The notes under the pieces are model-generated. The model made no database searches and was not told the origin of the DNA. It saw only the letters and a list, made by a program, of their open reading frames with translations. Of a stretch of 64,000 bases of DNA, positions 1 to 64,000 are shown piece by piece. Position numbers and translations under genes: made by a program. Origin of the DNA: Amycolatopsis deserti (GTDB lineage Bacteria; Actinomycetota; Actinomycetes; Mycobacteriales; Pseudonocardiaceae); the NCBI RefSeq assembly GCF_014653945.1, contig NZ_BNAU01000002.1:987914-1051913 (forward strand), read 5' to 3'. The first letter of the stretch is position 1, and each line of letters begins with the position of its first letter.

Positions 1-1
1 G

Positions 2-172
2 TGGCGCGCCTGGCAGGCCGAGGACGTGCTGCGCGGCGCGCCCGCCACCGAGGACACGTTCCGCGCGGCCGCCGCCGAAGAGCTGGCGCAGGCCCGGCCG
101 TTGCCCGGCAACGAGTTCAAGGTCCCGCTGCTGACCCGAACCCTCGTCTCCGTGCTCCGGGAGCTGTCATGA
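2..172 (+). CDS. FAD-binding (medium) subunit of a xanthine dehydrogenase-type enzyme, C-terminal end only
   Basis: Only the last 56 residues of this gene are inside the window; the frame is open from base 2 and stops at TGA 170-172. The visible tail ends GNEFKVPLLTRTLVSVLREL, like the C-terminal cap of the FAD-binding subunit of molybdenum hydroxylases. The stop overlaps the ATG of the molybdopterin subunit (ATGA, 169-172), so the two are translationally coupled, which is the usual medium-large order. The assignment rests mostly on this context; the fragment itself has no catalytic motif. Confidence 0.7.
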   Translation, partial: WRAWQAEDVLRGAPATEDTFRAAAAEELAQARPLPGNEFKVPLLTRTLVSVLRELS

Positions 173-2241
173 CCGCGATCGGTGAGCCGCTGGTGCGGCG
201 GGACGGTGCGCGCAAGGTCACCGGCACCGCCACCTACGCCTACGAGACCCCGGCCGACGCGCCGGTGTTCTGCCACCCCGTCCAGGCCACCGTGGCGCGC
301 GGCCGGATCGCCGCGATCCACACCGCCGAGGCCGAGATGCTCGACGGCGTGCTGGACGTCATCACCTACCGCTCCGCGGAACGGCTGGCGTCCACACAGG
401 ACGCCGAGCTGGCCGTGCTGCAGGACCGCGAGGTGGCCTTCCGCGGTCAGGTGATCGGCCTGGTGGTCGCGCGCACCTCGGAGATCGCGCGGCACGGCGC
501 GGAGCTGGTGTTCGCGACCTACGACCAGCGCGAGCACGACACCGAGCTGGCCGCGGATCGCGACGACCTGTACAAACCGGACAAGGTCAACCCGGCGTTC
601 CCCACCGACACCGCGACCGGGGACCTCGACGCGGCGATGGCCTCCGCGGACGTGACGGTCGAGCAGACCTACCGGACCGCGATGTACCACAACAACCCGC
701 TGGAGCCGCACGCGACGACGGCGTTGTGGGAAGACGACGTGCTGACGCTGTGGGACTCGACGCAGGGCGTGCACCCGTCGCGTCAGACGATCGCGAAGGT
801 GTTCGGCCTGCCCGAGGAGCGGGTGCGGGTGGTGTGCCCGTACGTCGGCGGCGGGTTCGGGTCCAAGGGCCTGCCGCACGCGAACGTGGTACTGGCCGCG
901 ATGGCCGCGCGGGCGCACCCGGGACGGCCGGTGAAGCTCGCGCTGACGCGGCAGCAGATGTTCTCGCTGGCCGGGTACCGGACGCCGACGATCCAGAGGA
1001 TGCGGCTCGGCGCGACCCGCGACGGCAGGCTGACCGCGATCGGGCTGGACGTGGTCGAGCAGACTTCGCGGATCAAGGAGTTCGCGGAACAGACCGCGTT
1101 GCCGTCGCGCATGATGTACGCCGCCCCCAACCGCCGCACGACGCACCGGCTGGCCGCGCTGGACGTGCCGGTGCCGTCGTGGATGCGGGCGCCCGGCGAG
1201 TGCCCCGGCATGTTCGGGCCCGAGGTGGCGATGGACGAGCTGGCCTACGAGCTGGGCATCGATCCGGTGGAGCTGCGGGTGCGCAACGAGCCCGAAGCCG
1301 ACCCGGAGTCGGGCCGGCCGTTCTCCAGCCGTCACCTGGTGGAGTGCCTGCGCGAGGGCGCCCGGCGGTTCGGCTGGGCCTCGCGGGACCCGCGGCCGGG
1401 CGTGCGTCTGGAGGACGGCTGGCTGGTCGGCACCGGGGTCGCGTCGTCGGTGTACCCGTCGTCGACCCGGCCGGGGTCGACCGCGGTGGTGCGGTTCGAG
1501 AGCGGCCGGTACGCGGTGGAGATCGGCGCCGCGGACCTGGGGACTGGCGCGTGGACGGTGCTGCCGCAGATCGCCGCGGAGGCCCTCGGCGTGCCGGTCG
1601 AGGAGATCGACATGCGCCTGGGCGACACGGCGTACCCGGTCGCGGCGGTGGCCGGCGGGTCGATGGGCACCGCGACCTGGGGTTCGGCGGTGTTCGAGGC
1701 GGCACGCACGTTCCGCGACAAGTTCGGCCGCGACCCCGCCGACGGCGACGAGGCCGACGCGACGACCGGGGACACCCCGGCGCGCAAGGAGTACGCGATG
1801 TACGCGTTCGGCGCGCAGTTCGCCGAGGCGCGGGTGCACGCGGACACCGGCGAGATCCGGGTGCCGCGGCTGCTCGGGGTGTTCGCCGCCGGGCGGATCG
1901 TCAACCCGCGGACCGCGCGGTCGCAGTTCCTCGGCGGCATGACGATGGGGCTGTCCATGGCGCTGCACGAGGAGAGCGTGTGGGACCCGCGGTTCGGGCA
2001 GGTGGTGAACCACGACCTGGCCGAGTACCACATCTCGGTGAACGCCGACGTCGACGACATCCAGGCGCACTGGCTCGACGAGCACGACCCGCACGTCAAC
2101 GCGCTGGGGGTCAAGGGGATCGGTGAGATCGGGATCGTGGGCACGGCGGCGGCGGTGGCGAACGCGGTGTTCCACGCGACCGGGGCGCGGATCCGGGACC
2201 TGCCGATCACGTTGGACAAGGTGCTGCCCGCGTTGCCGTGA
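169..2241 (+). CDS. Xanthine dehydrogenase family, molybdopterin-binding (large) subunit
   Basis: Catalytic large subunit of a molybdenum hydroxylase, 690 residues, which binds Mo-molybdopterin cytosine dinucleotide and hydroxylates purines, aldehydes or heteroaromatics with electrons passed to the FeS and FAD subunits. Visible family marks are GGGFGSK near residue 226, a substrate-channel segment SWMRAPGE near residue 345, and VKGIGEIGIVGTAAA near residue 650, containing the GxGE catalytic glutamate. The start is the ATG at 169, which overlaps the preceding stop; the open frame extends further 5' but that part is out of phase with the upstream gene. The substrate cannot be read from the sequence. 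It resembles the PaoC/YagR branch in length. Confidence 0.9.
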   Translation: MTAIGEPLVRRDGARKVTGTATYAYETPADAPVFCHPVQATVARGRIAAIHTAEAEMLDGVLDVITYRSAERLASTQDAELAVLQDREVAFRGQVIGLVVARTSEIARHGAELVFATYDQREHDTELAADRDDLYKPDKVNPAFPTDTATGDLDAAMASADVTVEQTYRTAMYHNNPLEPHATTALWEDDVLTLWDSTQGVHPSRQTIAKVFGLPEERVRVVCPYVGGGFGSKGLPHANVVLAAMAARAHPGRPVKLALTRQQMFSLAGYRTPTIQRMRLGATRDGRLTAIGLDVVEQTSRIKEFAEQTALPSRMMYAAPNRRTTHRLAALDVPVPSWMRAPGECPGMFGPEVAMDELAYELGIDPVELRVRNEPEADPESGRPFSSRHLVECLREGARRFGWASRDPRPGVRLEDGWLVGTGVASSVYPSSTRPGSTAVVRFESGRYAVEIGAADLGTGAWTVLPQIAAEALGVPVEEIDMRLGDTAYPVAAVAGGSMGTATWGSAVFEAARTFRDKFGRDPADGDEADATTGDTPARKEYAMYAFGAQFAEARVHADTGEIRVPRLLGVFAAGRIVNPRTARSQFLGGMTMGLSMALHEESVWDPRFGQVVNHDLAEYHISVNADVDDIQAHWLDEHDPHVNALGVKGIGEIGIVGTAAAVANAVFHATGARIRDLPITLDKVLPALP

Positions 2242-2271
2242 ATTGTCGGTGGGTGTCGTTATGGTCGGCCC

Positions 2272-3408
2272 GTGGAGGATTTCCGGATCGCGGTCGACGA
2301 TGGTGAACTGGCGGACCTGAGGGGCCGGCTGGAGCGCACGCGCTGGCCGGACGCCGAGACGGTGGACGACTGGTCGCAGGGGGTGCCGCTGGAATACCTG
2401 CGGTCGTTGTGCGCGTACTGGGCGGACGGGTACGACTGGCGGGCGTTCGAGAAGCGGGTGAACGAGCTGCCGCAGTACCGGACCACAGTGGACGGGGTGG
2501 GCGTCCACTTCGCGCACGTGCGTTCGCCGCATCGCGATGCGCTGCCGCTGGTGCTGACGAACGGCTGGCCGGGGTCGATCGTGGAGTACCTGGACGTGAT
2601 CGGGCCACTGACCGATCCGGTGGCCCACGGCGGGTCGGCTGCCGACGCGTTCCACGTTGTGTTGCCGACGCTGCCCGGGTACGGATTCAGCGACAAACCC
2701 ACGTCGCCCGGCTGGGGTGTGCAGCGGATCGCGAACGCGTGGGCCTCGCTGATGGCTTCGCTCGGGTATACGCGCTACGGGGCCCACGGGAGCGACTGGG
2801 GCAACAGCGTCACCACGGCGCTGGGGCAGCAGCACCCGGACGTGCTGGCGGGGATCCACGTGCAGCCCCCGATCGCCGCACCCGACCCGGCCACGTTCGA
2901 CGACCTGTCGCCCCGGGAACGCGAGGCGCTGGACGCGCTCGCCGTGGCGGAGTCGCGGGAGTCCGGCTACTCGGCCGAGCAGTCGACGAAGCCGCAGACC
3001 GTGGGGTACGGCCTGGTGGACTCGCCGGTGGCGTTGTGCGCGTGGATCGTGGAGAAGTACCACTCGTGGGTGGACAGCGGCAGCGTCCTGACCCGCGACC
3101 AGTTGCTCGACAACGTGAGCCTGTACTGGTTCACCCGCAGCGGCGCGTCGTCGGCGCGGTTGTACTGGGAGAGCTTCGCGCAGGTGTCCGAGTGGTTCAG
3201 CAAGTCCACTTCGGACACGGTTTCGGTGCCCACCGGATGCTCGGTCTTCCCCCGCGAGGTACCCCGCCCATCCCGCCGCTGGGCGGCCCGCCGCTACACC
3301 GACATCCGCTACTGGAACGAGCCCACCCGCGGCGGCCACTTCGCGGCGATGGAGGAACCGGAGGTGTGGGTGGCGGAGATCCGCAACTTCTTCCGGCTGG
3401 TGCGCTGA
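2272..3408 (+). CDS. Epoxide hydrolase (EHN N-terminal domain, alpha/beta fold)
   Basis: A 378-residue epoxide hydrolase of the microsomal/juvenile-hormone type: an EHN domain (about residues 1-105) before an alpha/beta-hydrolase core. The nucleophile lies in HGSDWGN (Asp near 175) and the base histidine in GGHFAAME (near 355). The usual oxyanion-side motif HGWPGS reads NGWPGS here, so one conserved histidine is replaced by asparagine. The start is GTG 2272, 30 bases after the molybdopterin subunit; a common transcript with the dehydrogenase is possible. The natural epoxide is unknown. The family call is firm, activity is inferred. Confidence 0.88.
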   Translation: MEDFRIAVDDGELADLRGRLERTRWPDAETVDDWSQGVPLEYLRSLCAYWADGYDWRAFEKRVNELPQYRTTVDGVGVHFAHVRSPHRDALPLVLTNGWPGSIVEYLDVIGPLTDPVAHGGSAADAFHVVLPTLPGYGFSDKPTSPGWGVQRIANAWASLMASLGYTRYGAHGSDWGNSVTTALGQQHPDVLAGIHVQPPIAAPDPATFDDLSPREREALDALAVAESRESGYSAEQSTKPQTVGYGLVDSPVALCAWIVEKYHSWVDSGSVLTRDQLLDNVSLYWFTRSGASSARLYWESFAQVSEWFSKSTSDTVSVPTGCSVFPREVPRPSRRWAARRYTDIRYWNEPTRGGHFAAMEEPEVWVAEIRNFFRLVR

Positions 3409-3420
3409 GAACCCCTGGGT

Positions 3421-4150
3421 GACGGCGAGGGCTTCTCGCACGGCGCACGCTCGGCCACCTTGCCGCGGCGGGGGGCCACCCCGCCACGGCCGCGGTGGGG
3501 CACCCCGCGCCGGCGGCCGCGGTGGGGGCACCGCGCCCAGCTCGCCGCCGCCGGGGAGCCACCCCACCTAGCCCACCGCGGGCCGGGGGCCGACCCGGGC
3601 CCGGCGTCGCGGGCCGGCACCCCACCGCTCCCGTGGCAGTACGGCCACCACGTGGCCGGGCCACCATGGCAAGACGCCCCACGGCTGGCCAACGGCGGCA
3701 CAGTCCACGGTGCCAAGGCCACCACCCAGCCGCACCCACCACGGCAAACCGCCACGCCCTTGACGGCTTACATCCACCGCGCCGTGCCGCCACAGCGGCC
3801 ACCCAGCCGCACCCACCACGGCAAAACGCCATCCCACCACGCCCTTGGCGGCTTTACCGCCACCCCGCCGTGCCGCCACAGCGGCCACCCAGCGACACAC
3901 CACGGCAAACCGCCATCCCGCCACGCCCTTGGCGGCTTTACCGCCACCCCGCCGTGCCGCCACGGCGGCCACCCAGCCGCGCCACCGCCGCACCGCCACG
4001 CCTGTGGCGGCGAGGTCGCACACCCGGCACACCATGGCGGCAAAGCCGCCCCCAGCCACGCCAACGCGGCAGCCACCACCACCCCGCCCACTGGCGGCAC
4101 AGCCCCCACGCGCGACGCCCCGGCAGCAATCACCCCCGGCCGCGCCCGGC
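3421..4150. repeat. Degenerate GC-rich tandem array in a convergent intergenic region
   Basis: This 730-base stretch between two converging genes has no credible gene; all six frames give low-complexity Pro/His/Arg or Gly/Trp text. Four recognisable direct units begin at 3722, 3799, 3885 and 3969 (spacing 77, 86, 84), each opening CCACCCAGC and containing CCACGCCCTTG followed by the short hairpin GGCGGCTTTACCGCC in the two best copies. Weaker copies continue to the left. The unit core TCCCGCCACGCCC also occurs inside the 3' end of the converging gene at 4192-4204, so the array looks related to that gene tail. Confidence 0.7.
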
Positions 4151-4156
4151 AGCAGC

Positions 4157-5095
4157 TCAAGCCGACGAGTGCCCCGGCGGCGCCTCGATCTCCCGCCACG
4201 CCCGGCGGCCGCCGGTGATCTGCCGCCCCTGGGTGATCGTCCGGTCGAGCGCTTGCGCCAGGCGTGGGATCGTCGTCGACGGGAGGTAGGTCGTCGCGCC
4301 GGCGTCGAGCATGCGCCGGACCGGGCCCTCGTAGCTGACGCCGAGCTCCGCGTCGTCAATCTCGGCCACGACCACACGCGCCTTCGGGAACGACCTCCGC
4401 AGGTTGCCTATCAGCTGCGGGCTCACCGGTGGCACCAGCAGCACATCGGCCGTCAGCGGGGCCGCGTGCATGTCGATCACGATGTAGTCCGCGCCGAGCT
4501 CGGCCGACAGCGACGCCCGCGCCGACTCCGACAGCCGCATCGCCGTGGCGACCACGGTGACGTCCCCGGCGATCTCCGGACGTGCCGCGGCCTCGCCGCG
4601 AACGCCGGACTCGCCGGTGCTGGCCTCACCGCGAACGCCGGGCTCCGGCTGTGCCGCGGCCTCGCCACGAGCGCCGAGCTCGCCGGCCGCCGTCCCGTCG
4701 CGAGCGCCAGGCCCGGCGGCCACGGCCTCGCCGCGAACACCGAGCTCGCCGGCCGTCGTCCCGTCGCGAACGCCGGGCTCACCGGTCCTGGCCTCGCCGC
4801 GAACGCCGGGCTCCGGCTGTGCCGCGGCCTCGCCGCGAGCGCCGAGCTCGCCGGCCGCCGTCCCGTCGCGAGCGCCAGGCCCGGCGGCCACGGCCTCGTC
4901 GCGAACGCCGGGCTCACCGGTCCTGGCCTCGCCGCGAGGGCGGGCCTCGCCGCTCGTGCTGGTGACCGTCGCGATCACGTCGCCGTCGCGCGTGAGCAGG
5001 AGGTCCTCGCCCGGCGCCAGGGCGTCGATCAGTTCCACGACCTCCCGGGGCAGGCGCGACACGTCGATCCGACGGCCGGCGCGTCCCCCGGTCAC
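4157..5095 (-). CDS. Phd/AbrB-like N-terminus, 11-residue repeat linker and conserved C-terminal domain; function unknown
   Basis: 312 residues from GTG 5095. Residues 1-45 (IDVSRLPREVVELIDAL, then LLLTRDGDVIATVTS) resemble the Phd/AbrB antitoxin fold. About 115 residues of imperfect 11-12-residue repeats follow, of the form G(A/V)R(D/G)(G/E)xxxGE(L/P), and then a hydrophobic-patterned domain (residues about 170-312: DVTVVATAMRLSE, YIVIDMHAAPLTADVLLVPP). I do not recognise the C-terminal family. GTG overlaps the stop of the upstream truncated GNAT gene (GTGA), implying coupling. A regulatory or antitoxin-like role is only suggested by the N-terminus; no intact toxin is adjacent. Confidence 0.6.
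   Translation of the reverse strand: MTGGRAGRRIDVSRLPREVVELIDALAPGEDLLLTRDGDVIATVTSTSGEARPRGEARTGEPGVRDEAVAAGPGARDGTAAGELGARGEAAAQPEPGVRGEARTGEPGVRDGTTAGELGVRGEAVAAGPGARDGTAAGELGARGEAAAQPEPGVRGEASTGESGVRGEAAARPEIAGDVTVVATAMRLSESARASLSAELGADYIVIDMHAAPLTADVLLVPPVSPQLIGNLRRSFPKARVVVAEIDDAELGVSYEGPVRRMLDAGATTYLPSTTIPRLAQALDRTITQGRQITGGRRAWREIEAPPGHSSA
4631..4930. repeat. In-frame minisatellite inside the Phd-like gene (168-base higher-order period)
   Basis: Two near-identical blocks, beginning at 4631 and 4799, repeat with a period of 168 bases (56 codons), the second copy being cut short near 4930. Each block is made of five 33-36-base subunits encoding 11 or 12 residues. The period is a multiple of three, so the reading frame is kept whatever the copy number. 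Differences between the copies are few, so the larger duplication is recent compared with the diverged subunits. Confidence 0.85.
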
Positions 5096-5358
5096 GAGGC
5101 CCCGAACGCACGAAGCGCGGCGACCGCGATCACCTGCTGCGCACCGTGCGCCTCGAAGGTCCCGGCCTCCTCGAAGCCGAACCGGCCCACCACGACCGGC
5201 TGATCGGCAGCGCGCAACGCGGCCGCACCACCCAGGTGAGCCCTGACCTCCGGGTCCGGGAACACCTCCACGAACCCTTCGCGGTCGACGTCCCGCGCCT
5301 TGCGCAGAACCAGGCGCTCCGACTCGATGACTGCGGCGGACAGGGTCGTCGGCGTCAT
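5092..5358 (-). pseudogene. GNAT acetyltransferase with internal deletion
   Basis: An 88-residue frame whose first 45 residues (SERLVLRKARDVDREGFVE, FPDPEVRAHLGG) match the N-terminus of RimJ-type GNAT acetyltransferases, and whose last 35 (GRFGFEEAGTFEAHGAQQV) match the C-terminal end of the same fold. The acetyl-CoA pyrophosphate loop (Q/RxxGxG/A) and about 90 residues between are missing, while the frame stays open. I read this as an in-frame deletion product that cannot bind acetyl-CoA. Its stop overlaps the GTG of the Phd-like gene, so it may still matter as a translated leader. Confidence 0.65.
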
Positions 5359-5492
5359 GGCACCCGATCATCCCAGAACCCGGCCGCCGGTGATTTTTTC
5401 CCGCAACCCCGGTTTAGCCGCTCGACGCCCGGGGTAGACAGCCGCCGGAGTCGCAATCCGGTGGTCGCGCAGGGGTGCCGTCGGATGGAGCA

Positions 5493-5534
5493 GGAAGCCC
5501 CGGCCCACCTCCCCCTCGGCGGGCCGGGGCTTCC
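5493..5534 (+). terminator. Strong GC hairpin upstream of hisS
   Basis: A perfect 14-bp stem (GGAAGCCCCGGCCC at 5493-5506 with GGGCCGGGGCTTCC at 5521-5534) and a 14-base loop, followed by a weak pyrimidine run GTCTGTCC. It sits 82 bases before the hisS start. It could be a terminator for something upstream or an attenuator hairpin in the hisS leader; no complete T-box or leader peptide was found. Confidence 0.55.
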
Positions 5535-5615
5535 GTCTGTCCAGGGGTCGTGCGCACCCGCCCGCACCCGCGCGGGACAATGGCAGGCGCACCCGACCAG
5601 CAAAGGACCGATTTC

Positions 5616-6902
5616 ATGGCGAAGGCCGCCGAGCCACCTTCAGGTACCCGCGACTTCCTGGCCGACGACGTGCGTCGCCGGAAGGCCGCGTTCGACACCG
5701 TCAGCGCCGTCTTCGAGCGCTACGGCTTCGACCCCCTGGAGACCCCGGCCTTCGAACGCCTCGAGGTCTTCGCGGGCAAGCTCGGCGACGACGCCTCGGC
5801 CCTGATCTTCAAGATCCTCAAGCGCGGCGTGCACGAAGCCTCCGGCGAGGCCGACCTGGCGCTGCGCTACGACCACACCGTGCCGCTCGCCCGGGTGATC
5901 GGCACCTACGGCAGCAAGCTGCCCGCGCCCTACAAGCGCTACGCCATCGGCCCGGTGTGGCGCGCCGACCGCCCCGCGCAGGGCCGCTTCCGCGAGTTCG
6001 TGCAGTGCGACATCGACACCGTCGGCTCGTCCTCGCCGCTGGCCGACGCCGAAACCGTCTGGGCGCTCAACGACGCCCTCACCGCGCTGGGCGTCGAAGA
6101 CTTCCGCTTCCTGGTCAACAGCCGCCAGGCGCTGTACGGCCTGCTGGAGGCCTACGGCATCCCCGAGGAGGCCGGCGCGAAGGTGCTCGGCAGCCTGGAC
6201 AAGCTGGACAAGGCCACGCCGGACGCGGTGATCGCCGAGCTGGCCGACCGCGGCCTGGCGACCGGCACGGCGGAAAGCCTGGTCGGCGACGTGGTGGCCA
6301 CGGACACCGACCGCATCCGCAAGCAGCTCGACACCACCGAACGCGGCCGCGCCGGCCTGGCCGAGGTCGACAAGCTCCTGGAACTCACCGCTGGGCTGCC
6401 GTCCGGCCGGGTCGTGTTCACGCCACGGATGGTGCGCGGCCTGGACTACTACACCGGCCCGATCTTCGAGGTCAGCGCCGCCGGCTACCCGGGTTCGATC
6501 TCCTCCGGCGGCCGCTACGACGGGCTGGTCGCCAAGCTCGGCGGCCCGGACATGCCGGCCTGCGGCGGGTCGATCGGCCTGGAGCGGATCCTCGCCGGGC
6601 AGGCCGCGGCCGACGCCGAGGCCGGTGGCCTCGACGTCGCGCTCACCGTCCTCGGCGCCGAGGACGAGGTGCTGCGGCTGGCCAACCGGCTGCGGGCGCG
6701 GGGCCTGCGCACCGGCGTCTACCTGGGCACCTCCGGCAAGCTCGCGCGCCAGTTGAAGTGGGCCAACGACCAGCACGCCCGCACGGTCCTGATCTACGGC
6801 CCGGCCGAGCAGGAGGCCGGCGAGGTCACCGTGCGGGACATGACCTCGGGCGAGCAGACCCGCGTCCCGATCGACGACGTGCCCGCCCACCTGCGGCCGT
6901 AA
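5616..6902 (+). CDS. hisS: Histidine--tRNA ligase (FREF-type class II HisRS)
   Basis: 428-residue class II aminoacyl-tRNA synthetase that charges tRNA-His in the cytoplasm. Visible marks: N-terminal PPSGTRDFLADDVRRRK, motif 2 GRFREFVQCDIDTVG, the histidine-specific segment RGLDYYTGPIFE, motif 3 GGSIGLERI, and the anticodon-binding domain after residue 335. Most bacterial HisRS have R(Y/F)RQFHQ-like motif 2; the FREFxQCDxD form belongs to a second lineage found in eukaryotes, Bacteroidetes and some actinomycetes. Whether another hisS exists elsewhere in this genome cannot be seen. ATG 5616 follows AAAGGA. It is monocistronic, with a strong hairpin in its leader. Confidence 0.92.
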   Translation: MAKAAEPPSGTRDFLADDVRRRKAAFDTVSAVFERYGFDPLETPAFERLEVFAGKLGDDASALIFKILKRGVHEASGEADLALRYDHTVPLARVIGTYGSKLPAPYKRYAIGPVWRADRPAQGRFREFVQCDIDTVGSSSPLADAETVWALNDALTALGVEDFRFLVNSRQALYGLLEAYGIPEEAGAKVLGSLDKLDKATPDAVIAELADRGLATGTAESLVGDVVATDTDRIRKQLDTTERGRAGLAEVDKLLELTAGLPSGRVVFTPRMVRGLDYYTGPIFEVSAAGYPGSISSGGRYDGLVAKLGGPDMPACGGSIGLERILAGQAAADAEAGGLDVALTVLGAEDEVLRLANRLRARGLRTGVYLGTSGKLARQLKWANDQHARTVLIYGPAEQEAGEVTVRDMTSGEQTRVPIDDVPAHLRP

Positions 6903-6904
6903 CC

Positions 6905-7567
6905 TCAGCGCGGGGTCGATCCGAACGGCAGGTCGTCCAGGCTCGCGCGGAGTTCGTGCAGGTCGGCGAAGGTGCGGGCGGCCCCGTTGTCGATCAGCTC
7001 GGCGGCGGAGAACCCGCCGGTGAGCAGGCCGACGGACGGCAGGCCGATGCGCCCGGCGGCGACGCAGTCCCAGACCGAGTCGCCGATCACCACGGCCTCC
7101 TCGCCGCGCACCTTCTCCAGCGCGACCTCGAGCAGGTCCGGTTCCGGCTTGGTGGCCTCGACGTCCTTCGAGCTGGTCCAGTCCCCGGCCAGCTCGCGGC
7201 CGTCGATGAGGTCGAGGTAGTGGTCGACGTGGTCCGGCTTGCCCGAGCTGGCCAGCACCACCCGGTAGCCGGCGTCGTCGGCGGCCTGGAGCAGCTCGTG
7301 GGCGCCGTCGAGCGCGCACACCTCGGGCAGCATCCCGTCGGCCAGCTCCTTCCACTTGGCGCGGAGGTCGTCGCCGCAGGAGTCCTCGACCTCCTGCCCG
7401 GCGACCTCGGGCACCAGCTGGTCACCGCCCATGCCGATGGCGCGGTGCAGGCGCCACACCGGCACGGTCACGCCGTAGCTGCGGAAGGCGCGGAACCACG
7501 CGATCGCGTGGTGGTAGTTCGTGTCCACGAGCGTGCCGTCCACATCGAGCACGAGAACCTTGGCCAT
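6905..7567 (-). CDS. HAD-family hydrolase (phosphatase, beta-phosphoglucomutase-like)
   Basis: 220 residues with all four HAD motifs: DVDGTLVDT at the N-terminus (nucleophile and acid aspartates), VLASSGKPDH (motif II), TKPEPD (motif III lysine) and VIGDSVWD (motif IV). An alpha-helical C1 cap lies between motifs I and II, as in phosphoglycolate phosphatase and beta-phosphoglucomutase relatives. Substrate unknown. It converges on hisS with only two bases between the stops, and it starts 38 bases beyond the stop of the membrane protein gene in the same direction. ATG 7567 is chosen because it is directly before motif I. Confidence 0.88.
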   Translation of the reverse strand: MAKVLVLDVDGTLVDTNYHHAIAWFRAFRSYGVTVPVWRLHRAIGMGGDQLVPEVAGQEVEDSCGDDLRAKWKELADGMLPEVCALDGAHELLQAADDAGYRVVLASSGKPDHVDHYLDLIDGRELAGDWTSSKDVEATKPEPDLLEVALEKVRGEEAVVIGDSVWDCVAAGRIGLPSVGLLTGGFSAAELIDNGAARTFADLHELRASLDDLPFGSTPR

Positions 7568-7605
7568 GCCAGGCGGATTGCCCACGACGCCGGGCCGGGA
7601 AACGC

Positions 7606-8283
7606 TCACCCGAGCGTGCTCACGTACGCAAGCAGCCCCACGACCGGCACCGCGGCGGCCACCAGCCGGAAATCCGGTCGCGGCGCGGTGCGGAGCAGGC
7701 GCACCCCCGCGGGCACGAGCGCCACGCCCAGGCCCGCCACCGCGACGAGCGACAGCGCGGTCGTCCCCTTCAGCACGCCGAGCGGCAGGGCCGCCGTCGC
7801 CGCCAACCCGAGGGCCTGGACCGGGTGCAGCACGCGCGCCCGCCAGGCGGCGAACGCGAGCACCGGCCAGCCGAGCAGGATCGTGAAGGTCAGGTAACTG
7901 AACAGGTGCAGCTCGCCGTAGGCGTCGCCGACGAACGCGGTGGCGAACCCGGCTCCGCGATGGCGGGCGAGGGCGAGGGCGGCCTGGTCGAACCCGGCGT
8001 GGAAGACCCGCCCGAAGAGCCCGGTCACGACGAGAACCGCGCCGCACGTGCCCCAGCCGGTCCCGACCCGCGCGGCGAGCGCGAGCACCGCCGGGCACAG
8101 CAGGACCGTCCCGGCGAGGACGCAGGTGTAGGCGGCGCTCATCCGGCCCGGGTGCTCGACGGCCGCGGCGAGCTGGTGCGGGAAGAAGAACGGAACCGGG
8201 AAGCGCAGCAGCATCCCGGCGAGCAACAACAACGGGGCGGCGATCATCGCCGGGCCACCGATCCAGCGCAGGTCACGAGTCAT
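7606..8283 (-). CDS. Six-helix integral membrane protein of unknown function
   Basis: 225 residues, almost entirely hydrophobic, with about six transmembrane helices and no recognisable catalytic motif. It is divergent from the sensor kinase gene (130 bases between starts), a common arrangement for the target of a NarL-type two-component system, so regulation by the neighbouring pair is a reasonable guess. The HAD gene follows 38 bases downstream on the same strand. Start ATG 8283; the frame extends further 5' but without a better start. Confidence 0.7.
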   Translation of the reverse strand: MTRDLRWIGGPAMIAAPLLLLAGMLLRFPVPFFFPHQLAAAVEHPGRMSAAYTCVLAGTVLLCPAVLALAARVGTGWGTCGAVLVVTGLFGRVFHAGFDQAALALARHRGAGFATAFVGDAYGELHLFSYLTFTILLGWPVLAFAAWRARVLHPVQALGLAATAALPLGVLKGTTALSLVAVAGLGVALVPAGVRLLRTAPRPDFRLVAAAVPVVGLLAYVSTLG

Positions 8284-8413
8284 GAGGCGAACCTGCCAGC
8301 GCCCGGACCGCGGCGAATCGGGCCACGGCGGACAGTTCCCGGCGCGGGGTCGGACCTGGGTATGACCGCACTGGTCGGACGTGCCCGCCCCGCGATCCGG
8401 ATATCGTGCGGAA

Positions 8414-9490
8414 ATGAGCCCTTCCCCGTGGCGTTCCCGAGCCACCGCCGCGCTTCCGGCAGTCCTCCTGATCGCCGTGGACATCGCGGTCGGTGGCAAC
8501 CTGCTCCGGGACGACAGCGGGTGGCGACTGGGCGGCTCGGTCGCGGTCGCGGGCGTGCTCGGGCTCGCCGTGCTGCTCCGGCGGTGGTGGCCGGTTCCGG
8601 TGCTGGTGTTCGTGCTGGCGATGTCGTCGGCGGCCGCGTTCCTCGGGGTGCTCTGGGATCCCTTCGCCGCCGCGGCGCTGGTGCTCTACGTCGTCGCGCT
8701 CGGGCGGGACCGGCTGCTTCCCCTGCTGGGCGCGTGCGCGGTCGCCGCGGTCGCGGGCTTCGCCGCCTGGTGGTACCTGCTCGGGGTGCCGCTGCTGGTC
8801 GCCGCGTGGGCGGCCGGCCGGGCGGCGCACGCGCACCGCGCCCAGGCCGAGCGGCTGGAACGGCAGCGGCAGCACCAGATCCGCATCGACGAACGCCTGC
8901 GGATCGCCCGGGAACTGCACGACGTCGTCACCCACGGCATGGGGCTGATCGCGGTGAAGGCCGGCGTTGCCAACCACGTGGCGCGGTCCCGGCCGGAGGA
9001 GGCCCGCGAAGCGCTTCGGGTCATCGAGGAGACCAGCCGCGAAGCGCTCGGCGAGATGCGGCGGTTGCTCAGCGCGCTGCGGGACGACACCGAGCCGCCG
9101 GGCGGGCTCGCCGACCTGCCGCGGCTGGCGGAACGGACCGCGCCCGCGGGGGTCACGGTGGAGCTGGACGTCGATGCGGCGGATCTGCCGCAGCCGGTGG
9201 AGCTGGCGGCGTTCCGGATCGTGCAGGAGGCGGTCACGAACGTGGTCAAGCACGCCGCCCCGGCGCGGTGCCGGGTGGTGGTGCGGGCGAACGCGGGCGA
9301 GGTCCGGATCGAGGTCACCGACGACGGCGCCCGGCCGCGCGGCCCGGTGCGGCCGGGCCACGGCATCGTGGGCATGACCGAACGCGCCGCATTGTATGGC
9401 GGTGAGCTGACCGCGGAACCGTTGCCGGACAAGGGTTTCCGGGTCCGCGCGTCGCTGCGCTACGAGCCGGCGGAGGTGCCCGTTGCCTGA
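8414..9490 (+). CDS. Sensor histidine kinase, NarL/DesK type
   Basis: 358 residues: four to five N-terminal membrane helices (about 10-140), a short cytosolic linker, the HisKA_3 dimerisation box RELHDVVTHGMG (phospho-acceptor His near 169), and an HATPase_c domain with VQEAVTNVVKHA (N box) and PGHGIVGMTERAALYGG (G box). No periplasmic sensor domain is visible, so it probably senses a membrane-linked signal. It overlaps the response regulator by eight bases, so the two are co-produced. The divergent membrane protein is the likeliest target. The cue is unknown. Confidence 0.92.
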   Translation: MSPSPWRSRATAALPAVLLIAVDIAVGGNLLRDDSGWRLGGSVAVAGVLGLAVLLRRWWPVPVLVFVLAMSSAAAFLGVLWDPFAAAALVLYVVALGRDRLLPLLGACAVAAVAGFAAWWYLLGVPLLVAAWAAGRAAHAHRAQAERLERQRQHQIRIDERLRIARELHDVVTHGMGLIAVKAGVANHVARSRPEEAREALRVIEETSREALGEMRRLLSALRDDTEPPGGLADLPRLAERTAPAGVTVELDVDAADLPQPVELAAFRIVQEAVTNVVKHAAPARCRVVVRANAGEVRIEVTDDGARPRGPVRPGHGIVGMTERAALYGGELTAEPLPDKGFRVRASLRYEPAEVPVA

Positions 9491-10169
9491 GCCGCTGCGG
9501 GTGGTGATCGCCGACGACCAGGCGCTGCTGCGCGGCAGTTTCCGGTTGCTGGTGGACAGCGAACCGGACATGACGGTCGTCGGCGAGGCGGCGACCGGCG
9601 CGGAGGCGGTCGAGGTGGTGCGGGCGACGCGGCCGGACGTGGTGCTGATGGACGTGCGGATGCCCGGGATGGACGGCATCGCGGCGACGCGGCTGCTCAC
9701 CGAGCGGGTGCCGTCGGCGCGGGTGCTGATCCTCACGATGTTCGACCTGGACTCCCACGTCTTCGACGCGCTGCGGGCGGGTGCGGCCGGGTTCCTGCTG
9801 AAGGACACCCGGCCCGTCGACTTGTGCGCCGCCATCCGCGTGGTCGCCGCCGGGGACGCGCTGCTGGCCCCCGCCGTGACGCGGCGGCTGATCGCCGAGT
9901 TCGCCCGCACGACCGCGCCCCGCCCGGCGCCGAGCCGCGACCTCGACGTGCTCACCCCGCGCGAGACGGAGGTGCTGACGCTGATCGCGCACGGCCTGTC
10001 GAACGCCGAACTGGCCGAACGCCTGCACCTGTCGATGGCGACGGTGAAGACCTACATCGGACGGCTGCTGACCAAGCTGCCCGCGCGCGACCGCGCCCAG
10101 CTGGTGGTCATCGCCTACGAGAGCGGGCTGGTCACCGCGTCAGGAGGGCGGTCAGCGGAACCGCGGTGA
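9483..10169 (+). CDS. Response regulator, NarL/LuxR family
   Basis: 228 residues: receiver domain (1-120) with acidic pocket DD at 11-12, phospho-acceptor Asp 57 in VVLMDVRMPG and conserved Lys 107 in FLLKDTRP, then a LuxR-type HTH (about 155-215; LTPRETEVLTLIAHGLSNAELAERL in two parts, MATVKTYIGRLLTKL). Start is TTG 9483, inside the kinase 3' end; no later start would keep the first receiver strand. The 3' end overlaps the converging membrane protein gene by 38 bases. Confidence 0.92.
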   Translation: MPEPLRVVIADDQALLRGSFRLLVDSEPDMTVVGEAATGAEAVEVVRATRPDVVLMDVRMPGMDGIAATRLLTERVPSARVLILTMFDLDSHVFDALRAGAAGFLLKDTRPVDLCAAIRVVAAGDALLAPAVTRRLIAEFARTTAPRPAPSRDLDVLTPRETEVLTLIAHGLSNAELAERLHLSMATVKTYIGRLLTKLPARDRAQLVVIAYESGLVTASGGRSAEPR

Positions 10170-10533
10170 GCCACGCCCAGCCGCCGAGGCCGACGACGTG
10201 CGCGGCCCGCCACGCGACGGGGGCGGCGCGCACCACGCGGCCGACGAGCAGCAGCTCGCACAGCCAGCGCGCGCCCCAGAAAATGGTTTGCGCCGCCAGC
10301 ACGATCACGGGCAGCACGCCCGGCGCGAGCAGCTCGTCGACCGGCCACAGCAGCGCGCCGAGGACCACGCAGGTCAGCCCGATGAACCCGGTGTGCAGCC
10401 CGACGACGAGCCGGGACAACGGACTCGCCGCGACGAGGTCAGCCGGCCACCCGAGCAGCCGCGGCAGCACGAGGTGGGCGACCCCCAGCACGATCGCGAC
10501 CGTGCCGGCCAGGCGCATCTGCAGCTCCAGCAT
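10132..10533 (-). CDS. Small four-helix membrane protein, DoxX-like in size
   Basis: 133 residues with four predicted membrane helices (LAGTVAIVLGVAHLVLP, LVVGLHTGFIGLTCVVLGAL, VLPVIVLAAQTIFW, VVGLGGWAWLTAV). I do not recognise the family with certainty; the size and topology are like DoxX or DUF4345 proteins. The ATG at 10533 overlaps the last unit of the tandem array that separates it from the methyltransferase gene. It may be the final gene of that operon, pushed away by the array. The 3' end overlaps the response regulator gene. Confidence 0.65.
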   Translation of the reverse strand: MLELQMRLAGTVAIVLGVAHLVLPRLLGWPADLVAASPLSRLVVGLHTGFIGLTCVVLGALLWPVDELLAPGVLPVIVLAAQTIFWGARWLCELLLVGRVVRAAPVAWRAAHVVGLGGWAWLTAVPLTALLTR

Positions 10534-10909
10534 CACGCCACCTCCGCCGGGCGCCCCCGCGGTGGGCGTCGGTAGGCCACCGTCACGCCACCTCCACCGC
10601 GGGCGCCGTGACCAAGTGCGACGGCCGCAGCCGCGTGGCGGCCCGCGGTGCCACGCGCAAGTAGACCAGCCAGCACGCCACCTCCACCGCGGCCGCAGTG
10701 ACCAAAGGCGACGGCCGCAGCCGCGCGCCGGCCGGCACTGCCACGCGCACGTCACGCCGCCTCCACCGCGGGCGCGGTGACAAGGGCGACGGCCGCAGCC
10801 GCGCGGTCTGCCCGCACTGCCATCACGCCACCTCGAACGCCGTCGTCATCACCAGGGGCGTCCGGCGCAGCCGCAGGCCCGCCACGCGCACCCACACGAC
10901 CATCACGCC
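10533..10909. repeat. Six-unit tandem array of methyltransferase gene 3' ends
   Basis: Reading the minus strand, the last 15-16 codons of the methyltransferase (RRTPLVTATAFEVA, stop) recur downstream. Unit starts, marked by the complement of the stop (TCACGCC), are at 10533, 10583, 10673 (stop base changed to GCA), 10752, 10823 and 10903; spacing is 50, 90, 79, 71 and 80. Copies still translate as RLRRTPLVMTTAFEVA, RLRPSPLVTAAAVEVA and RLRPSHLVTAPAVEVA, diverging with distance from the gene. No other gene is visible in the array. Confidence 0.85.
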
Positions 10910-11592
10910 ACCTCGAACGCCGTCGCTGTCACCAAGGGCGTCCGGCGCACCCGGGCGACCCGCCGCAAACCAGCCTGGGCCGCGACGCGCTCCCACTCCG
11001 CGCGCGGGTAGAAGTGCCACGCGCCCGGTCCGAACGCCACCACGTTCGCCGCGTCGCGGTGGTGCTCCACCAGCACCAGTCGCCCGCCCGGCCGCAGCAC
11101 CCGCCGCGCCTCGCGGAACAACGCCTCCCGTCCGGCGGGCGTGCGCAGCTCGTGCGCGGCGAGCACCGCCAGCACGACGTCCACCGCCCCCGTCGCCAGC
11201 GGGAGCGCCTCCGGCCGCACCGGCACCGCCCTCGCCGGGTAGCGCTTCCGCGCCCGCCGGATCGACGCCTCGACCGGGCCGCGCGGATCGAGCACGTCCA
11301 GCACGACACCGACGGAGCCCGGCAGCAGGGCGGGCAGCGTCGGCGAGACCTCGTCGAACCCCGCGGTCACCAGCACGTGCCGCCGTACCCGCGCGGGCAG
11401 CACCGGCCGCAGCCACGTCCACCGGTAGAGACCGCACAGGTCGTAGACCCACCACGACGCCGCCAGGCTCGCCACCGTGAACCACGCCGCGCCGGCCCGC
11501 ACCGGCTTCGGCACCGGCGCGCAGGCGACCACCGCGCCGGCCAGCACCTTCGGCCAGTTGAACGCCAGCACCTGCGCCACCCCGCGCATCAC
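10903..11592 (-). CDS. Class I SAM-dependent methyltransferase, membrane-anchored
   Basis: 229 residues. Two hydrophobic helices near the N-terminus (VLAGAVVACAP, AWFTVASLAASWWVYDL) probably anchor it in the membrane; a divergent Rossmann methyltransferase follows (HVLVTAGFDEV, VGVVLDVLDP, REARRVLRPGGRLVLVEH, the last being the typical post-motif I segment of UbiE-like enzymes). Start is GTG 11592, overlapping the stop of the DUF2071 gene; ATG 11589 is an alternative. As the last of four coupled genes it could methylate the product of the BtaA-like enzyme, but the substrate is unproven. Its 3' end is copied in the array downstream. Confidence 0.8.
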   Translation of the reverse strand: MMRGVAQVLAFNWPKVLAGAVVACAPVPKPVRAGAAWFTVASLAASWWVYDLCGLYRWTWLRPVLPARVRRHVLVTAGFDEVSPTLPALLPGSVGVVLDVLDPRGPVEASIRRARKRYPARAVPVRPEALPLATGAVDVVLAVLAAHELRTPAGREALFREARRVLRPGGRLVLVEHHRDAANVVAFGPGAWHFYPRAEWERVAAQAGLRRVARVRRTPLVTATAFEVA

Positions 11593-12320
11593 CGCAGCTC
11601 ACCCCGGTGCCAGCCGTAGTCCACATCGGACACGTGAAACGCGTTCGCCAGCACCGCCCCGCCGAACCGCCCGAGAAACGCGACTTCGTGCCCCAGGATC
11701 CCGACCGGCTCCGGCCGCCAGCTGCTGCGGAACGCTTTCACCACCACGATGCCCGCCCGGTCCGGCGAGAACGTGTACGGCAGCGGCCCGGCGAAGCGCC
11801 GCGCGTCGGCCGGGGTGGCGAACACCTTGTCCCACAACGGTTCCCGGTCGGCCAGGTCGGCCGTCACATCGAGATCGCCCGCCCCGTCGCGCGACCGCAC
11901 CGTGAACCGCAGCGTCTCCCCGCGACGCGACACGCGCGCCGCGCTGCGGTGGTAGCGGTAGCCGGTGAGGACGTTGCCGCCGAGCGCGAGCAGCGCGCGG
12001 TCGGTGTCGCTGCGCAGGATCTTCAGGCCGCGCATGGTCTTCCCGCCGGGAGTGCGCAACCGGGCGAGGATCCGGTAGCCAGTCATCACCGAGCGGAACC
12101 CGAGCGGCGCGGGCAGGACCGACGGTCGCAGATGCCGCAGCGCGACCAGCGCGACCGCGACGAAGGCGTGCTCGGTGCCGTCCGGACCGCGGTAGATGTC
12201 CGGGGTCAGCGGTTCCGGCAGCATTGCCGCGAGCCGGGCCGCATCGACCGCGTAGGTCAGCACCAGCGAGTGGTCGAACCGGGTGCGCATGGGCAGGGGA
12301 TGCCGGTTCAACGCGGTCAT
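11589..12320 (-). CDS. DUF2071 (YqjF-like) family protein
   Basis: 243 residues with the acetoacetate-decarboxylase-like layout of DUF2071 proteins: N-terminal RTRFDHSLVLTYAVDAARL with LPEPLTPDIY, a central VALVALRHLRP segment and a C-terminal GHEVAFLGRFGGAVLANA. The biochemical role of the family is not established. Start ATG 12320 overlaps the stop of the DUF3419 gene (ATGA) and its own stop overlaps the methyltransferase start, so translation of the operon is tightly coupled. Confidence 0.75.
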   Translation of the reverse strand: MTALNRHPLPMRTRFDHSLVLTYAVDAARLAAMLPEPLTPDIYRGPDGTEHAFVAVALVALRHLRPSVLPAPLGFRSVMTGYRILARLRTPGGKTMRGLKILRSDTDRALLALGGNVLTGYRYHRSAARVSRRGETLRFTVRSRDGAGDLDVTADLADREPLWDKVFATPADARRFAGPLPYTFSPDRAGIVVVKAFRSSWRPEPVGILGHEVAFLGRFGGAVLANAFHVSDVDYGWHRGELR

Positions 12321-13117
12321 GATCGCCTCCGTACGTCCACAACGCCCCAGAGCATCGAGCGGTCCCGCGGACCGGCATCCTCGCCGGGACGCGGTTCGCG
12401 GAACGAGCGCGACACCACCACTCCCCCGGGCCGCAACGCGTGCCACACGGCGTCGTCGAGGCGGGCGGCGTAGCGCGCGTCGGGGCCGTCGAGGATGTTG
12501 GACAGCGAGATGCCGTCGTACCAGCCGCGCGGCACCTGTTCGAGGTGGTCGGCGACGTCGGCGTGGATCAGCGTCGCGCGAGCGCGGGTGTCGGGGGCGA
12601 GTTCGTCGCGGCCGGTGAGGAGGCGCCATGCCCACGGGTTGTCCGCGGGGAGGTGCCCGAGGCCCCGGCGCAGGCGGGCGAGCAGCACGCGGTCCAGGCG
12701 CGGCGGGATGGCGTGGGCGAAGGCGGGCAGCAGGAGACCCAGCGGCGCGAGCCCGGTCGCGAGCAGGCCCCGCAGGCGGCGGGAATCCAGCAGCTCGGCG
12801 GGGTCGCCCTCACGGAGATCGATGCGGCGCCAGCGGGAGTCGAGCGTGCGGAGGACGGCCCGCCCGGCCGCGAGCAGCCGTTCCGCGCGACCAGGGCGGG
12901 CGGGGGCGCCGGCGAGGCGGTCCCGGCAGTAGGCCAGCTGGACGGGGTTGATGTCCACACCGGTCACTTCGAACCCGGCGCGCGCGAGGGCGGCCACGGT
13001 TTCCCCGGCGGCCGCGATCGCGAGGACCCGCCCGCGGGGGAAGGCACGGAGTTCGACGTCCGGGTCCTCGTACCCCCAGCCGAACAGCAGGCTCCGCCGG
13101 CCCGCCCACGGGTTCAC
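12317..13117 (-). CDS. DUF3419 protein, BtaA-like 3-amino-3-carboxypropyl transferase
   Basis: 266 residues resembling BtaA, which transfers the 3-amino-3-carboxypropyl group of SAM to diacylglycerol in betaine-lipid synthesis. Family signs are the N-terminal LLFGWGYEDPDVELRAF, the SAM motif VLAIAAAGETVAALARAGFE then VTGVDINPVQLAYC, and the later HADVADHLEQVPRGWYDGIS and LSNILDG, where DUF3419 members conserve a catalytic-site loop. The start GTG 13117 overlaps the stop of the DoxX-like gene; the longer open frame is GC-rich read-through. Activity on diacylglycerol is inference; some DUF3419 proteins have other acceptors. Confidence 0.75.
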   Translation of the reverse strand: MNPWAGRRSLLFGWGYEDPDVELRAFPRGRVLAIAAAGETVAALARAGFEVTGVDINPVQLAYCRDRLAGAPARPGRAERLLAAGRAVLRTLDSRWRRIDLREGDPAELLDSRRLRGLLATGLAPLGLLLPAFAHAIPPRLDRVLLARLRRGLGHLPADNPWAWRLLTGRDELAPDTRARATLIHADVADHLEQVPRGWYDGISLSNILDGPDARYAARLDDAVWHALRPGGVVVSRSFREPRPGEDAGPRDRSMLWGVVDVRRRS

Positions 13118-13494
13118 CGGTGCCGCCGCGTCGCAACGAGCCAGGCCAGGACGAGCAGGACGACGTTGTGCAGCACCAGGTTCAGCGGTTCGGCGATGTG
13201 CCCGCCACCGAAGGCGAGGCCCCCGGCGTTGAACCCGGCGAGCAGCGCGGTCTGCACGGCCGCGGCCGTGCGCGGCGCCCAGCCGGTCAGCACCCACGCG
13301 CCGAGCGCGACCTCGGCGACCCCGATGAGCACGAGCACGACCCCGGCGACCGCGCCGAGCACCGGCACGGACTCCACGATCGCCCGCTCGTCCGGCCGGG
13401 CCCCCAGCACCTTCGCGACGAGCCCCTCGTACACCCACACGGCGGCCACCGCGCCCGGCGGCACCCAGCGGGCCGCCCACTCCCCCACACGCAC
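13114..13494 (-). CDS. DoxX-like membrane protein
   Basis: 126 residues, four membrane helices and the DoxX/DUF4267-like pattern: WVYEGLVAKVLGARPDE after the first helix, VLVLIGVAEVALGAWVLTGW in the second, HNVVLLVLAWLVA in the last. First gene of the coupled four-gene operon (13494 down to 10903) and so likely a membrane partner of the DUF3419, DUF2071 and methyltransferase proteins. The promoter must lie in the 13495-13505 gap or within the GNAT gene upstream, whose stop is nine bases away. Confidence 0.75.
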   Translation of the reverse strand: MRVGEWAARWVPPGAVAAVWVYEGLVAKVLGARPDERAIVESVPVLGAVAGVVLVLIGVAEVALGAWVLTGWAPRTAAAVQTALLAGFNAGGLAFGGGHIAEPLNLVLHNVVLLVLAWLVATRRHR

Positions 13495-13503
13495 CCGTCG
13501 ACT

Positions 13504-14139
13504 CTAGATCCCGAACAGCGGCAGGCAGGGCGGCAAACCCTCGATCGTCACCGGGATCTCATCGCGCCACGCCTCGCGGCCCAGGCGCAGTCTGTGTTCG
13601 ACGGCCAGCGCGTCCTGGACCACGTGCCGCGCGACGCCGTCCGGCCGGTAGCCGAGCTTGCGGGACACCGCGAGCGAGGCGGCGTTGTCCTCGAACGCGC
13701 CGGACGCCGCCTCCTCCGCGCCGAGACCGGCGAAGGCCAGGTGCAGCACCGCGCGGCGCATCTCGGTGCCGATGCCCCGGCCCTGGTGCCGACGGCCGAC
13801 CCACGAGCCGGTGTGCACCTCGCGGGTGATGGCGAACCGCTTCGCGCTCACGCTCTGCTGGCCGACCACCTCGCCGTCGCGGAAGACGACCAGATCCAGG
13901 CCCCAGTCGTCCGGGCTCCAGCGGCCCAGCCGGAGCCAGTGGAACTGCACGAGCGACCGCGCCACGAGCCCCGGTTCCTGGTCGGTCCACGGGACGAGGA
14001 ACGGCATCGTCCCCGGCTCGTGGACCCCCTCGGCGGCGAGTTCGGCCAGCTCGGCGAGCTCTTCGGACCCGGGCAGCCGCAGTTCGAGCCGCGGGGTGCG
14101 CACGCGCAGCGCGAGCAGCGGGAAGTGATCGGCCAGCAT
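13504..14139 (-). CDS. GNAT N-acetyltransferase, RimJ/RimL type
   Basis: 211 residues. N-terminal RTPRLELRLPGSEELAELAEL, core VGQQSVSA and the acetyl-CoA loop VGRRHQGRGIGTEMRRAVL (RxxGxG/A motif), then SGAFEDNAASLAVSRKLGYR, all typical of RimJ/RimL acetyltransferases that modify protein N-termini or small amines. Start ATG 14139 gives the normal N-terminal strand; the open frame continues 5' as read-through. The DoxX-like operon follows nine bases downstream, so read-through transcription is likely. Confidence 0.85.
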   Translation of the reverse strand: MLADHFPLLALRVRTPRLELRLPGSEELAELAELAAEGVHEPGTMPFLVPWTDQEPGLVARSLVQFHWLRLGRWSPDDWGLDLVVFRDGEVVGQQSVSAKRFAITREVHTGSWVGRRHQGRGIGTEMRRAVLHLAFAGLGAEEAASGAFEDNAASLAVSRKLGYRPDGVARHVVQDALAVEHRLRLGREAWRDEIPVTIEGLPPCLPLFGI

Positions 14140-14153
14140 CGGCCCATCCTGGC

Positions 14154-15251
14154 TCAGGAGCTGCCGCGCGGGAACACCATCTCCGGGTAGCGCGGCGACG
14201 GCCCGTCCAGCAGGTGGTCGTCCCGGCCGCGCAGCCACCGGTCGAAGAACGACGCCACGTACGCGCGCTGGGTGCGCACGGCCGTCGCCGGGTCGAGGGT
14301 GCCCAGCGGCACGCCCAGCTGCGGCACCAGCGCCGCGGCGTCGGTGAAGGACGCGTGTTCCGAGCCGAGCAGCTTCAGCTGCCGCGCCCAGCCGGGTGTC
14401 GCGGCGAGGAAGGCCGTCCAGCCGGGGCCGGTGTCGGTCTCGCCGTCCTTGCCGACCAGCAGGAACGGTCCGCGCAGGCCGTCCGCCGCCGGTGGCATCA
14501 GGCTGCCGTCGAACCACGTCAGGTTCCCGTCCAGGTTCACCCCGGCCACCACGCGCGGATCGGCCGCCATGGTCAGCGCCGCGGCCGCCCCGCCCATCGA
14601 GTGGCCGATCATGCCGACCCGGCTCACGTCGAGCCGGCCGGCCAGCGCGTCCAGCACGAACCGCGTGTCCGCGACCCGCACGTCGAGCGCCTTGCGCAGG
14701 AACGCGTCCGGCTCGCCGGGGTCGACCATGGTCCGCACCGAGCCGTCCGGGAACTCCACCTCCGGCGACTCCCAGGTGTGGTCGATGCTCACCACGACGT
14801 ACCCGCGACTGGCGAGGTCCTCGGCCGCCGCGGAACCCCAGGTGCGGGGCTCGCCCAGCCCGGGCGAGTACACGATCACCGGGTGCCGCCCGGGAAGGGG
14901 CACGGCGTCGCGGCGCGCGTTGGTCCGCACGGATGCCCAGTCCGTGGCGGGCACTCCGAGTCCCAGCATGCCGTTGGCGCTGACGGCGTCGAAGTGCGCC
15001 GCCGCGCCGGGCAGCATGTACGGCGCCGGGCGCCCCGGGCCGGGCAACGCCGGGTAGTGCAGGCTCACCATCAGCTCGCGCGGGCCCCCGCGCCACGGGT
15101 CGGTGCGCGCCGGGTCGACCAGGTGCAGTTCGGCCTGCCCCACCCGGTACGGACCGGTGGGCTGCGGCAACACGAGCTTCGGCGCCGCGGACACGGGCAG
15201 CGCCGAAGCGAGCAGCACCGTCACGGCGAGCACGAGAGATCTCCAGATCAT
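14154..15251 (-). CDS. Secreted alpha/beta hydrolase, PAF-acetylhydrolase/dienelactone hydrolase-like
   Basis: 365 residues with a Sec signal peptide (about 1-23, ending VSAAPK). The nucleophile elbow is GHSMGG (Ser near 220); LDGNLTW and a late SEHASFTD offer the acidic and histidine residues. Conserved segments LMVSLHYPA, HPVIVYSPGLG and GYVVVSIDHTW match the platelet-activating-factor acetylhydrolase isoform II group, which in bacteria covers secreted lipases and polyester hydrolases. Substrate unknown. Starts 14 bases 5' of the GNAT gene on the same strand. Confidence 0.85.
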   Translation of the reverse strand: MIWRSLVLAVTVLLASALPVSAAPKLVLPQPTGPYRVGQAELHLVDPARTDPWRGGPRELMVSLHYPALPGPGRPAPYMLPGAAAHFDAVSANGMLGLGVPATDWASVRTNARRDAVPLPGRHPVIVYSPGLGEPRTWGSAAAEDLASRGYVVVSIDHTWESPEVEFPDGSVRTMVDPGEPDAFLRKALDVRVADTRFVLDALAGRLDVSRVGMIGHSMGGAAAALTMAADPRVVAGVNLDGNLTWFDGSLMPPAADGLRGPFLLVGKDGETDTGPGWTAFLAATPGWARQLKLLGSEHASFTDAAALVPQLGVPLGTLDPATAVRTQRAYVASFFDRWLRGRDDHLLDGPSPRYPEMVFPRGSS

Positions 15252-15327
15252 GCCGGTGATGTTGCTCGGCCCCGGCCGCCCGGGCATCCGGGAACACCCT
15301 GAACCGGTCCCGGAATCGCCGGCCGGT

Positions 15328-15476
15328 CTACAGTGGAATGACGTCGAGGTCGCCGGGTTCGATGATCGTGCCGCGGTAACCGGTCGCCGCCGCCCGCGCC
15401 TGTCCGAGGTAGACGGCGGCTGGCCGCGGCACCGCACATCGGGGCTCCGTCGATCCGAGGGAGCTGCAGGATCGGC
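15328..15476 (-). other. Possible 3' remnant of a lost gene
   Basis: Downstream of the SDR stop, one minus-strand frame reads AAVYLGQARAAATGYRGTII then EPGDLDVIPL and a TAG at 15328-15330. Its amino-acid text is more protein-like than the surrounding shadow frames, yet it has no start and no ribosome site. I do not recognise the family. It may be the tail of a deleted gene or chance. Confidence 0.25.
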
Positions 15477-16121
15477 TCAACCGCGTCCGCCGATCAGCCC
15501 CCGTTCCCGCCCGTCGTGGACCACCTCGAGCGACCACGGCCGTTCCTGCGTGTGCAGGGACCAGTAGTGCTCGGCGATGTCGTCCGGGTCGAAGGCGGTG
15601 CCGGGCGCGACCGGCCCGGCGACCGTCACCGACGCCACGTGCACCCCGGCGGCCCCGTACTGGGCGTCCAGCAGGGCGACGAGCGTGCGGACCCCGGCCT
15701 TGCCCAGCGACAGGCTCACGTACCGCGGGTTCGGCTCCGGCATCCCACCGGTGATGAGGATCGTGCCGCGGCCCCGGGCGGCCATCGCGGGCGCGACGTG
15801 CGACGCGGCGGTCAACGCTCCGACGACGTTCACCGCCCACGCGTCCAGCTGCGCCCGCGCGGGAAGCTCACCCGGCGCGTCCGGCTGGATGATCGCCGCG
15901 TTGTAGACCAGCACGTCCGGCGTACCGAACTCCGCGGCCGCCGCGTCCAACGCGGTTCGAAGGGCGTCCTCGTCCGTGCTGTCGGCGACGAAGCTGCGCG
16001 CGCCGGGCATGGTCCGTTCCGTGCGCGCCACGAGCGCGACGGGCAGCCCCTCGCGCGCGAACCGCCGTGCCACGGCCAGCCCGATACCCGGCCCCGCGCC
16101 GATGATGATCACTCCACTCAT
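15477..16121 (-). CDS. Atypical short-chain dehydrogenase/reductase
   Basis: 214 residues with a Rossmann N-terminus GAGPGIGLAVARRFAREG, the Asp-binding loop VADSTDEDAL, and VYNAAI in place of the usual NNAG. The catalytic tetrad is not classical: the expected YxxxK is RYVSLSLGKAG, where position K-4 is leucine, and the usual Ser is in ILITGGMPEP, also altered. It therefore belongs to a divergent SDR group and may reduce poorly or use another residue. ATG 16121; convergent to nothing, it lies downstream of the isocitrate-lyase-like gene on the same strand with 34 bases between. Confidence 0.8.
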   Translation of the reverse strand: MSGVIIIGAGPGIGLAVARRFAREGLPVALVARTERTMPGARSFVADSTDEDALRTALDAAAAEFGTPDVLVYNAAIIQPDAPGELPARAQLDAWAVNVVGALTAASHVAPAMAARGRGTILITGGMPEPNPRYVSLSLGKAGVRTLVALLDAQYGAAGVHVASVTVAGPVAPGTAFDPDDIAEHYWSLHTQERPWSLEVVHDGRERGLIGGRG

Positions 16122-16155
16122 GCGGCGACGGTAAAAGCCTGACACGGTGACAAGG

Positions 16156-16980
16156 TCAACGCCGGACGATCGCCCCCGCCACCTGGGACGCGTCCGGGAA
16201 GGCGGTGTAGGTCCCGGACTCGAACAACTCCGCCGCCGCCGCGTATGTCGCGGCGTAGGTCGCGAGGTGCAGCGCGGCGCCGAGGCTGACCCGGCGCACC
16301 CCCACCGCGGCGAGTTCCGCGATCGCCGGAGCACCGGGCCCGGCCATGACGTTCACCGGCAGCGGCACGGCCGGCACGAGGGCCTTCAGCGCGGTCAGGT
16401 CGAGCAGTCCGGGGACGAACAGGCAGTCCGCGCCGGCTTCGGCGTAGACCTTGCCGCGCTCGATCACCTCGGCGAGGCGCTCGTCCGCGGGGGCGTCGCC
16501 ACCGGTGAAGAACACGTCGGTGCGGGCGTTGATGACGAGGTCCGGCACACCCGCCCGGACCGCCGCCGACCGGGCGGCGCGGATGCGCTCGGCCTGTTCC
16601 CGCGGGGTGTGCAAGGGAGCCGAAGCCGATCGTGAGTCCTCGAGGTTGATCCCGGCCGCGCCCGCGCCGATCACGGCGGTGACGGTCGCGGCGACCTCCT
16701 CGGGGGCTTCGCCGTAGCCGTTCTCGATGTCGGCGGAGACCGGAACGTCCACGGCCGCGGCGATGCGCGCGACCACGGCGACCATCGTGTCCCGGTCGAT
16801 CACGTGACCATCGGCGAGCCCCAGGGACCAGGCGATCCCGGCGCTGGTGGTGCCGATCGCGGCCGCTCCCGCGTGGGCGAGAGCGGCCGCGCTCGCGGCG
16901 TCCCAGGCGTTGGGCAGGACCAGCAGGTCGTCGTGCCGGGAGCGCAGCAGCACGGCCCGTTCGTTCAGTTCGGAAGTCAC
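16156..16980 (-). CDS. Isocitrate lyase/PEP mutase superfamily protein
   Basis: 274 residues of the PEP mutase/isocitrate lyase TIM barrel: LPNAWDAASAAALAHAGA (substrate loop, common in oxaloacetate decarboxylase and carboxyvinyl-carboxyphosphonate relatives), DIENGYGE (metal-binding acid segment), GINLEDS and INARTD. The isocitrate lyase KKCGH motif is absent, so it is not an ICL; a C-C bond lyase on a 2-methylcitrate- or oxaloacetate-like substrate is more likely. Start is GTG 16980. It precedes the SDR gene on the same strand. Confidence 0.85.
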   Translation of the reverse strand: MTSELNERAVLLRSRHDDLLVLPNAWDAASAAALAHAGAAAIGTTSAGIAWSLGLADGHVIDRDTMVAVVARIAAAVDVPVSADIENGYGEAPEEVAATVTAVIGAGAAGINLEDSRSASAPLHTPREQAERIRAARSAAVRAGVPDLVINARTDVFFTGGDAPADERLAEVIERGKVYAEAGADCLFVPGLLDLTALKALVPAVPLPVNVMAGPGAPAIAELAAVGVRRVSLGAALHLATYAATYAAAAELFESGTYTAFPDASQVAGAIVRR

Positions 16981-17133
16981 CGGCCGAGCCTAGGCACTTC
17001 CGGTGCGCCCGGGGAGGGCCAATCCCGGGTGGATGGAGCTGGGCCGATCCCCTCACGTGAGTGACCCGCGAGCGGGGGACGTGGCGTTTTCGCCGACGGG
17101 CGCCGGGTAGCCGGGGCGCCGAGGAGGTAAGTC

Positions 17134-17319
17134 ATGAACATGTTCGACAAGGCCAAGGACGCCCTGAGCAAGAACCCGGACAAGGCGGACCAGGGCATCG
17201 ACAAGGCCGCTGAGGCCGCGAAGGACCGCTTCGGGGAGCACGCCGACAAGATCGACCAGGCATCGCAGAAGGCCAAGGACTTCGCGCGCGGGCAGCAGGA
17301 GCAGCCGCCGCCGCAGTGA
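17134..17319 (+). CDS. MT0933-like small antitoxin-family protein
   Basis: 61 residues, highly charged and helical (MNMFDKAKDALSKNPDKADQ, then KDRFGEHADKIDQ), of the MT0933/Rv0909 antitoxin-like family often annotated in mycobacteria with an SRPBCC-type toxin partner. No toxin gene lies beside it here. A strong ribosome site GAGGAGGT precedes ATG 17134, and a perfect terminator hairpin follows 5 bases after the stop, so it is a single-gene transcription unit. A stress or cell-envelope role is as likely as an antitoxin role. Confidence 0.75.
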   Translation: MNMFDKAKDALSKNPDKADQGIDKAAEAAKDRFGEHADKIDQASQKAKDFARGQQEQPPPQ

Positions 17320-17324
17320 CGTCC

Positions 17325-17360
17325 GGACGCACCCGGGTCCGCGAAGACCCGGGTGCGTCC
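17325..17360. terminator. Bidirectional terminator hairpin
   Basis: Perfect 15-bp stem (GGACGCACCCGGGTC at 17325-17339 with GACCCGGGTGCGTCC at 17346-17360) and a six-base loop, between the stops of two converging genes (17319 and 17368). It can serve both strands; neither side has a long T run, as is common in high-GC actinomycetes. Confidence 0.8.
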
Positions 17361-17367
17361 GTCTGCT

Positions 17368-18234
17368 TCAGTTCCGCTCGGGCTCGGCGAGGTAGGACGC
17401 GATCATGTCCTTGCCGCCGTGGCCCTGCGCCTGCGCGAGGCGCCAGCGGTCCAGGGCCGCCGCGGTGAGCGTGAGGGGAACGGATCCGCCCGCCGCGGCC
17501 AGGACGAGCTCGGCGTCCTTGATCGAGTTCGTCACGGTGAACGACGGTGTGAAGTCGCCCTTGAGCGCCGCCGCCGACTTGCCCTGGAAGAACCCGCTGT
17601 CCATCGGCCCGCCGGTGACGACGTCGACGACGAGGGCGGGGTCGAGGCCGAGCGCCTGCGCCACGGCCAGCGATTCGGCCACTCCGTGCGTCAGCGCGGC
17701 GACCCACACGTTGAGGGCGAGCTTGAGCCTGCTGGCCGCCCCGGGGCTGTCGGACACCCAGAGGGTCCGGCTGCCGAGGACGTCGAAGAGCGGTTCGACG
17801 GTCGGGCGCACCGCCGGCTCGGCCGCGGCCATCACCACCAGCGTGCCCTGTTCCGCCGGCTGACGGGTGCCCTGCACCGGAGCGTCCACCAGGACCAGGC
17901 CCGATTTCTCGGCCAGTACCCGGAGATCGTCGATGCCGGTGCCGACGGTGCCCAGTTGCACCCACACGGCGCCTTCGGTGAACTCCGCGGCCTCGGCGAT
18001 GACCTGGGCGGTGACCACAGCGTCGGTCATCACCGTCACGACGATGCCCGCGCCGCGGACCGCCTCGGCCGGACTCGCGCAGACGGTGGCGCCGGTGCCG
18101 GCCACCGCCGCCTCCGCCCGCGCCGCGGTCCTGTTCCACACCCGCACCGGATATCCCGCCGTGGCGAGATTCCTGGCGACCGGCGCGCCGATCGTGCCCG
18201 TACCGAGTACCGCGACCGCGGGCCTGTCAGACAT
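17368..18234 (-). CDS. NAD(P)-dependent beta-hydroxyacid dehydrogenase-like oxidoreductase
   Basis: 288 residues of the 3-hydroxyisobutyrate dehydrogenase superfamily: dinucleotide fold VLGTGTIGAPVARNLATAGY, the WNRT segment that favours NADP, substrate loop VDAPVQGTRQPAEQGTL and catalytic-lysine helix SRLKLALNVWVAAL (Lys replacing the GxxxK position), then the all-helical dimer domain. ATG 18234 follows AGGAGG; a longer frame from 18261 would lie in the operator. Just upstream is a perfect palindrome also found before the CGNR regulator, so this gene is its probable target. Substrate unknown. Confidence 0.88.
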   Translation of the reverse strand: MSDRPAVAVLGTGTIGAPVARNLATAGYPVRVWNRTAARAEAAVAGTGATVCASPAEAVRGAGIVVTVMTDAVVTAQVIAEAAEFTEGAVWVQLGTVGTGIDDLRVLAEKSGLVLVDAPVQGTRQPAEQGTLVVMAAAEPAVRPTVEPLFDVLGSRTLWVSDSPGAASRLKLALNVWVAALTHGVAESLAVAQALGLDPALVVDVVTGGPMDSGFFQGKSAAALKGDFTPSFTVTNSIKDAELVLAAAGGSVPLTLTAAALDRWRLAQAQGHGGKDMIASYLAEPERN

Positions 18235-18249
18235 GCCATCCTCCTTGGG

Positions 18250-18268
18250 GAACCGGTTCAACCGGTTC
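18250..18268. promoter_or_regulatory. Perfect 9-1-9 palindromic operator before the oxidoreductase gene
   Basis: GAACCGGTTCAACCGGTTC is a perfect inverted repeat around C18259, 16 bases upstream of the oxidoreductase start. A 17/19 copy with the same spacing lies in the divergent promoter of the CGNR regulator at 18935-18953. Duplicate sites on both sides of a regulator gene are strong evidence for an operator, probably of that regulator. Confidence 0.75.
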
Positions 18269-18307
18269 TAGCGTAGTGTCACGAGGACGGTGCCGGCAAA
18301 CCGGTCG

Positions 18308-18877
18308 TCAGCGCACGGACGAGCGCGCGTTCTCCTTCTTCTGCCGGTTGCCGCAGTAGTTCATCGAGCACCAGCGCCGTTGACCGGCCCGGCTGGTGTC
18401 GACGAACAGACCTCGGCACTCCGGCCTGGCGCACACCCGCACCCGCGAGCGCGAATCGCCACCGAGGGTGCGGATCGCGTCGCCGGCGAGGACACCGAAG
18501 GCGCTGTCCACCCACCGCCGGCGTGGCAGGTGCCAGGTGGCGTGCCCGGATTCCAGCACCAGGTGCCCGTCGCCGCCCGCGGAGAACTCGTTGAGCCGCT
18601 CGAGATCGGCGAGTGCGGGCTCCTCGTCCGCCGCCACCGCCGTGCCGGCCCGCTGGATGGCTTCACGCAGCTCGCGGGCGCGCAACAAGTCACTTTCGGC
18701 GAGGTCACGAGGCGGCGTGCCGAAACCGTTCAGCTCGAACCAGGTGGCGAGCGACCCCGGCGCGGCGAGGCGCTCCACCGTCACGCCCCATCGGTCGGTG
18801 AGGGTGGCCGTGAACCGGAAGGCGAGAACCGGGTTGTCCAACCGGAACTGCGCGGCACGACGATCGGCCTGATCCAT
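18308..18877 (-). CDS. CGNR zinc-finger (ABATE-domain) transcriptional regulator
   Basis: 189 residues: an N-terminal ABATE-type ligand domain (about 1-140, with FRFTATLTDRWG and PPRDLAESDLLRARELREAI) and a C-terminal treble-clef-like zinc finger CARPECRGLFVDTSRAGQRR with WCSMNYCGNRQKK, which carries the defining CGNR. Such proteins are presumed DNA-binding regulators. Copies of one palindrome lie upstream of this gene and of the downstream oxidoreductase, suggesting autoregulation plus control of the neighbours, including the divergent metallo-hydrolase at 19019. Start ATG 18877. Confidence 0.88.
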   Translation of the reverse strand: MDQADRRAAQFRLDNPVLAFRFTATLTDRWGVTVERLAAPGSLATWFELNGFGTPPRDLAESDLLRARELREAIQRAGTAVAADEEPALADLERLNEFSAGGDGHLVLESGHATWHLPRRRWVDSAFGVLAGDAIRTLGGDSRSRVRVCARPECRGLFVDTSRAGQRRWCSMNYCGNRQKKENARSSVR

Positions 18878-18934
18878 CGACTGACTCCCGGGTCGGACAC
18901 CACTTCAGGGAGCACCAGTTTAACACGTGTCGCA

Positions 18935-18953
18935 GAACCGCTCCAACCGGTTC
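18935..18953. promoter_or_regulatory. Second copy of the palindromic operator, in the divergent promoter region
   Basis: GAACCGCTCCAACCGGTTC matches the perfect site at 18250-18268 at 17 of 19 positions with the same 9-1-9 layout. It lies 58 bases before the CGNR start and 66 before the metallo-hydrolase start, so it could control both divergent genes. Confidence 0.7.
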
Positions 18954-19018
18954 TCCAACCCCGCGGGACGGAGGAGGAGGAGGATTCTGGGCATCCGGAC
19001 CTCGAAGGAGGAGCAGGC

Positions 19019-19939
19019 GTGTCCAGACCCGATCTGAACCCGGTGGCGCTGCACCCCGGCGTCATCGCCTTCCACCAGCCGCCCGGTGGCTGGTTCGTCA
19101 GCAACGCCGGTCTCGTCGCGGGCCGGGACGCGGCCCTGCAGATCGACACGTTCGCGACCGAACCGCTGAACCGGCGGCTGGAGACCGCGATCGACGCCTA
19201 CCTCGAGCCAGGCACGCCGCGCACGGTCGCGCTGACCCACGCGCACGGCGACCACGCCCACGGCGCCGGACGGCTGGCCGCCGCGGGTGCGACGATCCTG
19301 GCCACCCCTCCGGCCGCGGGCGAGGTGCTGTCCGGACCGCACACCTACGACTTCCTGTTCAGCTGCGACTGGGGCGCGATCGACCCGCCCGCCGACATCT
19401 CCCCGGTCACCGAGCCGCGAACCCTCGACCTCGGCGGCACTTCGGTGGCGGTCGTGCCGGTGCCCGGGCCCGCGCACACGCACGGCGACCTGGTGGCGTG
19501 GCACGCCGATTCGGGCACGCTGTTCACCGGCGACCTGCTGTTCCTGGGAGTCACGCCGCTGGCGATCTCCGGATCGATCGCCGGGTGGCTCGATGCGCTG
19601 ACGTGGCTGGAAACCTTCAGCGCCTCGACCTACGTGCCCGGCCACGGCCCGGTGACCGCGGCGGCGGACGACCTGGTCGCGGAGGTGCGGGAGTACTTCG
19701 AATGGCTGCGCGAGGCGGTCGCCGGGTCCGCGGACTTCGCCGCGATCGAGGCGGCCGCCCGGGCGCGCTGGCCGGAGTGGGGCGCCGGCGAGCGGCACGG
19801 GGTCAACGCGCGGATCGCGTACTCACAGGCGCACGGCGTGGACCTGGACTTCGCCGCCGGGGTCGAGGACCTGCTGACCAGCGCCGCCGCGCATGGCGAA
19901 CCGATGACCGAGGCGGGCCTGATCCGCCTCGACCTGTGA
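19019..19939 (+). CDS. MBL-fold metallo-hydrolase
   Basis: 306 residues with the metallo-beta-lactamase signature THAHGDHAHG (near 78-87), PGPAHTHGDL as the third metal histidine site, FTGDLLFLG and PGHGPV, i.e. all expected zinc ligands. The class is that of thioesterase, lactonase or alkylsulfatase-like hydrolases; no substrate can be named. GTG 19019 is preceded by AAGGAGGAG at good spacing. It is divergent from the CGNR regulator and shares its operator, so the metallo-hydrolase and the oxidoreductase at 17368 probably act on the same compound, perhaps a xenobiotic or aldehyde adduct. Confidence 0.88.
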   Translation: MSRPDLNPVALHPGVIAFHQPPGGWFVSNAGLVAGRDAALQIDTFATEPLNRRLETAIDAYLEPGTPRTVALTHAHGDHAHGAGRLAAAGATILATPPAAGEVLSGPHTYDFLFSCDWGAIDPPADISPVTEPRTLDLGGTSVAVVPVPGPAHTHGDLVAWHADSGTLFTGDLLFLGVTPLAISGSIAGWLDALTWLETFSASTYVPGHGPVTAAADDLVAEVREYFEWLREAVAGSADFAAIEAAARARWPEWGAGERHGVNARIAYSQAHGVDLDFAAGVEDLLTSAAAHGEPMTEAGLIRLDL

Positions 19940-19942
19940 GCG

Positions 19943-20365
19943 TCAGCGGATCTTCTCGCCGTAGACGCGCTCCACCTTCAGCGCCATCAGCACGCGGCGG
20001 TCGGACACCATGACCTCGCGGTACTCGTTCCAGTCCGGGTGCTCGCCGGCCGCCGCGCGGTAGTAGTCCACCAGTGCCTCGACCTCGGGGCCGTGCGGGT
20101 CGGTGCCCGGGCCGGTGAGGGTGACGCCGCCCTCCGCGGTCGCCCACGCCCAACCGTCGGCGCTGGTGACCTCGATCGCCGCGCGCGGGTCGCGGCGGAG
20201 GTTGCGCGTCTTGGCCCGGCCCTCCGTCATGGACACGTAGATCACGCCGGCCTCGCGGTCGTAGTACGGCGTGACGGGCGAAAGCTGCGGCAGGCCGTTG
20301 GCCTTGATGGTCGCCAGGACGGCGATCCTGCTCTCGGCGAGCAACTGGTGCGGGTCGAAGGTCAT
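19943..20365 (-). CDS. PPOX-class flavin/F420-binding protein
   Basis: 140 residues with the split beta-barrel of pyridoxamine-phosphate-oxidase-like proteins: ESRIAVLATIKANGLPQLSP, then RAKTRNLRRDPRAAIEVTS and GGVTLTGPGTDP. This is the layout of the Rv1155-like family, many of which bind F420 in actinomycetes. Start ATG 20365 overlaps the stop of the imine-reductase-like gene (ATGA), so the two are co-translated; a joint redox pathway is plausible. Its stop is three bases from the stop of the converging metallo-hydrolase. Confidence 0.85.
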   Translation of the reverse strand: MTFDPHQLLAESRIAVLATIKANGLPQLSPVTPYYDREAGVIYVSMTEGRAKTRNLRRDPRAAIEVTSADGWAWATAEGGVTLTGPGTDPHGPEVEALVDYYRAAAGEHPDWNEYREVMVSDRRVLMALKVERVYGEKIR

Positions 20366-21234
20366 GCGGACTCCTTGTCGCGTGGGCGGAACTGCTCGAT
20401 CACCGAGGCGTAGCTGTCGCCGCCGTGTCCCGCGGAGACCGCGCGCCGCGCGGCCTCGCGGACGAGCACCGGCAAAGCGGCGTCGACACCGGCGTCCTCG
20501 CTCTCCTCGACGACGTGTTCGATGGCGGCCAGATGCGTGTCGAGAGTGGCGTCGAGAGCCGGGTAGGTGCCCTCGTCGATCTGGCGCGCATACCCGGGCA
20601 ACCACCCGGCGACCGTGTCGATTCCCGCGCGGGCGAACGGGACGAACGATCCGGCCGGCACACCCGCGGCTCCGAGCAAGGCGGCGCTGTGCAGGAAACC
20701 GTTCAGGATGCCGTACATCAGGCCCAGCACGGCCGTCTCGTGCAGCGCCGACAGGGCGGGATCGTCGCCGAGGAAGGTCGCCGCGCCGAGGCCACGCAGG
20801 ATCTGCTCGTGCTCGTCGAAGGCCGCGCGCGCTCCGCTGTAGACGATCGCCGCGTCCGGTGTGCCGATGGCGGTCGGCGCGGCCATGATCGCACCGGCCA
20901 GGTACCGGCCCGGGTGGCGCGCCGCGGTCTCCCGCGCCTCGCGTGAGGTACCCGAGCTGAGGTTCACCAGCACGCGGCCGTCGAGGTCGTCGGCCACCGC
21001 GTCGAGGATCTGCCGCACGGCGGCGGAGCCGGTGACGCACACGATCACCAGCGGGCTCGCCGCCACGGCCTCGCGAACGGATCCGGCGCGGATCGCCCCC
21101 TGCGCGACCAGGGCGTCCGCCTTGGCCGGCGAGCGGTTCCACACCGTCGTCGCGTGGCCGGCGCGCACCAGCGCACCGGCGAGCGCCTGGCCCATCAGCC
21201 CCAGGCCGAGAACGGTCACGGAGTTCTTCGTCAT
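20362..21234 (-). CDS. Imine reductase-like NAD(P)-dependent oxidoreductase
   Basis: 290 residues: Rossmann domain with VLGLGLMGQALAGALVRAGH and TVWNRSPAKAD (NADPH preference), then the helical dimerisation domain with LVNLSSGTSREARE, YLAGAIMAAPTAIGTPDA and LGLMYGILNGFLHSAAL, the pattern of bacterial imine reductases. These reduce cyclic imines in vitro; natural substrates are mostly unknown. It is divergent from a MerR regulator with an operator-like palindrome between. A decayed relative of the same pair lies at 60664-61745. Start ATG 21234. Confidence 0.85.
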   Translation of the reverse strand: MTKNSVTVLGLGLMGQALAGALVRAGHATTVWNRSPAKADALVAQGAIRAGSVREAVAASPLVIVCVTGSAAVRQILDAVADDLDGRVLVNLSSGTSREARETAARHPGRYLAGAIMAAPTAIGTPDAAIVYSGARAAFDEHEQILRGLGAATFLGDDPALSALHETAVLGLMYGILNGFLHSAALLGAAGVPAGSFVPFARAGIDTVAGWLPGYARQIDEGTYPALDATLDTHLAAIEHVVEESEDAGVDAALPVLVREAARRAVSAGHGGDSYASVIEQFRPRDKESA

Positions 21235-21250
21235 GGCACGATGGTCGGGG

Positions 21251-21272
21251 TTCACACCGGTATGAAGGTCAA
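21251..21272. promoter_or_regulatory. MerR-type operator and -35 element between imine reductase and merR
   Basis: TTCACACCGGTATGAA (21251-21266) is a palindrome with one mismatch, adjoining TTGACC read on the minus strand (21272-21267), which fits a -35 box. MerR proteins bind such dyads between -35 and -10 elements. A good -10 was not found at 19-20 bases, so this remains a candidate. Confidence 0.5.
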
Positions 21273-21284
21273 GGAGGCACCGGC

Positions 21285-21671
21285 GTGCTGATCGGCGAGC
21301 TCGGCAGGCGGACCGGGGTCAACTCCCACCAGCTGCGCTACTACGAGGCCCAGGGCCTGCTGAAACCGGACCGGAGCGCCAACGGCTACCGCGAGTACGG
21401 CGAGGACGCCGTGGTGACCGTCACGCAGATCCGGAACCTCCTGGACGCCGGGTTGTCGACCGAGGAGATCGGCGTGCTGCTGCCGTGCGCGAGCGGAGCG
21501 GCCCCGGACCTCGAACCGTGCGACGAACTGCTGACCGTCCTGCGCGACAGGCTGCAGGGGCTGGACGACCACATCGGCACGCTCCTGCGGGCGCGCCAGA
21601 CCCTGCGCGGCTACCTCGATGCCGCGGAACGCCGGCGGGCCGGGGACGCCCGGGAGAGCACCCCGGCCTGA
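21285..21671 (+). CDS. MerR-family transcriptional regulator
   Basis: 128 residues: winged HTH (LIGELGRRTGVNSHQLRYYE, GLLKPDRSANGYREY), the connecting DAVVTVTQIRNLLDAGLSTEE helix, and a C-terminal dimer coil. Cysteines occur at LLPCASG and EPCDELL, and might sense a reactive compound. GTG 21285 follows AAGGAGG. The gene is divergent from the imine reductase-like gene, the usual arrangement for a MerR controlling its neighbour. The truncated paralogue at 60664 lacks exactly the HTH part present here. Confidence 0.9.
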   Translation: MLIGELGRRTGVNSHQLRYYEAQGLLKPDRSANGYREYGEDAVVTVTQIRNLLDAGLSTEEIGVLLPCASGAAPDLEPCDELLTVLRDRLQGLDDHIGTLLRARQTLRGYLDAAERRRAGDARESTPA

Positions 21672-21704
21672 TCGACGCCGGCGAGCGGGCCGGATTCCTC
21701 CGGC

Positions 21705-22109
21705 TCAGTGATCGTTGACGAACGGCCACGCACCACAGCCGTAACTGCACGCCGTGACCGTGAACTTCTGCCCCTCGGGCAGGTCGTACACGCCACCGAG
21801 CGAAGCGCTCTTCGAGGCGCAACTTCCCTTGCCGCCCGTCACCCGGAACGAATACCGCGTGGTGTCCCCGTTCCCGGGGCCGACCCACACCGTCGGGCTC
21901 TTGCCGTCCGCCTTGGTGTCGCACACCGAGATCAGGTCGCCGTGTTCCTCGACGTACACCCGGAAATCACCGGCCGCGCCCGACCAGGTGTGGTCCCAGC
22001 CGTCGCCGGGTGGCACCGGCGCTGCGGACGCCGTGCCGTGGAAGGCCAGGATCGCCAGGGCCCCGGATGACAAGGCGACCGCGGCGCGGACGCTCCTGCG
22101 TGACTTCAT
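21705..22109 (-). CDS. Small secreted protein of unknown function
   Basis: 134 residues with a clear Sec signal peptide (SRRSVRAAVALSSGALAILA, cleavage near ASA-AP). The mature part has four cysteines (VCDTK, GSCAS, TACSYGCGAW), probably two disulfides, and is rich in beta-strand patterns. I do not recognise the family. The preceding region has a candidate promoter at 22143-22172 and a good Shine-Dalgarno (AGGAGAGG). Single-gene unit. Confidence 0.75.
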   Translation of the reverse strand: MKSRRSVRAAVALSSGALAILAFHGTASAAPVPPGDGWDHTWSGAAGDFRVYVEEHGDLISVCDTKADGKSPTVWVGPGNGDTTRYSFRVTGGKGSCASKSASLGGVYDLPEGQKFTVTACSYGCGAWPFVNDH

Positions 22110-22142
22110 CGAATTTCCCTCTCCTGCCGGAAGCGATGGCGA

Positions 22143-22172
22143 ACCCTAGCGTCTGGTTGATCGATGAGACAA
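22143..22172 (-). promoter_or_regulatory. Candidate sigma-70-type promoter for the small secreted protein
   Basis: On the minus strand TTGTCT (22172-22167) and TAGGGT (22148-22143) are separated by 18 bases in an unusually AT-rich stretch. The -10 ends 33 bases before the start codon. GTTGA and TCAAC arms around it (22153 and 22185) could form an operator. Confidence 0.4.
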
Positions 22173-22241
22173 GAGGATTGTTCAACGATTTTGGAGACGC
22201 AGGTGTCCGGTGCTACCGGCAGAAGGGTGGTGAGCCTGGCT

Positions 22242-22268
22242 GGGCGGCCCGCACCTGGCAGGCCGCCC
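22242..22268 (-). terminator. Terminator hairpin after the TetR gene
   Basis: GGGCGGCC (22242-22249) pairs with GGCCGCCC (22261-22268) around an 11-base loop, eight bases after the TetR stop on the minus strand. No T run follows. Confidence 0.5.
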
Positions 22269-22276
22269 GCTCGCGC

Positions 22277-22870
22277 TTACGAACCCGGGTACAGGTGCCC
22301 CATCAGCTCGAGCACCTCGTCGATCATCTTGCGCGCCTTCGCCTTCGACGGGGCCGCCGCGACCTCGCGGCCCGCCTCCGTCGCCATCGCCGTCAGGCAC
22401 AGCACCAGCATGTCCGACAGCGGCCGCTCGTGGCCGTTGACCAGCGTCGAATTGGCGTGCAGCCACTCCCGGAACCGCTGCCGCGTGAGCAGCCCGAACC
22501 CGGCCGGCCCGCTGCCGGACAGGAAGATCCGCGCCAGCTGCCGCTCCTCCCAGCACCCCTCCAGGTACGCCCGGGTGCCTGCCATGAACAGCCGCAGCGC
22601 GTCCTCCTCCCCCGCCGCCAGCGCGCTCCGGAACGCGCGCGCCGACCGGTGCTGCTGCCGCCGCGTGTACTCGTCGTACAGCGTGATCCACAGGTCCGAT
22701 TTGGCGGTGAAGTGGTGGTAGAGGCTGCCGATGCTGGCACCGGCCCGCTCGGCGATGTCGACCAGCTTGGCGTCCTCGTAACCGGAGGCGACGAACACCT
22801 CGCGGGCAGCGTCGAGCAGGGCGGCGCGCGTGATCTGCGCCCGCGTGCTCCCGGTGGTGGCCTCGGTCAT
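22277..22870 (-). CDS. TetR-family transcriptional regulator
   Basis: 197 residues: N-terminal TetR HTH (ITRAALLDAAREVFVASGYE, IAERAGASIGSLYHHFTAK) and a helical ligand domain. It lies 77 bases downstream of the substrate-binding gene of the branched-chain amino acid type ABC operon on the same strand, so it may be its last gene and control it. A weak hairpin (22911-22952) between the two suggests partial termination. Start ATG 22870. Confidence 0.88.
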   Translation of the reverse strand: MTEATTGSTRAQITRAALLDAAREVFVASGYEDAKLVDIAERAGASIGSLYHHFTAKSDLWITLYDEYTRRQQHRSARAFRSALAAGEEDALRLFMAGTRAYLEGCWEERQLARIFLSGSGPAGFGLLTRQRFREWLHANSTLVNGHERPLSDMLVLCLTAMATEAGREVAAAPSKAKARKMIDEVLELMGHLYPGS

Positions 22871-22946
22871 ACCCCGATTGTGCCGGACCGCACCGCTCGC
22901 GCCGGTCCCGGCGTGACGTGAGCCCCGCCGGGACGCGGCGCTCACC

Positions 22947-24251
22947 TCACGCCGCCGGGACGCCGTTGGCCGGCGCCGCCGGTTGCGGCTGCGTGTACGG
23001 CACCACCGGGCCGTCGCCGTCGTCGGTGGTCAGCGGCGTGCCGGACAGCACCTGCTGTCCGCCGCGGATGGTCGAGATCTGCCCGCCGGTGTAGCCGGCG
23101 TGCGAGTCCGGCCCGTACCGGAACGGCACCAGCCCCGGCCCGGTGAACCCGCCCTTGTTCAGCGCGTCGATCAGCCCCTGCCGCGTCAGGTCCTTGCCCG
23201 CGGCCTGCAGCACCTGCGCGAACGTGTAGGCGTAGGACATCGCGTAGATGACGTTGCCGTCGAACGGCAGGTTCGGGATGTAGGTGTCGTGCACCTTCTT
23301 GAACAGCTGGATCCAGGAGTTCTGCGCGTTGCTGGTCGCGGGCAGGTAGGCGCTGCTGACCAGCCCTTCGACCAGGTCGCTGCCCTTGACCGAGGCGCCG
23401 CTCTGCTTGGCGAAGTTCTCCAGCAGGCCGGACACCGTCACCGGGTCCGCGCCGACGCTGGACGCGACCAGCTGCGGGTTGTAGCCCAGCTTCAACGCGG
23501 TCAGCTTGAACAGCGCGGTGTAGGCCGGGATCGTCTCCAGCACCACGACCTCCGCGCCGCTGCGCGCGATCGCCGACACCTGGGCGGCGACGTCGGTGTT
23601 GCCCGGCTGGTAGGGCTGCCGCGCCACGACCAGGCTCTGGTCGATGAACTTGTCCAGCCCCTTCATGCCGTCGGCGCCGAAGTCGTCGTCCTGGTAGAAG
23701 TAGGCGACCTTCTTGCCGGCGAAGTTCTTCGCGACGTAGTCGCCGAGGATCTTGCCCTCGACGGTGTAGTCGGGCTGCCAGCCGTAGGTGTAGGGGTTCT
23801 TGTCCGGCTGGTCCCAGCAGGTGCACCCGGACGCGACGAACAGGTCCGGCACGCGCGAGCTGTTGAGGAAGTCCACGACCTTGGTGTGGGTCGGCGTGCC
23901 GAGCGCGCCGACCACGGCGAACACCTTGTCCTCCAGCACCAGCTGCTTGGTCAGGGTGACCGTGTTCGCCGGGTTGTAGCCGTCGTCGACGTACTTCAGG
24001 TTGATCTTGCGCCCGTGGATGCCGCCGTTGGCGTTGATGTAGTCGAACATCGCCTTCGCCGCGGGCCCCTGCTCGCTGTAGCCGGGCGCCGCGTTGCCGG
24101 TCAGCGGCAGGGTGCTGCCGACCAGCACCTCGGTGTCGGTCACGCCCGGCGTGCTGCCGGCGCCGCCACCACCACCGCCGCACGCCGTCAACGTGAGGGC
24201 GAGCGCCGCGGTGAGCGCGACCGCCGCGCGCGGGCGTCTGGACAGGACCAT
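22947..24251 (-). CDS. Branched-chain amino acid type ABC transporter, substrate-binding lipoprotein
   Basis: 434 residues with a lipoprotein signal (lipobox LTAC followed by a glycine run) and the periplasmic-binding fold type I of LivJ/LivK proteins (VLVGSTLPLTGNAAPGYSEQ, IHGRKINLKYVDDGYNPAN, VVGALGTPTHTKVVDFLN). It would capture a ligand outside the membrane for the LivH/M/F/G system encoded by the next four genes upstream. LivK-like proteins bind leucine, amides or aromatic acids; the ligand is not evident. A cysteine pair GCTCWDQ is in the ligand cleft region. Start ATG 24251. Confidence 0.9.
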   Translation of the reverse strand: MVLSRRPRAAVALTAALALTLTACGGGGGGAGSTPGVTDTEVLVGSTLPLTGNAAPGYSEQGPAAKAMFDYINANGGIHGRKINLKYVDDGYNPANTVTLTKQLVLEDKVFAVVGALGTPTHTKVVDFLNSSRVPDLFVASGCTCWDQPDKNPYTYGWQPDYTVEGKILGDYVAKNFAGKKVAYFYQDDDFGADGMKGLDKFIDQSLVVARQPYQPGNTDVAAQVSAIARSGAEVVVLETIPAYTALFKLTALKLGYNPQLVASSVGADPVTVSGLLENFAKQSGASVKGSDLVEGLVSSAYLPATSNAQNSWIQLFKKVHDTYIPNLPFDGNVIYAMSYAYTFAQVLQAAGKDLTRQGLIDALNKGGFTGPGLVPFRYGPDSHAGYTGGQISTIRGGQQVLSGTPLTTDDGDGPVVPYTQPQPAAPANGVPAA

Positions 24252-24261
24252 CTCGTCTCCT

Positions 24262-25320
24262 TCAGTTCGTGCGGTTACGGCGGAGCAGGCGGCCGATCCG
24301 GCGCACCCCGGACTGGATGCCGCCGGGGAAGGCCAGGATGACCAGGATCAGCACCAGTCCATAGAGGACCAACGGGATGTTGGCGTAGATCGCGCGCGGC
24401 AGGTCGGCCTGCTGCGCGAGATCGGTCGACCAGTTCGGCAGCAGCGTCACGATCACCGCGCCGTACACCGCGCCGGCGAGGCTGCCGAGCCCGCCGAGCA
24501 CCGCCGCGGTGAGCAGCGACAGCGACAACGCCAGCGTGAACGCTCCCGGCGCGGCCAGGTTGTTGACGATCGCGAACAGGCCACCGGCCAGCCCGGCGCA
24601 GCCGGCGCTGACGCAGAACGCGAGGATCTGGGTGCGCGCGACGTGCACCCCGGACAGGGCCGCGGCGTCCTCGTCCTCGCGCACCAGCCGCATGTCCCGG
24701 CCGAGCCGGCTGCGGCTGAGGTTGGCCAGCAGGAACAGCACGACCACCAGGCAGATGCCGCAGATCCAGGCCTGCCACCGCTCCAGCGGGAACGTCTCGC
24801 CGAGCGAGGCCGGGGGCACCGGCGGGCTGACGATCAGCCCGTTCGCGCCGCCGAGGACGTCGCGCAGGCCGTGGTAGTCGGCCAGCGACGGCAGTCCGAC
24901 CGCGAGAGCGAGCGTCGCGCCCGCCAGGTACGGCCCGCGCAGCCGCGCCGCGGCCACCCCGACCAGCGCGCCGACCAGCGCGGTGCCCGCGGTCGCGCAG
25001 ATCAGCACCGGCGCGAGGCTCCACTCCGCGTTCTCCAGCAGCAGCGCGGAGGTGTAGGCGCCGACGGCGACGAACGCGCCGTGCCCGAGCGAGATCTGTC
25101 CACTGAGGCCGGACAGCACCGTGAGCCCGGCGACCGCGATGGCCATGTAGGCGATCTGGGCCAGCTGCAGGTTCGCGAACGGGTCCAGCGCGATCGACAG
25201 CAGCCAGAACCCGAGCAGTCCGAGGACCGCCCAGAACCCGTGGCGCAGCAAAGTGGACCGTCGCCACAGCGGCGCCCTGGACGCTTCCCGCTGGGGCGCC
25301 TGCGTTTCCGTCATCGTCAT
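24262..25320 (-). CDS. livM: Branched-chain amino acid type ABC permease, LivM
   Basis: 352 residues, nine to ten membrane helices, with the LivM signature GLSGQISLGHGAFVAVGAYT and the coupling-loop region GGLGSLAGAVYGA that contacts the ATPases. The 5' end overlaps the LivH gene stop (ATGA at 25317-25320). Ends ten bases before the binding-protein gene. Together the five genes encode a complete importer of the hydrophobic amino acid (HAAT) family. Confidence 0.92.
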   Translation of the reverse strand: MTMTETQAPQREASRAPLWRRSTLLRHGFWAVLGLLGFWLLSIALDPFANLQLAQIAYMAIAVAGLTVLSGLSGQISLGHGAFVAVGAYTSALLLENAEWSLAPVLICATAGTALVGALVGVAAARLRGPYLAGATLALAVGLPSLADYHGLRDVLGGANGLIVSPPVPPASLGETFPLERWQAWICGICLVVVLFLLANLSRSRLGRDMRLVREDEDAAALSGVHVARTQILAFCVSAGCAGLAGGLFAIVNNLAAPGAFTLALSLSLLTAAVLGGLGSLAGAVYGAVIVTLLPNWSTDLAQQADLPRAIYANIPLVLYGLVLILVILAFPGGIQSGVRRIGRLLRRNRTN

Positions 25321-26195
25321 ACCCGCCGCCTCGCTCCCGCGCCGAACAACCCGTGCGGCCGCACCATCAGCACCACGATGAGCACGACCAGCGCGCCCAG
25401 CGTCACGATGTCCGGGCCCAGGTAGCCCGAGACGAAACTGAGCACCAGGCCCAGCGCGACCCCGCCGACGACCGCGCCCGGCGGGCTGTCCAGTCCGCCG
25501 ATCACGGCGGCGGTGAACCCGAACACCAGCACCGCGTCGAACGCCGTCGGGCTGACGAACGTGCTCGGCGCGATCAGCACCCCGGCGATCGCGCCGACCA
25601 CCGCGGCCAGCGCCCAGCCGACGGTCAGCATCCGGCCGACCCGTACCCCCAGCAGGCGGGCCACCTCCGGCGCGAACGCCGTGGCCCGCATCCGCAGGCC
25701 GACCGAGGTCCGGCGGAACACCACCGCCAGCACCACCATCACGGCCAGCACCACACCGACGATCCACAAGTCGTTGGGCGAGAACAGGATCTGGTGCCCG
25801 CCGGCTTGGAACCCGGCGATGCCGAACGCGGGCGGGTAGGACTGCGGGGTGCCGCCGAACACCATCCCGGCGATGCCCTGCAGCCCGACCAGCAGGCCGA
25901 ACGTGACCACCACGGCGTCCAGCGGCGGCCGCTTGGCGACCGGCCGGATCAGCACCCGCTCCACGACGGCGCCGAGCACCAGCCCGGCGGCGATCGCTAC
26001 GGCCAGCGCCAGCCAGTAGGACCCGCCGTGGCTGACCACGGTGTAGCCGAGGAACGTCGTGATCATCATCATCCCGCCCTGCGCGAAGTTCACGATGCGG
26101 GTGGAGCGCCAGATCAGCACCAGGGCCAGCGCGACCGCGGCGTACACCGCGCCGCTGGTCAGCCCGGCGAGCGTCAAGTCGAGGAACCGTCCCAT
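25317..26195 (-). CDS. livH: Branched-chain amino acid type ABC permease, LivH
   Basis: 292 residues and about eight membrane helices with LivH features: GLTSGAVYAAVALALVLIW at the start, RIVNFAQGGMMM and the coupling loop AAVIGGLDSPPGAVVGG. It pairs with LivM to form the membrane pore. The ATG at 26195 is the last base of the LivF frame boundary, i.e. the stop of LivF and this start share bases, so coupling is tight. Confidence 0.92.
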   Translation of the reverse strand: MGRFLDLTLAGLTSGAVYAAVALALVLIWRSTRIVNFAQGGMMMITTFLGYTVVSHGGSYWLALAVAIAAGLVLGAVVERVLIRPVAKRPPLDAVVVTFGLLVGLQGIAGMVFGGTPQSYPPAFGIAGFQAGGHQILFSPNDLWIVGVVLAVMVVLAVVFRRTSVGLRMRATAFAPEVARLLGVRVGRMLTVGWALAAVVGAIAGVLIAPSTFVSPTAFDAVLVFGFTAAVIGGLDSPPGAVVGGVALGLVLSFVSGYLGPDIVTLGALVVLIVVLMVRPHGLFGAGARRRV

Positions 26196-26902
26196 CACAT
26201 CTCCAGGTAGGCCCGGCGGACCCGGTCGTCGGCGGCCAGCCGGGCGGCTTCGTCGTCGGCGACCTTGCGGCCGACGTTGAGCACGATGGCGCGGTCGGCC
26301 ACCGACAGCGCCGTGCCCGCGTTCTGCTCGACCAGCAGCAGGGTCAGTCCGGTTTCGGCGCGCAGGCTGCGCAGCGTGGCGACGATCTGCGCGGCGGTGC
26401 GCGGCGCGAGCCCCAGCGACGGCTCGTCGAGCAGCAACAGCTCGGGACGGCTCATCAGCGCGCGGCCGATCGCGAGCATCTGCCGCTCGCCACCGGACAG
26501 CGTCTCCGCGCGCTGGTGCCGCCGCTGCTCGAGCGGTGGGAACAGCTCGAACATCCGGGCCACGCCGGTGCGCAGCCACGCCCGGTCCCGCCGCCACAGC
26601 CCGCCCAGGCGCAGGTTCTCCTCGACGGTCAGCTCGACGATCACGCCGCGCCCCTCGGGCACGTGCGCCACACCCAGCCGGACCAGGTCCTCCGGGCCGT
26701 GCCGCGTGATGTCCCGGTCGTTCAGGCGCACCGACCCGGACTTCGGCCGCAGCAGCCCGGACAGCGTGCGCAGCAGCGTCGTCTTGCCGGCGCCGTTCGC
26801 GCCGAGCACCGCGGTGATCGAGCCGCGCTCGACGGCCATGTCGACCTCGTGCAGTGCGCGCACGGGCCCGTACTCGGCGACCAGGCCGCTCACCTCAAGC
26901 AT
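26195..26902 (-). CDS. livF: Branched-chain amino acid type ABC ATPase, LivF
   Basis: 235-residue ABC ATPase: Walker A GANGAGKTT, signature LSGGERQML, Walker B LLLLDEPSLGLAP and the EGRGV segment (VPEGRGVIVELTVEENL) that marks LivF proteins. It overlaps the LivG gene by eight bases and the LivH gene at its 3' end. Confidence 0.93.
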   Translation of the reverse strand: MLEVSGLVAEYGPVRALHEVDMAVERGSITAVLGANGAGKTTLLRTLSGLLRPKSGSVRLNDRDITRHGPEDLVRLGVAHVPEGRGVIVELTVEENLRLGGLWRRDRAWLRTGVARMFELFPPLEQRRHQRAETLSGGERQMLAIGRALMSRPELLLLDEPSLGLAPRTAAQIVATLRSLRAETGLTLLLVEQNAGTALSVADRAIVLNVGRKVADDEAARLAADDRVRRAYLEM

Positions 26903-27674
26903 CGGCCGCCACCGCCTCGCCGAGGTAGGCGCGCTGCACGGCCGGGTCCTCCCGCACCTGTGCGGGCGTGCCGGTGGCGATCACCTCGCCGAAGTCGAGC
27001 ACGACGAGCCGGTCGCAGAGGTTCATCACGAACTCCATGTGGTGCTCGACGAGCATGACCGTGGTGCGCTGCCGCAGCCCGCGCACGATGTCGGCCAGCT
27101 CGGCGGTCTCGGCGGCGGACAACCCGGCCGCCGGCTCGTCGAGCAGCAGCAGGCGCGGTTCGCTGATCAGCGCGCGGGCCAGCGCGACGCGCTTGCGGAT
27201 GCCGTAGGGCAGGCTCGCGCACGGGCGGTGCGCGGCGTCGGCGATGCCGAACTGCTCGAGCATCCCCATCGCCTGGTCCCGCAGCCGCAACTCGTGCCGC
27301 TCGGCCCACGGCGAGGCCAGGAGCGCGCCGACCGGGCCGGTGCGCGAGCGGTGCGTGGCACCGGCGGCGACGTTGTCCAGCGCGCTGAGGTTGGGGAACA
27401 ACCCGAGCCCCTGCAGGGTGCGGGCGATCCCCTGCCGGGTGAGCCGGTGCGGGCGCGGAACGAGCCGGTGCCCGTCGAAGGACAGGGCGCCGGAGTCCGG
27501 GCGGACGAACCCGCAGATCGTGTTGAACAGGGTCGTCTTGCCCGCGCCGTTGGGACCGATGACGCCGAGCACCTCGCCTTCGGTCACCTCGAGCGAGACC
27601 GCTTGGAGGACCTTCAATCCGCCGAAGGACACGTTCAGCTCGTCCACTCGTAGCAACGGGGCTTGCTGTGCCAT
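26895..27674 (-). CDS. livG: Branched-chain amino acid type ABC ATPase, LivG
   Basis: 259-residue ABC ATPase: Walker A GPNGAGKTTLFN, the LivG-type GIARTLQGLGLFPNLSALDN, signature LPYGIRKRVALA (Pro-Tyr-Gly in place of SGG, normal for LivG) and Walker B LLLLDEPAAGL. It is the first gene of the operon; its promoter must lie in 27675-27890, which it shares with the divergent DUF6351 gene. Confidence 0.93.
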   Translation of the reverse strand: MAQQAPLLRVDELNVSFGGLKVLQAVSLEVTEGEVLGVIGPNGAGKTTLFNTICGFVRPDSGALSFDGHRLVPRPHRLTRQGIARTLQGLGLFPNLSALDNVAAGATHRSRTGPVGALLASPWAERHELRLRDQAMGMLEQFGIADAAHRPCASLPYGIRKRVALARALISEPRLLLLDEPAAGLSAAETAELADIVRGLRQRTTVMLVEHHMEFVMNLCDRLVVLDFGEVIATGTPAQVREDPAVQRAYLGEAVAADA

Positions 27675-27710
27675 TTCTCGCGACCACCGCCTCTTCGCAG
27701 GTGCCTGAAA

Positions 27711-27812
27711 ACAGAATCAGGTTCGGTTTGGAGGGACCGTACACACATCGCGCTGTCTTGCACAGCCCTTCGGACAATCCGATCAAGCGTGATCGAACAG
27801 AATCCAGTTCCG
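27711..27812. promoter_or_regulatory. Paired 16-base boxes in the livG/DUF6351 divergent promoter region
   Basis: ACAGAATCAGGTTCGG (27711-27726) and ACAGAATCCAGTTCCG (27797-27812) are similar direct elements 86 bases apart, one nearer each divergent gene. The region is markedly AT-richer than its surroundings. They could be operator sites, but no regulator is tied to them. Confidence 0.35.
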
Positions 27813-27893
27813 CACTTTTGCCCTGGCCGGACACCGTGCTATACCCGACCGGGGCGCCACGACGAGGTGGCGCACGAGGCTGGGGGTGCTCCC

Positions 27894-29936
27894 GTGTTGC
27901 GTGCACTGGTGCTGGCCGCCGCGCTGACCGCGCCGCTGCTCACCGTTCCGGCGGCGGTCGCCGCGCCGCCGGGGCTGACCGTGGAATCCGTGTCCAACCC
28001 GCACCCCGACCTGGTCAGCGGCGGGCAGGTGCTGGTCCGGGTGCCAGCCGCGCGGGACGTGCGGGTGACGGCCAACGGGCGCGATGTCACCGGCGCGTTC
28101 AAGCAGACCGGGGACACGCTGCTGGGCCTGGTCGACGGCCTGCGCGACGGGGCCAACGAGATCGTCGCGAGCGCGCCGGGACGGGGCCGCGCGAGCCTGC
28201 GGGTCACCAACCACCCGATCACCGGGCCGGTGTTCTCCGGGCGGCAGCAGGAGCCGTTCTACTGCGAGACGCAGGCCTACGGGCTGCCGGCCGCGGCCCC
28301 GCCGTCGTGCACCGCGCCGACGCAGGTCAGCTACCAGTACCGGACGACCGGCGGCCAGTTCCGGCCGCTGGCCGACCCCGCGTCCCGGCCGGCGGATCTC
28401 GCGTCGGTCAACGGGATGCCCTACATCGTGCGGGTGGAACGCGGCACGATCGACCGCGCAGTCTACGAGATCGCCGCGCTGACCGACGGAACCGCGCCGT
28501 CACCGTTCACTGTGGAGCGTGGCTGGAACGAGCGGCTCGTCTACACCTTCGGCGGTGGCTGCAACTCCGGGTTCCACCAGGGCGCCTCGACCGGCGGCGT
28601 GCTCAACGACCTGTTCCTGTCGCAGGGTTACGCGGTGGCCTCCTCCAGTCTGAACGTGCTGGACAACAACTGCAGCCCGATCATCTCCGCGGAGGCGGCG
28701 ATGATGGTCAAGGAGCACTTCACCGAGACGTACGGGCCGGTGCGGCACACGATCGGCTCGGGCGGGTCCGGCGGCGCGATCCAGCAGTACGACATCGCGG
28801 AGAACTACCCGGGGATCCTGGACGGCATCATCCCCGGCATCTCCTACCCCGACCCGCTGAGCACGGCCGGGCCGGTTACGGACTGCCGCCTGCTCAACCG
28901 GTACTTCGCCGGGGCGGGCAGCTCGTTCACGCCCGAGCAGCGCGTCGCGGTGGCCGGGTTCCACACCAACAGCACGTGCGTGTCGTGGGAGCAGACGTTC
29001 GCCAACCGCGCAACGGCGACCGGCAGCTGCAGCCCGCTGATCCCGGTGCCGGAGCGGTGGGATCCGGTGTCCAATCCGGACGGTGTGATCTGCAACTCCA
29101 ACGAGCAGCTGGTGAACCAGCTCGGGCGCGATCCGCGGACCGGGTTCGTGCGGAGCACGCTGGACAACACCGGGGTGCAGTACGGTCTCGCGGCGCTGCG
29201 GTCGGGACAGATCTCGGCGGCGCAGTTCGTGGACCTGAACGCCTCGATCGGCGGGCTGGACTACACGGGCGCGCCGGTGGCGGCGCGGAGCGCGGCCGAC
29301 CCGAAGGCGCTGTCGGCGGCCTACCGGTCGGGGCTGTTCAACTCGGCGTCGCTCGGTTTGCGCACGACGCCGATCATCGACCAGCGCACGGATCTGGACC
29401 TGGCCGGTTTCGGGGCCGACATCCACACGACGGAGTGGTCGTTCGTGATGCGCGAGCGGCTGCGGCGCAGCGGTGCGGCGGAGAACCAGGTGATCATCGC
29501 GAGCCGGCCGGCCGACGCGGCGGTCGCGGCTCGCTACGAGCTGGACGCGATGGACCGCTGGCTGACGGCGATCGGCAACGACCGGTCGGCGCGCGGCGCG
29601 CAGCAGAAGGTGGTGGCGAACCGGCCCGCGGATCTGGGCGACGGGTGTTACGTGTCGGCGACCGAGCGGCTGCTTGAGCCGCTGACCTACCCGTCCAGCG
29701 GGCGGTGCGGGGAGCTGTTCCCGGTGGCGGCGAACCCGCGTCTGGTGGCTGGTTCGGGCCTGGCGATGGACGCGTTGAAGTGCCGGTTGAAGCCGATCGA
29801 CTTCCGGGACTACCCGGTCGGTTTCACGCGGGAGGAGCAGCGGCGGTTGCGTGCCGCGTTCCCGGACGGGGTGTGCGACTGGAGCAAGCCCGGGGTGGGA
29901 GCGCGGAAACCGGCCGGGGTCTGGCAGAGGTACTAG
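27894..29936 (+). CDS. Secreted DUF6351 family protein, alpha/beta hydrolase-like
   Basis: 680 residues with a Sec signal (LRALVLAAALTAPLLTVPAA). An N-terminal beta domain is followed by a large hydrolase-like domain with nucleophile elbow GSGGSGGAIQQY (Ser near 289), a pattern shared with tannase/feruloyl-esterase relatives, and a late helix-rich part. Cysteines are numerous, fitting an exported enzyme. DUF6351 members lack a firmly assigned function. Start GTG 27894 gives a good signal peptide; an in-frame GTG 27 bases earlier is possible. The FAD oxidase gene follows with no gap. Confidence 0.75.
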   Translation: MLRALVLAAALTAPLLTVPAAVAAPPGLTVESVSNPHPDLVSGGQVLVRVPAARDVRVTANGRDVTGAFKQTGDTLLGLVDGLRDGANEIVASAPGRGRASLRVTNHPITGPVFSGRQQEPFYCETQAYGLPAAAPPSCTAPTQVSYQYRTTGGQFRPLADPASRPADLASVNGMPYIVRVERGTIDRAVYEIAALTDGTAPSPFTVERGWNERLVYTFGGGCNSGFHQGASTGGVLNDLFLSQGYAVASSSLNVLDNNCSPIISAEAAMMVKEHFTETYGPVRHTIGSGGSGGAIQQYDIAENYPGILDGIIPGISYPDPLSTAGPVTDCRLLNRYFAGAGSSFTPEQRVAVAGFHTNSTCVSWEQTFANRATATGSCSPLIPVPERWDPVSNPDGVICNSNEQLVNQLGRDPRTGFVRSTLDNTGVQYGLAALRSGQISAAQFVDLNASIGGLDYTGAPVAARSAADPKALSAAYRSGLFNSASLGLRTTPIIDQRTDLDLAGFGADIHTTEWSFVMRERLRRSGAAENQVIIASRPADAAVAARYELDAMDRWLTAIGNDRSARGAQQKVVANRPADLGDGCYVSATERLLEPLTYPSSGRCGELFPVAANPRLVAGSGLAMDALKCRLKPIDFRDYPVGFTREEQRRLRAAFPDGVCDWSKPGVGARKPAGVWQRY

Positions 29937-31139
29937 GTGGACGCCTCCGTCGATTTCGGACACTTGGTCCGGCGGCGGCCGTCCGCCGTGGTGCGCCCGC
30001 GCTCGACTGGGGAGGTCGCCGACGTCGTCCGGAACGCGGCGGCCAACGGTGTGCCGGTCGCCGCGCGGGGGCGTGGCCACTCGGCCTACGGGCAGGCGCT
30101 GACGGACGGTGTCGTGGTCGACACGTCCACACTGGCGGCGGTGCACGACGTCGGTGACGACCGGATCGTGGTGGACGCCGGCGCGGGGTGGGACGCGGTG
30201 CTCGCGGCGGCGTGGGAGCGCGGGCGCACGCCGCCGGTGCTGACCGACTACCTGGGGTTGTCGGTGGGTGGCACGTTGTCGGTGGGCGGGATCGGCGGGA
30301 CCAGCTTCCGGCACGGGTTGCAGACCGACACGGTGCTCGCGCTGGAAGTCGTCACGGGTGACGGCGTGGTGCGGACGTGCGGGCCCGGGGACGAGTTGTT
30401 CGCGGCGGTGCTGGGCGGCCTGGGGCAGTGCGGGATCATCACGCGGGCCACACTGCGGCTGGTCCGCGCGCCGACGCACGTGCGTCGTTTCGAGCTGGAC
30501 TACGACACGGTGGCCGCGGCGGCGCTCGATCAGGTCCGGTTCATCTCCGAGGGCCGGTTCGATTTCGTGCAGGGACAGGTTCGTCTTGGCGAGTCCGGGC
30601 GGCGGGTGTTCCTGGAGACGTACTCCGAAGGGGGCGGGGACCTGCCGTTCCTGGAGTTCCAGCACCGGTTGGACGCCGCGGAGGCGCTGCTGACCGAGAG
30701 TGGCGCGTGGTTCCACCCGCACCCGTGGTGGAACTGCTTGCTGCCCGCGTCGACCGCGGTGGATTTTCTGACCGCGTTGGTGGAGCGCTTGACGCCCGAG
30801 GACCTCGGGGAGGCCGGGTGCGTGCTGTTCTACCCGGTGTTCAGCGCGCAGGTGCGGGCCCCGCTGGTGCGCCTTCCGGCCGAGCGGATCGCCTTCCTGG
30901 TCGCGATCCTGCGCTTCCCACCGGACGACGCCGCCCTGGCGGCCCGGCATGTTGCGGCGAACCGGCACCTCTACGAGGAGGCCCGCGAACGGGGCGGAGT
31001 GGCGTACCCGATCGGCGCGATCCCCTTCACGGCACCGGATTGGCACCACCACTTCGGCGACCAGTGGCCGTCCCTGCGGGAGTGGAAATCACGCTACGAC
31101 CCGGCGGGCGTGCTGACGCCGGGACCCGGGATCTTCTGA
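29937..31139 (+). CDS. FAD-linked oxidase of the cytokinin dehydrogenase/BBE type
   Basis: 400 residues of the VAO/PCMH flavoprotein fold: ARGRGHSAYGQAL (His near 48 for covalent FAD), PPVLTDYLGLSVGGTLSVGG, then GGIGGTSFRHGLQTD and a cytokinin-dehydrogenase-like C-terminal domain ending with PAGVLTPGPGIF. No signal peptide is seen, so it is likely cytosolic. GTG 29937 directly follows the stop of the DUF6351 gene, so the two are probably co-expressed; how a secreted hydrolase and a cytosolic oxidase would cooperate is open. Substrate unknown. Confidence 0.85.
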   Translation: MDASVDFGHLVRRRPSAVVRPRSTGEVADVVRNAAANGVPVAARGRGHSAYGQALTDGVVVDTSTLAAVHDVGDDRIVVDAGAGWDAVLAAAWERGRTPPVLTDYLGLSVGGTLSVGGIGGTSFRHGLQTDTVLALEVVTGDGVVRTCGPGDELFAAVLGGLGQCGIITRATLRLVRAPTHVRRFELDYDTVAAAALDQVRFISEGRFDFVQGQVRLGESGRRVFLETYSEGGGDLPFLEFQHRLDAAEALLTESGAWFHPHPWWNCLLPASTAVDFLTALVERLTPEDLGEAGCVLFYPVFSAQVRAPLVRLPAERIAFLVAILRFPPDDAALAARHVAANRHLYEEARERGGVAYPIGAIPFTAPDWHHHFGDQWPSLREWKSRYDPAGVLTPGPGIF

Positions 31140-31149
31140 GGCGCCGCCA

Positions 31150-31370
31150 ACCAGCTTGTGCCGGACGCCACTGTCCAGCCGCTCGCGCCAGGCCCAGGCG
31201 CGGCACCCCAGCCACTCGTGCCGGGCCCCTGCCAGTCACAAAGCGCGGCACTTCACCCCCAGCCGCCAGCCACCACAGCCGCCCCACAACGCTTGCCACC
31301 GCCACTCCGCCCAGCGCCACCGCCCACTCGTGCCGGGCCCCTGCGAGTGGCAAGCCACCCCCGGCATCCA
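31150..31370. repeat. Short GC-rich degenerate repeat region between two converging genes
   Basis: The motif CACTCGTGCCGGGCCCCTGC occurs twice (31213 and 31325), each followed by CAGT or GAGT and a CAA. Related fragments (CAGCCGCTCGCGCCAGGC near 31177) echo the 3' end of the converging gene (CAGCCGTTCCGCCAGGC at 31403). No gene is supported in the region. Confidence 0.5.
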
Positions 31371-31378
31371 AGCGCGCG

Positions 31379-31783
31379 TCAGCCGTTCGTGTCCGTCATC
31401 CCCAGCCGTTCCGCCAGGCGCGCGATCCCGCCCCGGATCATGCGGCCGTAGCCGTCGTCCTCCAGGGTGCCGATCTCCGCCCGCGCCGCGGCCAGGTGCT
31501 CGCGCGCCCGCGGCACATCACCCAGCCGCCGATACACGTCGCCCAGGTTCAGGTGCAGCGACGGGAAGAACCCCCGCACCTCCGCGGGATCAGCGGCCGC
31601 CGCCACCTCCAGCGCACGCAGGTCCCACAGCAACTCCTCCTCCGGCGAGTCCTGCCGGTCGGCGAGGAAGTGGGCCGCCGCGCAGCGGTCGACCGCCGAG
31701 CCCTCCTCCCACAACCGCAACAGGATCCGCCGCGCCTCCGCCGGTTCCACCGTCATCGCCCGGGCCAGCTCTTCTCTGGACAT
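31379..31783 (-). CDS. Small helical (TPR-like) protein of unknown function
   Basis: 134 residues, all-helical by pattern. The stretch LHLNLGDVYRRLGDVPRARE then HLAAARAEI fits one tetratricopeptide repeat, and the N-terminal half could form another (VDRCAAAHFLADRQ). Proteins like this act as scaffolds; no partner can be named. It is followed at some distance by the roadblock gene on the same strand, 33 bases between, so the two may be co-expressed. Start ATG 31783 is preceded by CAGAGAAGAGC, a moderate ribosome site. Confidence 0.6.
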   Translation of the reverse strand: MSREELARAMTVEPAEARRILLRLWEEGSAVDRCAAAHFLADRQDSPEEELLWDLRALEVAAAADPAEVRGFFPSLHLNLGDVYRRLGDVPRAREHLAAARAEIGTLEDDGYGRMIRGGIARLAERLGMTDTNG

Positions 31784-31816
31784 CCCCCCAGGATGCGCCT
31801 TCGACCGACTCGAAGG

Positions 31817-32149
31817 TCAAGCCGTCCAGCGCGGCAGTCTGCCCACGATCTCGGCGGGATCGGCGTCCGCGGCCGTGGCCAGGGCGAGCCGCTCGTGGGC
31901 GTTGCACGCAACGACGAGCAGCGCGGCGTGATCGCACTGGACCGCGACGTGCCGGGACGCGCCGCCGTCCAGGAGGTTGCCGGTGCGCTGCGCCAGGCTC
32001 TGCAGGATCGCGGCCATCGAGGCCAGGTACTCCGCGTCGGTGGGGTCGAGCCCGGCGGAGTGGTCCAGGACCAGACCATCGGCGGAGAGCAACACGACGT
32101 GCCGGACCTGCGGCACCTCACGGACGAGTTCGTCGAGAGAGTCGATCAT
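31817..32149 (-). CDS. Roadblock/LC7 domain protein
   Basis: 110 residues matching the Roadblock/LC7 fold of actinomycete conservon proteins: LDELVREVPQVRHVVLLSAD, DGLVLDHSAGLDPTDAEYLA, and HVAVQCDHAALLVVACN. In conservons such proteins work with a histidine-kinase-like partner and a small GTPase to form a G-protein-like switch. None of those genes is present here, so it is an orphan member. ATG 32149. Confidence 0.82.
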   Translation of the reverse strand: MIDSLDELVREVPQVRHVVLLSADGLVLDHSAGLDPTDAEYLASMAAILQSLAQRTGNLLDGGASRHVAVQCDHAALLVVACNAHERLALATAADADPAEIVGRLPRWTA

Positions 32150-32170
32150 GCGCTGATCGTGCTGGGCCCG

Positions 32171-32773
32171 TCACGATGAGCGGTCGCGCGGGCGCGCCAT
32201 GGCGTGCTCTATCGCGGCAGTCGCGGCTCGCGGGTCGTCGGCGTAGAACTTGAGCACCCGCGCCTCGCCGGTGCGGCCCAGGGGGCGGGTGAACGCGACC
32301 GGGTGCCGCAGCTCGAGCACGACGTTCGTCTGCCAGGACAGCGCCACTGTGAAGGTCCCGTCCGCCAAGGCGAGCGCCGGTTTGCCCGAGTGGTCCTCGC
32401 GCCGGGCCCGCACCGCGGCGATGGCGCTCACCGGGACCCGCACGTCGAGGAAGGCGCCGTAGCGGACGTGGACCTCGTCCGGTGAGACGGAGTGCGGGTG
32501 GACGGTCATCGAACTGAGCAGGCCGAGCAGCAGGAGCAGCGAATACAGCTCGACAGCCGCCAGGACGAGGTGCACCACGAGCCCGAAGCCGACCAGCGCG
32601 AACAGCAGACCCTCGGCCACGGTCAGCACCGCGAACACGACCAGCAACGGCCGCTGCGAACGCGAGTAGCCGAACCCCTCCGCGCCGGGCGCAAGCGCTT
32701 TCCGCCCGCGCAGCGCGAGCCCGATGGACGCGAGCATGCGCCGCTCGTTCCGCAGGTAGTGACGTACCCCCAT
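32171..32773 (-). CDS. Membrane protein with PH-like cytosolic domain, unknown function
   Basis: 200 residues. Two membrane helices (PLLVVFAVLTVAEGLLFALV and HLVLAAVELYSLLLLLGLL) are followed by a beta-rich soluble domain (VSPDEVHVRYGAFLDVRVP, ISAIAAVRARR pattern, TFTVALSWQTNVVLEL) of the kind in bacterial PH/DUF1648-adjacent proteins. Function unknown. ATG 32773; it starts 174 bases from the iron-box-controlled operon, divergently. Confidence 0.65.
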   Translation of the reverse strand: MGVRHYLRNERRMLASIGLALRGRKALAPGAEGFGYSRSQRPLLVVFAVLTVAEGLLFALVGFGLVVHLVLAAVELYSLLLLLGLLSSMTVHPHSVSPDEVHVRYGAFLDVRVPVSAIAAVRARREDHSGKPALALADGTFTVALSWQTNVVLELRHPVAFTRPLGRTGEARVLKFYADDPRAATAAIEHAMARPRDRSS

Positions 32774-32912
32774 GGCGACGACCCCCGATCACCGGCGCTG
32801 CTGCCAGACTATCGGCGATCGCGGGTCAGGGTTCCCGCGCGAAGCCGGCGCCTCTCCACGGGTTCCGCCTGTGACCACGGCCATCTGGACTGCGCACCCC
32901 CGCCTTCCTAAT

Positions 32913-32931
32913 TTAGGATCGGCTTACCTAA
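32913..32931. promoter_or_regulatory. IdeR/DmdR-type iron box
   Basis: TTAGGATCGGCTTACCTAA matches the actinomycete iron box (TTAGGTTAGGCTAACCTAA) at 16 of 19 positions, with intact outer half-sites TTAGG and CCTAA. It ends 15 bases before the ATG of the siderophore-binding lipoprotein gene. Repression by an iron-loaded DtxR-family regulator is expected. Confidence 0.85.
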
Positions 32932-32946
32932 TACGAGAGGCTTCCC

Positions 32947-33957
32947 ATGCGTTTCCCCCGGCCGCGTGCGCGCGGTTCCCTCCTGGCTCTCCTCCTGGGC
33001 GCCGTTCTCGTGCTCGCGGGTTGCGGCTCGTCCGCGGAGCAGGGTCCGGCCGAGCCGGCGACCCCGGCCAGCGGCCAGTTCCCGGTCACCATCCCGACCG
33101 CGTTCGGCGACGTGACGATCGACCGCCAACCACAGCGGGTCGTCGCGCTCGGGTGGGGTGACGCGGAGGTCGCGCTGACCCTCGGGGTGCAGCCGGTGGG
33201 CGCCGCGGACTGGCTGCCGGTCGGCGGCGACGGCGTGGCGCCGTGGATGCCGCCGGACAAGCACTACACGACCGCGCCCACGATGCTCGGCACGATGGAG
33301 GTCAGCGCCGAGCAGGTCGCCGCCCTCAACCCGGACCTGATCCTGGACACCCGCGCCAGCGGCGACAAGGCCCGCTACGACCAGCTGGCCGCACTCGGCG
33401 TCCCCGTCCTGGGCATCCCGGCCGGCGGCGAGGCCTACGCGACCAGCTGGCAGCAGCAGCTCGACATGATCGGCAAGGCGCTCGGCCGGACCGCCGAGGC
33501 CGAGAAGGTGAAGAACGACCTGGACGCCAAGTTCAGCCAAGCCGCCACCGCCCACCCCGAGTTCCAGGGCAAGACCGTCGCCGTCGGCGCGAAGATGGCC
33601 ACCTCCTACGGCGCCTACGTCAACGGCGGCGCCCGCGTCGAGTTCCTCGAGCGGCTCGGCTTCATGCAGTCGCCGCGGGTGCAGGCGCAGGCCGGGAAGG
33701 ACTTCTACATCACCGTCTCCCCGGAGCGGATGGACCTGTTCGACGCCGATCTGACCGTCATCTCGCCGATCGGCATCGACGCGAGCCAGATCACCAGCGA
33801 CCCGCTGTTCCAGGCCGTGCCGTCGGTCCAGGCCGGGCACGTGGTCGTGCTGTCGGACAACACGATCTCGCTCGCCTTCGCCAGCGCCACCCCGCTGGGC
33901 CTGAGCTACGCGATCGACGAGGTGGTGCCGATGATCACCGAGGCGATGGCACGCTGA
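32947..33957 (+). CDS. Iron-siderophore ABC transporter substrate-binding lipoprotein
   Basis: 336 residues with a lipoprotein signal (lipobox LVLAGC) and the FecB/FepB periplasmic fold: DVTIDRQPQRVVALGWGDAE, ALNPDLILDT, then a long helix and the second lobe. It would bind a ferric siderophore outside the membrane and hand it to the permeases encoded next. The iron box directly upstream supports iron control. The stop is 5 bases before the next start, so the genes are an operon. Confidence 0.92.
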   Translation: MRFPRPRARGSLLALLLGAVLVLAGCGSSAEQGPAEPATPASGQFPVTIPTAFGDVTIDRQPQRVVALGWGDAEVALTLGVQPVGAADWLPVGGDGVAPWMPPDKHYTTAPTMLGTMEVSAEQVAALNPDLILDTRASGDKARYDQLAALGVPVLGIPAGGEAYATSWQQQLDMIGKALGRTAEAEKVKNDLDAKFSQAATAHPEFQGKTVAVGAKMATSYGAYVNGGARVEFLERLGFMQSPRVQAQAGKDFYITVSPERMDLFDADLTVISPIGIDASQITSDPLFQAVPSVQAGHVVVLSDNTISLAFASATPLGLSYAIDEVVPMITEAMAR

Positions 33958-33962
33958 GCGAG

Positions 33963-34994
33963 GTGCTGCGCGAACCCGCGACCGAACTCCCCCAGCGCCG
34001 CCGGGCCCCGCTCGGCCTGGGCCTGATCCTGGGCGTGGTGGCGCTGGGGCTGGCCGTGGTCGCCAGCGTCGCGGTGGGGGCCAAGGGGCTGCCACCGTCG
34101 GTCGTCGCCGACGCCCTGCTGCACCACGATCCGGCGAACCCGGACCACCTGATCGTGTGGGAGGTGCGGATCCCGCGCACCCTGATCGGGGTGCTGGCGG
34201 GCGCCGCGCTCGGCCTGGCCGGGGCGATCATCCAGGGCGTCACCCGCAACCCGCTCGCCGATCCCGGCATCCTCGGCGTCAACGCGGGCGCGTCGCTGTG
34301 CGTGGTCGCCGCGATCAGCCTCGCCGGGATCCAGTCCATGACCGGCTACGTCTGGTTCGCGTTCCTCGGCGCGGCGCTCGCGGCGGTCCTCGTCTACGGC
34401 ATCGGCTCGCTCGGCCGCGACCGCGCCACCCCGCTCAAGATCGCGCTCACCGGCGCCGCGTGCGAGGCCGCGTTCCGGTCGCTGACCACCGGCATCCTGG
34501 TCACCGACAACGCCACCTACGAGCAGTTCCGCTTCTGGCAGGTCGGCTCGCTGGCCGGCCGCGGCGCCGCGGTGGTCACGCAGGCGCTGCCGTTCCTGGT
34601 CGTGGGCTTCGTGCTGGCCCTGGCCGCCGCCCGCGCCCTCAACGGCCTGGCGATGGGCGACGACGTGGCCCGCGGGCTGGGCGTGAACGTCAACGCCGGC
34701 CGGGCGTTGTGCGCGCTGGCCGTGGTGATCCTGTGCGGCACGGCGACCGCGATGGCCGGCCCGATCGCCTTCGTCGGCCTGATGGTGCCGCACGCCGCGC
34801 GGCTGATCACCGGTCCGGACCACCGGTGGTTGCTGCCCTACTCGATGGTGCTGGCGCCGCTGGTCCTGCTAACCGCGGACGTCCTCGGGCGGGTGCTCGC
34901 GCAGCCCGGCGAGCTGCAGGTCGGCATCGTCACGGCCGCGATCGGCGCGCCCGTGTTCATCGCGCTGGTGCGCCGGAAGCGGGTGCGCGGATGA
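33963..34994 (+). CDS. FecCD-family iron-siderophore ABC permease (first subunit)
   Basis: 343 residues and about nine helices. FecCD features: VWEVRIPRTLIGVLAGAALG, GAIIQGVTRNPLADPGILGV, and the coupling region GPIAFVGLMVPHAARLITG. The start is taken as GTG 33963, close behind the binding-protein stop. The 3' end overlaps the second permease gene (ATGA 34991-34994). Confidence 0.9.
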   Translation: MLREPATELPQRRRAPLGLGLILGVVALGLAVVASVAVGAKGLPPSVVADALLHHDPANPDHLIVWEVRIPRTLIGVLAGAALGLAGAIIQGVTRNPLADPGILGVNAGASLCVVAAISLAGIQSMTGYVWFAFLGAALAAVLVYGIGSLGRDRATPLKIALTGAACEAAFRSLTTGILVTDNATYEQFRFWQVGSLAGRGAAVVTQALPFLVVGFVLALAAARALNGLAMGDDVARGLGVNVNAGRALCALAVVILCGTATAMAGPIAFVGLMVPHAARLITGPDHRWLLPYSMVLAPLVLLTADVLGRVLAQPGELQVGIVTAAIGAPVFIALVRRKRVRG

Positions 34995-36013
34995 GCACGG
35001 TCCTGGCGGTCCACCGCCGCACAGCGCGCCGGACCGCGATCGTCACCGCCGTGCTGGCGGTCGCGGTGCTCGCGGTCTTCCTGCTCGCACTGTCCATCGG
35101 GGACTTCCCGATCGGGTTGCCGGACGTGGTGCGCACGCTGTTCGGCGGCGGCACGGTGCGGGACAACTACATCGTGCTGCGGCTGCGGCTGCCCCGCGCG
35201 CTCGCCGGGCTGCTCGTCGGGTTCGCGTTCGGCCTGTCCGGCGCCCTGTTCCAGCGGTTGTTGCGCAATCCGCTCGCCAGCCCGGACGTCATCGGCGTGA
35301 CCGCGGGCTCGTCGCTGGCCGCGGTGCTGTGCCTGATCACCTTCGGCCTGTCCGGGCTGGTCGTGCCCGCCGCCGCGCTCACCGGCGGTCTGGCCACGTC
35401 GGTGTTGATCTACGTGCTGGCCTGGCGGCGCGGCGTCACCGGGCACCGGCTCGTGCTGGTCGGCATCGGGGTCGCCGCGCTGGCCGCGAGCGCCATGTCC
35501 TACCTGCTGACCCGCGCCGACGTGCGGATCGCCGCGCAGGCCCTGGTGTGGATCACCGGCAGCTTCGGCCGCGTCGCGTGGGGCGAGGTCCGGATGGCCG
35601 CGGTGTTCCTGGTCGTGCTCGCGCCGGCCGCGTTGCTGCTCGGCCGCGCGCTGACGGTGCTGCAGCTCGGCGACGACGCCGCCAAGGGACTGGGCCTGCG
35701 CGTGGAACGGGTGCGACTCGGGCTGCTCGCGCTGGCCGCCGCGTTGTGCGGGGTGGCGACGTCGGTCGGCGGCCCGATCGCGTTCGTGGCGTTCCTGTCC
35801 GGCCCGATCGCGACGCGGGTGCTGCGCACCGGGCGGCCGGGCCTGGTCCCGTCCGCCCTGGTCGGCGCGCTGATCACGCTCCTCGCGGACTTCGCCGCGC
35901 AGCACCTGTTCAGCGGCGCCCACCAGCTCCCGGTGGGAGTCGTCACCGGGGCGGTCGGTGCGCCCTACCTGCTGTACCTGCTGGCGACGTCGAACCGCGG
36001 CGCAGGTTCGTGA
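34991..36013 (+). CDS. FecCD-family iron-siderophore ABC permease (second subunit)
   Basis: 340 residues, same family as the preceding gene: LRLRLPRALAGLLVGFAFGL, SGALFQRLLRNPLASPDVIG, GGPIAFVAFLSGPIATRVL. The two permeases would form a heterodimer. No ABC ATPase follows: the next gene is on the opposite strand. The importer must therefore borrow an ATPase encoded elsewhere, as happens with several actinomycete siderophore systems that share one. Confidence 0.9.
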   Translation: MSTVLAVHRRTARRTAIVTAVLAVAVLAVFLLALSIGDFPIGLPDVVRTLFGGGTVRDNYIVLRLRLPRALAGLLVGFAFGLSGALFQRLLRNPLASPDVIGVTAGSSLAAVLCLITFGLSGLVVPAAALTGGLATSVLIYVLAWRRGVTGHRLVLVGIGVAALAASAMSYLLTRADVRIAAQALVWITGSFGRVAWGEVRMAAVFLVVLAPAALLLGRALTVLQLGDDAAKGLGLRVERVRLGLLALAAALCGVATSVGGPIAFVAFLSGPIATRVLRTGRPGLVPSALVGALITLLADFAAQHLFSGAHQLPVGVVTGAVGAPYLLYLLATSNRGAGS

Positions 36014-36029
36014 TCACCGGCCGCTGCTC

Positions 36030-36650
36030 TCAGGGGCCGGCGGCCGGCGCGGCGAACCAGCGCCAATCGCTGAGCCGGGATCGGCCCGGCAGCTCCCCGC
36101 GGCCGGTGGCCCACAGCAGAGTCGGCCACGGCGCCTCCGGGGTGACGTGCGGGAAGAGCCGCCGCAGCACCAGCTCGCACAGCTCCCCAGGCGGCTCCCA
36201 GGTCAGGCCCAGCCCGGCGGCCAGGTCGTGGGTGTGCACCAGCGTTTCCACGATGCCCATCGCCGCGAAGCCGTCCGGGTCGGCGTCGCCCCAGACGTGC
36301 CAGGCACGCACGTGGGCCGGAGTCGTGCGCACCATCGCGGTCAACAGCGCCGCGCTGGCCTCCACCACCCGCAGCAACCCGGCGGGACCGGCGGAGCGAT
36401 CGGCGTGCACCGCGTTCGACGGGCCGCCCGGCCGCAGCCGCTGCCACAGGTAGGGCACCTCGCCGTGCCGCGGCGGGGTTCGCGGTCCCAGCCGGACCGC
36501 GTAGCCGAAGAAGTCGTCGGCGAGGTGCTCGGCGGTTTCCCAGCAACTCCAGTCCAGATCGCCCGCGCGCGCGTCCCAGTCCAGATCGAGTGCCCCGCGC
36601 AACGTACCGAGCGCGAGCTGCACCGCGTGGTCCAAGTGATCGGCGGTCAT
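36030..36650 (-). CDS. DinB/mycothiol-dependent maleylpyruvate isomerase-like protein
   Basis: 206 residues with the four-helix DinB-like fold found in actinomycete mycothiol-dependent enzymes: CWETAEHLADDFFGYAVRLG (metal-binding His in AEHLADD), MGIVETLVHTHDLAAGLGL (second and third His in HTHD). Three metal histidines are therefore in place. Substrate unknown; thiol-S-transferase type activity is family inference. ATG 36650 is chosen; the open frame runs into the PadR promoter. Converges on the permease operon. Confidence 0.75.
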   Translation of the reverse strand: MTADHLDHAVQLALGTLRGALDLDWDARAGDLDWSCWETAEHLADDFFGYAVRLGPRTPPRHGEVPYLWQRLRPGGPSNAVHADRSAGPAGLLRVVEASAALLTAMVRTTPAHVRAWHVWGDADPDGFAAMGIVETLVHTHDLAAGLGLTWEPPGELCELVLRRLFPHVTPEAPWPTLLWATGRGELPGRSRLSDWRWFAAPAAGP

Positions 36651-36676
36651 CCCGACATCATCCCCCGAGGGCAGTA

Positions 36677-36708
36677 GGTAGCGGCGCCATCTAGATGGCT
36701 CTGCTACC
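36677..36708. promoter_or_regulatory. PadR operator: nested perfect palindrome
   Basis: GGTAGC-GGC-GCCAT-CTAG-ATGGC-TCT-GCTACC: outer arms of six and inner arms of seven bases (GCCATCT/AGATGGC) are perfect and share a centre between 36692 and 36693. It ends eight bases before the PadR start, so a bound protein would block that gene. It also lies 27 bases from the divergent maleylpyruvate-isomerase-like start. Confidence 0.8.
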
Positions 36709-36716
36709 TTGTCGTT

Positions 36717-37055
36717 GTGGATCAGGAGCGGCGGGCCCAATGGCTGCGCGGTGTGCTGGACCCGTGCGTGCTGGCACTGGTCGCGCGGCGCGAGTCCTAC
36801 GGGTACGAGCTGGCGCAGGCGCTGGACGCGGCCGGGCTGGGCCCGATCCAGGGCGGCACGCTGTACCCGGTGCTGCTGCGGCTGCAGCGGACCGGGCTGC
36901 TCACCGCGAGCTGGCGCGAGGGGTCGTCCGGTCCCGCGCGCAAGTACTACCGGATCACGGCGGCTGGCGCCGAGAAGCTGCGCCTGACCAGGGCCGACTG
37001 GCGCGAGTTCACCGCCGGCGTGGCCGCGGTGCTGGGGGAAGGAGCGACGGGATGA
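36717..37055 (+). CDS. PadR-family transcriptional regulator
   Basis: 112 residues: winged HTH with VLALVARRESYGYELAQALD, GGTLYPVLLRLQRTGLLTAS and the KYYRITAAGAEKL wing, all hallmark PadR text. GTG 36717 is just after the nested palindrome. Its stop overlaps the start of the ABC ATPase gene (ATGA 37052-37055), so regulator, ATPase and permease are one coupled operon; PadR proteins often control adjacent drug or lipid ABC exporters. Confidence 0.92.
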   Translation: MDQERRAQWLRGVLDPCVLALVARRESYGYELAQALDAAGLGPIQGGTLYPVLLRLQRTGLLTASWREGSSGPARKYYRITAAGAEKLRLTRADWREFTAGVAAVLGEGATG

Positions 37056-37852
37056 ACATCGACGGTTGGCTGGCGTCGCTGGCCGGGGAGCTGCACCGGC
37101 ACGGTGTCAGCCCGGACGTGGGCCGCAACGTGGTCGCCGAGGCGGCGACCCACCTGCGCGACAGCGGCGAGGACCCGCTGCGCGTGTTCGGCCCGCCCGC
37201 GGCCTACGCGGCGGCGGTCGTGGACAGCGTCGGCCGTGCGCCGCGCCGGGGCGGCCGGGTGCTGCTCGAAGCCGTCGGAATCACGAAGAAGTACGGCAAG
37301 CGGGTCGTGCTGTCCGATGTGGACCTCACGGTCCGGGCCGGGCAGATCGCCGCCATCGTGGGCGCCAACGGGTGCGGGAAGAGCACGTTCCTGCGGATCT
37401 GCGCGGGACTGGCCGGCGCGGACGGCGGTGAGGTGCGGGTGCACGGCTCGCTGGGCTACTGCCCGCAGGCCGGCGGCACGGCGGATTTCCTGACCCCGGA
37501 CGAGCACTTCGTCCTGATCGGCGCGGGCCGCGGCCTGACGCGGGAGGAGTCGCGCTCGGCCGGACGGTCGCGGGCGGCGGTGCTGGACTGGCCGGCCGAG
37601 GCGCGGCAGGCGCGGCACCTGTCCGGCGGGACGCGGCAGAAGCTGAACCTGGTGCTGGCCGGTCTGGGTGATCCGGACGTCCTGCTGCTGGACGAGCCGT
37701 ACCAGGGGTTCGACCGCGGGACGTACCTGGACTTCTGGGAACAGGCGTGGCGCTGGCGCGACGCCGGGAAGGCCGTCGTCGTGGTCACCCACCTGCTCAA
37801 CCAGGCCGACCGGGTCGACCTGGTGCTCGACCTGACCGGGAGGAACCGATGA
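37052..37852 (+). CDS. ABC transporter ATPase with N-terminal HAAS-like domain
   Basis: 266 residues. Residues 1-68 (WLASLAGELHRHGVSPDVGR, VAEAATHLRDSGEDPLRVFG) resemble the HAAS/DUF1700-type module that normally accompanies PadR regulators in a separate membrane protein. Residues 70-266 are an ABC ATPase: Walker A GANGCGKST, signature LSGGTRQKL, Walker B VLLLDEPYQGFD. Fusion of the two is uncommon and fits a PadR-linked sensing role for the first domain. Overlaps both neighbours by four bases. Confidence 0.8.
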   Translation: MNIDGWLASLAGELHRHGVSPDVGRNVVAEAATHLRDSGEDPLRVFGPPAAYAAAVVDSVGRAPRRGGRVLLEAVGITKKYGKRVVLSDVDLTVRAGQIAAIVGANGCGKSTFLRICAGLAGADGGEVRVHGSLGYCPQAGGTADFLTPDEHFVLIGAGRGLTREESRSAGRSRAAVLDWPAEARQARHLSGGTRQKLNLVLAGLGDPDVLLLDEPYQGFDRGTYLDFWEQAWRWRDAGKAVVVVTHLLNQADRVDLVLDLTGRNR

Positions 37853-38541
37853 CCAGGTTCGCCACCGTCGCCGAGATGGCGCTGCGCGAGATGCTGCGGC
37901 GCCGGTCGGTGCTCGTCATCCTGGCGCTGCTGCCGCTGGCGTTCTACCTCAGCCGCCGCGGTGACCACCTGGGCCAGTCGGTGCGGTTCGTGTGCCTGGG
38001 CCTGGGGTGGGCGCTGAGCACGGCCGCGTTGTTCGCCGGGAGCGCGGCGCGGGAGATCGAGCCGCGGTTGCGGCTGAGCGGGTACCGCAGCCACCACCTG
38101 TACGTCGGACGGCTGGCGGCGCTGTGGGCGGTCGGGGTCGCGCTGGCGGCGCCCTACTTCCTGCTGATCCTGATCGACCAGGACGGGGTGCGGCACGGTC
38201 CGGTGGCGCTGATCATGGCGATCATGGTGGCGGTCTCGGCGCCGTTCGGGCTGGCCCTGAGCGCGATCCTGCCCCGGGAACTCGAGGGGACGCTGGTGCT
38301 GCTGGTGGTGGTCGGGCTGCAGATGATGACCGACCCGGGCAGCGCGGTGGCCCGGGTGCTGCCGTTCTGGTTCAGCCGGGAAATCGGGACGTACGCCATT
38401 GACGACGTGGACAGCGGCTACCTGGTGCGCGGGGTGCTGCACGGGGTGGCCTGCGCGGCGGTGCTACTGGCGACGGTCGCGGTGGCGTCTTCGGTGCGGT
38501 TGCGGCAGCGGACGCACCTGAAGTTCGTCGAACCCCGCTGA
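37849..38541 (+). CDS. ABC transporter permease (ABC-2-like)
   Basis: 230 residues with six membrane helices, charged N-terminus FATVAEMALREMLRRRS and no extracytoplasmic domain. The coupled ATPase upstream makes an ABC-2-like exporter likely; the cargo is unknown. It has the overall ABC-2 pattern (GLGWALSTAALFAGSAAREIE and RLSGYRSHHLYVGRLAAL) seen in small antibiotic or lipid exporters. ATG 37849. Confidence 0.8.
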   Translation: MTRFATVAEMALREMLRRRSVLVILALLPLAFYLSRRGDHLGQSVRFVCLGLGWALSTAALFAGSAAREIEPRLRLSGYRSHHLYVGRLAALWAVGVALAAPYFLLILIDQDGVRHGPVALIMAIMVAVSAPFGLALSAILPRELEGTLVLLVVVGLQMMTDPGSAVARVLPFWFSREIGTYAIDDVDSGYLVRGVLHGVACAAVLLATVAVASSVRLRQRTHLKFVEPR

Positions 38542-38754
38542 CGCGCCCTCGCTCCCTTCGAAAGTTGTGGTCCGAACGGAGTCACTTCTTCCTGTTTGCG
38601 ACCTTCCAGTGGCCAGTTCGCGACAGACATCTTCCTACCGTGCGCAGAAGTGGTTAGTTTCCCAGAGCATCAGTAGCCCGCTGCTGGGAGGGCAGAGATC
38701 AATGCCGATCCGATCCCGATTCACGCTGCCGGCCGGTCTCCGGGCGGGCGTGAA

Positions 38755-38979
38755 GTGACCGCCACGCTCGACCAACCCCTCAGAGCCGCCCACCTCACCG
38801 CCGAAGAGCTGGCGGTCCTCGCGCTGCTCGCCGACGGCCTGCCCGTCGACGCGGTCGCGCGGCGGCTCAACCTGTCCAAACGCACGGTGCAGCGCCGGAT
38901 CCGGCGCATCTGCGACCGGCTGGACGTGCACGCCCCGATCCAGGCCGTGGTCTGGGCCGCGCGGCACAAGCTCATCTGA
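38755..38979 (+). CDS. Single-domain LuxR-type HTH protein (left of the copper/sugar cluster)
   Basis: 74 residues consisting of little more than a LuxR-type HTH: LTAEELAVLALLADGLPVDA, VARRLNLSKRTVQRRIRRIC, then DRLDVHAPIQAVVWAARH. No receiver or sensor domain is present. A second protein with the same layout and closing segment (CDRLGVATPIQAVVWAVRR) lies at 46287-46532, on the other side of the secreted oxidation genes. GTG 38755. It is 41 bases before the large ThuA protein gene, so it probably sits in that operon. The 213 bases before it hold no gene. Confidence 0.8.
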   Translation: MTATLDQPLRAAHLTAEELAVLALLADGLPVDAVARRLNLSKRTVQRRIRRICDRLDVHAPIQAVVWAARHKLI

Positions 38980-39020
38980 AACCGAGCGGGGAAACCCGCG
39001 CAGTCCGAGCGAGGGATGGT

Positions 39021-42000
39021 ATGCGCCACCGACGTGTCCTCGAACCGAACCGATCAAGACGCCGGTTCCGCCGGGTACTGGCCCAATTGTGCGGGCTGGT
39101 CCTGCTCACCGCCGTGCCCGTGCTGCCCGCACTCGCGGCACCGGCACCCGTGCCACAGCAACAACAACAAGCCCCCGAACCCATCCGGGTCCTGGTCTTC
39201 CACGGCCCCTCCGACCGCCAGGCCGACCCCGTGAACACCGCCGCCGCGGCCATCCAGGAACTCGGCCGCACCGGCGGGTTCCAGGCCGACGTGGCCGCCG
39301 ACCCGGCCGCCTTCACCCCGGCCAACCTCGCGCGCTACCGCGGCGTCGTGTTCCTCTCCGCCAACTCGGTGACGCTCAGCGCCGCGCAGGAGGACGCGCT
39401 CAAGGCGTTCGTCGCCGCGGGCAACGGGTTCGTCGGCGTCCACGACGCCGCCCGCGCACAGTCCACTTCGGACTGGTTCACCGGCCTGATCGGCACCCGG
39501 CCGGCCACCAGCCCGGACACCGTGCAGCAGGCCGTCGTCGACGTGACCGACCGGCAGCACCCGGCCAACGCCGGCCTGCCGCTGAACTGGACCCGCTCCG
39601 ACCAGTGGCTGAACTGGAGCCCGAACCCGGTCGGCCAGGTGCACACGATCGCGCAGGTCGAGGAGTGGAAGTACCAGCCGGGACAGGGCGCCAACGGCGC
39701 GTTCCACCCGGTGTCCTGGTGCCGCGACTACTCCGGCGGCCGCTCCTTCTACACCGGCATGGGCCGCACCGTCGAGAGCTACACCACCGACCAGCTCTTC
39801 CGCGGCCACCTGCTCGGCGCGATCCGGTGGACCACCGGCATGGTGCGCGGCGACTGCAAGGCCACGATCGCCTCGAACTACACCGTCGAGCGGCTCACCA
39901 AACCGAACACCGCCGGCCAGCTCGACCAGATCGGCGAGCCGCACGGCCTGACGATCACCCCCGACGGCAAGGTGTTCTACATCGGCAAGGCGGCCTGCCC
40001 GTCGGGCCCGATCGTGGACTGGAACGACCCCAACGTGGGGCTGGGCTGCGGCACCATTCACCAGTGGGATCCGAAGACCAAGCAGGTCAAGCTGCTCACC
40101 ACGCTGCCGGTGATGGGCAACCGCGGCAGCGGTGACGAACTGGTCAAGAACGAAGAGGGCCTGGTCGGCATGACGCTCGACCCGAACTTCGCGCGCAACG
40201 GCTGGTTCTACGTCTACTGGATGCCGCACTCCTCCATCGACCGGGAGAAGCGGATCGGCCAGCGCACGGTGTCCCGCTTCACCTACGACGCCGCGCGCCA
40301 GACCATCGACCAGGCCACGCGCAAGGACCTGCTGCAGTGGCCGGCGCAGATCCACAGCTGCTGCCACGCCGGTGGCGGCATGGCGTTCGACGACGCCGGC
40401 AACCTCTACATCGGCGTCGGCGACAACAACTCCTCCGGCGGCTCCGACGGCTACTCCGGCAACAACTGGACGGCCGACTACCAGGGCGTCTCGTTCCAGG
40501 ACGCGCGCCGCACGTCGGGCAACACCAACGACCTCAACGGCAAGATCCTGCGCATCCACCCGGAGCCGGACGGCACCTACACGATCCCGCCGGGCAACCT
40601 GTTCACCGGCGCCGAGGAGGGCGGCGGCAAGACCCGGCCGGAGATCTACGTGATGGGCGTGCGCAACATCGCCCGGCTGGCCATCGACAGGCAGCACGAC
40701 TGGCTCACCGCGGGCTGGGTCGGCCCGGACGCCGGCGCGCCGAACCCGGAGCTGGGCCCGGCCAAGTACGAGACGGCCACCGTCATCACCTCGGCGGGCA
40801 ACCAGGGCTGGCCGTACTGCATGGGCAACCGGCAGCCCTACCGCGACCGCAGCAACACCGACGCCAGCGTGCTCACCGGCTGGTACGACTGCGACAACCT
40901 GAAGAACACCTCGCCGCGCAACACCGGCCTGGTGGACATCCCGCCCGCGCGGGACAACGCGATCTGGTACTCGCCGCAGGGCGGCGGCCCGGTCTACCCG
41001 GCGCGCGCGGACGGCAGCGGTATCCCGTCCTACGTGCAGTCCGAGGCGACCTACACCGAGCCCTACCTCAAGGGCGGCGGCCAGGCCGTGATGTCCGGTC
41101 CCACCTACCACCGCGCCGAGGTGAACACCGCCAGCGGTGTCGCGTGGCCGGCGTACTGGGAGGACAAGTGGTTCATCGGTGACGAGTCCAACGGCAACAA
41201 CCGGATCGCGGTGACCCTGGACCCGGCCCGCGTGCCTGCCCAGGGCGCGCCCGCGTTCGCCGAGGACCTGCGGCAGATCATCAAGGGCGGCGGTGGGGAC
41301 ACCGGCCTGCAGAGCTGGATGGACGCCAAGTTCGGCCCGGACGGCGCGCTGTACCTGCTGGACTACGCCGGCGGCTTCTTCAGCCTCGACCCCAACCAGA
41401 AGCTGCTGCGCATCACCTACCACGGCGGGGCGGCGACCCCGGCTCCGACGGCCGCCACGGTCGGGACCACCACGCAGGCCGGTCCGATGACCATGGCGTT
41501 CAACGGCGCCAAGGCCGGTGGTGTCGCGTGGCGCTGGGACTTCGGTGACGGCACCACCTCCACCGAGGCCAACCCGAAGCACACCTACCTGCGCGGCGGC
41601 ACCTACTACGCGACCCTCGAGGTCACCTACGCCGACGGGGAGAAGGCCACCGCGAACCTGCCGGTGACCGTCAGCTGCCCGGCGCCCGACGCCCGGCAGA
41701 AGGTGTGGCTGCTGGACAGCGAAACCGCGGTGCCCAACCGCAACATCGGCCTCGGCTGCACGATCAACGACCTGGTGGACGACGAGCGGCCGTGGGCGAG
41801 CCACGACGCCTTCACCACCTACGTCACCGATCTGGCGGCGAAGCTGCGTGGCTTCGGGCTGCTGTCCGACAAGGAGGCCAACCAGCTGACCCGGGCGGCC
41901 TCGGCGTCCCCGGTCGGCCGGTCCACCGCCTACGAATGGCTCTTCGACGGCACCTCGACGGCCGGCTGGAGCCAGGCCCCGGACGGCCGGTTCGACCTGC

Positions 42001-42575
42001 AACCGGACGGCACGCTGCACAGCGCGGGCGGCATGGGCATGCTGTGGTACTCCGGCAAGGCGTTCGGCGACTTCTCGGTGCGGCTGCAGTTCCGGGACGT
42101 GGCACCGGCCGGTGACCGGGCCAACAGCGGGGTGTTCACGCGGTTCCCCGATCCACGCATCCCGCTGGAGCAACGCCCGCCGGGCAGCTGCGGCACGGTC
42201 GGCTCGGCACGGACCTCGCAGGCGTGGGTCGCGATCTACTGTGGACAGGAGATCCAGATCAACGACAACACCGCGGGCGACGTGCAGAAGACCGGTTCGG
42301 TCTACAACTTCTCGCAGGTGGGCCTGGACCGGGCGATGCCGACGCCGAAGGGCGTGTGGAACGACTACGAGGTGCGGGTGACCGGCCAGCACTACACGAT
42401 CATCCGCAACGGCGTGGTGATCAACGAGTTCGACAACACGCCCGGCAAGCAGTCCTCGCGCGCCGGTGACCCGCCGACCGATCTGCGGCAGTTCTTCACC
42501 GGCTTCATCGGGCTGCAGAACCACAGCGACCGCGACGTGATCGAGTTCCGCAACATCCGGGTGCGGCAGCTGTAA
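39021..42575 (+). CDS. Exported four-domain protein: ThuA, PQQ-type sugar dehydrogenase, PKD, DUF1080
   Basis: 1184 residues with an N-terminal signal region (about 1-41, arginine-rich before LVLLTAVPVLPALAAPAP). Domains in order: ThuA-like (55-270; VLVFHGPSDRQ, FVGVHDAA, HPVSWCRDYSGGRSFYTGMG), a soluble PQQ glucose/sorbosone dehydrogenase propeller (285-815; GEPHGLTITPDGKVFYIG, HSCCHAGGGMAFDDAGNLYI, YVMGVRNIARLAID), PKD (832-886; WRWDFGDGTTS), and DUF1080 (970-1184; YEWLFDGTSTAGW, NSGVFTRFPDPR), the 3-keto-glycoside hydrolase-type lectin-like fold. It likely oxidises an extracellular sugar. PQQ synthesis genes are not in the window. Confidence 0.88.
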   Translation: MRHRRVLEPNRSRRRFRRVLAQLCGLVLLTAVPVLPALAAPAPVPQQQQQAPEPIRVLVFHGPSDRQADPVNTAAAAIQELGRTGGFQADVAADPAAFTPANLARYRGVVFLSANSVTLSAAQEDALKAFVAAGNGFVGVHDAARAQSTSDWFTGLIGTRPATSPDTVQQAVVDVTDRQHPANAGLPLNWTRSDQWLNWSPNPVGQVHTIAQVEEWKYQPGQGANGAFHPVSWCRDYSGGRSFYTGMGRTVESYTTDQLFRGHLLGAIRWTTGMVRGDCKATIASNYTVERLTKPNTAGQLDQIGEPHGLTITPDGKVFYIGKAACPSGPIVDWNDPNVGLGCGTIHQWDPKTKQVKLLTTLPVMGNRGSGDELVKNEEGLVGMTLDPNFARNGWFYVYWMPHSSIDREKRIGQRTVSRFTYDAARQTIDQATRKDLLQWPAQIHSCCHAGGGMAFDDAGNLYIGVGDNNSSGGSDGYSGNNWTADYQGVSFQDARRTSGNTNDLNGKILRIHPEPDGTYTIPPGNLFTGAEEGGGKTRPEIYVMGVRNIARLAIDRQHDWLTAGWVGPDAGAPNPELGPAKYETATVITSAGNQGWPYCMGNRQPYRDRSNTDASVLTGWYDCDNLKNTSPRNTGLVDIPPARDNAIWYSPQGGGPVYPARADGSGIPSYVQSEATYTEPYLKGGGQAVMSGPTYHRAEVNTASGVAWPAYWEDKWFIGDESNGNNRIAVTLDPARVPAQGAPAFAEDLRQIIKGGGGDTGLQSWMDAKFGPDGALYLLDYAGGFFSLDPNQKLLRITYHGGAATPAPTAATVGTTTQAGPMTMAFNGAKAGGVAWRWDFGDGTTSTEANPKHTYLRGGTYYATLEVTYADGEKATANLPVTVSCPAPDARQKVWLLDSETAVPNRNIGLGCTINDLVDDERPWASHDAFTTYVTDLAAKLRGFGLLSDKEANQLTRAASASPVGRSTAYEWLFDGTSTAGWSQAPDGRFDLQPDGTLHSAGGMGMLWYSGKAFGDFSVRLQFRDVAPAGDRANSGVFTRFPDPRIPLEQRPPGSCGTVGSARTSQAWVAIYCGQEIQINDNTAGDVQKTGSVYNFSQVGLDRAMPTPKGVWNDYEVRVTGQHYTIIRNGVVINEFDNTPGKQSSRAGDPPTDLRQFFTGFIGLQNHSDRDVIEFRNIRVRQL

Positions 42576-42589
42576 GCAACTCCCGTTTC

Positions 42590-42622
42590 CCCGGTGGCGC
42601 CGCCGCGTGCGGCGCCACCGGG
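42590..42622 (+). terminator. Perfect hairpin between the ThuA protein and cupredoxin genes
   Basis: CCCGGTGGCGCCGC (42590-42603) pairs fully with GCGGCGCCACCGGG (42609-42622) around CGCGT. It fills most of the 68-base gap and lacks a T run, so it may reduce rather than stop read-through, or protect the upstream message. Confidence 0.5.
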
Positions 42623-42643
42623 CTCCACCCTGCGAGGAAACCC

Positions 42644-44239
42644 ATGAGAATTCTGCGTGGCGCGCTGGTGGCCGCGACGGCGGGACTGTGCCTGCTCACC
42701 GGCACGACCACCGCCGCGATCGCCGAGCCGGTGCCGATCACCGCGGCGGCGGAGCAGGTGCTGACCTGGACCGCCGACGACAGCATGACCTCCTACGCCT
42801 CGGCACCGGCGACGGCGGTGGCGGGCACGGCGACCATCGTGTTCGAAAACAGCACGGAGACCGGCAACACCACCGGCATGACCCACACCCTGACCTTCGA
42901 CACCTCGACGCCGGGCTACAACCACGACGTCGACCTCAACATCACCGCGAGCCCGCTGGACGCCCAGCACGGGCTGCACCAGGCGCAGGTGACCCTCACC
43001 CCGGGCAAGTACCGCTACTACTGCGCGATGCCCGGGCACACGATGAGCGGCGAGCTGATCGTCACCGAGAGCGGTGAGCAGGACACCACGCCACCCGAGG
43101 TGACCGCGACCGTCGACGGCACCACCGACCCCGACGGCAACTACGTCGGCACGGCAACGCTGACGCTGACCGCGACTGACGACAGCTCCGGAGTGGACGC
43201 CGTCGAGTACACCCTCGACGACGACACCTACCGCCCTTACAGCGGCCCGGTCACGATCACCACGCCGGGCGCGCACACCGTGCACTACCGCGCCACCGAC
43301 AAGGCGGGCAACGCGAGCGACCCGAAGACGCTGGTGGTCAACGTCGTGCAGCCCAACGACGACACCACCGCGCCGCAGGTGACCGCGAGCGTCGCGGGTG
43401 AGCGCAACGACGCCGGGAACTACGCGGGCAGCGCCACCGTGACGCTCACCGCGACCGACGCCGAATCCGGCGTGGCGAAGATCGAGTACACAATGGATGG
43501 TGGCGCGTACGCCACCTACAGCCAGCCGGTCGTCCTGGGCACGGGAACCCACACGCTGACCTACCGCGCCACCGACAAGGCCGGCAACACCAGCGAGCCG
43601 AAGACCGTGACGGTGACGGTGGACCCGCTCGGCGACGTCACGGCGCCGTACGTGACAGCCGACCTGGACGGCGAGCTGAACACCGAGGGTTCCTACGCCG
43701 GCAAGGCCACGCTCGTCCTGGCCGCCACCGACACCGAATCCGGGATCGCCTCGATCGAGTACGACCTGGACGGCGCCGGGTTCGTCCGCTACGGCCAGCC
43801 GGTGACCATCACCGCGGTCGGCACGCACATGCTGCACTACCGCGCGACCGACCGGGCCGGCAACACCAGCGCGGTGCAGATGCTGTCGTTCACCATCGCC
43901 GAAGCCGGTGACGTGACCGCGCCGGTGGTGTCCGTGCAGCTGTCCGGGGCGCAGAACTGGTCGTGGGACTACGTGGGCCCGGTGACGGTCACGCTGTCCG
44001 CCACGGACGAGGCCTCGGGTGTCGCGCGCATCCAGTACTCGCTGGACGGCAACGTGTTCACCCGCTACCGCAAGCCGTTCGTCGTCGACCACGTCGGCAC
44101 CCACACGATCCGCTACCGCGCCACCGACGAGGCCGGCAACACCAGCGAGATCGGCAGCGTCACGTTCACCGTGGTGTCGTCGACCGGCCCCTCGAAGCAG
44201 GAGCGGCAGCCGAACCCGGCGTTCGAACGCATGGTGTGA
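42644..44239 (+). CDS. Secreted cupredoxin with four Ig-like repeats
   Basis: 531 residues. A Sec signal (1-28) leads to a cupredoxin domain (35-145) with type 1 copper ligands: His near 80 in GMTHTLTFDT and Cys 126, His 131, Met 133 in YYCAMPGHTM. Four repeats of about 93 residues follow (148-240, 242-337, 338-432, 433-520), each with VTLTATDxxSGV and HTxxYRATDKAGN patterns of bacterial Ig-like/OmpL47 modules. A copper electron carrier held away from the membrane or on a polymer by the repeats is the natural reading. ATG 42644; the laccase gene follows 27 bases on. Confidence 0.88.
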   Translation: MRILRGALVAATAGLCLLTGTTTAAIAEPVPITAAAEQVLTWTADDSMTSYASAPATAVAGTATIVFENSTETGNTTGMTHTLTFDTSTPGYNHDVDLNITASPLDAQHGLHQAQVTLTPGKYRYYCAMPGHTMSGELIVTESGEQDTTPPEVTATVDGTTDPDGNYVGTATLTLTATDDSSGVDAVEYTLDDDTYRPYSGPVTITTPGAHTVHYRATDKAGNASDPKTLVVNVVQPNDDTTAPQVTASVAGERNDAGNYAGSATVTLTATDAESGVAKIEYTMDGGAYATYSQPVVLGTGTHTLTYRATDKAGNTSEPKTVTVTVDPLGDVTAPYVTADLDGELNTEGSYAGKATLVLAATDTESGIASIEYDLDGAGFVRYGQPVTITAVGTHMLHYRATDRAGNTSAVQMLSFTIAEAGDVTAPVVSVQLSGAQNWSWDYVGPVTVTLSATDEASGVARIQYSLDGNVFTRYRKPFVVDHVGTHTIRYRATDEAGNTSEIGSVTFTVVSSTGPSKQERQPNPAFERMV

Positions 44240-44266
44240 CTCCTCCCTTTCACGAAAGGACCACTC

Positions 44267-45187
44267 ATGGCCAAGATGACGCGGCGCGCCGTGCTCGGCA
44301 CCGCGGCGGCCGGGCTGGCCGCGTCGGTGCCCGGCGTCGCGGCGGCGGCACCGGTGCGGGCGGCGGGCACGACCCGGCGGATCACGATGTACGCCGAGAA
44401 GATCTCCGACGAGCTGTACGGCTACGGCCTCGCGCCCGGCGGGGCGACCGTGCCGGGACCGGTGCTGGAGATGTGGGAGGGCGACACCCTCGAGATCGAC
44501 CTGGTCAACACCACCGACCGGGTGCTGTCGCTGCACCCGCACGGCGTCGACTACGACGTGAACTCCGACGGCACGCTGATGAACGGATCCGCGGTGATGC
44601 CGGGCCAGACGCGGCGCTACACCTGGCGCAGCCATGTGGGTTACCGCCGGGCGGACGGGTCGTGGGCCGAGGGCACGGCCGGTTACTGGCACTACCACGA
44701 CCACGCGATGGGCACCGAGCACGGCACCGAGGGTGTGCTCAAGGGCCTGTACGGGGCGCTGGTGGTGCGGCGGCAGGGCGATCTGCTGCCGAAACGGCAG
44801 TTCACCGTGGTGTTCAACGACATGACGATCAACAACCGGTCGCACCACGACGCGCCGACGTTCGAGGCGAACCTCGGCGAGCGCGTGGAGTGGATCGCGA
44901 TCGGGCACGGCAGCAACTTCCACACCTTCCACCTGCACGGGCACCGCTGGCTGGACAACCGCACCGGCACGCGGACCAGCGAGTACGACCCGAGCCCGCT
45001 GATCGACATCAAGGACCTCAACCCCGGGGTGTCGTTCGGGTTCCAGGTGATCGCCGGTGAGGGGGTCGGGCCGGGGATGTGGATGTACCACTGCCACGTC
45101 CAGAACCACTCGGACATGGGGATGGCCGGGATGTTCCTGGTGCGCAACGCCGACGGCACGATGCCGGCCGGTGTCCACGAGCACTGA
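44267..45187 (+). CDS. Small two-domain laccase (multicopper oxidase), Tat-exported
   Basis: 306 residues with a Tat signal ([20 protein letters not shown]) and two cupredoxin domains. All copper motifs are present: [24 protein letters not shown] and [12 protein letters not shown] (T1 Cys and Met in the last). The size matches actinomycete small laccases that work as trimers and reduce oxygen to water. In this operon it would be the terminal oxidase for electrons from the sugar dehydrogenase through the cupredoxin; that path is inference. Its substrate range could also be phenolic. ATG 44267 after AAAGGA. Confidence 0.92.
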
Positions 45188-45208
45188 TTTTCTGGGAAGG
45201 AGAGCGGC

Positions 45209-46111
45209 ATGTGTGGTGGTGTGCCCGTCGTCGTCGACCGGCGGCGGTTCCTGAAGGGTGTGGCGGCGACAGCGGCCGGGGTGGCGGCGGTGGGGGTGCC
45301 CGCGACGGCGGCCGCCTCGCCGGGGCGGCGGATTCCGAACAGCCGGATCGGGCTGCAGATGTACTCGGTGCGGGACGCGTTCATGTCCCAGCCGGAGGCG
45401 GTGCTGCGGGCGCTGGCCCGGGCCGGGTACCGGAACCTGGAGTTCGCCGGGTTCCCGGGCGGAACCGATCCGGCGCACGCGCGGGAGGTCCGGCCGCTGC
45501 TGGACAAGTACGGCCTGCGGGCGGTGTCGAGTCACCACGGGTACGCGGAGTTCCTCGACGACGCGCGGCTGGGTGAGCTGATCGAGATGGCGCGGATCCT
45601 GGGGCAGCGCTACATCGTGTGCCCCGGCGGGGTGCCGGACACGGCGGAGGGGTTCGCCGAGGCCGGTCCGGCGTTCAACCGGGCCGGCGAGCGGATCCGG
45701 CGGGCGGGGATGAAGCTGGGGTACCACAACCACACCAGCGAGTTCACCGGCCACGGCCCCGACGGGCGGAGCTTCTACCAGATCCTGCTGGACGGTTCGG
45801 ATCCCGAGTTGCTGTACCTGGAGCTGGACATGGGGTGGTCGTCGGCGGCCGGGCTGAGCGCGCAGGAGAACGTCGAGCTGATCCGGGCGAACCGCGGGCG
45901 GATGCTGCTGGCGCACGTGAAGGACCTGGACGCTTCCGGCAACCTGGCGGACCTGGGCACCGGGGTGGTCGACTACCGCACCATCCTCAGCGGCGCGACG
46001 CGGCTGGGAATGCGCGAGTTCATCATCGAGAACGACGACCAGAGCAACCCGCTGACCGATTCGCGGGCCGACCGGATGCACGACTACCTGGCCGCGCTAC
46101 AGCTGCGGTAG
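45209..46111 (+). CDS. Tat-exported sugar phosphate isomerase/epimerase-like protein
   Basis: 300 residues with a Tat signal (DRRRFLKGVAATAAGVAAVG) and the AP-endonuclease-2-like TIM barrel of sugar isomerases: GLQMYSVRDAFMSQPEAVLR, SSHHGYAE, YHNHTSEF, LDMGWSS, HVKDLD and the ligand Glu in FIIENDD, so the metal-site residues are complete. Exported members of this family are known beside 3-keto-glycoside-processing genes, where some act on keto-glycosides. ATG 45209 follows GGAAGGAGAG. Last gene of the cluster. It would act on the product of the secreted dehydrogenase; this is inferred. Confidence 0.88.
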   Translation: MCGGVPVVVDRRRFLKGVAATAAGVAAVGVPATAAASPGRRIPNSRIGLQMYSVRDAFMSQPEAVLRALARAGYRNLEFAGFPGGTDPAHAREVRPLLDKYGLRAVSSHHGYAEFLDDARLGELIEMARILGQRYIVCPGGVPDTAEGFAEAGPAFNRAGERIRRAGMKLGYHNHTSEFTGHGPDGRSFYQILLDGSDPELLYLELDMGWSSAAGLSAQENVELIRANRGRMLLAHVKDLDASGNLADLGTGVVDYRTILSGATRLGMREFIIENDDQSNPLTDSRADRMHDYLAALQLR

Positions 46112-46286
46112 GGGGCCGGCCGGCGGCGCGCGGGGAGCACCCGCGCGCCGCCGCACCCACTACCCGGATTTGCAGCTGCACCAGGTGCGCGAGCACCCCA
46201 CCCACGCACCCCTTGGCCTCCCCACCCACCACTCCCCCGCTGCGGCGCCCCATGCGCCCCGGCGGCGCAGCCTCCCGGGCGCGCGG

Positions 46287-46532
46287 TCAAATCGCCCCGC
46301 GCCGAACGGCCCACACCACGGCCTGGATGGGCGTCGCCACGCCGAGGCGGTCGCAGACCGCCCTGATGCGTCGTCGTACGGTTCGCCCGGACAGGCCCAC
46401 CCGCTCGGCCACCTCCTCCGGCGACAGCCCCTCCGCGAGCAGCCCCAGCAGCACCAGGTCGCCGCGGGGCAGGTCGGTCACCTCTCCCACCAAGCGATCG
46501 TCATTCGCGCGGCCACGGTGGGTCAATGACAC
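46287..46532 (-). CDS. Single-domain LuxR-type HTH protein (right of the copper/sugar cluster)
   Basis: 81 residues: LVLLGLLAEGLSPEEVAERV, then GLSGRTVRRRIRAVCDRLGV and ATPIQAVVWAVRR. It is the paralogue of the 74-residue protein at 38755 and, like it, lacks any receiver or ligand domain. It is on the opposite strand, facing the cluster. The start is taken as GTG 46532. Its upstream region (46533-46548) is the stop region of the next gene, so its promoter may lie within that gene. Confidence 0.8.
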   Translation of the reverse strand: MSLTHRGRANDDRLVGEVTDLPRGDLVLLGLLAEGLSPEEVAERVGLSGRTVRRRIRAVCDRLGVATPIQAVVWAVRRGAI

Positions 46533-46548
46533 AACAGGACAAGCTGGT

Positions 46549-47013
46549 TCAGACCGCGGCCGCGAGGTCGAGCCGGTCCCACCCGCCGGTCGGCAGCGGC
46601 CGGACGTCGCGCACCCAGTCCGCGAGCAGGTAAGGCAGGCACACCTGCACCGGCTCGCGCTCGGCGGGCCCCGGCTCCCACGCGCACTCGCGGCCCTCCA
46701 GCGACGCGGCGAGGAAGTCGTTCCACCGCCCGTAGTCCGAGGCCACGGCGAGGTGCTCCGGCGCGTCGAACTCGACCGTCGCGAACCCGCGGCTCAGCTC
46801 GTGCTCGGCGTCGAAGAGGGATATCGCGTCGATCAGCCGCAGCTCACCACGCCACGCCCAGACCGGCGGCCGCCCGCCGGTGTCCACCCCCGCGCGTGCC
46901 ATGGCCTCGACCATCGCCCGGTAGGGCACCACCAACGAGGCCGGAACACGATCCCAGTCGCCGAGAAGGTCGCCGGTCACCCGGGACAACGGCTGAAAAG
47001 TACGCAAGAGCAC
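46549..47013 (-). CDS. Hypothetical protein, DUF3841-like
   Basis: 154 residues. The central PPVWAWRGELRLIDAIS and the pattern FATVEFDAPEHLAVASDYGR then WNDFLA recall DUF3841 proteins, which have no firm function. No signal peptide or membrane helix. It lies 16 bases upstream of the LuxR-type gene on the same strand, so they may be co-transcribed. The family call is tentative. Confidence 0.5.
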   Translation of the reverse strand: MLLRTFQPLSRVTGDLLGDWDRVPASLVVPYRAMVEAMARAGVDTGGRPPVWAWRGELRLIDAISLFDAEHELSRGFATVEFDAPEHLAVASDYGRWNDFLAASLEGRECAWEPGPAEREPVQVCLPYLLADWVRDVRPLPTGGWDRLDLAAAV

Positions 47014-47099
47014 GATCAGCCAGGCTAGCCACGATCACCCCGCGCGCACCTCCGGGAATTCCCCGGAACCGCCGAGCAGCTGAACCACCACGTCACTCG

Positions 47100-47660
47100 A
47101 ACGCCCCCGCTGCCGCGACTCCCGGCCCGGCCAGCGTGCCGACTCGCCCACGCCGCCGAGCTCGCACAGCCTCAAACTCCCGGACGCGACCGCGCACCGC
47201 CTTCACCGCGCCACGCCGCCGTCCGACCAGCGCCCACGCCGCCCCAAAACTCCCGGGCGCGCCGGCGCGCCAGCCCCAGCGCTCCGTGCCCACGCAACCG
47301 TCCGCCCCCCCCCGGCCGGCCACGGCCAGCGCAGCCGCAACCTCCCAGCCCGACCGGCGCGCCAGCCCCACCGCTCCGTGCCCACGCCACCGCCCGGCGC
47401 CCCGGCCGGCCACGGCCAGCGCAGCCGCAACCTCCCAGCCCGACCGGCGCCAGCCGCACCGCTCCGCGCCCACACCGCCGTCCAGCCACCCACCGGCCCA
47501 CGCTCGCACAGCCTCAAACTCCCGGGCGCACCAGCCCCAGCGCTCCGTGCCCACGCAACCGTCCGCCCCCCGGCCGGCCAACGCTCGCGCAGCCGCAACC
47601 TCCCAGCCCGACCGGCGCCAACTCCACGCCCCGCGCACGCAACCGCCCGGCCCCCCGGCC
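47100..47660. repeat. GC-rich tandem array downstream of the small membrane protein gene
   Basis: About seven degenerate units with a period of roughly 80-90 bases. The best pair are the identical 50-base blocks beginning at 47311 and 47401 (CCCGGCCGGCCACGGCCAGC, then GCAGCCGCAACCTCCCAG), exactly 90 bases apart. Further units open near 47145, 47225, 47491 and 47570. The 3' end of the gene at 47664 (AGCTACGCCTGCGTAGCCTT, then CGGCTCCCGGG) has the same sequence framework as the units. No gene is supported; frames through the array are repeat text. Confidence 0.75.
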
Positions 47661-47663
47661 GAG

Positions 47664-47906
47664 CTACGCCTGCGTAGCCTTCGGCTCCCGGGCCCGGTGC
47701 CCGTTGGGCCCGCCGTGCGAGCGCCCGAACGGCAGCCGCTCCCCCACCTTCTCGCCGACCTTGGCCCGTACGACGCCGGCCGCGCCCTGGACAGCCGGGT
47801 GGTCGGCGACCGCCCGGTAGGTCCGCACGATCTGCTCGTACCGCGCACGGCCCGCCCGCGCCCCGAGCACGTACCCGACGGCCGCGCCGAGCAGGAAAGT
47901 CTTCAT
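47664..47906 (-). CDS. Small YtxH-like membrane-associated protein
   Basis: 80 residues. The N-terminal segment KTFLLGAAVGYVLGARAGRA is a glycine-rich helix with GxxxGxxxG spacing like YtxH/DUF883 proteins, then a charged helix (YEQIVRTYRAVADHPAVQGA) and a basic tail. Likely a membrane-associated stress protein; not firmly classified. ATG 47906 follows AGGAGG. Its last codons are echoed in the array downstream. Confidence 0.65.
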   Translation of the reverse strand: MKTFLLGAAVGYVLGARAGRARYEQIVRTYRAVADHPAVQGAAGVVRAKVGEKVGERLPFGRSHGGPNGHRAREPKATQA

Positions 47907-47976
47907 GCCCGCCTCCTGGTGTCTCCGGCTCGATCACACATTGTCCCCCAACCCCCGGGAAACTGCCGGGGGGTGC

Positions 47977-48007
47977 TTGCAGAGCGCGATCGCCCATGAG
48001 CTAGAGT
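47977..48007 (+). promoter_or_regulatory. Candidate promoter of the tRNA-Asn gene
   Basis: TTGCAG (47977-47982) and TAGAGT (48002-48007) with 19 bases between. The -10 ends 42 bases before the tRNA. The spacing is a little long. Confidence 0.4.
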
Positions 48008-48049
48008 TCTCTCCCGTCAGCCCGGAGCGATCCGGGCAGGCCAGAGCGT

Positions 48050-48123
<74 letters not shown>

Positions 48124-48133
48124 AGCGCAAACA

Positions 48134-48162
48134 GGGCCCCGGAGATCATCCGGGGCCCTTTT
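48134..48162 (+). terminator. Rho-independent terminator after tRNA-Asn
   Basis: Stem GGGCCCCGGA (48134-48143) with TCCGGGGCCC (48149-48158), a five-base loop and TTTT after it. It may also serve the integrase remnant from the other strand. Confidence 0.85.
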
Positions 48163-48179
48163 GACATCCAGGGGTGACA

Positions 48180-48290
48180 TCAGTTCCCCGCGGCCAGCTG
48201 GTTCATCCGCTCGACCCTAGAGCAAATCGTGACCGTAGGTGGTCGTGATCGAGGCATGGCTGAGCTGCTCCGCACCCCACGGTTCGCTGC
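48180..48290 (-). pseudogene. 3' remnant of a tyrosine integrase gene
   Basis: Just inside the left repeat, the minus strand reads AEQLSHASITTTYGHDLL (48268 to 48220), the HASxxTTxxxYGH box with the catalytic-tyrosine region of phage-type integrases, apart from three missing residues before YGH. A frameshift follows, after which another frame reads RVERMNQLAAGN and TGA (48218-48180), the usual tail of these enzymes. The orientation, with the 3' end facing the tRNA, is the standard one. The rest of the gene is gone; coordinates at the 5' side are approximate. Confidence 0.7.
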
Positions 48291-48367
48291 CCCCGCCCCG
48301 AGCCAATGTGGCACAAGTCATACACACTGGCCGACGCTCGCTCTCCGTAACCTCTCGGTACGGGGAC

Positions 48368-51300
48368 TCACACCGCCTGATCGATCGCGGCCTCGTAGAA
48401 GGCGTCCGCGAGCGCCATGATGACTGCGCTGATCCCGGGACCGTCGCTGAAGAAGTAGTCGGCCATGGTGTTGTGGGCTTCCTGGTTCTCGACGACTGCC
48501 TCGGTGACCGCGACTTGGAAGTCCTGCGACTCCATGAACTGCTTTTTCGAGTTCACCTTGGTCTGGTTGACCAGCTCCGGATAGGCGAGCAGTCGCTGAA
48601 CCAGCCCCTGCACGAACTCCCGGATCTGCGACTGGGTGAACGACTCGGCGCCGAAGAGGTCGTTCATCTTGTCGATGACCACCTGGAGAGCGACGTACTT
48701 CGGCTCCTTCCGTGCCCCGGTGCCCGCCGCGCTGATTCCCTTCAGCTCGCCGCCACCGGTCAGCGAGATGTCGACCGCGGTTCTCTTGCTGTGTTTGACA
48801 CCGACCAGAACCACGTCGGAGAGGTCGACTTCCGCCGACCACGATGAATCTGCGATGACCTTGTCCAAAAGCCGCAGGAAGATCGACAGCATCTCCATGT
48901 ACGGGTCGCCGTAATCGACGATCTGGCTCATGAAGTCGTAGAGCCGGACGTAAGTGGAGACGTCCTTGCGGAACAGGTCGAGGGTGTTGAGGGTGACCTT
49001 GTCGTCGGCTTCGATCGCTTTCGCGTAGCGGCGGGCGAACTCGTTCTTGGCCGGGCTGATCGCAGCAGAGAGCGCGTTGTTGCCTTTCCGGGTGACCCAC
49101 AGCTCAGCGACCTCGCGCACCTGCTCCGGGGTGTAAATCCCGGCCTGAGCGAGCTTCATCGCGAGGTGGACGACGACGTACGGGTCGGTCTCGGTCTCCA
49201 GCCTGGCATTGGTGTAGTAGGGCTCGAACGCAGCCCGAATGTCCTCGGGCTTGTTCACGAAGTCGATGACGAACGTCTTGCGCTTCTGCTCCCCGCCCGC
49301 CGTGCGATGGGTGCGGTTGAGCCGGGAGAGTGTCTGCACTGCCGTGACCCCGGAGAGCTTCTTGTCCACGTACATCGCCGAGAGCAGCGGTTGGTCGAAC
49401 CCCGTCTGGTACTTGTTGGCGACCAACATGATCTTGTACGTTGCGCCCTTGAAGGCGGCGGCCAAGTCAGAGCCGGCGCCGGGGTTCAAGTTGGCCTCGT
49501 TGAACTCGTCGTCCTTGCTCGGCTGGGGTCCCCAGTCCGAAGCCCACTCCTCGTCGTCCGCCATCGTTACCGACCCGGAGAAGGCGACCAGGGTGCGGTA
49601 GTTGTACGAGTCGTCCTTCGCGGCCCGCTTCGTGATGTAGGCGTCGATCGCCTTCTTGTACTTCACCGCGGCCTTGCGCGAGTCGGTCACGACCATCGCC
49701 TTCGCCTTGCCCTCCAGCAGGTGGGCGACGTTCACGTGGAAATGCTCGACGATGATCTGCACCTTCTGACTGATGTTGGTGGGGTGCAGCTTCACCCACC
49801 GCATCAGCCCTTTCCGCGCTGCGGCCTCCTCCACCACGACCTCGCCGTCGCCGCTCTCCACCTGACCGGCGATCTTCAGCGCGGTGTCGTAGGACTGGTA
49901 GCCCTTGAGCACGTCGAGGATGTAGCCCTCCTCGATCGCCTGCCGCATCGAGTAGAGGTGGAACTCGACCGGCTTGCCGTCAGGACCCTTGCGACCGAAG
50001 AGTTCCAAGGTCTTGTTCTTCGGCGTCGCGGTGAACGCGAAGTAGGAGATGTTCTCTGACTCGGCCCGCTCGGTCATCTCCGCGGCCAGTATCGACTCGA
50101 CGTCGACGGAGCCGCCTTCCTCGATCTCCTGGACCTCTTCCGCGGTCAGCACGGCCTTGAGTTTGGAGGAGATCTGCCCGGACTGCGAAGAGTGCGCCTC
50201 GTCCGCGATCACCGCGAACCGCTTCCCCTTTAGCCCCTTGTCGGCCCGGATCTCATCGAGCGCGAACGGAAAGGTCTGCACCGTCACTGCGATGATCAAT
50301 TCACCGTTTTTCAACGCGGTCGCGAGCAACCCGGACTTCGACTTCGCCCCTGCCTTGCGGACGTCCTCCGGGCTGATCGTGGCGACGATCTTCCCCGACC
50401 CGTCGATCTGCCGGATCGCCTCCTGGAGCTGCCCGTCGAGGACGGTACGGTCCACGACCACGATCACCGAGTCGAAGACCTTCTCGTCGTTCACGTGCAG
50501 CCGCGCCAGCCGGTGTGCGGTCCAGGCGATGGTGTTGGTCTTCCCCGACCCTGCGGAGTGCTCGATCAGGTAGCGCTGCCCCACCCCCTCCTCGCGAACC
50601 GCGTCCACGATGTTCGTCACGGCCTCCCATTGGTGGAACCGCGGGAAGAGCATGGTCGTACGCCGCACCGAGGTGCCGGTGGTGACATCCCACTCCTCCT
50701 TGGTCTCCACGATCATCAGCCGGCCGATGATGTTGAGCCAGGTGTGCTTCTCCCAGACCCGCTCCCACAGGTACGCCGTCGCAGACCGTCCGCCTTCACC
50801 TGGTGGGTTTCCCGCACCCCCGTCATGGCCCATGTTGAACGGCAGGAAGTGGGTCTTCTCGCCTTCAAGTCGGGTGGTCATCGCGGCCAAGTCGTTGGAG
50901 ACCGCGAAGTGCACCAGCGCCCGGTGCCCGAACGACAGCAGCGGCTCCGGCCGCCCGTTGGTCATCGGGTGCCGGTTCTTGCGATACTGGTTGATCGCCT
51001 CATCCAACGACTGGGTGAAGTCGGTCTTCAACTCCACGGTGGCGACCGGGAGCCCGTTGATGAAAAACACCAGGTCGATGCTGCGATGGTCGGCGGTGGA
51101 GAAATGCACCTGCCGCATCACCCGCACCCGCATCGCCGCGTACTGCTCGTTGGTGGTCGCGTTCAGGCTGGTCTCGGGGCGGAACTGCGCCATCTTCAAC
51201 CGACCACCGCCGATATACTGCACCCCGTTGCGCAGGATGTTCAGCATCCCGCCGCCGTGTTCGAGAGGTTTGTCGAGCGCCGTGGTCAGCACGTCGAGAA

Positions 51301-51499
51301 ACTTCGCCTCCGACCCAGCCGCCTTCAAGGCCTTTTTATACGGCGTCGACTGGGTCTCTTCCAGCCAGGCGAACAGGTCCTCGGGAAACAGGGCGCGCTC
51401 ACGGTCGTAGCCGGTGTCGTTCGCCGAGTACAGCCAGCCATGCTCGGCCAGGTACTCGCAGATCTCGGTTTCGAAGACGATCTCGTTGTGATCGGCCAT
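48368..51499 (-). CDS. hsdR: Type I restriction enzyme, R subunit (HsdR)
   Basis: 1043 residues. N-terminal PD-(D/E)xK nuclease with IDLVFFINGLPVATVELK (near 140-157), then an SF2 translocase: Walker A HSAGSGKTNT (near 313-322), VVVDRTVLDGQLQ, DEAHSSQSG (near 431), AFTATPKNKT and later YQTGFDQPLL and QTLSRLNRTH motifs, and a C-terminal helical part that docks on the methylase. It cuts DNA after ATP-driven translocation when HsdM/S find an unmethylated site. ATG 51499 (AAGAGG eight bases before) is preferred over GTG 51502. Appears intact, last of the hsd operon. Confidence 0.93.
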   Translation of the reverse strand: MADHNEIVFETEICEYLAEHGWLYSANDTGYDRERALFPEDLFAWLEETQSTPYKKALKAAGSEAKFLDVLTTALDKPLEHGGGMLNILRNGVQYIGGGRLKMAQFRPETSLNATTNEQYAAMRVRVMRQVHFSTADHRSIDLVFFINGLPVATVELKTDFTQSLDEAINQYRKNRHPMTNGRPEPLLSFGHRALVHFAVSNDLAAMTTRLEGEKTHFLPFNMGHDGGAGNPPGEGGRSATAYLWERVWEKHTWLNIIGRLMIVETKEEWDVTTGTSVRRTTMLFPRFHQWEAVTNIVDAVREEGVGQRYLIEHSAGSGKTNTIAWTAHRLARLHVNDEKVFDSVIVVVDRTVLDGQLQEAIRQIDGSGKIVATISPEDVRKAGAKSKSGLLATALKNGELIIAVTVQTFPFALDEIRADKGLKGKRFAVIADEAHSSQSGQISSKLKAVLTAEEVQEIEEGGSVDVESILAAEMTERAESENISYFAFTATPKNKTLELFGRKGPDGKPVEFHLYSMRQAIEEGYILDVLKGYQSYDTALKIAGQVESGDGEVVVEEAAARKGLMRWVKLHPTNISQKVQIIVEHFHVNVAHLLEGKAKAMVVTDSRKAAVKYKKAIDAYITKRAAKDDSYNYRTLVAFSGSVTMADDEEWASDWGPQPSKDDEFNEANLNPGAGSDLAAAFKGATYKIMLVANKYQTGFDQPLLSAMYVDKKLSGVTAVQTLSRLNRTHRTAGGEQKRKTFVIDFVNKPEDIRAAFEPYYTNARLETETDPYVVVHLAMKLAQAGIYTPEQVREVAELWVTRKGNNALSAAISPAKNEFARRYAKAIEADDKVTLNTLDLFRKDVSTYVRLYDFMSQIVDYGDPYMEMLSIFLRLLDKVIADSSWSAEVDLSDVVLVGVKHSKRTAVDISLTGGGELKGISAAGTGARKEPKYVALQVVIDKMNDLFGAESFTQSQIREFVQGLVQRLLAYPELVNQTKVNSKKQFMESQDFQVAVTEAVVENQEAHNTMADYFFSDGPGISAVIMALADAFYEAAIDQAV

Positions 51500-52635
51500 C
51501 ACGCCGCCTCTTGCACGTCGATCTGACCAGTTACGGCTGCGGTGATCAACGACCCTCGGCGCTCACGGGCGAGCTCGATGAACCGCTCGGTCTCTGCGAT
51601 CAGTGTGTCGATCTTCACGGTCTGCTCATCAAGGTGCTGGGCAATCCGGCGCTGTTCCTCGACTGGAGGCAGCGTCAAGGGCAACCGACCAAACGTCGAC
51701 CAGTTGCGAAAGTCAACGCTTCGCTCTCGTACATTCGGTGCCTGAGTAGCGAGGAATCCGCTGCGCCCGAGGTAGCGAAGGAGTTGAGCAACATAGGGCA
51801 AGTGGTCACCAGCGACCGCTTCGCAGACGTGATACACGGGCGTCGCGTTTCCATGGCTGTCCGAGATTCCGACGGCACCGGCGAATCCGTCGAGCGCGTG
51901 GAACACGAGGTCGCCGGGACGGATCTCCTGATACCCATGTTCGGTATTAGAAAATGTGTAGCCGTCCTCCCGGCGATTGCTTCTGAGGGTCACAACGCCG
52001 TCCCGGAAGGCAGTGACAACACCAAGGCCCGGCACGGCAGGGCGGGAGAGCGGCCGAAGCACCCGCTTGACCGTTGTGTGGCGAGCGACGATTGGCGCGC
52101 CCAGAAGCTCATCGGCTTCAGCTTCGCGTCGTTCGCGAAGCATCTCGATCAGGCGCTGCTGCTCCTCGATGAGTGTGTCGATGCGGGTGGTCTCTCGGTC
52201 GAGGTAGTCGGCGATGGCACGTTGCTGTGACGGGGCGAGGACAGGGAGTTCAAGCCCACCGACGATGGACGTGCTCACAGCCGCGAACGTCGAACCTGTC
52301 GCCAGAACCTCGAGTTCAGGACGCGAGTGCAGCAGCCACCACTTGACGTAGCCCGGCACAGCTCCGCACGGACGGATCGCGCAAAGCCCGCGGCCGATCC
52401 CGTACGCACGATCTGCCACATTGACCGCACCGACAGGGGCCCGTACTGAAAGTAGGATATCGCCTGGTTCACACTGCTTCGGAGGAACGGAGCACTCGTA
52501 CCGTGGAGTCGGATGCGTCGGACCGAACTCGGCATTCCCCTGGAGGAACGGTTGACCATCCCCCAGAAGATTGACGTCTTCAGACGAGGGCGACTGCCCA
52601 GCGATAAGGTCCGCGACGTACTTGAGCGGTGTCAC
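51499..52635 (-). CDS. hsdS: Type I restriction enzyme, specificity subunit (HsdS)
   Basis: 378 residues in the two-target-domain layout: TRD1 (1-145), a conserved helix LDRETTRIDTLIEEQQRLIE, TRD2 (190-325) and the second helix LDEQTVKIDTLIAETERFIE. Each TRD reads one half of a bipartite recognition site and the helices set the spacing. The two helices are similar, as usual. Neither half-site can be predicted without homologues. GTG 52635 overlaps the hsdM stop, and the stop overlaps the hsdR start. No recombinase or spare hsdS lies nearby, so no phase variation is indicated. Confidence 0.93.
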   Translation of the reverse strand: MTPLKYVADLIAGQSPSSEDVNLLGDGQPFLQGNAEFGPTHPTPRYECSVPPKQCEPGDILLSVRAPVGAVNVADRAYGIGRGLCAIRPCGAVPGYVKWWLLHSRPELEVLATGSTFAAVSTSIVGGLELPVLAPSQQRAIADYLDRETTRIDTLIEEQQRLIEMLRERREAEADELLGAPIVARHTTVKRVLRPLSRPAVPGLGVVTAFRDGVVTLRSNRREDGYTFSNTEHGYQEIRPGDLVFHALDGFAGAVGISDSHGNATPVYHVCEAVAGDHLPYVAQLLRYLGRSGFLATQAPNVRERSVDFRNWSTFGRLPLTLPPVEEQRRIAQHLDEQTVKIDTLIAETERFIELARERRGSLITAAVTGQIDVQEAA

Positions 52636-54377
52636 CGTTCAACCTCCCGTAGCAAGTCGAGGATCTTGGCGACCTGCTTTTCCAGGTCGGCGTCGATCTC
52701 GGCGAGGGGGCGGGGTGGGACGTACTTGTAGAACTGGCGGGTGAAGGGGATCTCGTAACCGGTCTTGACCTTGGCCCAGTCGATCCAGGCGTCAGGCACG
52801 TGTGGCTTCACCTCGGCGTCGAAGTACGCCTGGATGACCTCGGCCTTGCCGGCCGCGCCCTCGTTCGAGCCGCCGTAGGTGAACGGCACGTTCTCGGTGT
52901 CGCGCTTCTTCGTGTCCGGTTTGGGTTTGCCTTTGCGGTCCACGACCGGCTTGCCGTTCTCGTCCAACAGCGGCCGCTCGACGGTGATGGTCCAGTAGCC
53001 GAACTCGTCGATGCGCAGCACCTTGGAGAAGTCCGGGTCCGCATCTTCGAAGTCGGCGTACAACTTCAGGATCTTGGCGCGGTCGGTGTCGCTGATCTCG
53101 CGGCCCTTGGAGCCGAGGTTCTTGCGCATCTTGGTCCAGAACGACGAACCGTCGATGAGCTGCACCTTGCCCTTGCGGTCGGGGTGCTTGGTGTTGTCGA
53201 GAATCCAGATATAGGTCGCGATTCCAGTGTTGAAGAACATGTTCGACGGGAGCGCCACAATCGCATCAACCAGGTCGTTCTCCAGCAGCCACTTCCGAAT
53301 GTTGGAGGGACCGGACTCGGCAGCCCCGTTGAACAGGGGCGAGCCGTTCATGACGATCCCGGCCCGGCCGCCGCCGTCCTCCGGCGCCCGCATCTTGTGG
53401 GCCAAGTGGAGCAGGAAGAGCATCTGCCCATCCGATGTCGATGGAAGACCAGGAGCGAACCGGCCGTAGGGGCCCGCTTCGTCACGCTCCTTCGTGACTG
53501 CCTTGGCGTACTGCTTCCAGTCGACGCCGTACGGCGGATTGGACATGCAGAAGTCGAACTGGCGGCCCTTGAACGCGTCATCGGTCAGCGTGTTGCCAAA
53601 GGCGATGTTGGTCGCGTCGTGGCCCTTGGCCAGCAGATCAGACTTGCAGATCGCGTACGACTGCGGGTTGTACTCCTGGCCGTACAGGCTCAGCCTCGCG
53701 TCAGGGTTGTGGGTGAGCAGGTGCTCCTCAGCCAGAGCGAGCATGCCACCAGTGCCCGCGGTGGGGTCGTACAGGGTGCGGACGATGTTGGCCTCAGTCA
53801 GGACGGCGTCCCTCTCTGCGAAGAGCAGGTCGACCAGCAGCCGGATCGCGTCCCGCGGAGTGTAGTGGTCACCGGAGGTCTCGTTGGCGGCCTCGTTGAA
53901 CTTGCGGATGATGTACTCGAACGCGTCGCCCATGTCGGCGTTGGACACGACGTCCGGATGCAGGTCGACGGCCTTGAAGGACGTAACGACCTCGCGCAGG
54001 AGCCCCGCCTTCTCCAAGGTGAGAATTTCCTTCTTGAAGTCGAAGTACTCGAAGACGTCGACATCGGGCGAGAACCGGTCGATGTAGTCGGCCAAGTTGT
54101 CCGCCAGCCCGTCGGCATCGGCCAGCAGGTTGGCGAAGGAGTAGTTCGACGTGTTGTAGAACGGCCGACCGGTCGCCTTCTTTACCTCGATCCTGAGCCG
54201 GTTCGGATTGTCGTACTCCGCCGCCAACTTCCGCACCGTCTCCCGGTCAGGCTCGAGGATGCAGTCGAGGCGGCGCAGGATCGTGAGCGGCAGAATCACG
54301 TTGCCGTACTGGTTGGGGCGGTAGGGGCCCCGAAGCTGGTCGGCGATCGACCAGATGAAACTACCCAGCGTGCTCAC
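52632..54377 (-). CDS. hsdM: Type I restriction enzyme, modification subunit (HsdM, N6-adenine methylase)
   Basis: 581 residues: helical N-terminal domain (FIWSIADQLRGPYRPNQYGN), SAM motif DPTAGTGGML (near 202) and catalytic NPPYGVDWK (near 279), the N6-adenine motif. C-terminal part contacts HsdS. It methylates one adenine on each strand of the site. GTG 54377 follows AAGGAG; first gene of the M-S-R operon. The promoter should lie in 54378-54500, but no convincing boxes were found. Confidence 0.93.
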   Translation of the reverse strand: MSTLGSFIWSIADQLRGPYRPNQYGNVILPLTILRRLDCILEPDRETVRKLAAEYDNPNRLRIEVKKATGRPFYNTSNYSFANLLADADGLADNLADYIDRFSPDVDVFEYFDFKKEILTLEKAGLLREVVTSFKAVDLHPDVVSNADMGDAFEYIIRKFNEAANETSGDHYTPRDAIRLLVDLLFAERDAVLTEANIVRTLYDPTAGTGGMLALAEEHLLTHNPDARLSLYGQEYNPQSYAICKSDLLAKGHDATNIAFGNTLTDDAFKGRQFDFCMSNPPYGVDWKQYAKAVTKERDEAGPYGRFAPGLPSTSDGQMLFLLHLAHKMRAPEDGGGRAGIVMNGSPLFNGAAESGPSNIRKWLLENDLVDAIVALPSNMFFNTGIATYIWILDNTKHPDRKGKVQLIDGSSFWTKMRKNLGSKGREISDTDRAKILKLYADFEDADPDFSKVLRIDEFGYWTITVERPLLDENGKPVVDRKGKPKPDTKKRDTENVPFTYGGSNEGAAGKAEVIQAYFDAEVKPHVPDAWIDWAKVKTGYEIPFTRQFYKYVPPRPLAEIDADLEKQVAKILDLLREVER

Positions 54378-55073
54378 AACGCTCCTTACGAGGCTATCTC
54401 AAGATGAAGGTTGGACGGTCGGCGCGAGCCCGTACAAGCCCGTCCGAACGGACAGCGCAAGACTGCGGCAGCCTGCGTCACAAGAGCATCATTGTGCATC
54501 ACCGCACCTTAAGTACCACGATGCCGCCAGTCGCAGGATGAGGACCTTCGGCACGTCTTCAAGCCGCCGTGGCGGGCGGCGGCGCGGGCCGAACTGGGCC
54601 GCTCCGATCCGCACTGCCGCGCTCAACGCCGTCGGCTGGCGCGTGTAGGTCAGGGGAAGGCACAGAGGCGCGGGGCAATCCGGGCAGGCGGTTGCCGGGA
54701 GGCGCCACCTTTCCGTGATCGTCGATGGTCAAAGCCGGGACGGGCGCCGTCAGCTTTGCTTCACGCCAACAACGCCTGCAGTGGTCGGCTCGTGCACGCA
54801 CAGTCACGTCCCGTACTTCGGCTGTGCGGCGTGATCGGTTACAGGGTTGACGGCGCCCGTCCCGGCTATGGGCGGCGTTGGATCGCGGAAAGGAGACAGG
54901 CGGTTGGCTCGCACCCACCTTGAACAGCGTCTATACGCGCACCCGCCGCCCGGTCGCTGACATCCAATTGTGACATCAACGAGCGCGAACCAGCCCGAAC
55001 AGCCGTGGCGAAACGCGGGCCGACAGCAGCAGCCCACACCGCGAAACGCCAGGTCGCCGCTACTCGACATGTA
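54378..55073. other. Right end of the island: no clear gene
   Basis: About 700 bases between hsdM and the right attachment repeat. Frames here are short and without good starts. A minus-strand stretch (54860-54660, VRARADHCRRCWREAKLTA) has a CxxC pair and more natural composition, and might be debris of a mobile-element gene. Frames crossing the repeat copy (such as PGWTRTSNPSVNS) are tRNA sequence translated in reverse, not protein. Confidence 0.5.
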
Positions 55074-55117
55074 GCTGTTAACCGAAGGGTTGCTGGTTCG
55101 AGTCCAGCCGGGGGAGC
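55074..55117 (+). repeat. Island attachment repeat, right (tRNA-Asn 3' fragment)
   Basis: Identical 44-base copy of the tRNA-Asn 3' part; the 5' half of a tRNA is missing, so it is not a gene. The seven bases TGTAGCT before and overlapping the copy also occur in the tRNA 5' half, which may be chance or a trace of a former full copy. Confidence 0.92.
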
Positions 55118-55122
55118 TCCCA

Positions 55123-55151
55123 CCCCAGGTCAACGACCTGGGGTTTTTTTT
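55123..55151 (+). terminator. Rho-independent terminator beyond the island
   Basis: CCCCAGGT (55123-55130) pairs with ACCTGGGG (55136-55143) followed by eight T. This is probably the original tRNA-Asn terminator, displaced by the insertion. Confidence 0.88.
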
Positions 55152-55210
55152 CTTGGCCAACGAAAGAGGAGCACGCCACCGGGTGTGACGTGCCCCGTGC
55201 CGAGAAAAGA

Positions 55211-55867
55211 TCACACGCTCCGCAGCACCGAGACCACCGCTCCCAGGATCACCGCCCGGTCGCCGTCGATCACCTCGTACGCCGGGTTGCGGGGCTCCAG
55301 GTACACGTGGCCGTTTCGGCGGCGGTAGACCTTCACCGTGGCCTCTTCGTCGATCATCGCCGCGACGATCTGGCCCGAGTGGGCCTCCGACTGCTGGCGC
55401 ACCACCACGATGTCGCCGTCGCAGATCGCTGCGTCGATCATCGAGTCTCCGCGCACCCGCAGGCCGAACACCGTGCCGCGGCCGGTCAGCTCCCTCGGCA
55501 GGGTCAGCGTGTCGTCCAGCTGCTCGATCGCCGAGATGGGCGTGCCGGCCGCGATGTCACCCACCACGGGCACCGGCACCGAATCACCCGAATCTGCCGG
55601 CGACGACGAACCGGACAGGAACGCCCGCACGTCGATCGGCCGGGACATCGTCGCGCTGCGGCGCAGGAAACCCTTCTCCTCCAACGCCGCCAGGTGCTTC
55701 GACACCGACGACGACGACCGCAGCCCGACCGCCTCCCCGATCTCCCGCGTGTTCGGCGCGTACCCGTACCGGTTCACCCAATCGCGGATCGCGACCAGGA
55801 TCCGCTGCTGCCGCTCGGGCAGTGACGCCACGTCCAGGTGCTCGAAAAGATCGTCGTAGGAGGCCAC
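55211..55867 (-). CDS. lexA: LexA-family SOS repressor
   Basis: 218 residues: winged HTH (LPERQQRILVAIRDWVNRYG, TREIGEAVGLRSSSSVSKHL) and the S24 self-cleavage domain with cleavage pair Ala107-Gly108 in GDIAAGTP, Ser142 in RGDSMIDAA and Lys179 in ATVKVY. Most actinomycete LexA proteins are longer with a different N-terminus, so this may be a second LexA-like repressor rather than the main one. No GAAC-N4-GTTC SOS box was seen upstream. GTG 55867. It lies next to the island but outside its repeat. Confidence 0.88.
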   Translation of the reverse strand: MASYDDLFEHLDVASLPERQQRILVAIRDWVNRYGYAPNTREIGEAVGLRSSSSVSKHLAALEEKGFLRRSATMSRPIDVRAFLSGSSSPADSGDSVPVPVVGDIAAGTPISAIEQLDDTLTLPRELTGRGTVFGLRVRGDSMIDAAICDGDIVVVRQQSEAHSGQIVAAMIDEEATVKVYRRRNGHVYLEPRNPAYEVIDGDRAVILGAVVSVLRSV

Positions 55868-55884
55868 CCGCGGATGTTAGACGC

Positions 55885-56640
55885 TCACACCCGCGCCACC
55901 GCGAACACCCGCCGGAACGGGAACCACGTCGTCCCGTCTGCCCGCGGCGGGTACGCCTCGCTCAGCAGCGGCGCCAGCTCCGCCCGGAACCGCTGCCACT
56001 CCCCGTCGTCCAGCGCCGCCCGCACCGGCCGCAGCGCCGTCCCGGTGATCCACTCCAGCACCGGGTCCGGCCCGCTCAGCCGCTGGACGTACGTCGTCTC
56101 CCAGGCGTCCACCGTGCAGCCCGCGTCGGCGAACAAGTCCGCGTACTCCACCGGCGAGTCGACCGTCTCCACGCCCCGCAGCCCGCCCAGCCGCGCGGAC
56201 CACTCCGGCCGGGACGCCACCTCACGCACCAACGCGTGCGACGGCGAGTCCATATTGCCCGGCACCTGCATCGCGAACCAGGCGCCCGACGGCAGCTCCC
56301 CCACCCAGCGCCGCAGCAAAGCGCGGTGCTCCGGCACCCACTGCAACACCGCGTTGGTGACCACCACGTCCGTGTCCGGCGATGGCGACCACTCGCGCAC
56401 GTCGGCCACCCGCGCGTCGAGCCCCGCGGCGCGCGCCGCGTCGACCATTTCGGGCGAACTGTCCAGCGCCTCGAGCTTCGCCTCGGGCCAGCGTGCGGCC
56501 AGCGACAGCGTCAGGTTCCCGGGCCCGCAGCCGAGGTCGACGACCCGCCGCGGATCAGCCGCGCCGACCCGGCCGATCAGGTCGTAGAACGGACGTCCCC
56601 GCAGGTCGGCGTAGTCGAGGTACTTCTCCGGATCCCACAC
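55885..56640 (-). CDS. tam: Trans-aconitate 2-methyltransferase-like enzyme
   Basis: 251 residues, class I SAM methyltransferase with the Tam layout: [20 protein letters not shown] at the start, SAM motif [46 protein letters not shown] and [13 protein letters not shown]. Tam methylates trans-aconitate, which otherwise inhibits aconitase. GTG 56640; the stop is 17 bases from the lexA start on the same strand. The substrate is by homology only. Confidence 0.85.
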
Positions 56641-56655
56641 AGTACGAGCGTACTG

Positions 56656-57177
56656 CTAAGCCTGGGGCGGTGCCAGCTTCTCCGCGGCCTCGCGCGCGAT
56701 CGCGGCGACGACCTCCAGGTCCACCCCGGGATCCGGCCGCGCCTGCAGCACGACGCCGTCCCGCCCGGGCAGCTTCCGCTGCACGAACCACACGCCACCG
56801 CTGGTCAGCTCCGCCCGGTGCCGGCCCCGGATCGAGCCGTCCACGCGCTGGCGCACCAGCCACGGCACCTTGCCCGGCCGCGGCAGCTCGAACCGCACCG
56901 GCTCGCGGTCCCGCAGCACCACCGCCGCTCCCGCCGTGCCGGTCTCCTCGGCCTCGGTGACCGTCAGCGTCCCGTCACCCCAGGTCGCCTTGCTGATCAG
57001 GTGCCACCCGATCCGGCGAGCCTCCGCGCCTTCCGGGATCCACAACCCCAGCTCGGTCACCACGAGGTGCCCGCCGCCGCGCACCGGCGCCGACCCGACC
57101 GCGTTCTCCGACTCCACCAGCCGGCCGGGGAAATCCTCCGGCAGGGGGTCGCCGATCAGCCGTCGCAGCCACCGCAC
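56656..57177 (-). CDS. Conserved hypothetical protein beside dnaG
   Basis: 173 residues, beta-rich, no signal or membrane helix. Opening MRWLRRLIGDPLPEDFPGRL with HLVVTELGLWIP, then RIGWHLISKATWGDGTLTVT, and a C-terminal GRHRAELTSGGVWFVQRKLP. I recognise the pattern as an actinomycete conserved protein often next to dnaG, but it has no assigned function; it could be a PH-like domain. It starts three bases after the dnaG stop, so they are probably co-transcribed. Confidence 0.7.
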   Translation of the reverse strand: MRWLRRLIGDPLPEDFPGRLVESENAVGSAPVRGGGHLVVTELGLWIPEGAEARRIGWHLISKATWGDGTLTVTEAEETGTAGAAVVLRDREPVRFELPRPGKVPWLVRQRVDGSIRGRHRAELTSGGVWFVQRKLPGRDGVVLQARPDPGVDLEVVAAIAREAAEKLAPPQA

Positions 57178-57180
57178 GCG

Positions 57181-59067
57181 CTAGTCCATCCCGCCGATGG
57201 CCTGGACCTTCAGCGCCTTGCGGTACTCCTCCAGCGCGACGAGGTCCCCGAACAGCGCGCGGTAGTCGTCGGCCGCCTCGATCGGCGACAGCCGCTGCAG
57301 GCGCGACTTGATCTCCGCGATCTGCCGCCCCACCAGGTTCTCCTGCACCGCGGCGATCATGCTGCCGATGTAGCGGCCGTCGGCCTCGCCCTTGGCGCGC
57401 AACGGTTCCACGGCCAGCTCCGACAGCAGCGACCGCACCGGCCCCTCCGGCGTGTACGGGCTGGCCGCGTCGATCAACGCCGGACCGGACAGCCCGCTGC
57501 TCGCGCCACCGGCCTTGAGCACCGCGCGGTGCACCGCCACGTACGCCGGGTGGGTGAAGGCTTCTTCGGGCAGCGCGTCGTACTCCGGGCCCGCGTACGC
57601 CGGTTCCTGCAGCGCCGCCTTGAGCACCTCGCGCTGCGCCATCAGCCGCGGGTCGTTCGGGTCCGGCCGCGGCACGTCCGCCACCGCCGTGCCGTTCACG
57701 CGCTGCGCCGGACGGCGTCCGTTGCCACGGACCGCGCCGCCCGCGCTCTCCCGCACCCGCCGTACGACCATGGCCTCGTCCTGCCAGCCGACCCACCACG
57801 ACAGCTTGGTGGCGTAGCCGTCCCGCTTCGCGCGGTCCTTGATCTGCGCGACCAGCGGCACGGTGCGCTGCAGCGCGGCGACCTGGCCGTCGACCGAGTC
57901 GAGGTCGTACTCCTTGAGGATGCTGCGGATCGCGAACTCGAACAGCGGCGTGCGCCGGGCGACCAGGTCGCGCACCGCGGACTCCCCCTTGGCCAGGCGC
58001 AGGTCGCACGGGTCCATGCCGTCCGGCGCGACCGCGATGTAGGTCTGGCCGGCGAAGGTCTGCTCGCCCTCGAACGCCTTCAGCGCCGCCTTCTGGCCCG
58101 CCTCGTCGCCGTCGAAGGTGAAGATGATCTCGCCGCGGAACGCGTCGTCGTCCATCAGCAGCCGGCGCAGCACCTTCATGTGGTCCTCGCCGAACGCGGT
58201 GCCGCAGGACGCGACCGCGGTGGGCACCCCGGAGGCGTGCATCGCCATCACGTCGGTGTAGCCCTCGACCACGACCACCTGGTGCCGCTTGGCGATCTCG
58301 CGCTTGGCCAGGTCGAGCCCGAACAGCACCTGCGACTTCTTGTAGATCGGGCTCTCGCTGGTGTTGAGGTACTTGGCCTGGATCGGGTCGTCGTCGTGCA
58401 GCCGCCGCGCGCCGAACCCGACGACGTCCCCGCTCAGGTCCCGGATCGGCCACACCAGCCGCCGGTGGAACCGGTCGATCGGCCCCTGGCGGCCTTCCTT
58501 GACCAGCTGGGCCTTGAGCAGCTCGCTGAACTCGAACCCGCGGTTGAGCAGGTACTTCGTCAGCTTGTCCCAGCCCGCCGGGGCGTAGCCGCAGGTGAAC
58601 GTGCGGGCCGCGGTCTCGTCGAAACCGCGCTCGGCGAGGAAGTCGCGGGCGATCTGGGCCTCGGGCGTGCGCAGCTGCTCGGCGTAGAACTCGGCGGCCG
58701 CCTTGTGCGCCTCGACCATGCGGGAGCGCGTGCCGCGGTCGCGCTGGACGCTGCCGCCGCCACCCTCGTAGGTGAGCCGGAACCCGACTCGGTCGGCCAG
58801 CCGCTCGACCGCCTCGACGAACGGGAGGTGGTCGATCTTCATCAGGAACTTGATGACGTCGCCACCCTCGCCGCAGCCGAAGCAGTGGAAGGTGCCGTGC
58901 GTGGGGCGGACGTTGAACGACGGGGTCTTCTCGTCGTGGAACGGGCACAGCCCCTTCAGCGCTCCCCCGCCGGCGTTGCGCAGCGCCACGTAGTCGCCCA
59001 CGACCTCGTCGATCCGGTTGCGCTGGCGAACCTCCGCGATGTCACTTTCCCGGATCCGGCCTGCCAC
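57181..59067 (-). CDS. dnaG: DNA primase
   Basis: 628 residues: zinc-binding domain with Cys41, His44, Cys62 and Cys65 (GLCPFHDEKTPSF, HCFGCGEGGD), the RNA polymerase core, Toprim motifs VVEGYTDVMAMHASG and TFDGDEAGQKAA, and a C-terminal DnaB-interacting helical domain. It makes RNA primers at the replication fork. GTG 59067 is placed directly before the GRIRESDIAEVR segment that begins all DnaG proteins; the longer open frame is antisense to sigJ. Divergent from the sigma factor gene. Confidence 0.95.
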   Translation of the reverse strand: MAGRIRESDIAEVRQRNRIDEVVGDYVALRNAGGGALKGLCPFHDEKTPSFNVRPTHGTFHCFGCGEGGDVIKFLMKIDHLPFVEAVERLADRVGFRLTYEGGGGSVQRDRGTRSRMVEAHKAAAEFYAEQLRTPEAQIARDFLAERGFDETAARTFTCGYAPAGWDKLTKYLLNRGFEFSELLKAQLVKEGRQGPIDRFHRRLVWPIRDLSGDVVGFGARRLHDDDPIQAKYLNTSESPIYKKSQVLFGLDLAKREIAKRHQVVVVEGYTDVMAMHASGVPTAVASCGTAFGEDHMKVLRRLLMDDDAFRGEIIFTFDGDEAGQKAALKAFEGEQTFAGQTYIAVAPDGMDPCDLRLAKGESAVRDLVARRTPLFEFAIRSILKEYDLDSVDGQVAALQRTVPLVAQIKDRAKRDGYATKLSWWVGWQDEAMVVRRVRESAGGAVRGNGRRPAQRVNGTAVADVPRPDPNDPRLMAQREVLKAALQEPAYAGPEYDALPEEAFTHPAYVAVHRAVLKAGGASSGLSGPALIDAASPYTPEGPVRSLLSELAVEPLRAKGEADGRYIGSMIAAVQENLVGRQIAEIKSRLQRLSPIEAADDYRALFGDLVALEEYRKALKVQAIGGMD

Positions 59068-59118
59068 GCCGACCAGTCTAGTGACCGGCGGGGCCGGGTC
59101 GTACGGCACACTCGGTGC

Positions 59119-60063
59119 GTGACCACGCTGGATGCCCTCGCCGCGGAGTTCGCCGGGCTGCGCGCGCACCTGACGGCCGTCGCCTACCGGCTGACCGGCT
59201 CGGTGAGCGACGCCGAGGACGCGGTGCAGGAGTCGTGGCTGCGGCTGGCGGCGCTGAGCGAGGACAAGCGCGCGCGGATCCAGGAGCCGCGGGCGTGGCT
59301 GACGACAGTGGTCGGGCGGATCTGCCTGGACCGGCTGCGGTCGGCGACGGCACGGCGTGAGAAGTACGTCGGCCAGTGGCTGCCGGAGCCGATCGTCACA
59401 CCGCTGGGCGCGCCGGCCGGGGACGATCCGCTGGAAGCCGCGGTCCGCGACGAGGGTGTCCGCATGGCGGCGATGGTCGTGCTCGACCGCCTCACGCCCG
59501 AGCAGCGGGTGGCGTTCGTGCTGCACGACGCGTTCGCCGTGCCGTTCGACGAGATCGCGGAGATCCTCGGCGTGACCACCGCGACGGCCCGTCAGCACGC
59601 CTCGCGCGGACGCCGTGCGCTGGACGACGCGCAGCCGCCACCGCGCGCCGACCTGGCCGAGCAGCAGGAGGTGCTGGACCGGTTCATGCGGGCGCTGGCG
59701 CAGGGCGACGTGCGCGCGGTGGCCGAGGTGCTGCACCCCGACGTCGTGCTCATCGGCGACAGCGACGGCAAGGCCAAGACCACGGTGCAGGTCATGGTGG
59801 GCGCGGACAAGGTCATCCGCTTCTTCCTGGGGCTGCGGCGGTTCTACCGGCCCGAGGCGATGGCCGCCGGCCGGGTGCTGCTGGTCAACGGCGATCTCGG
59901 GGTTTACCTGCCGCCCGCCCCGGGTGGCGACGGCTACCGGCCGCTGGATGCGCACCTGGAGACGTTCGCCGTCCGGGACGGGCGGATCGCCGCGATCTAC
60001 GACCAGGCCAACCCGGACAAGCTCACCCGGCTTGCGGAACCCGGCACGCCTCACCGGACGTGA
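59119..60063 (+). CDS. sigJ: ECF41-type RNA polymerase sigma factor (SigJ-like)
   Basis: 314 residues: sigma region 2 (LTAVAYRLTGSVSDAEDAVQ), region 4 (LTPEQRVAFVLHDAFAVPFD, TTATARQHASRGRRAL) and a C-terminal SnoaL-like domain (about 185-300; VLDRFMRALAQGDVRAVAEV), which in ECF41 factors replaces an anti-sigma factor as internal regulator. The CMD-family gene beside it is the usual ECF41 target, and its promoter matches the ECF41 consensus exactly. GTG 59119; the 3' end overlaps the converging CMD gene by 41 bases. Confidence 0.92.
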   Translation: MTTLDALAAEFAGLRAHLTAVAYRLTGSVSDAEDAVQESWLRLAALSEDKRARIQEPRAWLTTVVGRICLDRLRSATARREKYVGQWLPEPIVTPLGAPAGDDPLEAAVRDEGVRMAAMVVLDRLTPEQRVAFVLHDAFAVPFDEIAEILGVTTATARQHASRGRRALDDAQPPPRADLAEQQEVLDRFMRALAQGDVRAVAEVLHPDVVLIGDSDGKAKTTVQVMVGADKVIRFFLGLRRFYRPEAMAAGRVLLVNGDLGVYLPPAPGGDGYRPLDAHLETFAVRDGRIAAIYDQANPDKLTRLAEPGTPHRT

Positions 60064-60592
60064 AGCCCTGGTCGGTGATGCCGAGGGCGCTGTTGACGCG
60101 GGCGCGCTGGTTCTCGAGGCCGACGAGGTAGGTCAGCTCCACCAGCCCGGCGCGGCCGAACTCCCGCTCCAGCTCGGCGACCTGCTCGTCGGTGACCGCG
60201 ACCGGCGTCTCCGACATCGCGTCGGCGTAGGCCAGTGCGAGGCGTTCCTGGCGGGTGAACAGGTCCGAGGTGGCGTAGTCGTCGATGTTCTTCAGGCGGT
60301 CGATGTCCAGCCCGGCGTGCTTCTGCAGCATCGTGCCGAAGTCGACGCACCACGAGCAGCCCAGCCGCACGGCCGTCCGGTACTGGGCCAGCTCGGCCAC
60401 GTTCACCGGCAGGTGCTTGACCGCCTTCTCGACGAGCATCTCGTGGATTCCGCTGGCGCGCATCAGGGCGGGCCGGTGCGCCACGACGGCGAACGGCTCG
60501 GGCACCGCGCCGAACCGCTTGCGGGCGTACCAGTAGACGAGCTTGGTGAGCAGTCCGGCGTCCTTCTCGGTCACCGCGGGGATGCGTGGCAT
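60023..60592 (-). CDS. Carboxymuconolactone decarboxylase (CMD/AhpD-like) family protein, ECF41 target
   Basis: 189 residues with the AhpD-like redox motif VRLGCSWCVDFGTML (CxxC; nearby His in QKHAGLD). Such proteins act as peroxidase or decarboxylase-like enzymes; those coupled to ECF41 sigma factors have no proven substrate. ATG 60592. The promoter at 60622-60648 fits ECF41, so this gene is probably switched on by the sigma factor encoded head-on to it. Confidence 0.9.
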   Translation of the reverse strand: MPRIPAVTEKDAGLLTKLVYWYARKRFGAVPEPFAVVAHRPALMRASGIHEMLVEKAVKHLPVNVAELAQYRTAVRLGCSWCVDFGTMLQKHAGLDIDRLKNIDDYATSDLFTRQERLALAYADAMSETPVAVTDEQVAELEREFGRAGLVELTYLVGLENQRARVNSALGITDQGFTSGEACRVPQAG

Positions 60593-60621
60593 GTGGTCCT
60601 CCTTCGTGGTCCTACCGAGGG

Positions 60622-60648
60622 GACGAGACGGCCGCGCGAAGTGTGACA
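60622..60648 (-). promoter_or_regulatory. ECF41-dependent promoter of the CMD gene
   Basis: Minus strand TGTCACA (60648-60642), exactly 16 bases, then CGTC (60625-60622), 29 bases before the CMD start. This equals the published ECF41 consensus TGTCACA-N16-CGTC. I did not find it before sigJ itself. Confidence 0.88.
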
Positions 60649-60663
60649 GCGAGCCGTGACGGG

Positions 60664-60951
60664 TCACCTCGCGGCGACGGCCGCGGAACAAGCGTCCGGA
60701 TCGTCGGCCGGCGCGGTGGCGGCGATGATGGCATCCAGCTTGTCGCGAGCGGCGAGCAAACCGGCCACGGCCTCGTCGATGCGTTCGCGTTCCCGGTTCA
60801 GGTCAGGCAGCATCCCGGAACACGCCGGCGCCAGGATCTCGCCGTCGTCGATCATGCAGGGCAGCAGTTCGGCGATGGTCGCGGTGGTGAGACCGGCAGC
60901 GAGCAGCATGCGGATGCCCCGGACGGTGGTGATGTCCTCTTGACGCCCCAC
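60664..60951 (-). pseudogene. MerR regulator lacking its DNA-binding N-terminus
   Basis: 95 residues: VGRQEDITTVRGIRMLLAAG then LTTATIAELLPCMIDDGEI and a C-terminal coil with a late Cys. This is the MerR C-terminal half only; the first 45 residues with the winged HTH are missing, the position before the fragment being GTG 60951 by chance. Compared with the intact MerR at 21285 it is the same type (LLPC motif). It would not bind DNA. It lies divergent to an imine-reductase pseudogene, mirroring the intact pair. Confidence 0.75.
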
Positions 60952-60995
60952 GTCCGGTCGACTCCCTCATCGGTGTGAGACCGCAGTCTATTCGC

Positions 60996-61745
60996 ATGAC
61001 GACGATCAATCAGCGAGCGCGCCCGTTACCGTCGTCGGCCTCGGTCCGATGGGCCTCGCCCTCGCCGAGACGCTTCGGGGCCATGTACGAGGTCTTCGAC
61101 CCCGCCGGCGACGCCTTGCGGGGGCGGGTGCTGGTGAACCTCAACTCCGGCACCCCCGAGGAGGCGCGCGCGGCGGCCGGGTGGGCGGCCGAGCGCGGTC
61201 TGTCCTACCTGGACGGTGCGATCATGGTGCCCCCGCCCATGGTCGGAGACCCCGGATCCGTCTTCCTCTACAGCGGTTCAGGGGAGGTTTTCGCCGAGCT
61301 CCGGGCGACGCTGACCAGCCTGGGCGACCCCCGGTACCTCGGCTCCGATCCCGGGCTGGCGGTGCTGCACAACACCGCGCTGCTGGAGATGATGTACGCG
61401 ACCATCAACGGATATCTGCACGCCACCGCGCTGGCCGGTTCGGCCGGGGTGCCGCCGGTGGAGTTCGCCGAACTGGCCATCGGCTGGTTCCTGCCCGCGG
61501 TGCTGGGCCCGATGCTCGCCGCGGAGGCTCCCGTCCTGGACAAGGGCGAGTACCCGGGTGATCTCGCCACCTTGGAGATGAACCTGAACGCGCTGGAGCA
61601 CATCGCCCGCACCGCCGAGGAGCAGGGCGTGCACACCGAGCAGCCGCGCCTGATGCGGGAGATCGCCGCACGGGCCATCGCCGACGGCCACGGCGGCAAG
61701 AGCTACCTGGCCGTGTTCGAGGTCTTCAAGAAGGCGACGAGCTAG
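60996..61745 (+). pseudogene. Imine reductase-like gene with frameshift and internal deletion
   Basis: A Rossmann start survives out of frame (APVTVVGLGPMGLALAETLR, 61019-61080), but the ATG at 60996 is in another phase, and the remaining part from about 61090 (GRVLVNLNSGTPEEARAAAG, YLDGAIMVPPPMVGDPGSVF, LGSDPGLAVLHNTALLEMMY) is in a third relation, with about 60 residues of the dinucleotide domain lost between. So there are at least two lesions. It resembles the intact protein at 20362. The C-terminal 215 residues stay open to TAG 61745. Confidence 0.8.
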
Positions 61746-62895
61746 ACGCCGCCTTCCCGGGTGTGACAGCGAGCGCCACGGCCATCGCGACCGCGGCGGC
61801 GGTGAACGCGGTTGTCAGCCCGGCGCCGCCGAAACCGCCGGTGACCCCCACGGCGATGGCGCCGAGACCCGCGGTGCCGAGCACTCCCCCGGCCTGCCGC
61901 GCGAAGGCCAGCACACCCATGCTCGCGCCCAGGACGTCCTTCGCGGCCGTGGTCTGCACGAGGAGCGTGTACGCCGACGCCGTGAGCCCGAACGCGGCGC
62001 CGGTCAGGAACAGCCCCGGCACGAGCACGGCCACGCCGACGTGCGGCGCGACGGCCAGCAGGACGAGCCCGGCGAGGCCGCAGCCGCAACCGAGCCGTCC
62101 CCACGCGGCCAGGTCGGGCCGGCGGCGGGCCCACGCGGCGAAGGATGCCGAGGTGACCAGCTGGCCGGCCGTCATGGCGGTGAGCAGGGCGGGCGTGGCG
62201 CCGACCAGCCCGATGGCCAGGGAGACGTAGGTGAAGGTGCCGAACAGCGCGAGCCCCGACAAGGCGGTGACGAGGACCGAGCGGCGGACCGTGCGATCGT
62301 CGAACATGGCTCGGACGGCGGGACGCAGCGGCGGTGTCCGGCCGGTGCGCGTGGGCAGGCCGGGCAGCCCGAGGACGAGCGCGAGCAGGCACAACGGGAG
62401 GTTGACCAGGAAGATCCCCCGCCAGCCCGGCCCGGCGACGAGCAGGGCACCCAGCGGCGGACCGCCGACCGAGGCGAGCGCGAAGACCGCCGTCTGCCAT
62501 CCGGCGCGGCGGATCAGCTGGTCGCGGTCGAACAGCTCACCGAGTGCGCTCATCGCCGTGACGACCAGCCCGCTGCCGCCGATGCCCTGGACGGCCCGCG
62601 CGGCGACGAGCGTGGCGATGTCCGGCGCGGCGGCGCAGGCGGCCGAGGCGGCGGCGAAGACGACGACGGATCCGGTGAAGACGGCGCGGCGGCCGTAGCG
62701 GTCGCCGAGCCTGCCGAGGACGAGGGTCGCGAACGTGACCGTGACCAGGTAGGCGGTGGTGACCCCGGCGACGGCCGTCCCCGCGGCGAGTTCGGACTGC
62801 AGCGCGGGCAGCGCCGCGACGACGACCGTGGTGTCGAGCTGGGCCATCAGCATGCCGAGCAGCAGCGCGGCGAAGGCCAGGTTTTTTGCGTGCAT
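61726..62895 (-). CDS. MFS transporter, DHA/EmrB-like
   Basis: 389 residues, about twelve membrane helices. MFS marks: LGMLMAQLDTTVVVAALPAL (motif D2-like), LGRLGDRYGRRAVFTGSVVV (motif A) and RAVQGIGGSGLVVTAMSALG (motif C-like, antiporters). Probably a proton-driven drug or metabolite exporter. It is divergent from a MarR regulator and its promoter lies inside a palindromic operator. ATG 62895 is preferred: a -10 CATAAT ends ten bases before it, so the message may be nearly leaderless; ATG 62904 is an alternative. The 3' end overlaps the imine reductase pseudogene by 20 bases. Confidence 0.88.
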   Translation of the reverse strand: MHAKNLAFAALLLGMLMAQLDTTVVVAALPALQSELAAGTAVAGVTTAYLVTVTFATLVLGRLGDRYGRRAVFTGSVVVFAAASAACAAAPDIATLVAARAVQGIGGSGLVVTAMSALGELFDRDQLIRRAGWQTAVFALASVGGPPLGALLVAGPGWRGIFLVNLPLCLLALVLGLPGLPTRTGRTPPLRPAVRAMFDDRTVRRSVLVTALSGLALFGTFTYVSLAIGLVGATPALLTAMTAGQLVTSASFAAWARRRPDLAAWGRLGCGCGLAGLVLLAVAPHVGVAVLVPGLFLTGAAFGLTASAYTLLVQTTAAKDVLGASMGVLAFARQAGGVLGTAGLGAIAVGVTGGFGGAGLTTAFTAAAVAMAVALAVTPGKAASSSSPS

Positions 62896-62927
62896 TTCGC
62901 ACATATTATGCGTGTGTTTTGCACGCA
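62887..62927. promoter_or_regulatory. MarR operator overlapping the MFS promoter
   Basis: Outer arms TGCGTGCA (62887-62894) and TGCACGCA (62920-62927) are perfect; an inner dyad CGCACATA (62898-62905) with TATGCGTG (62907-62914) is nearly concentric. The MFS -35 TTGCAT (62932-62927) and -10 CATAAT (62910-62905) lie within it, 16 bases apart. Binding would therefore block MFS transcription and could affect marR. Confidence 0.7.
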
Positions 62928-62960
62928 TGCAAGGATGGCGGCTGACGGAGGGAGTTCTCG

Positions 62961-63404
62961 ATGGCCGCGGGGCGCGCGTTGTTCCGGCTGGTGCGGTTCT
63001 GGTCGCGGCGCTGGGCGCCGGAGGTGGCGCAACGGCTGGACGAGGACGCTCCGCGCACCGCGACCGTGCAGAACCTGTACGTGGTGGAGGCCGTGCACAG
63101 CGCCGCGCCGCGTGGGGAGGTCACGGTCGCCGACGTGGCGCGCCAGCTCGGGCTGGACCGGTCGGTCGCGAGCCGGATGATCGCCGACGCGGTGCGCGAC
63201 GGCTACGTGCGGCGCCAGACCTCCGCCGAGGACGCCCGCCGCGCGCGGCTGTCACTCACCGCCGAGGGCGAGGCGTTCCTCGCGGTGTCGCACGCGCACC
63301 AGGAGCAGGTGTTCGAGGCGCTGGTGGCGCACTGGCCGGCCGAGGACAGGCGCCGCTTCGCGAGCTACCTCGACCGGCTGGCACGTGAGGTGCTCGACTC
63401 CTAG
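62961..63404 (+). CDS. MarR-family transcriptional regulator
   Basis: 147 residues: winged HTH with VTVADVARQLGLDRSVASRM and DGYVRRQTSAEDARRARLSL (wing) between helical dimer arms (FRLVRFWSRRWAPEVAQRLD, LDRLAREVLDS). ATG 62961 is preceded by GGAGGGAG. Divergent from the MFS exporter with a shared operator, the classic MarR-exporter pair in which a ligand of the regulator is exported. Its stop overlaps the next gene's stop on the other strand. Confidence 0.9.
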   Translation: MAAGRALFRLVRFWSRRWAPEVAQRLDEDAPRTATVQNLYVVEAVHSAAPRGEVTVADVARQLGLDRSVASRMIADAVRDGYVRRQTSAEDARRARLSLTAEGEAFLAVSHAHQEQVFEALVAHWPAEDRRRFASYLDRLAREVLDS

Positions 63405-64000
63405 CCGCGCAGGGCGCGGACGTCCCAGACCCAGACCCCGTCGACATACACGGCCTGCCCGCCGAGCAGCTGGTCCACGGTCTGGTGCAGGGCGTTGCCG
63501 TTGGTGACCGGGGCGAGCACGACCGCGTCGGCCTTCCAGTACTTCAGGTCCTCGACCGCCTGGGCGCGCTGGGCGACCGTCACGGTCGGCACCTCGCCGC
63601 TGTCGCGCACGTCGGCCAGCAGGTCGGCCGTCGGGCGGTTCACCGCGCCGTAGCGGCCGCGCTTGTCGTCCGGGCCGCTCGGGCCGACGAAGTACCCGTC
63701 GGCGAGCGGGAAGCCCAGGTCGGCCTCCACCTGCCAGTGCAGCGCCCGCGCGTCGCCGCCGTTGGGCAGCGGCACGACGACCACCGAACCGTTCCCGACG
63801 TACTGCCGCCACGTGCCGTCGGCGAAGAAGGCCGGCGTCTCGGGGCGGATGTAGGTCTTGTAGGGCGTCGGCGCGACCGGCAGCAGCACCGCGGCCAGCG
63901 CCCCCAGCCACAGGAACCGCACCGGCAGGTTCCGGTCCCGGAAGCCCGGCGCGGCCTCGAAGACGCGATCGGTCGCGATGGCGAGCAGCGCCGCGACCGC
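63401..64000 (-). CDS. Integral membrane protein, C-terminal part; continues past the window
   Basis: Frame open from 64000 to TAG 63401, 199 codons in the window. A last membrane helix (FLWLGALAAVLLPVAP) is followed by an extracytoplasmic domain: TPYKTYIRPETPAFFADGTW, FPLADGYFVGPSGPDDKRGR, VWVWDVRAL. The pattern resembles C-terminal domains of actinomycete membrane glycosyltransferases of the GT-C kind. The N-terminal part with the catalytic loops is not in the window, so the call is provisional. Confidence 0.6.
   Translation of the reverse strand, partial: AVAALLAIATDRVFEAAPGFRDRNLPVRFLWLGALAAVLLPVAPTPYKTYIRPETPAFFADGTWRQYVGNGSVVVVPLPNGGDARALHWQVEADLGFPLADGYFVGPSGPDDKRGRYGAVNRPTADLLADVRDSGEVPTVTVAQRAQAVEDLKYWKADAVVLAPVTNGNALHQTVDQLLGGQAVYVDGVWVWDVRALRG

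Follow-up and report, generated by a model that had tools for sequence, protein, structure and literature searches.

A small laccase encoded with a cupredoxin and a sugar-dehydrogenase-like protein in a conserved actinomycete gene module

Introduction

Which proteins, if any, does a small laccase work with outside the cell? After two decades of study and engineering, the role of small laccases is still unsettled; in Streptomyces it is described as speculation, ranging over morphogenesis and pigmentation, lignocellulose and antibiotics, in the excerpted part of one report (PMC7036934). The literature, as far as its excerpts go, presents the enzyme by itself, as an oxidase of phenols or lignin, and names no partner proteins, whereas the laccase described here is encoded together with a copper protein and a sugar-dehydrogenase-like protein. 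The locus lies in a 64,000-nucleotide stretch of the Amycolatopsis deserti genome (contig NZ_BNAU01000002.1; hereafter the window), for which an earlier note had proposed an electron path from sugar dehydrogenase via cupredoxin and laccase to oxygen. We therefore ask whether these genes belong together, and what they may do.

Gene products of the locus

Four genes stand in a row on the plus strand at 39021-46111 of the window, separated by 68, 27 and 21 bp, which confirms the view of four exported proteins encoded in line with short gaps, the export signals being read by eye as Sec-like for DH and CUP and twin-arginine for LAC (TRRAVLG) and ISO (DRRRFLKG). The range first given for the set, 38755..46532, contains the right genes but is too wide at its ends, as the DH reading frame is open from 38754 with its first ATG at 39021, and the only ORF 3' of 46111 is a doubtful one of 119 aa (46170-46529). 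A promoter and terminator scan gave no signal above chance.

DH (39021..42575, plus strand, 1184 aa) consists, according to Pfam, of a ThuA domain (residues 56-271), an sGDH-like six-bladed propeller (best stretch of the GSDH match 346-602; 67.7 bits against a cut-off of 25), a PKD domain (808-884), a tail of about 80 residues and a 3keto-disac_hyd/DUF1080 domain (974-1182; PF06439, 122.6 bits against a curated cut-off of 26.8). The PKD domain is missing from the earlier note. When the propeller was modelled with AlphaFold (pLDDT 87.7, pTM 0.92) and compared with the PDB by Foldseek, the top entries were those of soluble PQQ glucose dehydrogenase, sGDH (1qbi/5min/1cq1/1c9u). HHIP, which is not known to be an enzyme, has the same fold and shares the aligned histidine. 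Among 33 aligned propellers, of which 17 are paralogs and 16 come from the 20 module genomes, His449, which aligns with the catalytic histidine of sGDH and Asd, is kept throughout and is preceded by a vicinal cysteine pair in 28 (Cys447-Cys448-His449, 40359..40367, plus strand). Arg548-Asn549 (40662..40667, plus strand) is likewise kept in 33/33, as are Pro569, Asp570, Gly579 and Pro580; its sGDH counterpart, Arg228-Asn229, has a quinone-side role according to the excerpted source (PMC6881810).

The carboxylate clamp of sGDH (Lys377/Arg406/Arg408) is mostly not conserved in this alignment. None of the 32 propellers with a residue at the first position has lysine there, the second holds arginine in 6/32 and lysine in 2/32, and the third is methionine in 28 of the 32 with a residue at this place. 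The clamp numbering was transferred via an alignment with E. coli YliI, and part of the underlying sGDH-to-YliI correspondence is provisional. At the site where YliI and the classical homologue of the same A. deserti genome carry Arg-x-Arg, DH reads Ser765-Trp766-Met767-Asp768 (41313..41324, plus strand), while seven Streptomyces-like DH proteins have Lys or Arg one residue before the second clamp position. AA12 enzymes bind PQQ although Lys377 is absent, as stated in the part of the source considered (PMC6881789).

The presence of pqq genes, to which the earlier note had tied its proposal, holds for the genome itself, with pqqE and pqqC above their cut-offs, but does not extend to the module at large: pqqC was found in 10 of 20 module genomes and is absent from the other 10, which might still draw on external PQQ. 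Within family f1 it occurs in 8/13 genomes with the module versus 17/24 without it (Fisher p 0.72, no association), and PQQ synthesis was rejected as a marker of the module because its distribution does not follow it. Since most clamp residues are lost and no more than half of the module genomes have pqqC, PQQ is at most a tentative cofactor assignment. Of the claimed PQQ-type sugar dehydrogenase, the sGDH fold, the His/Arg/Asn residues and the fusion to ThuA and DUF1080 thus stand, whereas its PQQ dependence has become doubtful. Mycofactocin was also rejected as a general cofactor, as its radical SAM maturase exceeds the cut-off in 11/20 module genomes and in 0/7 of the Streptomyces-like ones.

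CUP (42644..44239, plus strand, 531 aa) is predicted to be an exported cupredoxin (residues ~38-141) on Ig/OmpL47-type repeats. At an E-value of 0.001 Pfam recognises the repeats in the window protein but no cupredoxin family, although one relative passes the Copper-bind cut-off and another falls just below it. The blue-copper ligands His81, Cys127, His132 and Met134 (42884..43045, plus strand) are invariant in an alignment of 20 orthologs, and the model shows a cupredoxin fold with auracyanin as best solved match (TM 0.53-0.55), in agreement with the type 1 copper protein on an Ig-repeat stalk that had been suggested. A His2-Cys-Met ligand set is that of electron carriers.

LAC (44267..45187, plus strand, 306 aa) is a two-domain small laccase of the SLAC type (S. 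coelicolor SCO6712) and near-identical to PDB 3t9w, with 7 differences over 281 aligned residues as counted by eye, 3 of them at the first residues of 3t9w. All 20 orthologs keep the histidines and cysteines of the four copper motifs as well as Met286, so the complete set of copper ligands read from the gene is upheld. For another module genome (L112), the LAC sequence hits 3cg8, a structure of the S. coelicolor type, with an E-value of 7.5e-171.

ISO (45209..46111, plus strand, 300 aa) is an AP_endonuc_2 TIM barrel by Pfam, whose best solved match is AtOGE (8bvk, E 1.8e-20), a 3-keto-glucoside beta-eliminase, with a 'sugar phosphate isomerase' (8tcd, 2e-20) nearly equal. Together with the PF06439 match in DH, this supports the proposed tie of DUF1080 and the isomerase to 3-keto-sugar families.

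Conservation of the module

DH, CUP and LAC form a conserved module. All three occur together in 20/20 genomes whose loci were compared, and at 80 loci from 28 named genera, chosen by CUP alone, LAC is present at 79, with the remaining one cut by a contig end, and DH plus LAC at 77. Of 61 genomes, the same 13 have both LAC and DH orthologs (at least 68 % identity), CUP adjoining in 13/13, and across the phylum CUP occurs in 8 of 396 genomes, our own included, each time beside DH and LAC. The module is kept despite varied gene order and strand. LAC and CUP stand without DH at two loci (L147 and L190), and LAC without either partner in a 12.8 kb stretch (L223) and, across the phylum, in 7 of 15 genomes with LAC. 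In two genomes of another lineage (L121, L122) the neighbour of the laccase is a Copper-bind domain protein other than CUP.

The expectation that all four genes would co-occur holds for these three but not for ISO, which adjoins the module in 9/20 genomes, has a 37-41 % homologue nearby in 2/20 and, for the other 9, did not turn up in the retrieved stretches of roughly 20 kb. ISO is accessory rather than a core member. The DUF1080 domain is carried by DH in 13 and by CUP in 7 of the 20 genomes (63 and 14 of 77 loci, respectively), and this alternation between the two proteins ties CUP to DH.

A possible electron chain and its alternatives

The explanation that we favour, at close to an even chance, is an extracytoplasmic, oxygen-linked redox module with keto-glycoside cleavage. 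The sGDH-like propeller of DH would oxidise a sugar or glycoside with PQQ or another o-quinone as cofactor, and electrons would pass singly to the blue copper of CUP and on to the type 1 copper of LAC, which would reduce O2 to water. The oxidised 3-keto glycoside may then be cleaved by DUF1080, sitting on DH or CUP depending on lineage, and in some species also by the isomerase-like enzyme. Beside the parts, metal ligands, predicted folds, genomic association and two DUF1080 positions observed here, it is the electron transfer and its direction, the substrate and the cofactor that we infer. For SLAC in solution, the excerpt considered (PMC9692349) gives a T1 potential between +0.375 and +0.50 V, which would suit a cupredoxin donor. 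The net charge of CUP, LAC and the propeller is negative alike in 20/20 genomes, so a simple electrostatic pairing is not indicated, and for CUP and LAC it was rejected. The positive patch of SLAC consists of Lys204 and Arg170 in the same excerpt (PMC9692349); in the LAC of the window these positions correspond, as read by eye, to Ser and Leu.

Fungal sugar dehydrogenases are known for redox cycling with phenolics, and an attack on lignocellulose of this kind is an unlikely yet serious alternative. LAC would produce phenol or lignin radicals or quinones, which DH, with CUP, would re-reduce while oxidising sugars or glycosides, so that small phenolics rather than a protein chain form the meeting point. 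Lignin is a known target of small laccases: in the excerpted reports, poplar is delignified by such an enzyme from Amycolatopsis sp. 75iv2/75iv3 (PMC5294454), and lignin release is lower in a laccase mutant of S. ipomoeae (PMC5675413). The PKD and Ig domains, plus CBM6 in paralogs, would suit polymer binding as well, but a dedicated blue-copper partner is left unexplained, with LAC present at 79/79 judgeable loci among those chosen by CUP.

CUP might instead deliver or store copper for the loading of LAC, while DH and DUF1080 carry out a separate glycan cleavage that is only co-regulated. The CUP-LAC link is indeed tighter than that to DH, as the two loci without DH illustrate, and other lineages place a different cupredoxin beside LAC; we nevertheless consider this improbable given the electron-carrier ligand set of CUP and the DUF1080 domain shared out between DH and CUP. 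An equally improbable reading takes the propeller as a non-enzymatic, HHIP-like binding domain and the ThuA/DUF1080/propeller protein as binding or hydrolysing glycans without any redox role. It would agree with the mostly missing clamp residues, the fold common to HHIP and the absent tie to pqqC, but is opposed by the two redox copper proteins that constantly accompany it and by seven residues invariant in the 33 propellers (His449, Arg548, Asn549, Pro569, Asp570, Gly579, Pro580), which suggest an active site.

Taking the favoured electron chain further, actinomycete small laccases might generally be terminal oxidases of a dedicated secreted chain for oxidative deglycosylation, which we regard as rather unlikely. 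A propeller with a remodelled site (vicinal Cys-Cys before the catalytic His), working with PQQ scavenged from outside or with a novel quinone, would generate 3-keto-glycosides for cutting by a roving DUF1080, with cupredoxin and laccase relaying the electrons to O2.

Relation to known systems

DH shares the six-bladed propeller, the catalytic histidine and Arg-Asn with sGDH, Asd and AA12, but differs in lacking the Lys and Arg-x-Arg clamp and in its vicinal cysteine pair and ThuA/PKD/DUF1080 fusion. DUF1080 and an AtOGE-like TIM barrel are common to the described 3-keto-glycoside pathways (BT2157/CCNA_01705 DUF1080 with LacABC; the Agrobacterium AtOGE operon), whereas the core module has no LacABC or Gfo/Idh, and its proposed oxidant is the propeller, with electrons going to copper proteins and O2. 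Methylamine dehydrogenase with amicyanin and quinohaemoprotein alcohol dehydrogenase with azurin are periplasmic chains that likewise combine a dehydrogenase with a dedicated blue-copper carrier; they end in a membrane oxidase, a place that a secreted laccase would take here. In line with the earlier note, which knew of no such system, we found no description of a DH-CUP-LAC module in the open-licence literature among the matches listed.

Many soil actinomycetes thus encode a small laccase beside a copper carrier and a sugar-dehydrogenase-like protein, which provides a lead, and a testable guess, as to its cellular role. The constancy of both partners over 28 named genera makes the question accessible with three purified proteins, and the module could offer biofuel cells a natural chain that carries electrons from sugar to oxygen outside the membrane.

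After DH, CUP and LAC, the next commonest neighbour was seen at no fewer than 23 of 87 loci, at least by a crude ORF picker, and by direct search at 27/100, in 25 of these 27 directly after CUP; it has no Pfam match. A LacI-type regulator lies near LAC in 13/100 loci, all of them Streptomyces or Streptomyces-like. The module is also carried by plasmid p1 of S. fungicidicus, where its genes bear the annotations 'multicopper oxidase domain-containing', 'ThuA domain-containing' and 'family 16 glycoside hydrolase'.

Results and Discussion

The four genes singled out in the earlier note are real and closely spaced. The first (39021–42575) encodes an exported dehydrogenase-like protein, here termed DH, in which Pfam identifies ThuA, GSDH, PKD and 3keto-disac_hyd domains, the last being the 3-keto-disaccharide hydrolase domain DUF1080. 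It is followed after 68 bp by the exported cupredoxin CUP (42644–44239), whose repeats are Ig-type according to Pfam and OmpL47-type according to NCBIfam, after 27 bp by the two-domain small laccase LAC (44267–45187; Pfam Cu-oxidase_2 and Cu-oxidase_3) and after 21 bp by the isomerase-like enzyme ISO (45209–46111; Pfam AP_endonuc_2). LAC differs from PDB 3t9w in 7 of 281 aligned residues as counted by eye, three of the seven being the first residues of the 3t9w chain's aligned part. On the minus strand, positions 48368–54377 of the window read as a putative type I restriction-modification set (HsdR, HsdS, HsdM).

DH, CUP and LAC form the three-gene core of the module. Among 61 genomes, comprising the own genome and 60 relatives, LAC was present in 13 at E 1e-20 or better, and DH of at least 68 % identity in the identical 13, while G025, G039 and G050 hold only DH paralogs of 37–42 % identity; CUP likewise accompanies them in the window and in each of the 12 loci fetched, hence in all 13. 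An even draw of 396 genomes from the phylum gave CUP in at least 8 genomes, LAC (E 1e-60) in at least 15 and DH of at least 57 % identity in at least 8, from 15 genomes listed for DH; these search counts are lower bounds, as part of the first-look candidates was scored per genome (up to 10, 5 and 2). The eight CUP genomes of this draw are the eight DH genomes, every one with an adjoining LAC. The remaining seven LAC genomes come from families further removed, their laccases showing 49–55 % identity, and CUP and DH were not found within 2.5–4 kb around LAC there. With the own genome counted once, the two samples yield 20 module genomes (13 + 7), seven of which (genus code g45) we take as Streptomyces because their gene arrangement matches named Streptomyces loci only. 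The earlier note's observation is correct, and the core of its interpretation, a dehydrogenase-cupredoxin-laccase unit, has more support than its reader had grounds to know.

Scanning genome contigs with a CUP alignment returned at least 525 related stretches, the best 80 of which were kept. Being chosen by CUP, these loci show CUP's companions and not the frequency of LAC without CUP, and at least L140 and L141 also belong to the 20 module genomes. DH (propeller of at least 50 % identity), CUP and LAC occur together in 77 of these best 80 loci, representing 28 named genera and one further actinomycete; L147 and L190 carry LAC and CUP without DH, and in L218 a contig end interrupts the locus. 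Judged by ORF starts, which are approximate with ORFs running from stop to stop, the order is LAC-DH-CUP on one strand in 52 of the 77, LAC is divergent in 19, the window's order is found in four and other orders in two. In L190, a tandem pair of laccase genes (5838–8089) adjoins CUP, and a Streptomyces plasmid stretch (L223) carries LAC alone.

ISO, which the earlier note had counted into the set, proved to be one of two weak parts of that proposal and is an accessory gene. It is adjacent in the nine genus members (86–96 % identity), G023 and G033 have a homologue of 37–41 % identity nearby, and the loci of G027, G032 and the seven Streptomyces-like genomes yielded none; a homologue of at least 35 % identity occurs in 5 of the best 80 CUP loci. 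Its closest solved relative is 8bvk (E 1.8e-20), with 8tcd a close second, and 8bvk is described in an excerpt of PMC10628242 as AtOGE, an O-glycoside beta-eliminase with 3-keto-glucosides as substrates.

The components belong to known families, and among the papers listed by our literature searches none was found that describes the combination. In the working that we consider likeliest, the chain would run from a sugar or glycoside via DH, CUP and LAC to O2, and a 3-keto product would be cleaved by DUF1080 and, where present, also by ISO. BT2157, which hydrolyses 3-ketotrehalose, and a proposed 3'-ketolactose hydrolase are both DUF1080 proteins according to an excerpt of PMC9007349. A weak point of the 3-keto proposal is that classical soluble PQQ glucose dehydrogenase (sGDH) converts sugars to lactones (excerpt of PMC6881810), that is, by oxidation at C1 and not C3, and a weak point of the chain itself is the existence of LAC-CUP pairs without DH.

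The earlier note had further assigned PQQ to DH. In its predicted structure, the closest solved folds of the DH propeller are soluble PQQ glucose dehydrogenases, and the same list holds the E. coli and S. coelicolor aldose dehydrogenases and HHIP. An alignment of 33 propellers, 17 from paralogs and 16 from the 20 module proteins, shows His449, Arg548, Asn549, Pro569, Asp570, Gly579 and Pro580 invariant in 33/33. For sGDH, PMC6881810 names His144, the counterpart of His449, as proposed base, places Arg228 and Asn229 (equivalent to Arg548 and Asn549) at the flanks of the quinone and counts Gly247 and Pro248 among the Ca2+ ligands. E. coli YliI and the own genome's classical homologue (C4:59586) have a Lys and an Arg-x-Arg, whereas the aligned propellers mostly lack them. 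We take these positions to be sGDH residues 377, 406 and 408 as tentatively placed on YliI. Among the 32 propellers with a residue there, none has Lys at the first position, six have Arg and two Lys at the second, and 28 have Met at the third; the seven Streptomyces-like proteins carry Lys or Arg one residue earlier. As AA12 enzymes bind PQQ without Lys377 (excerpt of PMC6881789), this loss casts doubt on PQQ and does not refute it. PQQ is the other weak part of the earlier note's proposal. The own genome contains pqqE as well as pqqC, but pqqC is not tied to the module. It occurs in 8/13 and 2/7 module genomes, and within family f1 no association was found (8/13 with the module, 17/24 without, p 0.72; matches over the cut-off, with a weak G022 match excluded). 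Directly before the catalytic-type His of this sGDH-like six-bladed propeller lies a vicinal Cys-Cys (window 40359–40367), found in 28 of the 33 sequences; vicinal disulfides are named canonical for bacterial PQQ alcohol dehydrogenases in an excerpt of PMC13384848.

In CUP, His81, Cys127, His132 and Met134 are kept in 20/20, and auracyanin is the top Foldseek match of its model at a TM of only 0.53–0.55. In two genomes of other lineages (L121, L122) the direct neighbour of LAC is not CUP but another Copper-bind protein, and L105/L119 (one genome), L110 and L111 have cupredoxin-like motifs close to LAC, by motif match only, so that pairing of this laccase type with blue copper proteins may be wider than the module. 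At L121 (8399–9910) and L122 (10547–12067), the neighbour of the small laccase combines Copper-bind with NosD/beta-helix domains.

DUF1080 sits at the DH end in 13 of the 20 module genomes and at the CUP end in seven, a position that Pfam confirms in one CUP protein. Of the 77 complete loci, 63 have it on DH; the 14 with it on CUP are all Streptomyces, and L192 is one Streptomyces locus with DUF1080 on DH. The CUP end of G023, G027, G032 and G033 also resembles DH residues 885–967 (37–42 % identity), a region that by eye looks like a FIMAH domain and gave no Pfam match to FIMAH in the window protein or L080. Such domain exchange between DH and CUP suggests a common object of action.

In L080 and L083 the module is joined by a second ThuA-GSDH protein, and L080 also encodes a sugar-binding protein along with a Gfo/Idh dehydrogenase; these additions again suggest sugar catabolism. 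In L083 (192–8663), TatD-like, phosphodiesterase and isomerase genes, perhaps an ebo-like cluster, adjoin the module and the second ThuA-GSDH gene. A LacI-type regulator, identified by Pfam in L112, was found close to LAC in 13 of the 100 loci searched, all Streptomyces or Streptomyces-like. The own genome also holds a paralogous set (L086, C1:1628001–1644000; 6048–11493 therein), in which a 1092-aa protein with GSDH, PKD, CBM6 and FIMAH domains is accompanied by an AP_endonuc_2 enzyme and a PGA_cap protein. Laccase and cupredoxin matches were not found within this stretch, and by reading the set lies near a putative sugar ABC transporter. Finally, a protein of 342 aa that looks exported and gave no Pfam match (L211, 10431–11459) has homologues in 27 of 100 loci, in 25 of these directly after CUP, from Micromonospora, Actinoplanes, Umezawaea, Saccharothrix and others.
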